A DNA stretch of 64,000 bases, taken from the NCBI GenBank assembly GCA_034190875.2, contig CM067357.1:23002644-23066643 (forward strand), read 5' to 3'. This document shows positions 1 to 64,000 of the stretch, one piece after another (positions within the stretch are counted from its first letter, which is position 1; each line of letters starts with the position of its first letter). The notes beneath the pieces are model-generated. The model saw only the letters and a list, made by a program, of their open reading frames with translations, was not told the DNA's origin and did no database searches. The translations under genes and the position numbers were made by a program. The DNA is from Urechis unicinctus. Taxonomy: Eukaryota; Annelida; Polychaeta; Xenopneusta; Urechidae.

Positions 1-1365
1 TCACAAGTGAAGGCGTGATACCGTAACATATATCTTGCTACATACTGTATAAGGATATAGTGCAAAAGGGTTAGTCTATAGCTTCGTACGCCCTCATAAC
101 ACTGCCTGGATATCAATCTGAACCCCTTGTATCTGCGTGACATTATACACCATCTTGGTGCTGACGGCTGACGCTTCCCGTCAATTATTATGTGATTTCA
201 ATATATGATTGCTTTTTGTAGCTCTCGTTGACACGGACGTTTCTGATGAAGGAGACAGTTAAACATATTCGTGATACATTTCCCTTGTCAAAAGCTCATT
301 CCACATGATTTTGTTTTTTCTACTGATGAAGTCGATGTTTCGAATATGCCAATTCGTTTGGCTTTTTTTGGCGACGCATTCACTACCTGCATTTCTATTA
401 AATTACGTGTCGTATTTATAATGTGTTATCAAAACGTCTCTAAATGGCACTTATTTAACGGATAGGCCAAGTCTTGAAATCCCGATCAATTATGTCGGTC
501 GAAAGCTCAGCTATAAAGTCATATATTAAAGACATGTTTCACGTCAAATGCTGCATAGTAGGTACCTATAATTGGATGTATAAAATGCTGTCGCAGATAG
601 AAATCACAGTGATGCCGGTGGGCGATAATCTAGTGACCTGCCTTATTAACTTGTATCGTCTCATTCAGCGAATTAAGTCATCCATGCATAATGCTGTCCG
701 TTGTCTTTTCTATCAAGACGATCTGCAGGCGTGTATCTCATCAAGTGGGTAATACTGTAACCAGCATCGCCCGTTTGGGCGCAGAATGACAACAACATGT
801 CAGAATGACATCCAGGATGTCAAATGACTATCAATATTGATGACTGAGTCATCAATAGTGAAGGCCATTACTGTTGACAACACTCGACCAACAGATATTA
901 ATCAAGGCCGTTGACTTCACCATATTTGATCTCTATATACACCCAGCGAGCGAAGATGAATGGTATACGTTCACATTTGCGTTAATAACAAAATTCACAT
1001 TTGATGATATAACGCTTGATAAAAGTTTATCTGACACTTCCGAAATTGTGTAAAATAATTATCAATGATTTTTGAAAGCGATTTTTCGGTTCAGGGGATC
1101 GCCAGACGTTACATAAAACTAAAACATGAAGCTATACGAATTGACCCTGTAACAAAATGAGTTTTAAATCTACATGGTACAAATTTATTTCACCTGGCGT
1201 CATCGTAGACTGCTGTGATGCTAAAAAGCTTTAATTAGCGAAAAAGCTGTTCTCTTGAAAAGCCTAAAAATGTGTTGTGCATTTGATTTTTTTCAAACAC
1301 ATTAGACATGAAACTACTATTGTTGTCGTACCACGCTTTATCTAAAAGATTCGTGGTTCTCCAAG
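1..1365 (+). repeat. Repeat family U, copy I (3' part of the unit)
   Basis: This block matches the reverse complement of 4785-6870. Positions 1-460 align with 6870-6430 and about 500-1365 with 5420-4785, so copy I lacks roughly 1 kb present in the other arm. Its first 300 bases also match 14400-14710 in the same orientation. The best stretch is around 655-745, where the two arms are nearly identical for 90 bases. Similarity fades after about 1365. It holds frames of 64 and 92 codons, but neither is kept intact in the other copies, so I do not call genes. It may be the decayed end of a mobile element or a segmental duplicate. Confidence 0.8.
835..857. other. Near-perfect palindrome kept in two repeat copies
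   Basis: Arms of 11 bases (tattgatgact / agtcatcaata) flank a single g. The core resembles an AP-1-like TGAGTCA site. The inverted copy at 5040-5060 keeps 8-base arms (attgatga / tcatcaat) around a five-base centre, so the symmetry survived divergence of the repeat. The function is unknown. Confidence 0.6.
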
Positions 1366-1879
1366 AGAAGCAACTGGACATCACGTTTTTCGGTTTCTTG
1401 TAAATAGTTGCGATAACACGCAGCGGATCGATTTCATGCATAATAGTTTCAATAAGATAATTGCATACAAATACTTATATTGACCCATATCAATCATATT
1501 GACTTTCCCAAAATAGAAGCGCGTAGCTTTGACGGACAGTAAATCATGGAGCAGGTTAAAAATTGATTTCGCTGAAGATCAATTCATCTATTATAAATCA
1601 ATGATGTCTTCATGGTATTGGTGGTATGTGGCTATGGTTCACGCTCTTGCTGCCTTGGCATCAAACATAACGCAATACATGATTTACATAATCAATAGGG
1701 CGTATAAAAAGGTTGCGCTGAGAAAGCCAATGATGCATTATGTTGACAAAAAGAGATACGCGCTGTTAATACATAATGTATGGTACGGTAGCTTTGGAAC
1801 ATTTCTCCGGCAACATCTATCAACTAAGTTAGTTTGCTGCCGCATTTGAATTCATGATTGCCCTTTGGAGAAATGAGTA
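1366..1879. other. Unassigned spacer between two family U copies
   Basis: No clear homology to the other U copies was found. A 106-codon frame (1529-1849, +) is within chance length. About 35 bases at 1735-1770 resemble 45193-45229, so a further diverged repeat may run through here. Confidence 0.4.
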
Positions 1880-4110
<2,231 letters not shown>

Positions 4111-4328
4111 TTATTATACTGCCGTACATGCTGAAAAGCATGGATATGTGCATGGCGCCGAATGATAAATAAACGCAGACTTTTTAATCGGTTTTCAGCT
4201 GCGGCCCAAATTATCATGGCAAATATCGGCGGCCTAGGGAGGGCCTTACTAGCATGGTAAGCAACTTGAGTTTGCTGCTATGTAAAGAGTCACAATGTGT
4301 AATTATGTAATGGCAAACCACACCCCAC

Positions 4329-4582
<254 letters not shown>

Positions 4583-4784
4583 AATATGTGAAAATATTAA
4601 TGAATTGTAAAGCTAACTGATCAAAAACGCAATGAATGCGCTCTACTTATTTAGTTACCTGCTGATCTCCAATAGAAATGGATACAAGCAATGTTGTGGT
4701 ATGGTAGGAATTGGAGCATGCAATCAATGAATAATAAACTTTATATCCGCAGATCTTCCATGAATTATTGTGATTTATTTTGAC

Positions 4785-7300
4785 AACCACGAATCTTTTA
4801 GATAAAGCATGGCACGACAACAATAGTCGTAAGAAATCGCTTACAAAATCATCTGTCATTAAAGCTGCAAGTCTTCTAGAGTGTCAGATAACATTACATC
4901 AATTATTATATAACCAAATATGTATTTGGTTATTAACGCAAAGGTAAACGTACATCATTCATCTTCTATCGCTGGGTAAATATAAAGTTCCAATATTGTA
5001 TCGGTCAGTCGAGTGTTGTCAGCTGTAATGTCCTTCAATATTGATGACTCGATCATCAATGTAAAGCGTCATTTTATTTCCCGGATGTAGTAACGAGTCA
5101 TGTTGTCATCATTCTGAGCACAATAGGCTGATGCTAGTAACCTAAATAAGAAATGGTATAACTAACTGGATGAGACAAACGCCTGCAGTTTAGGTTGATA
5201 GAAAAGACAACTGACAGCATTATACATTGATGACTTAATTCGCTGAATGAGAACATACAAGTCTATTGAATACAAGACAAACATAAGATGCAGTAGCAGG
5301 TCACTCGAGAGCATCACTGAGATTTCAAACTGCGGCCCCATAACAAACATCCAATTGTGACTATGTCATTAATAGTTACCTATTTGGAAGCATATAATGT
5401 GTTATGTTTATTAAATATGCCTTTATGGCCATGCGTTTAGACCCACGCAGCAACAATAGCTGCTGAATGTTTAGGTATGTTGAACAAGATCGACATATCG
5501 TTGGCTTTTAATAATCCCATTTTTGTAGTTATGTATTGGTGTGTGAGTGTGAGAAGCGATTCATTGATTTTACCATTATCTGATATTCGTATTGAGTTAT
5601 CAGTAAAAGCTGTCAAATACAACACAGTGCTAGAAAGTTGAAAGCTGTCGAATCAAACATTCAACGCAATCACGAAAGATTATTGATGCAGCATATGACA
5701 AAAATCATTGGTTCCATTCGTGTGATCAGCGCAGCAGGTGGCTCACACAAATCAATATATAATCTTAAGGATGAGGATATCGACTTTTACCTAACAGCTG
5801 CATATGCGTTCAGCCAGATACTTGTTTTACTGCACTTTCATACATGCTTGGTAAAGAGGCCAAGATTGAATCAATTGCTTGTAAACAGCATGCTATTAAG
5901 GTTCATAATAATTACCTCGATTGGTAATGGTTGCCATTGGACTGTTTACGCCTTGCAATGAGCATCGTAAGCTTTACAGCTGAGACGCTTGATTATGATT
6001 TTGATATTCACTGCGCCCACTAGCGCGTATTATTTTGTAAAATTGTTTAGCCTAAAAATCCACTGTTATCCGATCGCCTAATGCATCACATGGTAATAAA
6101 ATAGCTGATTAACCATAGAAAACTGACGCTCATAAAGATTGTGTCTCAAGCCTGCAGGCATATTAACCGAGCCAAACCGGAGCCATTCATTGTTAAAGCG
6201 CTTATCACGAAAATGACTAAATGGCCCTATCGTGACTGCAACCGGTACATGGTAAAGGTATTGTGGCTAATTTATCAGACACATTAGCTGAATGCGTGTA
6301 CTGGGGCTTGCAAAACTGCCTTACACATATACACAGTAGACGCCTCCACTAGTGGAGAGCAAATGTATGATTCGTGATACTAAGTAATTCGATAGGGAAT
6401 TCGAAACTCTGCTGATTCCGGGAGCTCAGTCTCAGGCGTGTTCACAACACATTATAAATGCGACACGTTATTAAATAGGAATGCAGGTTGTAAATACTTT
6501 ATAAACGTCGTACAAAAACCTGTGCAAAATAAGTATTACATATTCGGATAAAACAAAAATCTTCGCGAGGGAAGTGTCTTCGACAAGGCAAATGTATAGC
6601 AAATATTCATTACTAGCTCTTAGCATAATGTTACCGTGGCAAAGACACCTGCCAAAAACAATCATATATCTAAATATATCATGATAATTTACAGGAAGTA
6701 TCAACAGTAAGCACCATAATGGTGTATTACGCCAATCGAACTCAAGGGGCTCAGATTGATATCCAGGCAGCGCCATGAGGGCGTAAGTATCGAAGGACTA
6801 TACCTTTTTTACACTAAACGCTTTTAGGGTATATTGCAAGTTACATTTTACGTCATCACGCCTACACTTTTGATGTTACCCGAGGCTGTTATGAAAAACA
6901 GCTGATATCATAAATAATTTAAATCTTTAGCGCAACGAAAGTGTTTCTATCAATCATTGCTAATTATCTTTTGCGTTTACAAGAATAGTCATCAAGTTAG
7001 CTGCTACAGGTTTTAGTTATGCAGATTTTGTGCACCTAGTTGCTTGTGCTTGATATTAACTTATTGATTAGAAGAGCAATGTATATGTCAGTGTACACAG
7101 GTGTATGTATGTAAACCAGATAAGGTTCTCGATCCGATTTTTTCTCGCATTTTCTTTAATACGTGGTTATTCAAAGGATAGGTTTAAAGAAAGCACCGAT
7201 GTTAACCATCTCCGGGTTTGCCTAATAGAATGGAGGGAAGTGCTGCTTGGTACATCAAAGAGTTAGCTCTTGTATCCAGAATCCATAAATGTTGCCCGTG
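4785..7300 (-). repeat. Repeat family U, copy II (minus orientation)
   Basis: It is inverted relative to copy I (1-1365) and direct relative to copy III: 5340-5555 matches 8020-8215, 6070-7130 matches 8217-9310, and about 7080-7300 matches 9255-9480. The segment 5556-6068 has no counterpart in copy III, where the two ends meet at 8213-8217. That extra segment holds a 107-codon frame (5638-5961, +) with no recognised domain. Flanking 4581-4784 is unassigned. Confidence 0.85.
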
Positions 7301-8009
7301 CTTCTGTTCTGATGACGCCCTTAGTTCGCTGGAAACAGTACAGCTTTTGTCAGATAAACAGTGCAGTGTCTGATATTTTTAAACGCATGAAATAATCAAA
7401 TGTGAGCCTTGACCCCAATAGCTTACGAATCCGAATGCAAGCCTCGTGATGTATGTTTACGATCGGTTGTCTGTGTTTGAACCGGAAGAGCACGTTTAAC
7501 GATCAAAGCACGAGCTACAAGGTAATTTATGACAAACGCTGCAGAGATGTAGTCTCTTTGTACATCTGCCCACTTTTATGTCAGCCATAAACGGCAATGG
7601 GCTCGAAGATTCACAGGCTGATGCGCATGGATCCCAAGAAATAAAACCAACAGAATAATACCCACAGATATCTGCCGTCTATTTGTAAACAGCAGAGGTT
7701 CTCTAGATCCTTAAAGCAATTTTTTCAACTCTATCCATTCAACCATTATGATTGGACGTAAAGCGTCAACTATCTATTCACCAGTATTGCAAGTTCCATT
7801 CTATGAAGTCTTTAGCCATAGAAAAAGTTACATATTGTGACAATGAATACGACAGCAGACTCCAGTTGCGTTTCATGCCAAGAAAATACAAGGTCCAGCC
7901 CAAGACAAGCAAATAAGGTCCTAATCGCCTAATATAATATTGGCAAATGGGGCTGCATCTCAACACCAAATAAAAACTGTGTTAATTTATCGCCATTCAA
8001 ACAACGACA
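7301..8009. other. Unassigned spacer
   Basis: No convincing match to the other repeat copies was found, and no frame is longer than 63 codons. Nothing recognised. Confidence 0.4.
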
Positions 8010-9480
8010 ACATAGCACACATCCAATTGTAACATTGTCGTTAATAAGTATCTATTTTGCAGCAGATATTGCGAAATGTGTATAAAATATGTTTGTCTTG
8101 GTAGCTGTTTGTTTAGATCCAAATGTAGTGTGTAGAAAAAGATCGACAAATCTTAAGCCGATAAATATCCCTTTACGTAGCCATGTCTTGCTGTGTGAGT
8201 GTAAGAAGTGATTTCCTAATGCATCGCATGGTAATGAAGTAACTTGTTTTCCATGGAAAACTGACGCACATAAACCTGTGTCTCATATCTCCAGGCAAAT
8301 TAACAGAGCATAACCGGCGCCAGCATTGTTGAAAAGCATTGGGGGCGATCAGTAACAACGAATTACATGCACTTCAATCACTTATAGGCCCTATCGCGAC
8401 TGTAACAGCGTTGTGGCGAATGTATCAGACGCATAGGCTAAACGCCTGCATTGCAGTTTGAAAAACTGCCTAACAAATATGCATAGGCGCTGCCTCCACT
8501 AGCAAAGCACAAATGTATGATGCGTGACATTAAAAAATTCGATCCAGATTTCGAAACTCTGCCGATCCGGGAGCTCGGTGTCATCTATTTGAAGACCTTT
8601 GACAACGCATTATAAATACGAAGAGTTATGTAGTGAAAATACAGGTTGTGAATACCTAATAAACATCGCAACAGAAAGGCGGTGCAATCAATCCATAACA
8701 TAGTTGGAGGATCAATAACGTGAGTAGAAAAAGAAATTTTTTTTATGAGGAATGAGCTTTCGACAGGCCTAATGTAACAGAGATATTTATTACTAGCTTC
8801 GCTGAAACGTCCGCTTCGAAGAGAGCTAGCGAAAGCAGTCCCATATTTTATATCACATAATACTTGACGTGAAGCATCAACCGTCACTAAGGGATGGTGT
8901 ATGACGTCACGCGGATACAGGGGCTTAGACTGATAACATGACAGCGTTATGAGTAGCGATAGATTGCACCCTTTTACGTTATAAAATTTAGCAATATATA
9001 GCAAGATTTATTTTACGGCATCACGCCTTCAATTTTGAATGTAACCCGAGGCTGTGTGGAAAAGCAACTGATATCAGTTAACATAAACTGGGTGGCAACT
9101 TTAGCATAAAGAACGTGCTCCTGTCGTCATAGCTAATCATCTTTGGTGTTTACAAGAGGTGATCAAGTTAACTGCGACGGGTTCTACAGTTTTTGTAACC
9201 TAATTGTTTATGCTAGACATGAAGTTATTGATTAGAAGAGTAAAGTATTTGTCAACGCAAGCAAGCGATACATGAATGTATGTACAGCACAGCAGTTCAA
9301 TCCGCTAGCACTGCGTCATATTTTCTGCAGAAAAGTTAAAAGCAAGCACGGATGTGTATTTGTTATACATTTTAAGGATAACCTAATGGAATGGATAGAA
9401 TCGCTGTTTTGTACATAAATGCAATAGCTCTTGTAACCCAAGTCCATGCATCCGTTGACTGAATATTATGTTGCCCTTGC
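8010..9480 (-). repeat. Repeat family U, copy III (minus orientation)
   Basis: It is direct relative to copy II at an offset of about 2.1 kb, and inverted relative to copy I and to 14400-14950. The stretch 8545-8580 aligns with 6408-6435 and, on the other strand, with 14820-14845. A 139-codon minus-strand frame (8585-9004) overlaps this copy. Copy II has a shorter, shifted frame (6471-6776) at the matching place and copy I is not open, so coding is doubtful. Confidence 0.85.
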
Positions 9481-9749
9481 ATATCAGTATAAGGTGATTC
9501 GTGGCATACACTCTGCAAGAATTGTGTTACCTTGGTACAACAGCGTATCAATCAGTCTGTGTTTACTGGTAGCTACTTGCCTTAACTGATAAATAAACTG
9601 AAATTATGATCCATATCCATTAATCTACTTAAATTTGGGTACAAATCTCCTGGGTGATACGCATCTGGAGTCGTTTTATGAACGAGACTCCGTCATCAGC
9701 CCAATCAAAAAAATCTTGATCTATTGACAATATTGACTATGTGAAAAAT
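9481..9749. other. Unassigned spacer between opposite-facing U copies
   Basis: Nothing recognised. It lies between minus copy III and the plus-oriented fragment that begins near 9750. Confidence 0.35.
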
Positions 9750-10190
9750 ATGCTGCTCCATTTAATGTGCCATTGTTGCAATGCATATAAGAGTTTATTT
9801 CCTTCACCGATAACGATTACATAATTAACATCAGTTAAAATATTGCTTAATAACGGGCTCCGCAAATACGGCTCTTGCCAACAAGTATGTCTCTGTAACT
9901 GCGTTATTTCAGAGCTGTTCTTTTGCAGAATCACAGCGGAAATGTCGATATCATCGTTGTTATATCCAATTTTAGGGTTGGTTTGAATGGGCTGAGCTGC
10001 AAATCCGCATGACTTTATGTATAAGGTTTGACAAATCGAAGCAATAACTGTGGTATTATTTGGCTGGCCGTCACGGGGTGACCTTGAACTCCGGCTTCTC
10101 TTAGGCCTGCGATGAGCGATGCCGGACTATAAACCAGCTAAACCAATTTCAAATCATGGCTTATTCAGTCGTGTCGCAAGGATCTATCAA
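9750..10190 (+). repeat. Repeat family U, partial copy VIII
   Basis: It matches 11845-12130 in direct orientation and the reverse complement of 55150-55460. Landmarks are ggctgagctgcaaatc (9990-10005) and gaccttgaactcc (10080-10092). It is a third, partial copy of the central region of the unit. Confidence 0.7.
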
Positions 10191-10849
10191 CACAGCTCGC
10201 TTTCACCATTTCAGGTGGAAACGCCTTTCAGTATCTCATCCGTTAAATTCCTTAAATTTTATCAAACGTTCCCATATTAAACTCGTAGCGCGATTGAACT
10301 TAATGTGTTTATGAACATCTTCTGCAATGGTGCAACAACAAAAACAATTGTCATTCAAGACTGTCAGCTGTTTTTGATAAGTATCTCCTTAGGCAATATC
10401 TTTTGGCGTAAGATAATCGAGTATCAAATCCTCAAATGTAATTGCCATGATGAAATATTTGAAACGTATTGGATTGAAAAACGGGACGTAAATGACTCTC
10501 ATTGCTATTTATTCACCGCATCACAGCGTGGCACCCTCGAAATCACGATCTCGATTCGTTTTGCAGTAGTCCACTTTACATATCCGAAAATAGTGCACTA
10601 TATGTTTGTGAACAAAAATAAGTTGATCTTAATCGCATACTTTTCCAAACCAGGTGAGAGGAATCGGTAATATGAACATGAATTGTATTCTCAACAATGG
10701 CCACGGATCTCGTTAGTATTGCTTATTGCACTAGTAGATCATTGCATATCTCCAGGTAACAACCAGTTTTGTTATGATAACAACCAGTTTTGTTATGACA
10801 TGTATTACGTACGATAGTTTGAGGTAAAATATTCTTCCAAAAGCCTTGA
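10191..10849. other. Unassigned stretch with one chance-length frame
   Basis: A 121-codon frame (10305-10670, +) is open but matches no family I recognise. Several frames of this length are expected by chance in 64 kb of AT-rich DNA. A perfect 21-base tandem duplication lies at 10757-10798. Confidence 0.35.
10757..10798. repeat. Perfect 2 x 21-base tandem duplication
   Basis: The unit taacaaccagttttgttatg plus one a occurs twice, head to tail and identical. The lack of differences suggests a recent event compared with the surrounding old repeats. Confidence 0.9.
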
Positions 10850-12500
10850 CCTCAACTGTCACGCAAAACAATTCACTTAAACGCGCGATATTTTGCAGTG
10901 CGAGCATTGTTAGGATAACTTATTATATTGACCGCAACATTAAGAGTGACACTCATAGCTATGACAGAAGACTACCACAAACTACAAAGAAACGTGCTCT
11001 GACTCATGACTGTTACTTTTGTCAATTATTTTGCTATTGATTACCTCTGTATGATCACTTCATCGATTGTAATGTATCCGTATTTTAAGACGTTTACTAT
11101 AAGCAATTTTGGCTAACCCGTCGTTGTTGTCAATACTGGTATGCACCAAGGGTCGGTATCAGTCGAAATAAGTGTACTCCATTGTGATTCCAATATGATG
11201 AACAGATGTACATAATTTGGTCACATATTTACTCACAGCCGCATTACAAGTTCGATTACAAAGCTTGCATTGCGTTATTAAGATTTAATTACGTGGGTAT
11301 TTATCTTTATTCATACAGTGATAAAGTACTGCGGTGACCAGTGCGGACATAAGCTTAAGCCAAGCTGTCACCGCCGCTTTGATCTTTTTATATACCATTT
11401 AAGGGACATGATCCAATTAAGCAGAGAGCTAAATGACTTGTGTTGTAAAGGCGCATAGTTACCAATTATCACAAGCATCAATTCACTGACTCAAGTCGCA
11501 CGTCCAAAGAGTTACATGCAATCTGATCTGCTCTCACTCACAAATGATATATTCCAATTTTCATATGACACGCGAAAACAACAAACACAATCTGGTGGAA
11601 TATCAATACCAAGGCCTTATACAAAACACGGTGTGAATGATATGTGAACGGTGCGAGTGATATGTGATTATGTTGTGTTTGTAACGCTTATTAAGTTTTC
11701 TTTGCAAGCGTGTACAAATGAAAAAAAACGGTCATTATCGTCCAATGCAATTGCAGGCAAGCGATGATGGTCAGTTTATCTGCCATATATCTTGCAACGC
11801 ATACGTTTTTATCGGAATGAGAAGACTATCTGGGCCGCATGCGGTTTTTTTCCGACGCGTATTTATCTGTAATCGAAGTATACTAGAACTCTCCTATCCA
11901 AGAAGCACAACGTCAGTGTTATATCCAAATGCAGGGTTGATATGGGAGGGCTGAACTGCAAATCCGTTGAACCTGATGTATAATATGAAAACTCATTGAA
12001 ATGGCTGCTGACCTATATGATTGGTCATTTCTGACGGACCTTGAGCTGGGGTGCCTCGAGGCTGTGTAGGAGGGAAAAACCAGACTGTAAGCCTACTTGA
12101 CAATTCATTGCCTGTGGTTGATCAACGCTCTGCGGCACATTTCTCGATGTGATATATTTATAGATTAGAAAAAAAAATGATTTATAGCGATGTCGAAAAT
12201 ACACAACCGCACCGGAACATCGCATTGCGATGGACTTACGCATGGTTGTATGAGTTGTAATCAATCACAATTGAAAACTAAACAATGGTGTAAAGTCGCT
12301 TGTGGAAGCATTGTAAATAGTTCTTCGCACATATGGGAATGTTGAAATAGCTGATGGTAGCTTTTGGGGAAAAAGGAGTTGCGTTGGCTGAGACTTCATA
12401 ATGCCACTTACTGCAAATATAAATAATAACAAAACATGCCTTTTATTGCGGTAAAAATCGAAGCTTCACGACCAGTACCTAGCTGGTCTAATAACAAAGC
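10850..12500 (+). repeat. Repeat family U, copy IV, first part
   Basis: It matches the reverse complement of about 56510-54780. Landmarks are ttgaccgcaacatt (10928-10941), the string around 11150-11170, and ggctgaactgcaaatc (11949-11964). The match continues through 12050-12410 into sequence that copy VI also shares. Copy VI lacks the counterpart of 10850-12060. No conserved frame is visible. Confidence 0.8.
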
Positions 12501-13779
12501 TAATACTGAACATGACGCCGGAAGATGCACGGGATATAATTACCTATTTATGTCATTTTAATGAGTGCGACGACCACGTCCACAAATGTATATTGCCTTA
12601 TTAGATGTTGTTATTAAACATATGGTTAGGAAAGTTGTATATGATTTACAAATGCTACCATATGTGCATTTACTTGCATCAACATTTAATAATATATTTC
12701 TGATCCGAATATACGGAGCGATGTTTTTTTTTTTCCCCTCGCTGCCGACGTCGCACCACCAGCAACTTGATAAACTCTATGCCTCCCTTTGTAAACATAT
12801 TGATAACAACACGACTAAATGTTGACGGACATGATATGATGCAGGCACATTGACAGTGCTGAACAGGTAGTATATATTGTTTCAACACAAGTCTCAGGTA
12901 CCTTTGGTGGAACGATAATTAATCTAAGGTTAATGTTGTAGGCAACGATTTGCAGTCCAATTAATCAGTCAGGTAATTATTGAACTCTGAAGTCGTATAT
13001 TCCAAATTGATCGATGCGATTCCATTATTTGGCACCTAAAAAAGGTTCCAATGAAATCAAAAAATTGTGAACGCGATTAATATGGTGTTGCAATATAAAG
13101 CGTAAACCCTGCATTTTCGACGTTAACCCTAATGGTTAATACCTTTAAAATGCCAATCAATCTATGGATTCAAATTTTACCATTTGCTACATTAACGAGA
13201 ACAACGACATACAGTTGCTAAACGTATCATTTTACGTTATAATGGTGATTGCCAATAGCCGCTGCTAAGCAGTGTCACTTAAGATGCTGCAAACTTTGCA
13301 CCAAGGTTTCTGAGCCATTTACGACTAAGCCGACAATTTGCATGATTACTGTTTACAATATATAACAAATTATGTCGAAATGCTCGTGTTCTTCGACTCA
13401 CTTTCGTTTGTTTGTACATCGTGCATCTTAGTACAGTAATTTTTAACGACAACAGTCTTCTTTTAAAGCCGCCTCCCTGTGGCAATTGTTCTACATAACG
13501 GGATAAATGAAATGTCTAATTGTCACGGTGTATGGTGGTAGCAAGGCTTACATATGGCGGGCCAAGTGATCGCAGGTGACAACGCGTACTGAGCTGTGGA
13601 TGGCGGGGGCCTAATGTTTGCTCATTACAACAATTGCAACCATTTATACTGACATATTGCAATTCGGTTAAAATATTAGTTTCCATTTGTGCGATCACAT
13701 TACTACACAAACATTATAGACAGGACTGACCATAGCAAAAATAATGATGGCTACTCGTTGCAGCTAGGATATTTAGCCG
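12501..13779. other. Unassigned segment between the two parts of copy IV
   Basis: The corresponding interval of copy V (about 53780-54700) shows no alignment I can defend. The segment may therefore be inserted or too diverged. Frames up to 86 codons overlap on both strands and none is recognised. Confidence 0.4.
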
Positions 13780-14955
13780 AATATAATTCAATTGAGTCGT
13801 AAGCGAATAAGATTTCATTAAGCTTATTTTGGAGCAATTCGATTGGTTTGTTAAGGTCAAAGGTAGGAGGGTGGGAAGCATTCAAGGATACAATGGCTAG
13901 GGTTGTCAGTCGGTAGGTTTGATTTCTTGTGGATCACGAACACCAGTCAATCACCCTTTGCCGTATGTGGTTGAGCCGTTGTTACAAAATAACTACCATG
14001 CTCGTCAAAAGTGACCGTAGTGTACGCGGCATGTGTCTAGCATATACATCCCACACGGAAAATCATGTGTACTATCAGCTTTCATTAATTTTATGCTTTC
14101 TTATGTGTTGAAAAAATTAAGCTTAGTCAATGTTTTTTTGTTATTATTATTTCGATAGTTAGTCGCTACGCTGCAACAGGACGAAAGAAAACAAAAGCGA
14201 TTAAGTTATTGAAATAAATGCTCTTTATAATGTTCGTGTATGTAAACTGATTGTAGCTTCTGCCCCATTTGTTATTTAATGGCATGAAATATTAAGGGGA
14301 TGCCGCCGCCATGTTTAGAGATTTAATCTATCTGTCATTATATTTTTGCTTAATGTTTGCGATTGAGGGTTTGATGCGGTAAACTATAGCCTGACTATTT
14401 ACTATAAAAGCGTACTGTCTTACAGTTCGCACACCTTAATAACGCTTCCTGGATGATCGTCAATTCCAACTTTTGAATCCGGTTGACATTATAAATCCTT
14501 ACGGTGGCTGGCCGTTAATGTTTGCCTGTCAATAAAAACGTGAGTTTAAAGCTGAGTGATCAAAATGTGATTGCTTTTACTTTACTCTTCTTGACACAAG
14601 ACGCTTTGGATAAAAAAGCTATCAATTTATTAATGTGGTACATTAGCCTTGTCAAACGTTTATTATCGTCCATTGTGATTTTTAAGAAAGACGACCATCT
14701 GTTTCTGCGATGATTTGTTATGCAATATTGGCATATTTATTTTGCCACGTCTACATTGCATACGCCACAAGGATTTGCAGTGAATCAAGGATGATATTAC
14801 AAATGTGCTGTCAATAATATCCGAGCTGCAGGATTGACAAATTGTGATCGAGAAGTTTTATGCCAAGCATCATATATTTACGCTTTGCATTGGATGTTTA
14901 TAAAGCAGTTTATCAAACTTCAATTGTTTTGGAAGCTACAAACTATATCTTTGTT
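13780..14955 (+). repeat. Repeat family U, copy IV, second part
   Basis: It is co-linear with the reverse complement of 53770-52640. The stretch 13925-14000 matches 53650-53575 at about 85-90%, and 14700-14880 matches 52920-52740. Its 14400-14710 part also matches 75-320 of copy I, and 14816-14920 matches the reverse complement of 8580-8440. This is what joins the two sub-groups of U into one unit. Confidence 0.85.
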
Positions 14956-16859
14956 TAGTTAATGTATCAGATACAATTGCTGTTTCTATTTCGCTTGTAG
15001 ATGCAGTACAAGGTGAGTGTGTCAAAAACGTACCATGACTTCCCAGAAAAAGTGAAGATTACCAAAGTTCAGAGCAAAATGTGGCGTGTCCATCATGAAA
15101 ACTGTCCTCCAAGTCGCAGTCAGTCGTCGATAGCTGTGACCCCAAAGACCACATCCTTTTCCATTGCATTATATGATAAGTGCAGGTGTAATATGCCCCA
15201 TTCTCCTATTCATTAATGCATACGCCCGAATTCGGCAATATATTAGCTGTTCGTGTCATGTGCTAACTTCTGTCTACATATTATGAAATTGTGCCACTCT
15301 AACATATTTATATTGAAGGAAAACTTACATCAAAAATTTGAATGGATTTCCATTTGTTTGTTCCATCATTTTTTACCATAGTAGAGACATATTTCCTTTC
15401 CTCAAATAACATCCTATCATTAAACGCAGAGAAGTTGAAAACATTGTTAGCTGCCTCACTTTTGGTACGGACCATCAATGAACTCATCACCCTCATCAGC
15501 CACACCGATTGATCGTCATATGTTGCGGTTGTTTGTTTATGTTTGGAAATGTATGTTTTATTACAATTGGTGGTTTTGTGATACTTGTAAACTATTTTGA
15601 TGGAATGGCACTTTATAGAACTAATGCATTCTACCTGTTTATGAATCAACCACTTGATAATTGCGGATAATTGATACATTTGTCGCGTTTAAAGTTCATA
15701 ACCTTCTAACCAAATATGGGTGTTTGTTTAACCTAATTTGGTTTCACAATACGTATGTTTAAAAGCGTACTTGAAAACGGTAGCCACACAACTCCCATTG
15801 GGCTATTACACATCCTTTATCCTACGAAATGATTATACCAAGATGATGTCTTCTAACAGGAAACATACAATCACTATGCAAGACGCAAATTTTGAAAATA
15901 GTATGCATTGTTTATTACAGTGGCACATCTCTATCACTTTAATTTAACTCCCCCCCCCGTAAGAGTTAAATTCATCGAAAACCGCGACGAAAATTAGAAT
16001 TTCTTGGCACAATTCATTTCGAAGATGTTTTATATCATTTGAGAGGTGGGCAAACTTTGAACATTAACGAAACCCCACCCTATGTTTAATGCATGGAATG
16101 GGGCATGAATGATAAATTGCTGAGAGAATTCATAGTCTTACAAACTGTTGGTTTGGGTGCAGCGACTGTTGGCACTGTATATCGGCTGCGAAATCAGTTC
16201 CATATAACAACAACGGATACCTCATATCTGCGCGTAACATAAAATTGTGTGCAAATTCGGTGAACTTAATGATACAATAGAGAATCGAAAAGAAAGTATG
16301 ATGTGCTGGCAACTTGTAATTTTGTCTGATTTTTATGATACAAGTGCCTTATCAATAAAATTTAGCTGGAAGAGAAAATCACTATTTTGACAACTGTTGG
16401 CGTGATACACGGTAGGCGATGTCCTTGGTCCCAGTAGACGATACGAAGTCAGAACCGTTGTCTCCTTCAGAACTATGAAAATCGCTCTGCTATTGAATAT
16501 TAATGCGGTTCTATATATATATATCAAAATGTAATGACTTGCTCAAAATGTGTTTGCAGTAAAAGGAGGAAAATCAACCAACATTCATCTCGCCGTCACT
16601 ATGCTTTCTGGTGAAATTTGGTTATATAGTAATAAACGATTAATATATATTGTACAGCAACAGGTTGAATGCTCAAAGCTTTCTCGATCAGCACTATATT
16701 TGACCGAAACGTTGTCTCCATAATAAAGAAATGCCCCTTAATGTATATGTATATTACAACGTGCAATCCGAACAATGCTTTAATCAGGTATGTGCAAATC
16801 GATATTGTTCATATAGTTTACAGGTCAATGGATAAGAAGAAGCTCAATAATATAAGCCT
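14956..16859. other. Unassigned stretch with a small hairpin
   Basis: No repeat match or recognised protein was found. The longest frame is 123 codons (15308-15679, -), which is chance length. The only structure I noted is the poly-C hairpin at 15941-15972. Confidence 0.4.
15941..15972. other. Perfect 10-base inverted repeat around a poly-C loop
   Basis: The arms aatttaactc (15941-15950) and gagttaaatt (15963-15972) flank a 12-base loop that is mostly C. Nine C run from 15950 to 15958. It could extrude as a hairpin or be a remnant of a tiny palindromic element. Confidence 0.75.
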
Positions 16860-17075
16860 AATGAAAGCCAACTATAAAAGCAATTTTTATAAGTAAAAAA
16901 AAACGTTTCGGTATTTAGCAAGGACTTATGGTTGCATGTAAATATAGTGATAGTGAAGTTTATGTACGACCGGCGGATAGTGAAGTTTATGGACGACCAA
17001 AATACTGCAATGCATACCGGCTGGTACATTGATGCATTGTAGCCATTTATGCTTACGATCGGTCTACGCAAAATC
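16860..17075 (-). repeat. Repeat family U, copy VI, distal fragment
   Basis: It matches 53765-53980 of copy V in direct orientation. Landmarks are the string at 17020-17035 and tttatgcttacgatcggt. It is separated from the rest of copy VI by about 800 bases absent from copy V. Confidence 0.75.
16949..16998. repeat. Local 23-base tandem duplication
   Basis: Units at 16949-16971 and 16976-16998 start gatagtgaagtttatg and differ at one base, with a period of 27. It lies inside the U fragment. Copy V has a single, more diverged version near 53880. Confidence 0.85.
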
Positions 17076-17889
17076 TTCAGCATGTAAATAAGCAAGGTGG
17101 ATATATCTCCCTAAAACGATAATAGATTGACGTACCTCGCAGGACTGCAAATATGGGTCTACGGTCCCGAGGCTGTCAACCGGTACGGAGAAGATGAGGT
17201 GGCATTCGTGTATTACGAAACATAACCTCGAGGGGGTCCATCATGGCGATAACGCGGGTGATCTGTGGTGGGGTTTTGTACCCTGTTCCACAAATATCAA
17301 TTGCCCACGATGACATGTAGCATAAACTGGTTTGAGAGAACGATTTTTCTGGACGATGTGACAGAGACTATATATAACACGGTAAGTAGATATAATCTGT
17401 AACTATATCATAATGTACACATGGGGTTGATTTGTGAGCATGATAGGAGTTGGCTAGGTACACAGAGAGGGCATAGCTACTTGATTAATGCGACCATGAT
17501 CGTAACATATTTTTGCAGATTAGGTAATGTCTCGTCGTTTCATATCATATGAACGAATACAATGTAAACATATATACATAAACATATACCGATTTAGCAG
17601 CTGTATCAGAATGCATCATTTATGAGCAAACATATATGAATATGGTACCGGATTGAGTTTCGCAAGGCACCAGAGATGATTCAACACTCTATATTACCTT
17701 ATGCATACGTGCGTTTATGCTATATATGTTAGGTGTTACTCAGGTTTGTTTTCCCCACCTATGCTATCCCAAACGAATGCGTTCTCTCGATCAATCACAC
17801 TAACCGAGGTCAAGGTATAATTTGCAATGTGTTAACGTACGACCAAGTATGTTGACATCAGCTGAGTATCTATATATGCTCTCAGGCAG
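17076..17889. other. Segment of copy VI absent from copy V
   Basis: Both flanks align to adjacent sequence in copy V (53980 and 54140), so about 800 bases here are extra or have been replaced. The first 250 bases are visibly richer in G+C than the surroundings. I found no terminal repeats, target duplication or frame of note. Confidence 0.45.
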
Positions 17890-20860
17890 TGTGTTTACAA
17901 TATGCATCTGGGTAAGCCCGCCACGAGGTCATCATCCAAAGGCCGGGGGACTGCGAATTCGATTTCACGTAGGTTTAAGCAACTAAGTCAAATATATCTG
18001 TAATTTATGAGTTAAGTCCTTTCAGCTATTTTGCTGTCAAAGGTCCTTTCAACATGCATTGAGCGTCTGAGTGCACTTCTAGGGTATGAGCCATGCTTAA
18101 CAAATGGCTAAATAATGAAGCCGGAGATGATTAGCACCCATGGATACTGATGTATTGTAGATGATCCTAAATACAGCCATCGCTATGTGAACATGACAAA
18201 AGCCTGGAGGACAGAATAAAAGATACTATCCCTTTGTTACCCACCAGAGGACTGTCGAGACAACAACAAAACCAACGTTAATTGAATCTTACGCCTAAAC
18301 TCGATAGACATCATGTATTTGTTATTCATTTGACCATATATGACCTGGAGTAATTTCATTTAGTATAAACTCATATATGCATGGTTTGCCTATTTTAGCT
18401 CCAATTGCTACGACAATTCCAGCTCATGCTTTGCGATGACATATTTATTTTGTGGCAGTAAATATCATCATTAACATTCGGCTATGGCAAATCCTTGTTT
18501 CCCAATATTATCCTCAGCACCCAGTTTATTTAAAATCTCAAAAAATTCGTACAAAAAAAAACTAACGTCAGTCAATACAACATTTCCTTGGTTGTGACAA
18601 CGAACCATTCTTATTGATTCCGTAAGTACATGCACCTCCTTGCTGAAGTTGTAACTGTTATTGCTTCATCAGCATACACGTTTGCGCTTTCTCGTAATAG
18701 CTGCAATCCATTTGGATGTAAATATGTTATTTCATTTATGTACTCACTCAAGGAATATGTCAAAGCTAAAATATTTTTTATGTGCAACCGAGAGCTGATA
18801 AACAATAAGTGGCAATTTGTTAAGCAGGATTCCAGTCCGGTTTCTTTATTGACTTAAAATGCAATATCAATAACGTTTTGTATGGAATGTTATGTCCCAA
18901 ATCTGCCTGTAGTTGTCTTCAAAGCAATATCAGTAATGGATGGATTCAACTGTGTGTAAAACTGTTATTAATATAAGTAAGATACCTGAGATACTGCCAG
19001 TAGATAGATATTTTAGAGCATCATTCCGTTGGTTATATATCCGAGGAGCCATGTGCATCAGCCGATGAATCTTTCGAGTACATGTCTGACATAAAAGAGA
19101 CGACATCTTTACCGTGCATTTCATAAATTACTTTGCTGTTCGTGCTTTGTTAGCTAAACGTGACCTCCCGGGACCGAACCATCCAATCTATCATTAACGT
19201 ACAGCTCGAAGCTTGCATTTGTATGTGTGAGTTAAGATGAATCAAGGTTCTTATTAGAATATTTCATGCATCGTAACATAACAGGCTGTGCCATGTGTAC
19301 GTGACCAAAGGTGCACTTTTCCAGCGAAGTAAGGAACAAAGAAGCTTCTGTCTTACAGGTAATATGAGTCAATCGTAGATGGTTTGCTGGTAACCTCGAT
19401 ATTTGCCAACAACATTGGCAGAGTTTGTTGCTGCAACGACAATAAGACAAGTGTGTCTCATTAAGACAAGGGACATAGTTCAGAATATGTTGCAATTACA
19501 ATACCGGATAGATAAATCGCATGTTAACATATAGCTGTAACTGCCCTGCTACACCTACGTTACCCAGCGTAGGCTAAAAAGCTCAAGGATAGATACAATA
19601 GCGCTTGCATAGCAGCTCCAAGTTACCATCGTTAAACGATTGATGTTGCCTGTACAGAGGTCATTCACTTATTACATTGCACTGTTCAAGATAATTTGTG
19701 ACATGTAATGCGCAGAATGTACCATTATCAAATCAATCATAGACCATCGCTTACGTAGCTGATTAAAGGCCTGACCCCCCTAGTTCACCACAACTAAAGC
19801 AAACGAGATGATCCATCAGCCAATGCACCACACATTGTAGTTTTAAACCTTCCGAATTATATATGAGGGTAGTACCTGTCTGTATGATAAAATGTGTTAT
19901 ATGCCTGCGCAAAGCAATATCACCTTTCATCAAACTTTGAATGTTGCAAAGAAAGCTTGCTATCGTGATATAATAGTGAATTCTACTGCAACAGTGAACT
20001 CATTGTATTGCAACGATGTATTGTACTGCAAAGATGTATTTTACAACAGCTAGCTGCAGACACAACTAAGCTCGTTATCGCACAAGACAGATAGGTTGTT
20101 TACGAAACAGACGTGCCACAAAGGTAGCGAAAAATAGAAGTAAGAGGGGGTCGTCAATATTAAACTGTTCCTTCTACCAGTGACAAATTAACCGGGTATT
20201 CATTGTGCAAATACATTATTACAATTATATACTGGACATGGTATAGCTAGAGCATCGACACATCTGTAACGTCTACCGAGCAACAGGGAACCGATAGACA
20301 ATTGGGTACAACACATGAATATTTGCGTTTAGCGGATGTGATTTCCCCACTTTAATGAAACGAGTAACTGATATTAATGATAACCAGATAAAAAGATGGT
20401 GAATGGTACAGTTATACAATACCAGCGTACGCATGCCATGGTGGTGAATGTAGCTGCCTTAATACATATCTAGATGTTTCAGGTTTATAAGTAGGCTGGG
20501 GGTTGTTTACCAACACACCGTAATTATTGCTGAATTCACCTTCCCCCCTAAAATGGCGAATCCATCTACAGGAATATTGCCATTAGTTACCATAATTTCG
20601 ACCACGGTATGTGCGCTGTGTAATGAGCCATCAGTATTCCACCTTTTGCCAGTTGCATACCTTTATAATAAATAAGCAAACACGTATCACCAAATCACGA
20701 CTTTTTGTTTCGCCCACACCTGGGGCGGTCGTTATACGTCTTAAGGATATTCGCAGGGGAACGCAGAGAGGTTACGCAGTCGAGTTCACTTACGATGGGG
20801 ACCAATATAGAAGATAACTTGTCAAAAAGCAAGCAAAATATTAACGAACCTGTCGCGCGG
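17890..20860 (-). repeat. Repeat family U, copy VI (longest continuous copy)
   Basis: Positions 17890-18840 align directly with 54140-55190, and 18895-19380 with 56540-57000. Positions 19330-20860 align, reversed, with 4110-1880. It thus bridges the part seen in copy VII and the parts seen in copies IV and V. It lacks the 1.3-kb central segment present in copy V (55195-56505). It also keeps a short tract (complement of cctctctgcg, 20762-20771) where copy VII has a 700-base microsatellite. Overlapping frames are not kept between copies. Confidence 0.85.
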
Positions 20861-21287
20861 CTAATTGGTTTTCCCTCGCAAATCACTGTCTATGTGCGAA
20901 ACATTTTTGTGTTTTATAATTATCTTTCAGCCTGTGAAAGCAAATATACAGGATGTTATTGGGCAATCCCGATTACCTATTACCAAAAAAGAAAAATTAA
21001 CGTCTTCGGATCCGCCACTTGGAATATTTCAAGATGGTGATAGGTTAGAGAAGTCAACATGACAATGTGATGCAAAGCCCCTCAAGTATTGGTATGAAAT
21101 CAACAACTCATAGTGGGTTGCTAAAATGAACGTTTCTCAAATATACGTTTAACATATAACTTGCAATCAATTTGGAAGAGGAGACTTGCAACGAGATAAC
21201 GTTTTTCTGAAATAAGTGTATATTTTGATGAATTAACGGAACCTATTTGATAAATACCGAACTAATAAATTATTGCAGCAGATTATT
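20861..21287. other. Unassigned spacer
   Basis: Nothing recognised beyond overlapping frames of at most about 110 codons, which begin inside the repeat. Confidence 0.35.
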
Positions 21288-21620
21288 CTAATGTTTATAA
21301 ACGAACTCTAAGATGCAATGTTCATGAAGGCTGACTATAGTTGAAATATGTATTGTTCTAAAACATAAGTCGACATGAATATTAAATTCAACTCTACTTA
21401 TGTATCTTGATGCATGATATTGTAATGTTATTGTGTGTTTTAAGATGATTGGTATTGCGTTACTCCAAGTTAATATGCCGTAAGTTAAATGTGGTTGTAT
21501 TATTGCAATATATATGGTTTTTCGGGGTTTTAGGTGGTTTATCGTGTTTCGCTTCAACGTGAGCAACCCTTTGCATTTGTTTATGTAAATGTTGGACACG
21601 AGATCAATGAGGAAATATGT
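21288..21620 (-). pseudogene. Non-LTR retrotransposon reverse transcriptase, 3' fragment
   Basis: The 103-residue frame (21288-21599) shows the C-terminal pattern of jockey/CR1-like reverse transcriptases. First comes a short lead with GLLTLKR, then an aromatic and aliphatic helix leading to QPHLTYGILTW (about residues 35-45). After that come LQ..A.R.I (about 59-66), an H about ten residues later, and a closing hydrophobic block ending in FVYK. The frame continues upstream for about eight codons to a stop at about 21623-21625. The polymerase core and endonuclease are not visible upstream, so this is a short, dead 3' relic. The family identification rests on motif pattern only. It is the best evidence that the host is an animal or a related eukaryote. 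Confidence 0.75.
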
Positions 21621-21745
21621 TCTTATCTAACAATAATTACAACAATTATACCAACACAACAACACATCATAATCTATTGGTAATTTTGTGAGATAGCAAA
21701 CAATTCTATCTAAAAAAATACGAGAGTCAGTGGACCGTTCGATGG

Positions 21746-21855
21746 TTAAAGCCGAGGTCATCTACGCAGGACACTTCATGTCTTTAACCCATGATGACGG
21801 TCGACCCTTGGTAGTTGAACATGTCTTTCTGCCATAATTCAACCCTCGGCTTTAA
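21746..21855. mobile_element. Possible miniature inverted-repeat element flanked by TTAA
   Basis: A perfect 12-base inverted repeat, ttaaagccgagg at 21746-21757 and cctcggctttaa at 21844-21855, bounds 110 bases. If the outermost ttaa on each side is a target duplication, the element has 8-base terminal repeats and resembles the target preference of piggyBac-type transposons. A TA duplication (Tc1/mariner) is also possible. There is no coding content. I did not find a second copy in this window. Confidence 0.4.
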
Positions 21856-21859
21856 TGTT

Positions 21860-23950
21860 GGTGAGCCTGATTTAATTAATTGTGGAAAGTAGTCTTTCAA
21901 CATGTATGAAATCAATTATGCTCGTTCAATATTCTCCTACCACTGACTCCATATATGAAACGTTATGATTTGTACAATCTAATCCACTCGGGCATATAAT
22001 TGATCGCTAAAGAGCAATACAGTAACTAGATTGATCGGTTAAATGTCTTGGGCTCCGTATGTGAGCACCGTGGCTAACCAGTGTGATATTTATCAACCTA
22101 ACCTAATTCGGGATAGATAATTTGAGGTAATGCTCGTCTGCTGCAGAATTTAAGCATCATCAGCGTTCGGGTTACCCATATGCACTTACTAGAGCTACTT
22201 CAGACGAAGGTCGGTGTGCATTACTATGCCAGACAGTTTCCATACATTGTTTGATTGTACTTAATTGGCTCATTTACCAGGTCATTAAATGTGAAATCGC
22301 ACAACTAAACAGCTCCACTGCGAGCGGGCAAATTGGAGGGGCGATAAGGTTCGCGCATGTGGTTAATAAACTCTATGCAAGCAGTGCAAAGCCTCAATAT
22401 GTTAACTTTAAAAGCGTGTATTTCAACCACAAAGTGCAAACACAAACTCTGTTTTCTGTTTTGTACAAATAAACATAGAATATCTTCATATGCTTGTAAT
22501 AAAATAGGCCATACATTTCGTCTTTTCACGTTCGACACAGGGAATGCAAACGGACACGAAAGGGTGAGATTACCTTTATATGTCATATGATGCGTTTCAA
22601 TTCATGGTATTACCACATGGTGAACCCGACAGCCATAATCAAACTACAGAATATGTTATAGAACATATCTCATTTCCCAATTCCTAATGTAGAACATAGG
22701 CAATCGACATTTGTACTGCTGCGTGCCATGAGGCTGACACATTTCGTTAAAAGGAAAAACATCATAGAAAATATTGCCGCATTAACTGGCCTCCACGATG
22801 CGCTCTAATGTTTGCAGATTTTGTGACGTGATGTTAATGTAGATTACAAAAGTTCAGAAGCGCCATTGTATATGGCAAGCGGAGTGCATTGTGTATGGAA
22901 GAAACAAATTAGTGTTGGTTAAATATGACTTTGTCCATGACAGTCAAAATTAGATAATAGCGCGTACATTTGCAGGTGTTATTCTGTTGCGATGTACGCT
23001 TATGGTAGGCTGGCTACTAATGCAGTATGACATGTTTGATCTGCAAACGGCTTTTATTTGTCATGACGTATGTCTTGTGGTTCGATTCATTACATCGCGC
23101 ATCCTATTCAGATATTGTAATTTAATGTATGTACGAGTTTGATCAGAACGGCCAAACAATATTAACCGTAGTCCTACACAAGCACATGTTCATAACAACA
23201 AATCTCCTGGACCAAAGCGCTGATCAATAACACGGAATGAAATATGTTTTGTAGCTCATTGTTGCAGGCTCCTTATGTTTGTTAACTAACGGCTAGGTAA
23301 ATACCTAATATGTATGTTAAACATTATTCCGATAATATTTGACCGCTTATGCCTGCGCGATGATTGTTTGCTCGAAGCGATTAGAAATAAAGTGTCTCTG
23401 AAAAGAGTATATTCCGGGCAGCATGCAAAAGCATAACGTAAAAAAACTCGTCTAGTTACCACACATCGTGAATAGATTCGCAATGTGATAAATAATGTGT
23501 CGGTCTATGCGTTTATTGGGCAGTGATGTCAATCAGGACTATTCGGTACTATGCCGGTACTTTACAACAGCCATGATGTTCGAGAGTCCCAAACATCCTT
23601 AACAAAACGTAGCCGTTTAAACACAAATGCCACTAACATCGCCTCAATTGAATGTCGGTAACAGTCGGTTAAGCTACATTGCTTTTGCCATACGTGTGGT
23701 ATTCATGCCTGTTATGGTGCAGCATGCGTATTACGCTGTGGCTGAGAACCAAATATTCTCTTGGCGCCTCCTGGTGCTGTCTGAGCATGTCTATGCTTAC
23801 ATTTTTTCTCAAACATTGTACCTTTCATATTATTGACGGTTGGCTCGAATGGATACATTTATGCACATCCTGCGTCGGAGATACTATGTGGTGGGGAGTG
23901 TTTGGAAAATTAACGTAGAATGTAATGATCCGCGATTGATAAATCGCAGA
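21860..23950. other. Gene-free stretch
   Basis: No repeat match or recognisable protein was found. The overlapping frames at 22251-22590 and 23627-23918 are under 95 codons and sit on both strands, as expected by chance. Confidence 0.4.
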
Positions 23951-23954
23951 CGCA

Positions 23955-23992
23955 CATATATATAAATGTATATATATATATATATATATATA

Positions 23993-24076
<84 letters not shown>

Positions 24077-24092
24077 AATTTATATATAAATA
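23955..24092. repeat. (TA)n microsatellite
   Basis: About 135 bases of nearly pure TA, with one tatc and a few tataaa interruptions at the edges. The Tyr/Ile frames over it are artefacts. Confidence 0.95.
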
Positions 24093-27000
24093 TAGCCCGA
24101 GAGCATTGTGTTGCAAAAATGTGCACGACGTCATTAGATTGCTCCCATATTTCAATAACATAGAAACTCCGCTGGAAGTAGTACCTACAGCCAATTGGCT
24201 GTTGTGCTTTTGTTACTATATTGGCTAAATTAACCTTTAATAGGCCACATATCATCATTTATTACAGAGAAATGTTTTTTGCAGAGCTGCAAATATATGA
24301 AATAGCCATACAAATAACTTTGCAGTCAATATAGAACGTTAAAGACCTACATGACATGGCCTGGATAATCTTTCCTCCAAAAAGTATTATTATGATTTCG
24401 GTATTAGAATGCACAAAGCGGGCCTCGTAGAAAATACAACTGCTGAGATTTGCCATTTCGTCTTGATGAGTTATATATTGTTAGAATCAGTCATCGTTTT
24501 AAACAACCTGTTGTATGTCGATTACACCAAAATATAATAAAACATGCTGCACAATAACATTTGCCTATTTGTCATCAAACCAGTCTCGTATGTATTCAGA
24601 GTTGAATATATGATTTTGTATATTTTCCGCGTTAGGTTTGCACGTATTGTTTAACTAAGCCATTAGCAGCACGTGTGTGTCAAACGCTTTAGATGCGCAC
24701 AAGCTGAGCCATAAAGTTAGTGTATTTCACAGGTTGCCCTCAAGACGGCAATCATACAATGACAAAGCACATCACCTACTCTACTCACGGTAGATATGGT
24801 ATATTTTGAGCTGGCATATCCTTCTCCTCTAATCCTACTTAAGCAGTTCTATCACGAAGCCGTAACAACATACCAAGGTCACATTCTTGTCAGTTATTAG
24901 TGGTTTCTGTCCATTGCTTCTTAGCCGATTAATAGGTATGCACACTTGTAGTTTACATCGTGGACGCGTCATTTCAATTAACGATGTCACTACTGATGCT
25001 GCTTCACGCAAATGCAAGGCATGTGGCACGTTTGGCGAAATAAATGAACCATTCCCATCATCAGTAGTTCACGTTCATATATGTAGAATTTAGAATACTG
25101 GCCAATGCTGTGAGCAGTTGTTTACTGCACCAAAACAACAAAGTTTGCGCAGAAACAGGATGGTGGCTCAGGTAGCGTGATTATATGACAATCAATATGC
25201 AAATACCTTTTGAATGATATAGCCGAACTGGCAACATTGTACTGTCATCAGTCACCCGGATCTGTGCCTACAGCAGACCCTCGCAAGGTCATGTCAGTAA
25301 TTTATATTATCATATTTGGTCAACCAAGTTAATTATAGCAGTCAATACCTGTCATGGAACAAATAGCGACGTGCACTAGTGAGATATATCCAGTATACTT
25401 AAACATATTTCATTCCTATGTTTGAGATCATAGCAAATTTAGCAGTCTGTCAGGAATTTGCATGGCTTGCGTTATAGGTGAAATAACGTTTATGACAAAT
25501 CAGAGGATATTCAGCTGTCAGTCGTAGCAATCTTCATTCACTTATTTGCTTCGAAAACATAACGCCAAAATGTTAAAAGTTAATTGCAGGCCAGCAATAT
25601 GAATTATGCACCTATTTATGTTATTTCTTAAAGAACTGTCACATGCAATTCATACCATGAGGGACCAACTCCTGCATTTGAGACAAACATTTTGAGCAAT
25701 TATTGATAAAGCAAAGATGCTTCCGTGACCACTGATAACACCCATTAGCAACTTGTTCGGGCGTGAATTAGAGGAAGACTAAGGCATGTTTGAAGCCCCT
25801 GTTTAGCCAACCTTTCCGCAACATATTTCAGCGATTCAGTTCTTTGAACTTTTTTTATGGCCTTGGATTAAACATTTGGCGATGGCGGTATACGCATTTT
25901 GAACCTCACGTTTTGCATATGTAACAAAGCAATGCACACAAAATCAGTGGCCTGTCGTGCGTGTTGCATATATTTACTTGTAACTCTCGTGATGGATCGT
26001 GCAATAATATACAGAGATTCTATATGTGTTTAATATTAAAATCAACTGTGACATCTTTTTAATTTATTCGAAAAATTATTCGGCGGCTAGGGTCACCAAA
26101 AATATCCTCAGCACATTGTCTCGTTTGAACCTATTTACTCGGAGGGTGACCGTGTATCATCTGCCCGACACCTATTTAAAGTGACTGATAATTAAAACAG
26201 TACCAACCCTATGCCAAGCATAACATATCTATCTACAATGAATTGCATGGTTGCATTTTGCCAGCCCAAGATGTGAACTAGTTTGACTTTGATGTATGTC
26301 ATTATTAATTTGTACGGTTAAAATGGATTGCAATTGACACAGTTTGTTACAATGGTTGCCACATGTGCAGTGGACTGATGATAAATCAAATCACAACACC
26401 ATGGGCAATATTGAGCGCATTTACTGAAATAATGACTAGGCCGTGCTTAGTCTTATTTCGAGTGAACACTGTTGTGATTTCAAAATGGTAAAACCATTTC
26501 TATTCATGGTTATTTTTACCGGATAATGCCGTCCCCGTCAGAACACGCAAATACGAGTGCAAAACTGAAGTATAACGCAATGAACCCTAGAACAAAGGTT
26601 ACTTCGTGATGATATACATCGGTAGTGTAAAACATCGTTATTTCGTCGCAGCAAACAAAAGGGGTGCATTAACCTACCAATGGTTGCTGGATAATACGTT
26701 TGAAGCCAATTAGCGATATGCACGAAGATCAACATTGTGGCGGGTGATTAAGTGAGGACACTATTGCAATATTCCCAATGCTACTCGATACTCGGTCATT
26801 GACATCATGATTTCTAATGTTTGTCGTTAAGCTGCTTGGTATAGGATACTGGAAGGATATAATGCCGATTGCGACGTACAACCAACCACTTGAATTAATA
26901 AAATTGTATCAGAGGTCATACATGACCGCCATGTGTAGTCAGAATAGCTGTCGATCGAACTTTTCTGCGTCACATAAACAGTTGTGTCACGACCAATGTA

Positions 27001-27699
27001 GATTTCAATAATTGTACGCAGACTGTGTACCTCATCGTGAGCGCTGCAATATTTTGTTTAGCAGCACCATAAGGAATGCAGTACAAATCTTACTTGAATG
27101 TTTTTGGGTAGGATAGAATAACGCACTTGCAGCTAAGCCGAAATGGAACTCTTTAACAGAAAGTTGTATCTATAACGCACATCACGCTATGATACAAAAT
27201 GATGAAAATACTAAATTGTCAAAACGGTCACATTTTATCAGCAGTCGAAAGGATGCATATTTTGTCCAGGTTTGGTTGATTTAGCGCATTATGATTTCCA
27301 TATCGCTCATGTCAATTAACGCTCACCTTCTCTACTTAGTCATGATAAATCGCGTACAATCGTTGCAAATAGCATAGATTAGGTGTTGTGCAGTTGTTAG
27401 GTTTAACAAGACTCAGAATTCTTCGATATTTGTGATCCTACATAAATGTTGTAGATTACCAAATGTTGCTGGCTTCAATTCAAAATAGGTATGCATCAAA
27501 CCTCTAACGTATGTATCAATTTGCGTTCTTTTGTATTAACAACATAAAAAAATTAACTCCCGAGACCTGACTTATCTCTGGTTAAATGGGGCTGAGGACA
27601 AAACTTTTCATTGTGACTGTTAAGGCTATGTCTGATTTTCGGTGACTTGTTTATGCTTTGTGGGGTGCTTTAACAGCTTTCACATGGATGTGCATATAA
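24093..27699. other. Gene-free stretch
   Basis: No frame exceeds about 70 codons on either strand. No repeat match within the window was noticed. An imperfect inverted repeat, ggtaaaaccat with atggttatttttacc, lies at about 26488-26520. Confidence 0.4.
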
Positions 27700-27860
27700 C
27701 ATAGCACTGATCAAGGATATTGTGCCATCATTCGTTATGAATGTTTGGACTCGGTTGTATCCATGTATCCGTTAACATATATGCATGAGATAAACAATGT
27801 AGTCATTGTAATTTATAGTCAGTGCATCCGTTGATGTACCTAGTATATTGTACAACTTAC
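27700..27860 (+). repeat. Diverged repeat matching 46180-46350
   Basis: It shares ordered short matches with 46180-46350 in direct orientation, including gtttggac, catgtatc, atatatgc and agtcagtgca. Identity is low, near 70%, so homology is probable rather than certain. A partial 18-base duplication (cggatacaatatggttta type) follows at 27866-27919. Confidence 0.5.
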
Positions 27861-29655
27861 TGCATATGGCGGATACAGTATGGTTTATGTGTTGGTTCCC
27901 CGGATACAATATGGTTTAAGTGTATTTGCGAGCTCATCGTCGCGATGTGTAATAACAATAGTACTTCTTAAAGAGACTACATTCTACCAGCGACGACTAG
28001 ACACAGGAGACAATGAAAACTAGCATTCCCATCAGCTGAATTTTGAACTCACCAATTGATAATAAAATCTACAGAGCGTATTTATAAGGCTAAGCTATAT
28101 GCACGGTTGTAATTACCCGGCTTTATTTGCTATAATTGGAAATGCAACTACTACTTTTATTGACTACTCGTATGCACCAAACTTTCCCCTCGAGGTTACG
28201 TTACGTAATCAAATCGTATTTTGCCAGTAATCCCTTGGTCTTGTCACACACCCAAATGATAAAGCTCTCCCTTAAAGCTATGTATCGACTGGCCTGCGTT
28301 TACGAGAGCTGCAGTGATATTTGTTCAAATCGCATTATTAGCAATGATAAAGGCTAATGACTCCTCTTGCCTGTTTATTCGTTTGAGCAAGCGCTGAAGG
28401 CTATTTGACAAAACTCGCGGTTGTAATATTGAAATTGCATAAAACAGTGGTGATTCTGAACAACCAACGTCGTATTTCGTGCGCTCATATGAATGCATAG
28501 GAATAACCTTTAAGTTTAAGGGGTCAGGCAAGGGTTGATTAAGCCGCACACAGAAACTATACTAATTTAAAACGCTATTTAACTCAATGACATAACAACC
28601 AAGCGCCTGAGCCAGCGATGAAAGTGATGGATATGCATTTATTCAAACAAAGCTAGTGCCAGCGGTTCAGTGCAGAATCGATGGAGCAGAGTAATGTATA
28701 TTGTCCATAGTTGAAGCAAATTGTAAATCCGACAGTTGCTACTTTGCAGGGACATTGACCATGCCAACATCACATTTGGATTCGAGCGACAATCTGTTGA
28801 ATTATTCAACATCCCATCGTTCAATCTAGCCATTTTGCATTTAATTATCGATGAGAACACAGTGCATAACAAATACAATAGCCTTCGGAAATAAAACTGT
28901 TGTCGCTAAGTAGGTGGTGCGTTAATACCGGTACTCTTTTCCATTCATTAAACATACATTTCAATTTGACCATTCTGTATTGGCCGTTCGCGTCAAGCAC
29001 ATGCATGCCGTTCATGCCAGCCATTGTCAGCATTTCATGGAATACACATGTCTCTTTATGTTTATGTCCCAGAAGCAATATATAGGTACCTCTGCTGGGA
29101 AGTCCCTTAATTTGTAGTTACGCGCCATTTGGATGCTAGGCGTTTTAAATTAAAGAAGCATGCTTGATCATTTTAGGCAAACATATTTCGGTGTTCGCCT
29201 ATTCGAATCTTTCTAAAAAGAAGACTACCCATATCTAAACAAAACCATTCATTAATTGTTCAGCGTTGTACACAATCAAGAAACGAGCTCAACCGAGCTG
29301 TCGTGCACCACACATGCTATACCGCCGCCGTTGCAAAGAGAAAAGGTCGCACATACAATGTACAGCCCATCGATTATACTCGGTTAATGGGATATATTCA
29401 AAGCTTTCACTCGCTTACCCTTCAATCTCTACATAAGTATAGCAGTATTATTGAAACTGCACGCTGGTGCAAATTATCGGCGTATTCCATGGCACAAGTT
29501 TAGCCAACAAAGTTGCGCAGGTAGCATTGGTATCTTATGAACTTTAAACCAGATTTGCACTGTCAATTGAAACATTTTACACCCTGGTTTTGTTCACTTA
29601 ATGTTTTCAGGCGTATGCATGAAATATTTTGGGACAAAGTTTTAATAAATACTTT
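27861..29655. other. Gene-free stretch
   Basis: Frames of 60-79 codons occur on both strands around 28136-29085. None is recognised or shared with a second copy. Confidence 0.4.
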
Positions 29656-29656
29656 A

Positions 29657-29782
<126 letters not shown>

Positions 29783-29799
29783 TCACTTTATTCACTTTA

Positions 29800-30694
29800 T
29801 TGTAACAAATGAGATTGTTGCAACGTTTGTTTCATCTTTGAGCAGCATTGTATGTGAGGAGTTACGGTCGCAACCTACAGTGATATCGACTGCCGAACCG
29901 ATTCAGCATGGCAAATGCACTCTCCTGAATTGTTGTGTTCACTGTATAGTATTTTCAGCGTCTATTGTAGCGTACTAGCGAGCAATACCGGTAACTGTTC
30001 AAAGGCTACTTTCCTACGGACGGTTGTTGCCAAATCCAATTATCTATACAATGGCGACAACGATGGTGAAAAAGACTAATAATCAAAGATTGACAATGCG
30101 GCTTGGCTGCTTGTCAGACTTGCATATAGCTAGAGTACGCATGAACGCCGTGTTTCCATTCCCATAATCCGTTATAAACGCATGATACTCCTATATCTGC
30201 GGACGTAGCACTGAATGGCCAGTTCCTATACTTTGTTAAGCTGCGTGACAGCATCGACAATGGGGAATGTCATTACTTGTTATACTATGAGCACGTTTGC
30301 ATGCCAATAGCAACAGAATACATTCAAGAAGCATTGTTATAGTATGTCTACTGTCATTGGTCCGTCCATAAACAGAGTTAGATGATACTGCAACAACTTC
30401 AAGTAAGCACATTTACACAAGTATATATTTTCTTACCTACACTATCTTTCTATTTAGCCGAACGGAACATCTCAACAGACTGACAATTTTTAAACCATGG
30501 GAAGATACTAATATCACTCGATCCTTGATTAGGTCAGGTACACTGCGCAACATGTATTGTTTTTCTTCAGAATATTATATCTAGAGAAAAAATCAATTTT
30601 TTCTATATAGTGCTCGATTATAATTGGAACACAACAGGTGGGCATTCCTTTGAAATGCCATGGAGCTGTTTGCTTCAGGCTATTCGTAAGTGCA
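29800..30694. other. Gene-free stretch
   Basis: No frame of at least 60 codons was noted and no repeat match was found. A short palindrome (agaaaaaat / attttttct) lies near 30585-30605. Confidence 0.35.
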
Positions 30695-31680
30695 TTACAT
30701 CATCAAGCACTATCAGCAGAGCTATTACTCAATTGTTTCGTGGAGCCGTGAAAGATTTGCAATAAGCCATTTTTAATTGCGAAAACATGGACTACATTGC
30801 GGCGAGTACTACCAGCTCAATATATGAGCCACATGGGTGGTCAGAGTGATTTTCCTCAATGTGTCTCTGTAGATTTCTATTAAAACTGGGGTGATATCAT
30901 AACAGGTGCGTTAGTCTGGCCTCATGACGCAGGAATTCATGGATTAACAATCCACTGTTGTAATTAACTGTTGTTTAAAGAACATTGAGCTTTGGAAAAC
31001 TGTAGTAACATAGTTGTGAAATAGGATTTTTTACGACAATACCACTCACTGTAGAGGTAAATTTGGCACCGTGTTTGTTTTCTTGTATGAGCTTGCTCTC
31101 ATATAAATAGACAGAACTTATTGCCGAATTCGTGCTTTAATATTAATGCCAATGAATTAGGTACAAGCAATAAGTGCTAGCTGCAGGCGTTGACATACAA
31201 TGATTGGTATTCCCTGAAAACCATCTCTCCGCGAAAATTCTGATATGACTTTGAGAATTGTTTATATGGAACAGTTATAAGTTAACAGGCGTTTATGCTA
31301 GCAATATATATGCTGAGCACAAAAAACGGCTCTTGCAAATATATAAATTATGCGTTATTTTTGTGCCTGCTAATATTCTGCGCAGATAAGAGGCGCCTTT
31401 ATAGGCGTTCCGGTGATACAGACCAACTACCGCGACATTAAGATCGTCATTATCTCATTACAGAAGCAATGAGGATAAATAACTCATCGCCAAACAACCC
31501 AAATGTTTTATCCAAAAATGTTTAATCCCCTAGGTGCAATCACATTACCAAACACATTTATGCATTGAATAAAAATAAATGATAAATGTCGAAGCGTTGA
31601 GCGTTAATAGCACCATAACCTTTGTGCCTATTGGATATATCACGCCAAAGTGTTGGGTAATCATTTGATATCATCGTGTA
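30695..31680 (+). repeat. Repeat family W, copy 1
   Basis: It matches 49080-49760 in direct orientation: agcactatcagcagagct at 30707-30724 with 49086-49103, and the stretch around 30805-30825 with 49212-49232. Its latter part (31330-31640) also matches 50090-50380. There is no recognised coding content. Confidence 0.7.
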
Positions 31681-35945
<4,265 letters not shown>

Positions 35946-36269
35946 TCCTTATCTGTTGCACACATCCATAATTCTGCTGTTTTAGTGCATGTCTAGAATA
36001 TAAACAAGAATTGTTGCATTCGACTATATCGATTATACATCTATGCCTATTTTGTTTTGCGCAGAACAAGTAACATAGGTTGGAGATATTGAATATCGTA
36101 TTTGTTATGCTTATTTGCACATCCCAGGAGCAAATACGGATTTCTTCTTTTGACTCATGCCGATAGCTTTGGAGCATTTAAAAAGAATGTCCGTAAACGG
36201 TAAACGGCGAAGTCATTACCCTCGCACGATCGGCATAGCGGACTGAAATCTTCGACTTATTCAGCAATA

Positions 36270-37132
36270 GATTTGGTCAAGGAAGCCCATATCGTCGCGT
36301 TTGTTGAGATTAATCACCAACCAGAGTCGACAAATGCTTCACAAGCACAGCGGCTAGATCATTAATTGCGAAAACCTTTTTGTACAACAATCACTCGTTG
36401 TACCGTGTTACAAATGACTAAGAAAACATTCTATTTTTAAGTAGAATTGCGTCACATTTGAAACAGTTCTCAAACGAAGCGATTACCATAGAATAGAGAT
36501 CCAAAATGTTGCCAACTACATTCATCTCCAGTCGCCTGGAGAGTATTGTGTAAGGAATTCACCCGATATATGCTCAAAGTTAGCGTGCGTGACTATTGCT
36601 GCACTATGCCATCACTGTCCACTTCTTAGTGGAAAGTACCCCAGCTGAAAACATTCCTCAAAAATAGGAGGATCCGTTGCTCGGATTATAAGAAAACTGA
36701 GCTTGTAGAATAAGTAAGAAATGCCTGCAGCACTGTAAATATTGTGACTTAGTCAGAGAAGATGATGGAGATAATATTTACAATGAATGAAGAACTATTA
36801 GCATGGAGGGCCAGCAAGACAATTTCCCAGATCCTAACAAACTGTTTGCATGGCACGCCGACATTTCAAATGCTCCTGGGCTTACTGAGGCTTACTGTCT
36901 TATTCATGTGACGACCAAGAGCAAGTGGAGTAGCAGGGGGGCATCATTTGAAAGCAAAATGGGATATCAGATGTTCCGCAACAGACACATACATGCAGAT
37001 GAATATAGATCTCTAAATCTTTGTAGGTGTTATCTGAGGGGGAAATGTGTTAGGGAGCAGCCCAAGTCCGAACAAACATACAATGTATGGCTTCTTCCTC
37101 CATACCATCTGGTACCACTGAGTGTGCTGGAT
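36270..37132 (+). repeat. Segment duplicated, inverted, at 47700-48310
   Basis: Positions 36455-36550 match the reverse complement of 48285-48190 at about 85-90%. Landmarks are ccaaaatgttgccaacta and ttcatctccagtc. The match continues through 36660-36790 and into the candidate exon at 36803-37132. The partner has deletions in the exon part. Confidence 0.85.
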
Positions 37133-37473
37133 GTGAGTGCACAGGGTAATTCTTAATTTACATAATTAGAATAATTAACTTTAGAAAGTTGAATACAGAT
37201 ATGTCACACATCTTATGAATATGTATAAATACCTCTGAAGACTTGCTAGTGCAATAATAACTTGTGTTTTGTTTTATATGGTGTCGTGGTTTGTTGGAAC
37301 AGAGATAAAAACTTGGTTATCTATTTTCTCATCTTTCGTTGCAGGGATGGAGGTGGTCGCAAACATGTAGTGGCAATGATGTTTGTAGTGACTACTTCAA
37401 TACTAATGCAAAGTCTAATCCAGCATTACCGCCTGATGAAGATAAATGTCGCACAGCTTGTTGTCTTGATTAA
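36803..37473 (+). CDS. Possible two-exon gene, unknown small Cys-rich protein
   Basis: Exon 1 would run 36803-37132 (110 codons) and exon 2 37345-37473 (42 codons plus TAA), with an intron of 212 bases. The ATG has a favourable context (agcATGG), and an in-frame TGA sits 15 bases upstream. The donor is gat|GTGAGT. The acceptor follows a pyrimidine-rich run ending ttgcag. Joining them keeps frame and gives a 152-residue product with nine cysteines: one mid exon 1, three in a LCRCYLRGKC stretch, and five in exon 2. It has a WRW motif at the junction and no signal peptide or membrane segment. I recognise no family. The exon 1 length alone is compatible with chance, so the case rests on the splice sites and the related copy at 47.7-48.3 kb. 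No AATAAA is close by. It could equally be repeat sequence. Confidence 0.25.
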
Positions 37474-38122
37474 TTTGATGTCTAGAAATTGCAATTACAC
37501 ATTCTATATACTTGTCACGTCAGAAATACAACTGACGGAAACTTTACTGCCATCCACGGGTGTTGTTTCGTTTTCTTGCGAACATAGGCCTTGCAATCCA
37601 TCACGGCGCAATTGAATCTGGGCATGGTTGCTTCTGCACAGTCTATATTGTCTATAGAACGACATTCTTAAACAATTATCCCTAACTAACACCAATATAA
37701 AACAAAAACAACGAATATTCACCACAGTTTTAATCTCTTCGTTCTGCGTCGGGTATTGCGTTTGCGTTTTGGAAAAACATTCCCCTTATACCGATTGAAA
37801 ATCTGTATGGCCGCCTGGTGGCCGCGACGGAAACCCGCGAATGTGAAGCCTAGATTCATTGTTTTCCCTTGCAGTCATATTTTACTGTACGATAGTAACT
37901 AACAGTTAAGGAGTATAATTATCAGAAGCGACACTTATTATGCTTTCATTGAAATAGAGCGGCTGCTTCTCCGGGTTCTTCATACGGCAGTATGTCTGTA
38001 CAAATTACAGCATCCTCATTTGCATATTAACAGGGCTGCTTTGAACGGCATATTTGTTCCATGTTTGCATACGTTTTAGCCGTTCCGTTAGACTGTTGCT
38101 TGCACGTAATTGCCACGTTCCA
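37474..38122. other. Unassigned flank before the assembly gap
   Basis: Nothing recognised. Frames on both strands (for example 37504-37725, -) overlap one another and are of chance length. Confidence 0.35.
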
Positions 38123-38222
38123 NNNNNNNNNNNNNNNNNNNNNNNNNNNNNNNNNNNNNNNNNNNNNNNNNNNNNNNNNNNNNNNNNNNNNNNNNNNNNN
38201 NNNNNNNNNNNNNNNNNNNNNN
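38123..38222. other. Assembly gap of exactly 100 N
   Basis: A round 100-base run of N is the usual placeholder for a scaffold join of unknown size. The two sides need not be adjacent in the genome, and frames crossing it are meaningless. Confidence 0.98.
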
Positions 38223-38607
38223 AAATCAACCTTACAAGGTCACTACGCGTCCTCAAGTAACGAAGCTAGGTCAAATTAACACTGGGTAGAATGTCCTCTA
38301 GACTTGTTAAACATCGCTTATTTTGTCTAATTTGCCTGATTGATCTAACAATCTTTTGTAACGCACTGGACCATCTTGAGCATAATAACGGTAGTTACAT
38401 TTAAAATCTAGCACCAATCGAGATTTTCTTTGGCATGAGTTTCTTTTAGATCCAGCCGGCATAATATAGCCAGAAGCAACATTCGTAAGCCAGTTAGTGG
38501 ATAAACTGGCCAGAGTCACAAAAAATGGAACACCACATGATTTCGTACCTGACGTATCCGAAGATGTTGCATAGTATTTTATGATGCAAAACCAATATTG
38601 GGACGGT

Positions 38608-38761
38608 GGGGGGGGGGGGGGGGGGGGTATTTGCCAGCAATTATGGTGGTGTAACGTCACTCTCTCACACATCAGATACGATTATTATGCACTGGGATTG
38701 ACAAATCACTGATCTCTTTCGTCTGACTGCCGGAAGGATTGTGCGGGGTGGGGGGGGGGGG
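38608..38761. repeat. Two poly-G tracts
   Basis: Twenty consecutive G run from 38608 to 38627 and twelve from 38750 to 38761, the latter preceded by ggggt and followed by aggg. Both could form G-quadruplexes and can also disturb sequencing and assembly near the gap. They create the poly-proline run in the minus-strand frame 38307-38672, which I do not call. Confidence 0.9.
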
Positions 38762-38958
38762 AGGGTGATTTGTACTAATGCAAAACTTTGCAGGTACTAT
38801 TTGGTACAGAAAGACTAAAAAGCAATAAAATTCAAGCCGATTGTCTTATTCTGTGAGGCAATATTAACTTCCTTTCTATAATCCTGGCGCTTTATGCCCT
38901 ACATTAATAGAGGTCAGCAGCATAGGAGTATTTACAATGAAACCATAACGCCACAGCT

Positions 38959-39704
38959 ATGCCGTGCCTTCCGCCATGTGAGTGCTATTTAACAGCAAAA
39001 TCAAATCATTTGATACCTCACAAGGAGTTCATTCGGCATTGCAGCCTTTGGTCATTTCCTGAGTTGGTGCAGTTTACTGATTTCAAATATATCTACAGTT
39101 ATCTGCACCACGTACTGAAATGTGAGACGGTGAAATATTTAAATGATTGGTTCAGGTGTTTTGGTATTAAGTTTGGCAAGTAAAGAAGCTCATTACACCA
39201 GTGCAGGCGTCAATCCTTATCTTATTGATCAATGCTGATTCTTTAATAATTAAATGTTTAATGATGGGTTTTATAATAGAAGAATACTGTCACACGATAA
39301 AAGACCTCAAATCGGGCGACAAATTAGAGGAAAACTACAATAGATGTGTGAGCCACATTGCAATACCCGTTAGCCTCCAGCTCTTATTTTCAAATTCAAA
39401 TGTGTGTCTGGCATTAGGGAGCTTTCTATTTTGCATTATTGCAATAAAACACATCAATGAAGTGACTGTGTTATGCCGATGGTCTGCAACAAGTGAAGTT
39501 GTAATCATCAAAACATTTTACTTTGCCATGCATTACGCAGTGACAAATAGAAATGTTATTTGTATAGTCAACCAAAAGCCCCGGAATGACATAGTGCACG
39601 TCGGTGAGTACATGTTAGCTAACGACCAAGAAGCAGGTCTGCCTCCCCAGGACCGAAATAGTAGAGGATTGATTGACAGTTATGCCACTCTCACGACATA
39701 TTAA
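38959..39704 (+). other. Two adjacent open frames, including the longest non-repetitive frame in the window
   Basis: A 74-codon frame (38959-39183) is followed 17 bases later by a 167-codon frame (39201-39704) in a different phase. The second has a strongly hydrophobic part (about residues 53-83, one possible membrane helix) and a polar C-terminus. No family is recognised. At this base composition I estimate about 0.25 such frames by chance in 64 kb, so it is only mildly unusual. A GTAAAG donor-like string overlaps the first stop. I see no second copy in the window. Confidence 0.2.
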
Positions 39705-39908
39705 CTACGAACGACTTAGGGAATGGTGCACAAGATATATACCCGCGAGCCATCCAATTCGTCAATGAGCTGGATACGAGTAGTACTCGGGCAAATTTGC
39801 TTCTGTGGTAGAAATGTCCATCGCAAGATCCCCACACCATTCTGGAGCTCATGTTAATTTATCCAAAGAAGGACCATGCAAATAAACGAATGTATACGTG
39901 CGTATTTA

Positions 39909-40040
39909 TACACACACACACGCACACACACACGCACACACACACGCACACACACACGCACACACACACCTATACATTTATATAAATATATAAAAATATT
40001 TATATATATATATATATATACATAAACATATATACATATA

Positions 40041-40102
<62 letters not shown>

Positions 40103-40268
40103 CATCTGCATGCATATATACATATATATATATAAGTATACACACACATATATATGTATATATATATATATATAAATATGTATAAATATATATATTTACA
40201 TATATGTGTGTGTGCGTGTGTGCGTGTGTCCGTGCGTGTGTGTGCGTGCGTGTGATTGTGTGTGTGTA
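39909..40268. repeat. Symmetric (CA)n - (TA)n - (TG)n microsatellite
   Basis: A CA tract with CG every 12 bases (39921, 39933, 39945, 39957) is followed by about 220 bases of TA with variants. A TG tract with scattered CG ends the block (40205-40268). The two ends are complementary, so the whole block is an imperfect palindrome. Confidence 0.9.
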
Positions 40269-40269
40269 T

Positions 40270-41618
40270 TCACGATGTCCTGCATCAAAAAGTTGGTCAG
40301 GGCTTTCTCTCGTAGATTGAAACAGGCAATGTATGACGCGTTACCGTAAGTAATATGCCGAGCTTGCAACGTTTTACATAATTCTACCACCACCGATGAG
40401 TGCTTGTTTCGATGGATGTTTCCCGGATGAATGCAAATGTGCCGGATTTGTACTTGTTTACAGCTCATTTCACAATGCGTGTAGCTCAATGCCATAAAGA
40501 ATTGCATGCTTCGGGGGTACATATCAAGTGCATCTTTCGCTAAGATGATTTTGACAGTCGCACCTTATATATCGTGTGAGCGGCATTGCACTGTCAATTA
40601 GTCTTATACATTTTCATTATACACACGCAAAGTGTCCTGCTTGGAGCTATATGTCATATTGATATGGCAAATAGCACCGAATGAACAGCCATGTTCATGA
40701 AGTCTCCCACGGGCAATTGAGTTACACCGCAGTGTCAATGTCCTCGTGCGTTCACTGTAGATATGAATTTACTACAACAAAGCAACATCTAACTTTCCAC
40801 ATAACAGACACTCCTATAAATGACCCATGCTTAGCTGTTAGATTTAACGACAGTGCTGTGTGGTTCACACATACACCTCATCATCCTTGTTGGGCGTGTA
40901 AGCGATCACTTTGGTTCACCCATGTAGCATGGTAAATGTTTACTTCCTGTAGCGTTATTGCTGTACCTCGTGGCAACGATTGCGAATTACCACAGTTTGT
41001 TTCAACTGACCTCAAAGGTTGGTTCAAGCTTACATATTTGTTGAAGGTCATAGATGTGGTTAATCGCATGCTTTATATACCGTAGATTAGAGCAGGCCCT
41101 GGAAGTGAATTAACTTGGTCATTAGATTGGAAAGTCTTGCACATCGTACTATCGCTTTTTATATATACTGCGAGTTCAAATAACGCATGTTTTCGCATTG
41201 TTGTATATATCACTTGCAGCATGATATATGTGCATGGTTAATGATCAAAATTCGGCCCAGAGACTATTGCTACATAGTTATTATTCTTAACAGTAAAAGT
41301 GCCCGGTATATTAATTGTTTTGGCTCGAATGGCCGTCGCATTGCAGTTTAACCGGCAACGATTACGACAACTTTCAAATTACATGCGATTCAAACGACAG
41401 TGCATTGATATATAGCAAGGTCTGTGTCGCGTATCGGTACCAGTCACGAACCAATCGTGCTGCCGTGATTGTACATAAAACATTACATAATTCAGATAGG
41501 CATACTCAAGAACGATCGCGCAAAACTGTCACCACATCTCTCTCTGACTCATTGCAAGACGAAAGTCAATTTAAGCCACATTCTTAAGTCTAGCATTTCC
41601 CGTGCACCAACTCTCTAA
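40270..41618. other. Gene-free stretch
   Basis: Frames of 84-108 codons occur at 40196-40522 (-), 40681-40935 (+) and 41315-41587 (+). None is recognised and all are compatible with chance. Confidence 0.4.
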
Positions 41619-41620
<2 letters not shown>

Positions 41621-41661
<41 letters not shown>

Positions 41662-42035
41662 TATAGAGATATAGATATATATATATATATATATATAGAG
41701 ATATATATATATATATAGAGAGATATATATATATCTATATCTAGATTCTATAGTAAATAGATATATATATATATATCTATATATTTATCTAGACATGTAT
41801 ATCCCTCTCTATATCTATCTATATCCCTCTATAAATACCTCTATAAAGATATATAAATATTTATTTATCTCTCTGTATTTATAGATCTCTCTCTATATAT
41901 CTTTTCTATATTTATATCTATATCCCATATATATATTTATATTTCTATATATATGTATATGCACACATATATATATATATATATATATACATATATAAAT
42001 ATACATATATTTATATATATATATCTATATATAGA
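41621..42035. repeat. Degenerate TA / GATA / CTAT microsatellite block
   Basis: Nearly pure TA with gata and agag variants gives way to tatctct and ctataaa units, then TA again. The gradual decay suggests an older array than the pure TA tracts elsewhere. Confidence 0.9.
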
Positions 42036-42388
42036 AAATACATCACTTTAATATGCTATTCAAATTGAAATGCGTCCCTACGGCACTAAGCTACGAAGAG
42101 CTGCGGATACAGTTTTAGACATCTAATTTATGTTATTTCCTCAATCTTGAAGAGTTTTTTCTTGAGTCTGCGTTCAGGCTGATTTGATGAATTTATCGGT
42201 TTGTGACATCCAACGCAGCACGATTTGTTCCTGACTGGGAGAGACATACATCGCATACGCGCCACCATAAGAACGACATGCCTTTTGAATCGCCTACTCG
42301 TAATTGGTAAGGGTCTGTTAAACTGCTATGGGACGTCTAATTGAGTTTGACGCAATTAAAATCACGGGCGATATGAAAGGTACATAAG

Positions 42389-42427
42389 TATATATATATA
42401 TTTATATATGTATATATATAAATATAT

Positions 42428-42509
<82 letters not shown>

Positions 42510-42568
42510 TATATATATACATATAAATATATTTATATATATACAAATATAAATATGTACATATATAC

Positions 42569-42606
<38 letters not shown>

Positions 42607-42842
42607 ATATTCATATATATATATATAAATAAATATATATATGTCTTTATGTATATGTAGTATATGTATATATTTCTATATATATAAATATATATATATA
42701 CATATATTTATGTGTATATAACATATATATATATGTTTTGTATTTATATAAGTATATATATAAGTATACATATATAAATCTATATATATTTATATATATG
42801 CATTTATGTGTATGCATATATATGCATATATATACATATATT
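42389..42842. repeat. (TA)n-dominated microsatellite block
   Basis: Pure TA of about 65 bases (42440-42505) lies within some 450 bases of tata, taaa and tgta units. Frames on both strands are Tyr/Ile artefacts. Between this and the previous block, 42036-42388 is ordinary unassigned sequence. Confidence 0.95.
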
Positions 42843-42849
42843 AATGCAT

Positions 42850-45800
42850 AAATGTCAGCTATCTCGATATAACTTTGTGTTCAAATCATTATGCTATCAA
42901 TCTGTTCTATTCTCGTTGATATTTCCTCGTACACTACAAGCAGATCGTTGATAGCGAATGGCTTGTTGATTTATGAGTCAACTGTTGGAAGTAATTACGT
43001 CATAACATCCACATATGGAATGTTGCACGTGGAACATACTTTCAGCGTATTCATCTTGGTCGATATCCTCGTCTCGATATGCTAGTGCACGATAAATTGC
43101 GTTATGGCTTTGTAAGTCTGGCCGTTTCTTATTAGGGATTTACCAGATCAATTAGAAAATAAGCGGTTACGTGTTCAGGCCTTACCATCCTTTGCGTCAC
43201 GCTCGAAGTTTTCAATTACAAACCAAACAATCTTGTATATCATCGCACACATATGTTGTGGGATATAATGCAGTAATTTAATCAGCTCTGGGGCAACTTT
43301 CTAATCCGCTCAAATCCTACCATTTATACGTCGTTCGATGGTGACATTTTTGTATTACTTGCAAACAATTGTGATGGGAAGTGTTTGAAGAAAGATTGGT
43401 TAATGGCATTATCAAGCGAAGCGTCCTTCGCAACAAAAACATAATGTGATAGGCATCATTTGGTAATTTCCACGGAGACAATTCCCATGGACGAAGTGTT
43501 CTTTCGGGAAATCCATGATTTGGAATGCTAGATATCCTTCTGAGCCTTTTACTGTATGCTGCGCTGTAATGGCGTCTTTCTGAAACACATGTTTATTATC
43601 CCTTTGGCTAAGCTTAAGTAGAATTTTATCAGTAAAACGACATGTGTAAGACCACAGTAAAACAAGCCACATGTCATGACTTTGAGGAGTTCGTTATTTC
43701 GCTAAGGCATTTCTTCTCATATGATAGCAATGGACGGGCAGAATCCACTTGACACGACAAGGTTTGTCCAAAAAGTATCGAGGGCGATACAAGCTCGATT
43801 AACTGATTAATTGGCAAAGTCGAATATGAGACACTGTATTATAATTTGTTTACCTGCTCTACTAAATTAATGCTCAACTAAGTTGTTGATGGTGTATATA
43901 AAATGAATACCACAGCGATTCATTATATGAATGCGTGTTATCAGTTACGTCACGCAGCAAAGCCGAAGCCGAAATTGTTGTTGTCATATTTTTGCCAACC
44001 TAACGTGCAGATAATATAAACGCTCATAAAGGGCTGAAAGAGCTGTTTGATGGATTAGTTCCAACATTAAATCCCAACGCACAAAGGCCACATTAATGAA
44101 TATGCACCCTGCTAAGTTTATGTTATTCAACAAGCATCATTGCACTTTGGCAGCAGAAAAAAATACATTTAATTTGTAGGATTGTGTAATGCATCCACTG
44201 ATATTTGCTACTATATCATGTACTGCTCATGATAACCATTCGCAGTCTATTGCCATGGCACAGTAATTATCTGATCACCTTGGATTTGATGCTGATACTT
44301 GTTCGAAATGGACAAAATATCGAATTAATCCGTTAATTGCTTGATGATGCAGAGTGATGCCAAAAAGATGCCAATGTTGTGAACTGTATTGTATTGTGCT
44401 TATTTTCCTTAGTGTTTTGTTGTATGCATGAATGTCTTTCTATATGATTTAGCATTTCAACAAGAAGCCTAATGTGGTAGAATATGTTAATCTATATTTA
44501 GCTGCAGCACGTGATATATATGTATGTGTTCCGGGTTTCAAAGGGATTGCCAACATTCGCTACAAACTAATCGAAATAGAGTTCCAAGCAATGTAAGGGT
44601 CTTTATTTAACTTGAAACGGTGCGACCTATTCGCAATAAATATGAGTACATTATAGGAGAGCGCAAAGCTTCCGGCTAATAGCAAACGGCACTTTGGGGG
44701 CGGTTATGGAAGGTCAATCGATACAAACATCTTCGGATATTATGAGGACAAGCAAGTAGGTATTGGTTGAACAGTTATCAATGGTTTGCTTACTATTTTA
44801 ATGTACCGTTTGATTAAATAATGAGTATTTGCATTCGTTCTCATCATACCACTGAACCAAGCTTCCGTAGCATTATATTTCTCGTCTGTATGGCACATAT
44901 TGCGCGCGTGTATTTGTTTGACGCAGAGAAACGATTTTGAATTAAAACCCATCATCAGCCTAATAATGATTGCTTAGATCTCCGTCGTTGTAATAGGTAT
45001 CATCGTAGATGAATTAGTTGATCGGCTGAGGAATATTTTCAGTACATGTTCTCTGTCATAAATAGTCACGTACAAACATATGAGCCATCCGCACGAGGCG
45101 GCAAGAGTACGAAACGATGCCGTTGTTGCTACACACGATGCTGTAAAGTGCAATCCGATCACTAGATTGGAACAGCTGTTGAATGTACTCGATGGCATTA
45201 TAACAAAGAGAGATATGCGCTCTTAACGCCGACTAAATAGCTGTTATTGATCGGGAACCTTGTTATGATGACAGGGCAAACAGAGCATGGTTTATATGCA
45301 AGATAAGCAACAGTAGTACAGTACAGATGCACAGCAATATCGATCGTTGGTCCCTGGATACATTAACCAAGCTTGCATTGCTAACTGAATTCAACAACGA
45401 TAGCTAGAGCATAAGGAAAGTCTAATAAAAGCATCAAAATACAGCTGTTGCATACGCGGAGGTTGATTGATAAGCATGTTGCATGGTTCATACACTATGC
45501 ATTAGGTTTGTAACTGCTATTGTAAACACATACTCGAAATACGTCGAAAGTGAAGTAACTTTAAACGCTGTCGAATAATTGCTCTCCCGTTATGGTGTGT
45601 TTGTCATCTGCACCCCCGGCGTTGCGTTCTGCGATCAGCATATATTTCAGTTAATTAAGAATGTACTCAGTCAAGCTAGTAATCCCCCTAAGTTTTATGA
45701 CGTTTTTCAGATAATGATACGCGGAGACGTTACTCAAGTGGTAAGGGATCTTGAAATACAACTTCATTAACAAATGGGATTCTTAGAATCGAGTAGATAC

Positions 45801-46179
45801 AGGATTGTTTGATAACTAACAAACCTACTTAGTTTTGCCGCTATGGGCGGTATTATTGAAACAAAATGGCGCACAACGAATTTCTTACGATTTCGCTTAA
45901 AACTATTTAAGAAGCACTTTGTCTTATACAGAGCCAATAATTATTTCCAATATTAAAGACAGAATGACTTCACAGATGTGACCATTTAAGTGTGAAAGAG
46001 TCTGCAGACAAAGTGATATAATTATGCCAAGGTGTTTATGCATATTTGTGCTTCAAGCCATTTAAGCGATGGAGGATACCAAGTAAAACAGCTTGGGCAC
46101 TTACGACGATGACCACTTGTCAATAAAAGACTCGTTATTGTGTTTTCACAGCATTCACGGGATAACACAGTAGGGTTAT
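42850..46179. other. Gene-free stretch
   Basis: The longest frame is 86 codons (43412-43672, -). It reads like a plausible protein but has no recognised motif. Positions 45193-45229 resemble 1735-1770. Nothing else was assigned. Confidence 0.4.
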
Positions 46180-46350
46180 TTTTTTTAATGCGACCATTAG
46201 GAACACTGCGTCCTTTATGTGTCTAAAAGTTTGGACGTGTGCGTGAGCATGTATCGAGAAAATATATGCCCGAGGTAGGCAATGCAGTCGTTGTAAGCCC
46301 CATTTAAGTGCATTCTTAACAGTCAGTGCAACCTATATGGTATTTAATGT
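46180..46350 (+). repeat. Diverged repeat matching 27700-27860
   Basis: This is the partner of the 27.7-kb block, in the same orientation, with ordered short matches and low identity. An eight-base T run lies just upstream. Confidence 0.5.
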
Positions 46351-47699
46351 ATTTTGCGGAAGCAATATTATTTAAATTTGTGGCCTTTTCATCAAATCCC
46401 AATCCTAAAATCGAACAACATAAGAATAATCATTACATATCTGAACCAGGTACCTTTCGTTTCGTCTGTTGACTTATTCGCGCAAGGACTTTTACCAAGA
46501 GGTTTTTCCGATCGATTATTCCTACTTTCAGTACAATGAAAGACACGACATGATACAATTGTTAATTTTGTATTGGAGTAAACAGAAACTAGAATTTCCA
46601 TTAGCTGCATTTCAAATAGAAAGTATAGTCCTTACTTTGATAATACATTCCAACCAGCATATCGATCGGATTAATAAATAATTATTAACAGCGCATGCAA
46701 CGTACCATGAACGTATTAATTAATGTTGCGATGCTTTATTCGACTACAACATCAGCAAATATTCATTATTTGACGGTTTGTTTATGTTTTGATCTCGTAG
46801 TTTCAGCAGGATTGCACGTAACTTAGAAAACTGGCTATATCGATATATTACACCATACCAAGGGACATCGATTTGATGGTTGCTTTAGATGAGTTCATGT
46901 ATTATAACACATTGACGATGTTGAGAAGAGCATGAGAGTCATGTGCCACAAATGAGTGTTTTCACTTTTTTGAGCTACATCACCAACGCGGAGAAGACCT
47001 TACTGTATAATGCACTATCCGAGGCCGCTCGGCCATTTGCTGCGACGGCTTGAGTCGCAACATCGGCAACCGTCGTATAAAACAACATGGCTCTCTCCGC
47101 GTTGATAATGCTGAGCTGAATAGGAACAATTCACATGCAACCAACGTTCCTTTCAGGGTATTGTCCCGTTGATACTTATCTACTTAGCAAGCCACATATG
47201 TTTAATAACAGCAGCCTTCAAAACTGGCTGCCCTTTTGTGATGGACATTATGATGATATGAGTAACGCCTTTGTGACTTTGTTGTACTGCAAGATGACAA
47301 TTCGCCTCTGACAATTCCTCGGCGGTATGTAAAATACGTATTTGACTGGTATATGAGGCGGTATTGGCAAAACGCTACCATTAGACTGAGATGTCGGCTA
47401 TAATCAGTGATTAAGTGGTGCATTAGCGACACCGGGTTTGCAGTTACGAAATGGTTTCAGTTCAACTTTTATATCGTGTCACTCTTTCGTTCAAAATATT
47501 ATCCCTACAAACCTGAAATATACAGAAAAATCTTAATTGACTTAGTTATATACGAAACGCGGTCAATATGTTCAGTACAAATGTTATAGGATCGCCATTA
47601 TGGGACGCTAACTGATCTGAAATTCCTAAGGCTATTTATCCTGAATTGCAGGTAGTTAATGTCACCGTGTGTCTTCATCAGTGTAATTGTGTATGCACC
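46351..47699. other. Gene-free stretch
   Basis: Frames of at most 76 codons occur on both strands. Nothing recognised. Confidence 0.4.
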
Positions 47700-48310
47700 A
47701 GTAGCTGTGCAGATTCGTTAGTTCTTAAACGATTGTGTTCCACCTCTCAGGGATGAAGCCATGTATTGTATGGTAGCTAAGACTGGGACTGCTCCCTAAA
47801 ACACCTACAATAATGTGCACTCGGTCATCAAATGAATAAGACAATAAGCTTAGGTGCATTTGACATGTCGGCCAGCCATGCAGAAAGTTTGTTGGGATCT
47901 GGGAAATTGACTGGCTGACCCTCTTTGCTAATACGCTTCATTCATAGTAAATATTTTTTTTATCATCTTCCCACACCAAGTCCCCAATAGTTACGGTGCT
48001 GCAGGTATTTCTTACTTATTCTATGAGCTCAGTTCTATTATAACTCGAGCAAGAGATTCTCCCTTTCTTTGAGGAAAGTTTTTAGCTGGGGTATTTTCTA
48101 CTAAGAAAGGAAAAGAGATGACATGGTGTAGCAACAGTCACGCACGCAAACTGGGAAGAGATGTCGGATGATAACTGATGTTGTTGCAGAATACTCTCCA
48201 GAAGACTGGAGATGAATGTAGTTGGCAACATTTTGGATCACTATTGTATGATAATCGCTGCGTTTGAGAACTGTTCCAGATATGCACATTGCGACGTGAC
48301 AGCGTTCAGA
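47700..48310 (-). repeat. Decayed inverted copy of 36.27-37.13 kb
   Basis: Read on the minus strand, it follows the 36.3-kb copy through the untranslated part and into exon 1. The candidate ATG is replaced (AAAGAGG for ATGGAGG). A 10-base deletion and a larger deletion then shift the frame. If the 36.8-kb model is a gene, this is a pseudogene copy; otherwise both are repeat. Confidence 0.8.
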
Positions 48311-48594
48311 TGACGTATTCGATGTCGTTTACAGCTATAAAAACACGCAACAAGAATGCGCGCAACAACCCAGGAACTTAAAACAGCAACTTCTAAAGCG
48401 CAAACAAAGCGCTGAGAGCTTGACAGGCAGGGAAACGTGCCTGTAGTTCCGGTAAAATCGTTGTGCGCGACAATGACCCTCCGAGCGGCCGCGACGGAAA
48501 CTCTTTATGTGGACATAGTAGTAAATCCATTGTGGACCAAACTCAACAAAAGTTTGGCGATGTGTCTACTAAAGGTCGCGTTCGTTCTAATACC

Positions 48595-48649
48595 TACACA
48601 AACGCACACACACAAACACACACACATAGACCATAATGATTTATGAGAT

Positions 48650-48702
<53 letters not shown>

Positions 48703-48732
48703 GAGAGAGAGATAGAGAGAGAGGAGAAGAGG
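48595..48732. repeat. (CA)n then (GA)n microsatellite
   Basis: A short imperfect CA tract (48595-48627) is followed after about 20 bases by about 85 bases of GA with single gg, at and aa interruptions. Neighbouring 48311-48594 and 48733-49079 hold nothing recognised. Confidence 0.95.
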
Positions 48733-49079
48733 GTCTATTTGGAGGTGGAACAAAAAAATTTTATTTGACAAAACGTAATGAAGTTAGTAAATGCTGTATT
48801 GCCTTTATCCGATCTTTCAATCACGCCCCGCTTAAAAATGCAAAATACACTGCATCATCATTCAATACAAGCTGTAAGCGACAATGTTGCTCTGATTGTG
48901 TGATTGCTGTGTGATGATTCTAACACGGTCGCTCGAGTTTCAGAGATTCTTTTCAGAGAAAATGCTATCAATCTATGGTTATTGCCCTATTACCGAAATA
49001 AATGACGAGTCCATTACATGTAACATCCGATGTATACCCTTTGGGCGATCTGATTCTTAATATCTGTTAGTGGAACACA

Positions 49080-49760
49080 CTAAAAAGCACTTTCAGCAGA
49101 GTTGTAACTCGATGACTTCGGAAATTGCGCCCTGAAATCCTTGCAATACGCTGATAAGCTAATGTCAAAAGACCAATTACAGTGGCAAAAAGTTGGTTTG
49201 CATTACGACGATGACTACCAGCTCAATATGTGAACAAGAGTAGATCGTGAGAACAATTTCGCATAATGTGTCCCTCGGAACATGTAAAATTTATGGTGAC
49301 ATCAAAACATGAGCCTTATTGCGCCTGGTGGAACAGCTTCACTCAAATACGTGATATCATTTGATTCGTAAAACATGTGTCACACAATCATATCACCAAT
49401 ACATAACCCTTGGCACCTCATAAATGCTTCTGCAAAAACGTACTTTGCGTGTGATTTGCGTCTTTGTTTCAGAATATAGGAGGCGCGTTCATAAGCTGTC
49501 CGGCTAGGCAGTTGCATTAAAATGTTAAAGCGTTTATGATACCAACTAGTGCAGCAATAAAATCGCCATTATCAAACCCAGGAATCATTGATGATGGATA
49601 CTTCACATCCAAACGACCAGCCGTCATATGTGTAATCGTTCAAGCGCTACATATTAACGCCACCGTAACCTGGGGGCGGGGGAGATTTTTCGGTATAAAA
49701 CGCTTAAAAGCCTGATGACCTGTCTTGAGGTAAGGCGTCCATGTTGGCGGACATCATTTC
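49080..49760 (+). repeat. Repeat family W, copy 2
   Basis: It is direct relative to 30695-31680. Its second half (49430-49690) is also repeated at 50088-50390. Shared landmarks are ctgcaa..acgta, ttcataagc..tccggct and gcagcaataaaat. Confidence 0.75.
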
Positions 49761-49949
49761 AACATCAAATATCAAAGCTTGTCGTAGTCTATCGAGATAC
49801 CTGATATAATTTCAATAATCATTTGTATGGGATTCGCATGATAAAGGTTCCAAGTGAACTGTCAACCAATTTTTATGCATTCCAAATAATAACGTTAGCA
49901 AGTTGGGACAACAAAATAGCCAATAGTATGAAGCTTCGAACATTGCGTA

Positions 49950-50450
49950 ATTTGGCTCCGTTTTGGAACAAACACAGTTATGGACAATGGTGCACACTCG
50001 ACAAAGATACTTACATCAATAGCGATATTATTAGACGGAAAAGTATGCTTCTTGCTGACCCGTTTTCACTCGAGTATTTACGGTTACTTCTGCAACAACG
50101 TATTTGCATGTTATTTGTATCTCTGTTTATATCCTGCGAAATTAGGAGAAGCATTCATAAGCGTTCCGGCTCTGAAGCTGTATATAAGTGATAAAGTGTT
50201 TTTATGACCAACTATTGCAGCAATAAAATAGACATTATCTAATCAAGGAATCATTGTTGATGAATAATTTAACTCAAAACGACTAGTCGTTTCAAATGGA
50301 GTCACTTTAGCAAGCACATGTAATATCGAAGCGAAGATTGGGTCAAGCGCTCAATGTTAATGTCTCTGTAACCTGGTGGGGATGGAGAAGGGACAATTTC
50401 ATAAGCCACACTATAAGCACACTAACGATCAGGTTATATCAACTCGGGGT
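49950..50450 (+). repeat. Repeat family W, copy 3 (partial tandem of copy 2)
   Basis: Positions 50088-50390 match 49430-49690 in direct orientation, a head-to-tail offset of about 660 bases. The frames of 122 and 75 codons that overlap here (49823-50207) are not kept in copy 2 and are not called. Confidence 0.75.
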
Positions 50451-52639
50451 CAGCCGCAATATATAGGCCATGGTTTCCTAGAAATATGCAGATGTGTTTA
50501 ACTCGAGCACTGAAATATATGACGTCAATGTCCCATCACAAGTAGACGTTTACTACTGTATAGAACGATTTGTTTGCATCATCAATAAGTCACCGTGTAT
50601 CCGTGTCAGTCATTTAGCTTCAAAACCACGCAGATGCATAAGTGTTATTTTCTTTTGTTCCCCAAAGAGGCATAGCAAAACACATGGTATTTTTCATGTC
50701 TCAAACAATCACTCACATCAGCATCAACAATAACAGTGCTGTTATCAGTAAGACGCCAATTAATATGCTTTGTGTTAAATTATGGGATTATTGGTGTAAG
50801 GCCGTTATTCTGGAGTAAAATTTGAGAGCTGGCGTGGACTTTGAAAACTAATTGTAGGGTTTAGCAGGACGCTCTATGTCAGTTGCTTTTATCGATTCTA
50901 CACTTTATTGTTTGAGATAATTGTAACAATCCCCATTTTGATTGCAATTATGCAAGTGACGTCAAGCAATAACTACGCATCGTTAAACAATAGTTCGACA
51001 CTTGAGCAGGAATTATTCTGAAAGTTTGGCAAATCCTTATTGCGCCTCAAAAATTTTCCATGCATTATTGATGCTTTTGGCAACCGATAATGTTTCGCTA
51101 CTGTTTGTTATGTTAGACATCACATCACTACAGAATACGTTTAGCTGCTATCGACACAATAAACAACAGTCCGAAAACCGGATTCATTTTATCCAATTAA
51201 TTCGATTTTGCATTGAATCTAACAGCAGCATTAGATACCACCACTGCATTATGACAAACCATTGCAATATTGCGTCCTGGCATTCATGATCTGCTCTTTG
51301 TTCAAGGAAATGCACCTTGTGTATTAAATTCAACCTGCAAGCGCTGTAATGGACCTCATACAATAGCATCGCGTTTGTTAGCGATCGAAGAATGTCTTAA
51401 ACATCAGTAGGTATCATTGACAATTTGTTAGAAATGACATAGGCTAAGCATGTCAGTGCTGAAGCTAACTCTCTTAAATGCAACAATTCAGGTTTATTGG
51501 GACATCTATCAGGGTTTGACAGCGGTAACACTTTGGCAGCCCTATTAATGGTATTATCACCTGTGCATCAAAGTATTATGCTATATTTACATACTTACCG
51601 CCCATTACGGTTGATATGGATTATTCAATTTGGAAAAATGTGGCTTCGTACGATTAATAAAATCGTGCAGACATTTAGCAACGAATCGGAAAGGAACCCG
51701 GGTATATAATGACCAATGTGAAAATGTAAGTTCCAATTGCCAATCAACTTGTCAAACACACAATTTGTGAGCTCTGCAGCTATTGACGCTTACTGAGTGA
51801 GGTCTACTTGCACCGGATACTTACAACAACTAAGTGAAAACAAATATTCGGAAATTGAGCTCGTTACCAAGTGAGCGGCGTTGTTTCATAAGACTAAGAC
51901 CAAATGGTGTGTACTGAAGAGCTCAAGAATACATTAACATTGCCCGTATATCGCAGTTGAGGAAAATGGTTATATGTGCTACCCATGCAATGACTCTTAG
52001 TGCAACAGCTAACCATTAACTCAATCATATCTGGTAGCAATTTAGTTGAGCAGACCGTCAGCAGAGCATACATGCCAGACGTGTCAGCGGGAATATCATG
52101 TTGCCGTTCTTTGGCTTGCACCTATGACCATACATCGTTTGCATAATATTACCTATTCCTTAGAATGTAATTACAGCTACGTGGCATACCAAGAGAATGG
52201 AGTATACCCCGATCTGTAGGGGACTCCTGGTTGAATAATGTTATAACTATATGCCGAAGGTGTACAAATTTCGAAATGTTTATTTGCCGTGGCACCACGA
52301 AAAACAAATGGCTGGATACACTGAGTTTCTTAACAATCATGCTATCTGTAAGTGCCTGGTCAAAGCTACCTATCTTTCAAACGCTGATTCAATGTGAATG
52401 TGAATAGTATACTGGCTAGACGTCCTGTCTGTTATAATAAAGACACATTTCAGACTACTAGGCGAACATTCGCCGTCAGTGTGGAAAAATGGCAGGGTCA
52501 TTATCATTAGCTCACATATGGGCGGCGACGTCCAATGACTGAATCAAGACTCTTATTGTATACTAGCCAATGTAGATGAAATAAGAAGGAAGCAATGTGC
52601 TTACTTTCTTGCAGCTGTGTTGTTAGATCTATTTAGCTA
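50451..52639. other. Gene-free stretch
   Basis: The longest frame is 95 codons (51002-51289, +). No recognised protein and no repeat match were found. Confidence 0.4.
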
Positions 52640-55600
52640 TCATTCCGGGCAAATATAGTTTGTAGCCTCCAAAACCATTGGAGTTTAATAAACTGCCTTA
52701 TAACCAGATAAAGATGACGCAACCTTTAACAAGTGTAAATATATGATGCTTGACGTAAAATTATTCGACCAGAATATGCCAATGTGTCAATCCGGCAGCT
52801 CGGATATTATTGACATCCATTTCGTGGCGAATACAATGTAGACGTGGGAAAATAAATGTGCCAACATTGCATCATATATCATCGCAGAAAACAGAAGGTC
52901 GCCTTTATCAAGAATCATTATGGAAGATAATAAATGTTTGACAAGGCTAATGTACTACAGATGTATATTGATAGTTGTTTAATCTAAAGCGCCCTGTGTA
53001 AAAAGAGTAAAGTAAAAGCAATCACATTTTGATAACTCAGCTTTAATCCCACGTTGTCATTGACCGGCAAACATTATCGACCAGCAACAAAGAGGATTTA
53101 CAATGTCAACCGGATTCAAAAGTTAGGATGGTTGATAATCCAGAAAGCGTTATGAAGGTGTACGAGCTGAAAGACAGTACGCTTTTATAGCAGATAGTCA
53201 GGCTATAGTTTGCTGCATCACAACTTCAATCGCAAAAATTAAGCAAAAATGTAATAACAAATAGATTAGATCTCGAAATTTGGCGGCGTCATCCCCAGAA
53301 TATTTCATGCCATTAGATAACCACTAGGGCAGAAGCTAGAAGAATTTACCATACACAAGCATTATAAAGAGCAGTTATTTCAATAACTTAATCGCTTTAG
53401 TTTTCTTTCGTCCTGTTATAGCGTAGCGACTAACTATTGAAATAATAATAACAAAAATTATTGTCTTAGCTAAATGTATTCATTCCATAAGAAAGCATAA
53501 AATTAATTTTGTCGTGTGAGATGTATATGCAGGGCACATACCACGTACACTAAGGTCGCTTCTGACATACATGGTAGTTATTTTGTAACAACGGCTCAAC
53601 CACATAAGGCAACGGGGTTTTAATTGACTGGTGTTTGTGATCCACAAGAAATCAAAACTACTGATTGTCAACCCTGGCCATTGTATCTATGAATGCCCCC
53701 CTCCACCCACTTTTGACCTTTACAAACCAATCGAATCGCTCCAATATAAGCTTAGTGAAAGCGAACTCTAAGAGCAATCTTTATAAGTTAGCGTGAGTTT
53801 CGGTATGATTTATCAAGACCGTATGGTTTTATGTAAATATAGTGCACTCAAACGAAGATTGTAGAATAAATATGCTGACGGATAGTAAAGTCTGTGGCCG
53901 ATGAAACTACTCCATTGTAGACCAGCTAGTACATGGATGCATTGTTGTTATTTATGCTTAAGATCGGTATCATATAAACACCTCATGCTTCATTTCTTTC
54001 ATAATGCACTTTACAATTACCACAAAGTCATATTAAGCAATGACAACCAATCTCAGAGGCAATCAGGAGCAAGTTGGCACGACTTCGGTATAGGCTAAAT
54101 GTTTTTACTGACGACAAGTGCTGTGATTAATAAAGGTGCACATTTTGGGTGAGTCAGCTACGAGGTTTTCATCTAAAGGCCAGGGGATTGCAGGGTTCGT
54201 TTCATGTATGATAAACTGACTCAAATATATCTCTTCAAATATATCTCATTTATTTAGGAGTATGATCGCTTCATGTATCTTGCCGTTAAGGTCTTGTTAA
54301 CGTACATAGAGTGGCTGAGTGTCCTTCAAGGGCATGAGTCATGCTTATCAGACGGCTAAATAAGCAGCCACAGATTCTGAAGTATTGCCGTTGATCCTAA
54401 TTATAGCCATCGCATGGCAAACGCCCGGTGAACAAAGGTTACTTACACACATTGTCATTGTCAGTGCATCTGGTACAATATGCATATGTCCTGTTCTTAT
54501 CCACCACAAGACTGTTTAGCCATCAACAAAACATAAGTTGTTAGTATCATAAGTCCATACTCGGACGGCATCATTTTGAAATCTTGCAATTTGTGTTCTT
54601 TCTAGCTGTAGGCTAATTTTCCCAATTAGGCTAACTGTTCCCTATATATCGTTATGATTTGTTTACAACCAATTATTTGCTGCCCTACTTTAGCCTCTAA
54701 TACATACGTTTTTGTTATTTACTAAGCAATATATGACCCGGAGTTATTCCATTCAATATAAACAAGATATGTAACGTTCGCTTCTTTTTGCTTCGATTGG
54801 TAGAGATTAACTCTGTTGCAGTAGATGGCATCATTAACACTCAGCTATGGAGACTCCCTTTTTTCCCATCCAATATTCAGCTCCCAAGTTATTCAAAGTC
54901 ATTCCAAAATAGTAGAATAAAACGCTATTACATCATTTTCTTTGTTGTTACAATGAACCATTTACTGTGGTTTCGTAAGCGACCTTACCTCAGTGTCTAC
55001 TTTTCAACTGTTATTGTTTTGTCAGCATACACGGTTGCGTATCATCTAAATAGCTGCAGTCAATTGGGGTGCAAATATATAATTACATTTACGTACATCA
55101 CTGAGAATATGTCGAAGCAATAATGTTATTCATGTGCAACCGAGAGTTGATAAACCATAAGTGGTAATTTGTTTAGCAGGAATACAGTCTGGTTCCTCTT
55201 TCTGTACACCCTCGAGTTACCCCAGTTCAAGGTCCGTTAGATTTAACCGACCATATAAGCCACCAGCAATTTAATCGAGTTATCATATTATACATCAGGT
55301 TTTTTTAGATTTGCAGCTCAGCCCACCTAAATCATTCCTAAATATTTACGTTATGCTTCTGTGATGTGTAAGTTCTGGTATGCTGCAATGTGCTCTTTGA
55401 TTACAGAGAAATACATGTCAGCAAGAGCCACATGCGTCACAGGTCATCCCCACTTTCCGATACAAAAGTATGCGTTAGAATGATGCAGCCCAACAAATTG
55501 GCACATACGATGTTGCAAGAGTTATGGCAGATATATCGACCATCAATACTTGCATAGGTATGCATTGCACGATATTGTCATATTTCACATTTGTAAACTA

Positions 55601-57010
55601 AAACGGAATATTTTTACAAATTATTACAAAAACAACAGACGCACATATGATTCTCCCATTCACAAAAGACTTTTGTTTTGATGTTCCACGAAACTGTGTT
55701 TGTTGTTTACGCATATCATATAAAAAATGCAAAATTCCATTCGTGGGTAAATCGCGACATGCTTTGTCATAATCAAATTGTATGGGCGTGCGGTTGAAAT
55801 TCAAGAGCCTTTTGGAAGCCGAAGTCATGTTGCTTGTTTCAATCTATCTTGTAAATGGTACTTCAAGCGTTCAAAGCGGCAGTGACTGCATGGTTTAAGA
55901 TTATGGCCTCGCTTGTCACCGCTGTAATTTCTTCATGTATATAAAACGATAAATGTATCAACCCTAGGCCTAAGCGATTGAGGCTTAATTGTGCAACGCT
56001 TGTTTTGTAATCGAACTTGTAATGCTGGACATAAAATGAGGACCTATTTATGTCTATCTGGTTACCACATTGGCGTAAAAATGACGTACACTTAATTCGA
56101 CTCATACCGACCCTAGGTGCATAAAAGTATTGACAACATAATGGGTTAAGCAAGTTTTGCTAATAGTTAACATCAGTTTGTACGGATATATAAATGTCGA
56201 TGGAATGATAATAGATATATAATCAGCATCGAAATGGTTGAAAATACTAACGGTCATCGATCAGAGCACGCTTTGTTTTCGTCTGTCATTGCTATGCGGG
56301 CCACTCTAAATGTTGCGGTCAAAACAATAAGCTCATCTAACATTGCTCGCATCGTATGTCTTTCACATTTATCATGCATCGCTAAATGATCATTTAATTG
56401 TGTGGAGAATGTGATGTAAGATTAAAGTTAACAAAATATTGCGCGGTTTTGGGTATTTTGGGAAGTCCGTGATTTGTTTCGCGTGATAATTGAATTAAAT
56501 TGCAATTATCATCGAATTTTTGCTAGTGAAATAATGTCTGGCTTTCTCTCGAATCTGCCGGTTGTTGTCTTCAAAGCAGTATCGGTTATGGATAGAATCG
56601 ATAGCTGGGAAGACTATAAATAGGCAACAGAAACTTTTGGGTATCATTCCGTTAGTTTTATATCTAGAGAGCCGTGTGCGTCAGCCTATGAATCTCTAGA
56701 GCCCATTGCCGTTTATGACTGACATAAAAAGGGGCCCATTGTTCAAAGACACTACATATTTACATGCCATAAATAACCTTGCAGCTCGTGCTTTGTTGGC
56801 TAAACGTGCTCTCCCGGGGCTGAAACAGACAATCTATCATCAATGAACAGCTTGATGCTTACATTTGGATTCGTAAGTTTTAGATGAGTCAAGGCTCTTA
56901 TTAGAATTTTTCATGTAATAAAAAATAACAGACCCTGCAATGTCTACGTGGCTAAACCTGTACATTTTCCAGTGAAGTAAGGAACTAAAAAGATTTATCA
57001 GGTTGCCAAT
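52640..57010 (-). repeat. Repeat family U, copy V (nearly 4.4 kb)
   Basis: Reversed, it follows copy IV: 52640-53770 with 14955-13780, and 54780-56510 with 12420-10850. Direct, it follows copy VI: 53765-53980 with 16860-17075, 54140-55190 with 17890-18840, and 56540-57000 with 18895-19380. The central part (about 55195-56505) is missing from copy VI but present in copy IV. No frame is conserved across copies, so I see no coding content. Confidence 0.85.
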
Positions 57011-58410
57011 TAATCAGAACATATTTAGCATGCATAAGCGACGTTTTGCAGCACGCGTACTTATAAACCGATGATTGGGTGTTGCGCTCTTGACGTACAT
57101 GAAGTTGGATCGTTTCCATGTGTATCCTTTTGTCGTTCATGATTACGCAGCTTCTCTGTGTATCCGATAATAGTTGATGCCAAGCCGTTTGATCAAATTA
57201 GCAAGCGGTTGGAAAGGCCCTTCAACTGAATACATAGGCTCATCAAGATTGTTGCAAACCAAGATAACATTAATCAAGATATTGATGCAAAGCCAAGTAG
57301 ATTTGCCTCATGTGTCTGTAATCTTGACAGTGACGTCGTTCATGAATATTGGGGCACAATTGTTACGACGAGACCTGATTGAAAACCCGTGTCCATCTAT
57401 ACCAAATGTTATATCACTAACCTCTAACAGCGTAACCAAACCGCGGTGGTTTATACTATAGCTTGTACTGCTGTTACTGCACTAACCGCAATATTGCACT
57501 CATATAACGATCTTCATTGATTCAACCTAATTATGTCTTTCTGTGTGCAGCAAACAACATAATGTGCCGTATTGGTAATGTAACGTATGCAAGTATTAAA
57601 GACACGATAACACTGTCATGGTCGGATAGATCTCAAGGCTGAAATGCAATGTAGATAATATTTGCGCATTTTAAACAAGGCTACCTCATATGCAGCTATC
57701 ATTGATTATTGTTATCCTACAAGACGATTTTAGATCAGCGACTTAAATATATATTATTAAGATGAGATACTTGGTAAGTCCACCTCGGTATAAATCACTG
57801 ACAGCGTGTTTAAATGTGTTTGAGGAGTCAGAACTTTACTGCACCCGTAAACGTTCACCAATGACTGATGTCTCTTTCCCTCTGTAAATTCTGAATGAAC
57901 CCATGCAGGATATATAAATGGGACCGTTCTTGTCCAGTTTTGCTGATGAGATATACAATATCGCGTGGCTCTTATGTTTGTTCAAGTGTTCAATGATGTA
58001 CCAGGTTTTTCAGGATAATTACGATTTTAAATTTCATACGCGCCTTCATGATTTTATGTGTGGCAGATATTGCATTCACCGTGAATGAGGCACAGACCCA
58101 CAACAACGCATTAGAAGTTGATTAGCTTAGATATACGGTATAAGACGAAGAGGCTTACTAATTCGGTTGAATGATCCGACACCTCGTTGTGGCTGTGTTT
58201 CGATTAGAATCCATTTATGTTATAGCATTAATTTGATTTAGTGGTAACCAAAGTGATGTTACTGCGATGGCTGGAAATTAACGAGCAGCAAAGCAGATAA
58301 TGACAATGTAAATGAAGTCCTCGTAGATTATATATCAACTCATGCTACATCTTTAGATCATGGTACTCTAAAAGAGCGAATTGATTTTCACATAAGATTT
58401 AATGGACGTT
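57011..58410. other. Gene-free stretch
   Basis: The longest frame is 95 codons (57174-57461, +). Nothing recognised. Confidence 0.4.
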
Positions 58411-58413
58411 TCT

Positions 58414-58439
58414 GAGTAATGGACGCTGGTCCATTACTC
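58414..58439. other. Perfect 11-base stem, 4-base loop hairpin
   Basis: gagtaatggac (58414-58424) and gtccattactc (58429-58439) flank gctg. It lies at the left edge of a block repeated at 62.97 kb. No T run follows and no host terminator role is implied. Confidence 0.8.
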
Positions 58440-58600
58440 CGTCTATATGTGTATGGCACAGTGTCGTCTTTTCGATAGTGGCAGATAACATGTTGGAGCA
58501 CTTGCTTCACTCACAGTGACTTGGAAGGACGCTGGGTGTGGGATTTGTGGCAGTATGGAAAATATTCTGCCACGCTCTATCAGATGCGGTAAGGCAAGGC
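58440..58600 (+). repeat. Short repeat matching 62970-63140
   Basis: The stretch around 58508-58580 matches 63048-63122. Landmarks are cactcacagtgac and gtgtgggatt with their counterparts, and aatattctgccacgc in both copies. Confidence 0.7.
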
Positions 58601-58609
58601 TGCCAGTTC

Positions 58610-61600
58610 ATGTTTGAAGGAAAATAAATGAAAGGACACAGACATTCTTTGAGAAGACTTATTGTGGTTGCCTTATTTTGTTTCATTGATCAATATATTT
58701 GTAGTATTGACCAGAATTGCAATAGTGTAATGATATCTTGCATGGTCGGCTGCCCAATCAATGATAATGAATATTTTAGGTATATAAAGCAATTTCAAAG
58801 TACTTTTGCTGGTAAATGGTAAAATCGTTTGCTTGATTTGCCACATGTATTGTCGCACATGTTACCTGCGGCACGCAATGAAGTCATGTAAAATCACCTA
58901 AGTGAAGATAGTTGGATCCAAAGGATGAGTATTGTTTGTCAAGATTGTTGTGCAACGCCTCAACAATAAAACTCTAGCTGCATACAGATAAATGCTGTTC
59001 CTGGTTGATGAGTGACCACAAGGGTACATATGTAAAGTCGATAACATGTTGTTGTTGTTGCCAATTATGATTATGACAAAAGTTTGGATATACAAATGTT
59101 GTAACGCTAACCATTTAATATATAATAATCCAGGGTAAGATAGATTACCTCTAACAGGCCCAACACGATACAGTGAATTGGCGGTCAGATACGTGTTGTA
59201 TGAAATGAGCATAGTGAGTGGATAAGTCTTGTGTCGCATTCGAAGTTTTATGAGGTGGCAATATATTCTTATCCTGGTGGTTGTGAGTGGTAAGGTAGTA
59301 TAATCACTGCAAGTAGTGGCGAAATAGCTCACCGCATCATTTGATTGGAAATTACGTAATGTGTTTTAGAAAAATCATCAGCAAACCACAATTGAGACAC
59401 ACTCAACCTTATGACATACTAAAGCGAAACTGCAATGCTATCAAGGGTCAGCGTCCGGGGTTCCAACAAACTGTGTATTAAAATCCCGATGAAAAACACA
59501 AACATTAATTCAGTACAATCGGAATTGACCACCTGAACACACGCGATTCAGATGTTTACAACATCGAAGCTAACCCTGGCAAAAGAGCTTGTCAATAACC
59601 GTCCGCATCGATGCTTACACTAGGCAGCATTAACCAGCCTCAGCGTCAACATGAAAGGCCAAAACTAGCAGGTGCTAAATGGTGATGCGGGCTTTCATGT
59701 TTTAATTGAATTAAGCTGCGTCAAATGCCACGGAACGCATACAATCGCATATGAACAAAATATATTTGTTAGGGTATTAGATTAACTTCATCCTTATTTA
59801 CGTTATCCCCACTGCCTAAATCTAAACGCAGTCAACTGCGGGAAGGTGGTGATGGGAATTTAAAATTGTCGCCAAAGAACTGTTCTTAATACATCTTATG
59901 GGTAAACACCAATGCACAGATGTAAATTATATAACATAACGTTTGATAAAGAAACTAGCTAATGAAAGTCAATACCTCGCGCCACTACACGAAATTAATA
60001 TTTATATAAATACATATGACGGATTGATGTCAATACAAAATTAATAACTGAACAACAACAACACAACTCACTGAATAATCGTTACTGCGACAATAACCAA
60101 ACCACTTTAAATATGGTTAACCATAGAAGCCCTCTGAACCTATCAACCAAAAACAGCTTTATAGATGTCACTATTGATGCTTGAAAAAGAGCTATGGTAA
60201 TAGGCATAATTGATCAAATAAAGTACAAAATAAATAAGCAAACCAATTATTTATCATACTGCAATGCAGTGTTAGGTTATTAACGCCCAACACAAGGTGC
60301 AGAAAAAGGGTGTTATTATCGTAGATGATGAAGGGCGTTAGAGATCAGCACGTAATATATTTAATGTTTTTAAAACCTATGTTTACAAAGTGTGTTATGG
60401 ATCATTTTACCACTTATATTGTGCTGAAAATTTGACGAACAATGTGTTACTTGCGATGCAATATGCGTACTACACAAGAAGCATCTGTTCTGTTGAGAAA
60501 TTCCAGATATATCCCCACCATAGTCTTAGCCTATACAGGCTGTAATGTTTCAGGTCATATTATCAATAGAAACTGGTCGGCAACATAAATATTTGTCGTT
60601 TAATCAGATCTTCAAACATTTATTTTTGAAAGGGCTATTATTTCAATTGTATGTTTTATATGTACACTCATGAAAATGTGTCAACTCATTTTACTATGAT
60701 AATTTATTACAAGATGATGTGCACCAATGCATTACTTTAAATGTTTTGGGTTTACTGATTATATCAATGTTCAAATATGTGGGAGCACAAGTATTTCTCA
60801 TTTTCTTCTTTCATATGCATTCGAATTAAATGTTTTACATATCCTTTGGCCAAACAATTATATGAATGATGATAATGCCAATAAACGCACTCCGTCTCAG
60901 TGAGGCAGTTTTTACAAATCGTAAATATACTTATAGCGTAAAATGAGGTACTGTAAGTTAAAATTGTTCGCTATGACGAAAGGATAAACCAAGACATCTT
61001 TAGAGCGTACTTTGAGTGTAACCTTTGCAAGTAGCACAAGCTTGTTATCATTTGCAAGCCTACGCCAAAGCTGATCATAATTATTTACTGGAGGATCTTT
61101 AGGTGCGATATTATGCATTAGAACCGCGAAAGTATAGTAAGACTAGAAACATTGGATCAATTACGACATGAAAGCTTACAATAGGTGTTTGATGCTGTAA
61201 AAATGACTTACTCTCTTTACTTTTTAATGGTACGTAGACAGCAGTCAAATAGTGAATAATTCATTTAAGCGCCTTTATCGATGTGGGCTCAATTGTTTAT
61301 GCCATGTGCTCGCCAGTTGTATGCTCCACATGAAAAGCGTATTGATTATCAGTAAATCGTACCTGCGTAAGCGAGTATGGGTGCATTGTTATATCAATTG
61401 TTCGGCTGAGACTCCTTATGTAAGACCAAAACACAATGAAATAAAAGCTGGTGAGGCTCTTTACTGCAGCTGCGAATGACTACGGGAAAGCAGCTCAGGG
61501 AACAATGATATGTGGCTGGTACACAGTATGTTGAACTAGCAGCTGCCGTGCTATTTGTTAACGTCACAATAACCACTCAGAGCTCATGTCTCTGCTAGCA

Positions 61601-62960
61601 ATGCTGTCATACTGCGAGAAATACATTGCATTGCTATAGCTCAGTTGAGTGGGTTTCTTTGTGGATGTGAACTACTGTTCTGAGAACAGAGGCCCTGCAT
61701 GCTCTCATGACCGTGAACCTCTCACATTATATCCACTGAACAATTGGTAAGGCGGAGAACGCTATGAAATATAACAGATGTAGTGTTCATGAGCTGCTAT
61801 GCATCAGGCAACAGTCGGGGTGCCATACATTGTGGTAGTCTCATATGGACTTCTGCAAATCATTAAGCTTTATATATAAAACTTACAATCAAATTTAAAT
61901 TGCTGTATTATTACAACCGAATAAGTCTTAAAATATAAAATATGAGCCTGCATATGGAAGTGTCTACTTTACACCAATGAAAGCATTAAAAGCACGTTTG
62001 GCAAATGTTAGAGAGGAACTATATTGGTGCTCGCTAACTGTTTGTGTGCGAATCGCTTGAATCGGAAGCTTGAAATTTGAATATGAACCATTGCGTGGAC
62101 AACGTAAATTATAAATATAAAAGCACTTTAAGTCTGATTGCCAAATTGCCAACACAGTGCAACAATAGCTGGACGTACAGAAGACTAGAAATCACAGCAT
62201 TCAAGCGTAGAAGTGGTATGATGGCGTGGAATATAAATGTTGAGGTCTATTCCTCTGAGCCTTAATTTGTATTGCTATACAAAACAAAACTTGACATCGC
62301 TGCAAGCAACATCCAAGCTATAATCAACGATTTGTTTAACTAAAGTTAACATATGTAACGCTTCTGTCTTTCTTCCGTTATTTCAACGGCAACACCACAT
62401 TGAGATCGAAGGAACATTATGTTGTGTAGTTCTGCGTCGGAAATACGTATTGTGAAATCGGTAAATCTTCGTGCAGCGCCTGGAATGCAATAATACAGCG
62501 CAGCACCATCTACTTATGCAGTACACTTTCCCAGGCTAGATATAAGAATGTCGTACTTCGTATGCTGTGTAAGGACACATAAATTGTCGTTGCTGATTAG
62601 AATAATATGTTTCAAATATCACAAGCATGCAGTATATTGCCATATCGTTCATTACCGTGTGAAAAACGAATGTGCTTTAATCGATATGCGCCTACAAATG
62701 ACTCCATTAACTAATGCTAACACTTCAGCGTTGTCGGGAAATTCATGTTGCCTCACTTCGGCTGCATGATAGCTACTATATATTACCCATACACATGTTA
62801 CGAAATAATCGTATTTATGGCTGTGTTAATTCGACTGCTATAATTAGCATCGTGTCCAGCCAAGCAGCCGTTATAGATAAGACAGTATTTACTCGTAAAA
62901 TGTTTCTTTCATCTTACTTCTCATGAATAAATCACATTTCCAAGGAAGTAGCTGCTTTTT
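58610..62960. other. Gene-free stretch
   Basis: The longest frame is 144 codons (58898-59332, -). About one frame of that length is expected by chance, and it shows no motif. Nothing else was assigned. Confidence 0.4.
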
Positions 62961-62969
62961 TACCGTGAG

Positions 62970-63140
62970 ACCATTACACTAAGTGTTTTGGGAACAGATT
63001 TGCCGTTAAGTGGATGCAAGTAGGTTTAAAACCTGGTTGAGCAGCTACTGCACTCACGGTGACGTGGAAGGCAACTGGCTGTGGGATTGTAAGAAATATA
63101 CGTAAATATTCTGCCACGCATTACTTTTGACACCTATTGT
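62970..63140 (+). repeat. Short repeat matching 58440-58600
   Basis: This is the direct partner of the 58.4-kb block. Unlike that copy, it lacks the flanking 11-base hairpin. Confidence 0.7.
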
Positions 63141-64000
63141 GCTCACCTTAATGATGTTCATGTTGTCGTCTACCATGCTTATAAGTACAACACAAAGATG
63201 ATTATAGGTCCACATATCTTTATTTTAATGCAAATGCCCTTTAAATTCCGACTCGATGCAAACATTACAATATCGACTGTGTATTTGACTAACATGCATA
63301 GTGATAGAAATAATCCTGATAATTATATTTGCGACTGCTTCGAAAGGTTTTCGTAGTGCACAAGTGATGTAACACAGTCTGTACATGCAGTCAGAAGTGT
63401 CAAGATAGCTGTTCCCAAAATTTTTTGGAGCACAAAATATACATTGTTACACATGTAGGTAGGAGCCGGATATTCTCGACCTATAGGTTTCGTAGCTCAT
63501 CGAGATGACTTCTGAACGACGATCAAATTCCAATCAACAGTTTGCTAGTCTAATGCAATTTCCAATAAAGCTGCATTATTATCAAGTAGGTGTAACACAC
63601 ACACACACTATGAACGCGTTGTTACGTGTTTTGATGAACATCATGTTGTTCAAAAACTTATGGGATGAATTAATTGTAGTATTGCTAATGTATTGCGGGT
63701 GTTATATGCCCGGATATATATCACATGTCCAAATTCATAACAATCGGTCACATGTTTACTGTTCAATCAAATAGTGCGATGCTTCACCAGTCGCATATCA
63801 CGAGCAAGTGAAATTAATCTTTCTCCTCGGTCTTACACATTATTGGCATATTGAGGAACATATCTTATCATCAAGTTTGCACGCTGTAATTCTTGCGCGG
63901 CATACAGAGTCTCTAAACAGCTTGTGAGAGTTCATATTTTGGCAGATAGTTGTTATACGGTAATTCCGTTCTTTCGTCAGAAGAGATATTCGTCGCTTCC
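63141..64000. other. Gene-free end of the window
   Basis: An 89-codon frame (63505-63774, +) and a 14-base CA run near 63596-63609 are the only items. Neither supports a gene. Confidence 0.4.

Follow-up and report, generated by a model that had tools for sequence, protein, structure and literature searches.

A mosaic of diverged, non-coding repeat modules in a 64-kb stretch of the Urechis unicinctus genome

The repeats at 1-20.9 kb and 52.6-57.0 kb of a 64-kb stretch of Urechis unicinctus DNA (the window, meaning the whole stretch analysed) are probably nested copies of old mobile elements, non-autonomous and non-coding, that belong to no fewer than three families and probably to four, here called E1, E2L, E2core and E3. 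The elements would have been inserted at different times and in both orientations, often adjoining or inside one another, and point mutations, deletions and growing microsatellites would since have degraded them. Their copying may have been carried out by proteins encoded elsewhere. Their standing as discrete elements is supported by an E2core end that is shared by three copies, with unrelated flanks beyond it. Against discrete mobile elements, no terminal repeats or target duplications were found in the four copies searched for them, and the module order in copy c suggests one element there.

Repeated blocks and their modules

The window has a G+C content of about 38%, a CpG observed/expected ratio of 0.94 outside microsatellites, a sole gap of 100 Ns (38123-38222) and no non-repetitive frame longer than 177 codons from stop to stop; it appears to be poor in genes and to fit an invertebrate-like eukaryote genome. 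Once masked for microsatellites, it was aligned with itself at a cut-off of E<=0.01, trivial matches being excluded. Non-trivial self-matches in the masked window number 35, and 25 of these lie wholly inside 1-20.9 kb and 52.6-57.0 kb (24 join two blocks; the other is a palindrome of 47 bp at 823-869), while five order-1 Markov resamplings of the window, made per 2-kb block, gave 0, 0, 0, 1 and 0 matches. The preliminary description had claimed a repeat family in both orientations that fills the first 21 kb and recurs at 52.6-57.0 kb, and had proposed self-alignment as a check. The alignment bears out repeats in both orientations in both places, but they do not fill the first 21 kb: the blocks cover 13,159 of 20,860 bases there and 3,981 of 4,359 bases in the second part, as counted from a hand-typed block list based on self-alignment and profile searches.

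Identity across aligned blocks, which are present in both orientations, is 57-84%, with the exception of two short block-linking pieces (49 bp at 86% and 52 bp at 90%). In profile searches of the window, the module profiles returned no match in 21-52 kb up to an E-value of 0.1; the lone match there (E 0.078) comes from a profile built on unmatched spacer DNA. Three modules or more, and probably four, can be told apart among the blocks (Table 1).

Table 1. Module copies and minor repeats in the window, with the basis of each assignment
Feature	Positions	Strand	Basis and remarks
E1 copy A	4781..7300	+	self-alignment and profile; right end 7294 by alignment, remainder by eye
E1 copy B	7996..9480	+	self-alignment and profile; right end 9457 by alignment, remainder by eye; left-truncated
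E1 copy C	1..1364	-	self-alignment and profile; cut by window edge
Q, minor repeat adjoining E1 copy B	7812..7994	+	nhmmer E 5e-7 and 1e-7; alignment z 15
Q partner	4160..4317	-	nhmmer and alignment to 7812-7994
E2L copy a (1.1 kb, contains S)	52646..53760	+	alignment to copy c; first 7 bases by eye
E2L copy c	13813..14955	-	14948-13813 by alignment; outermost 7 bases by eye
E2core copy a (3.2 kb, most complete)	53743..56986	+	self-alignment and profile; right end uncertain by ~10 bp
E2core copy b	16849..19335	+	self-alignment and profile
E2core copy c (partial)	10894..12467	-	alignment to copies a and b
E2core fragment d	9865..10164	-	matches 55150-55429
E2core copy e (right end only)	7319..7687	-	75.9% to 56982-56615
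E3 copy a (adjoins right end of E2core b)	19336..20852	+	alignment to copy b; 20818-20852 by eye
E3 copy b	1918..4098	-	self-alignment and profile

E1 copy A carries an extra segment (~5562-6064) not present in copies B or C, and copy C has an additional 228 bp at ~1085-1312. A segment of about 550 bp, S (52676-53230), is common to E1 and E2L. In profile searches, S (52.6-53.2 and 14.4-14.95 kb) matches 8449-9033 with an E-value of 8e-30, 431-5 on the minus strand with 7e-23, and 6301-6866 with 8e-21, which upholds the link through 14.4-14.95 kb that had been proposed earlier. To the right of S, E1 and E2L do not match in register; two of three comparisons are at shuffle level, and the remaining one (z 4.5) aligned mostly past the end of E2L.

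The two E2L copies are 79.5% identical (52653-53760 to 14948-13813 on the minus strand). E2core copy b is without the part matching 55197-56489 and has unmatched sequence at 17067-17845. Copy c aligns to copy a at 63.9% over 1,534 columns (10899-12351 to 56351-54924), and its piece at 12350-12465 matches 18518-18397 of copy b. As in copy a, E2L precedes E2core in copy c and both lie on one strand, with 1.3 kb of unmatched sequence between them. There is also a weak inverted similarity within E2, between 53.5-53.7 and 56.64-56.90 kb (nhmmer E 7.5e-6), which by alignment reaches z 8.1 in one of three cases and 1.0 and 2.6 in the others; as a terminal repeat it was rejected, its distances from the ends being unequal.

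E3 copy a is 83.5% identical to 4098-2673 on the minus strand of copy b, and was extended to 20817 by a match to 1968-1920. In copy b, a GA-rich array together with about 70 unique bases breaks the module at 1969-2672. Where the array stands, copy a reads GGGGAACGCAGAGAGGTTACGC, and copy b has the array and the unique bases at the CAGAGAG stretch; growth from a short CAGAGAG seed or a tailed insertion would each explain the array. This microsatellite shows decay at work.

Module borders and distances between copies

The right ends of E2core in three copies fall within 13 bp of one point, the alignments stopping at 56995/19347 (a/b), 56982/7319 (a/e) and 19334/7319 (b/e). The last 17 bases of these ends fit TTTCCAGYGAASTAAGG at 7319, 19318 and 56966, a pattern derived from the same three copies. 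Sequence past the ends is unrelated, with 190, 109 and 109 of 200 shuffles scoring as high, and copy b alone carries on across the border, into E3. The start of E3 copy b falls on this same E2core/E3 border, and its flank is likewise unrelated (119 of 200 shuffles as high). The flanks of E1 are borderline, with 7 and 11 of 200 shuffles scoring as high. At the other border, E2L runs unbroken into E2core in copy a, and the points where the E2L c match stops (13813) and the E2core b match starts (16849) lie no more than 18 bp from the E2L/E2core border of that copy. The two borders together hold five copy ends, each about 20 bp or less from a point that another copy runs through. Under a crude model framed after the pattern was seen, with 12 random breaks placed in a unit of 7.9 kb, 0.05% of simulations gave three breaks within 15 bp together with a further pair within 25 bp. 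Where an end is known from just two copies (E1 left and right, E2L left, E3 right), it carries little weight, because a shared end is then automatic; such ends show only that homology stops in one copy.

Between copies a and c, K80 is 0.161 in E2L and 0.334 in E2core (Fisher p 5.6e-14). The distances fall into two classes: the E3 pair, at 0.140, goes with E2L, and the remaining E1, E2, S and Q pairs stand at 0.26-0.46, except for the 52-bp E1 end at 0.10; all of these values are relative only, as local alignments inflate identity. Neighbouring modules of one copy have therefore had different histories, or else unequal homogenisation or constraint. The single ancestral unit of several kb into which the blocks had been chained in the preliminary description is not supported: module borders are where copies end, and the distances of neighbouring modules differ. 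Copy c speaks the other way for E2L and E2core: because strand and order are kept there, E2L and the E2core part may be one element in that copy.

Coding traces, termini and known element classes

The window holds 410 frames of at least 50 amino acids, 349 of which passed filters for low complexity and Ns. The Pfam scan took in every one of the 138 retained frames in 1-21.7 and 52.4-58 kb, and the longest 150 of the 211 elsewhere. None of the 138 region frames gave a convincing match, the best E-value, 0.0036, being judged chance given 138 scans. A whole-frame scan with X at stops, which left out 1-4769, 7313-9399, 19003-19329 and the minus strand of E3, gave a best E-value of 0.019, below the curated cut-off. 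Substitutions in ten copy pairs show no significant three-base phase; the largest imbalance, 21/23/37 in E2core a/e, has a chi-square of about 5.6 by hand (p ~0.06), and the top sliding-window phase score is 6.1, uncorrected. Gaps in multiples of three are in the minority in every pair (in E2core a/c, 16 of 40), and E3 identity ranges over 56-96% per 50 columns with no clear exon pattern by eye. A decayed tandem gene family is thus disfavoured, there being no significant codon phase, no clear exon pattern and gaps that are mostly not multiples of three. A degenerate autonomous transposon or virus-like element was rejected as well, no coding remnants appearing in the Pfam scans with the coverage given above, and for the giant dead transposon suggested earlier no coding trace was seen in those scans or in substitution phase. 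Searches of the window gave no Rfam match at the gathering threshold, all 42 weaker matches lying inside simple repeats, and no tRNA; two exact patterns had no match in IMG/VR viral contigs, a search sensitive to close copies only.

Termini were compared in four copies (E2a, E1A, E3a and E3b, in that order throughout). The inverted match of their 100-bp ends is at shuffle level (301, 262, 211 and 225 of 500 shuffles as high), with end positions uncertain by several bases, as is the match expected of a target duplication (128, 223, 174 and 361 of 500). For direct terminal repeats in the 400-bp ends, 15, 93, 83 and 100 of 100 shuffles scored as high. Shared termini and target duplications had been named beforehand as support for a mobile element: the E2core end is indeed shared in three copies, but no target duplication was found in these four. 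Loss of target duplications and terminal repeats is expected at such divergence.

LARDs are large non-coding derivatives of LTR retrotransposons. Like them, the blocks are multi-kb without genes, and E3 stands straight after E2core as a 3' LTR would; unlike them, no module was found to flank another on both sides as an LTR pair, and in the four copies no direct terminal repeats were found. Profile searches of the window found no E3 pair flanking a single E2core copy. Membership among LARDs or LTR retrotransposons was rejected for the absence of paired direct terminal repeats in these four copies, and descent from a TIR DNA transposon was set aside on the ends of E2a, E1A, E3a and E3b, where decay could have erased both TIR and target duplication. 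Unclassified interspersed repeats of animal genomes are reported by de novo repeat finders. The modules resemble these in being non-coding, diverged, nested, present in both orientations and without diagnostic termini; nothing tested separates the two, although the modules here adjoin with shared borders.

Alternative explanations and meaning for annotation

It is unlikely that all blocks descend from a single ancestral unit, some 7.5-8 kb long, tandem or circular, fragmented by deletion and inversion and ordered S, E2L right part, E2core, E3, ~555 bp, E1 left part, S. The main same-strand adjacencies do fit a single circular order, namely E2L-E2core in copy a (and in copy c across the unmatched 1.3 kb), E2core-E3 in copy b, E3-E1 in 4098-1, and E1 left part-S in A, B and C. 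Nevertheless, the direct E2L-E2core and E2core-E3 joins occur once each, as does the E3-E1 succession, the sequence after S differs between E1 and E2L, the distances of E2L and E2core are unequal within one copy pair, and the clustering of five copy ends at two borders was rare in the crude, post hoc simulation, so that a single unit is less likely than several elements. Less likely again is an origin without mobile elements, in which segments of ordinary intergenic or intronic DNA were locally duplicated and inverted. Every copy found lies in one window, the one sequence searched, in both orientations and with neither terminal repeats nor target duplications found, all of which would suit such duplication; the E2core end shared in three contexts, the coinciding breaks and the unequal distances of neighbouring modules argue against it.

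Non-autonomous rolling-circle elements (Helentron-associated, HINE-like), which would favour end-to-end insertion, are a highly improbable source. In PMC4067079, HINE/DINE-1 elements are given 12-15 bp subterminal inverted repeats, a conserved 3' hairpin and T-T insertion without target duplication, and canonical Helitrons a 5' TC, a 3' CTRR and insertion between A and T. Like the Helentron-associated DINE-1/HINE elements of that description (PMC4067079), the modules are non-coding and have microsatellites in or near copies, with no target duplication seen; the lack of a true terminal inverted repeat and the head-to-tail abutment at 19335/19336 are also consistent with rolling-circle copying. 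In contrast to that description, the ends of E2a, E1A, E3a and E3b showed no subterminal inverted repeats and the folded module ends no conserved 3' hairpin, and HINE/DINE-1 membership was rejected on that account. Read by eye, T flanks stand at some module ends only, and no CTRR end is seen in the end sequences inspected, whose ends are imprecise to the base. Weak hairpins do occur at the left end of E1 and at that of E2L in copy a, yet even as the best of 14 placements each they are matched by 1.4-5.4% of 28-base background windows (E1 copy A 5.4%, E1 copy C 1.6%, E2L copy a 1.4%), and the E2L hairpin is absent in copy c (30%); with 52-base windows, the background at the E1 end is 6.7% in both copies. 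Folding took in other ends too, background fractions being given for those of E1 and E2L. Helentron-type hairpins at module ends are therefore not convincing, and the Pfam scans made returned no Rep or helicase match.

Several families of old, non-autonomous elements thus remain the explanation that we prefer, and the earlier view of the repeats as diverged, non-coding, probably mobile and in both orientations is supported. We infer that the modules were mobile and belong to an ordinary repeat-rich, gene-poor region. We give little credence to a further idea, in which modular non-coding elements would prefer insertion at each other's ends, or would recombine at short border blocks (~18 bp at E2L/E2core), yielding composites whose circular order is fixed and which have neither terminal repeats nor target duplications nor a known enzyme.

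The region is a real but ordinary mosaic of old repeats, and nothing in it is even mildly unusual apart from the end-to-end abutments. For annotation, the blocks are best masked and classified module by module, and not as one giant element. If the end-to-end joins recur genome-wide, they would indicate a preference in insertion or recombination that merits study.

Other repeats and a reading frame

Outside the E modules, which are old, non-coding and probably mobile repeats, the window holds a separate inverted repeat pair, a short direct repeat and a short reading frame. The inverted pair has a K80 of 0.19, near the values for the copy pairs of E3 and E2L, and the direct repeat has weak matches at a third, related site, 31354-31499. 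By eye, the frame looks similar to the C-terminal portion of the reverse transcriptase of a non-LTR retrotransposon; it returned zero matches in Pfam and PDB.

Additional features of the window
Feature	Position	Strand	Detail
Inverted repeat pair, separate	36453-36923 / 48284-47816	+ / -	79.6% identity
Short direct repeat	49427-49624 / 50087-50290		74.6% identity, ~660 bp apart
112-aa reading frame	21291-21626	-	PHLTYGILTWSN

Local similarities in E1 and E2

At the left end of E1, copies A (4781-4830) and C (1364-1313) share 90% identity over 52 bp, and the remainder of the module is ~68% identical by alignment columns. Small hairpins of unremarkable stability are possible in these 52 bp. Within E2, 53438-53666 and 56640-56913 show weak, inverted similarity, the two arms lying at unequal distances from the E2 ends.

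GA-rich array in E3

E3 copy b is interrupted by a GA-rich array of ~630 bp (1969-2672 in the window), flanked on one side, within that interval, by ~70 unique bases. The array site is the exact counterpart of a short seed, CAGAGAG, in E3 copy a (20757-20772), which carries the seed only, without the long array. Either microsatellite birth in place or a tailed insertion may account for the array.
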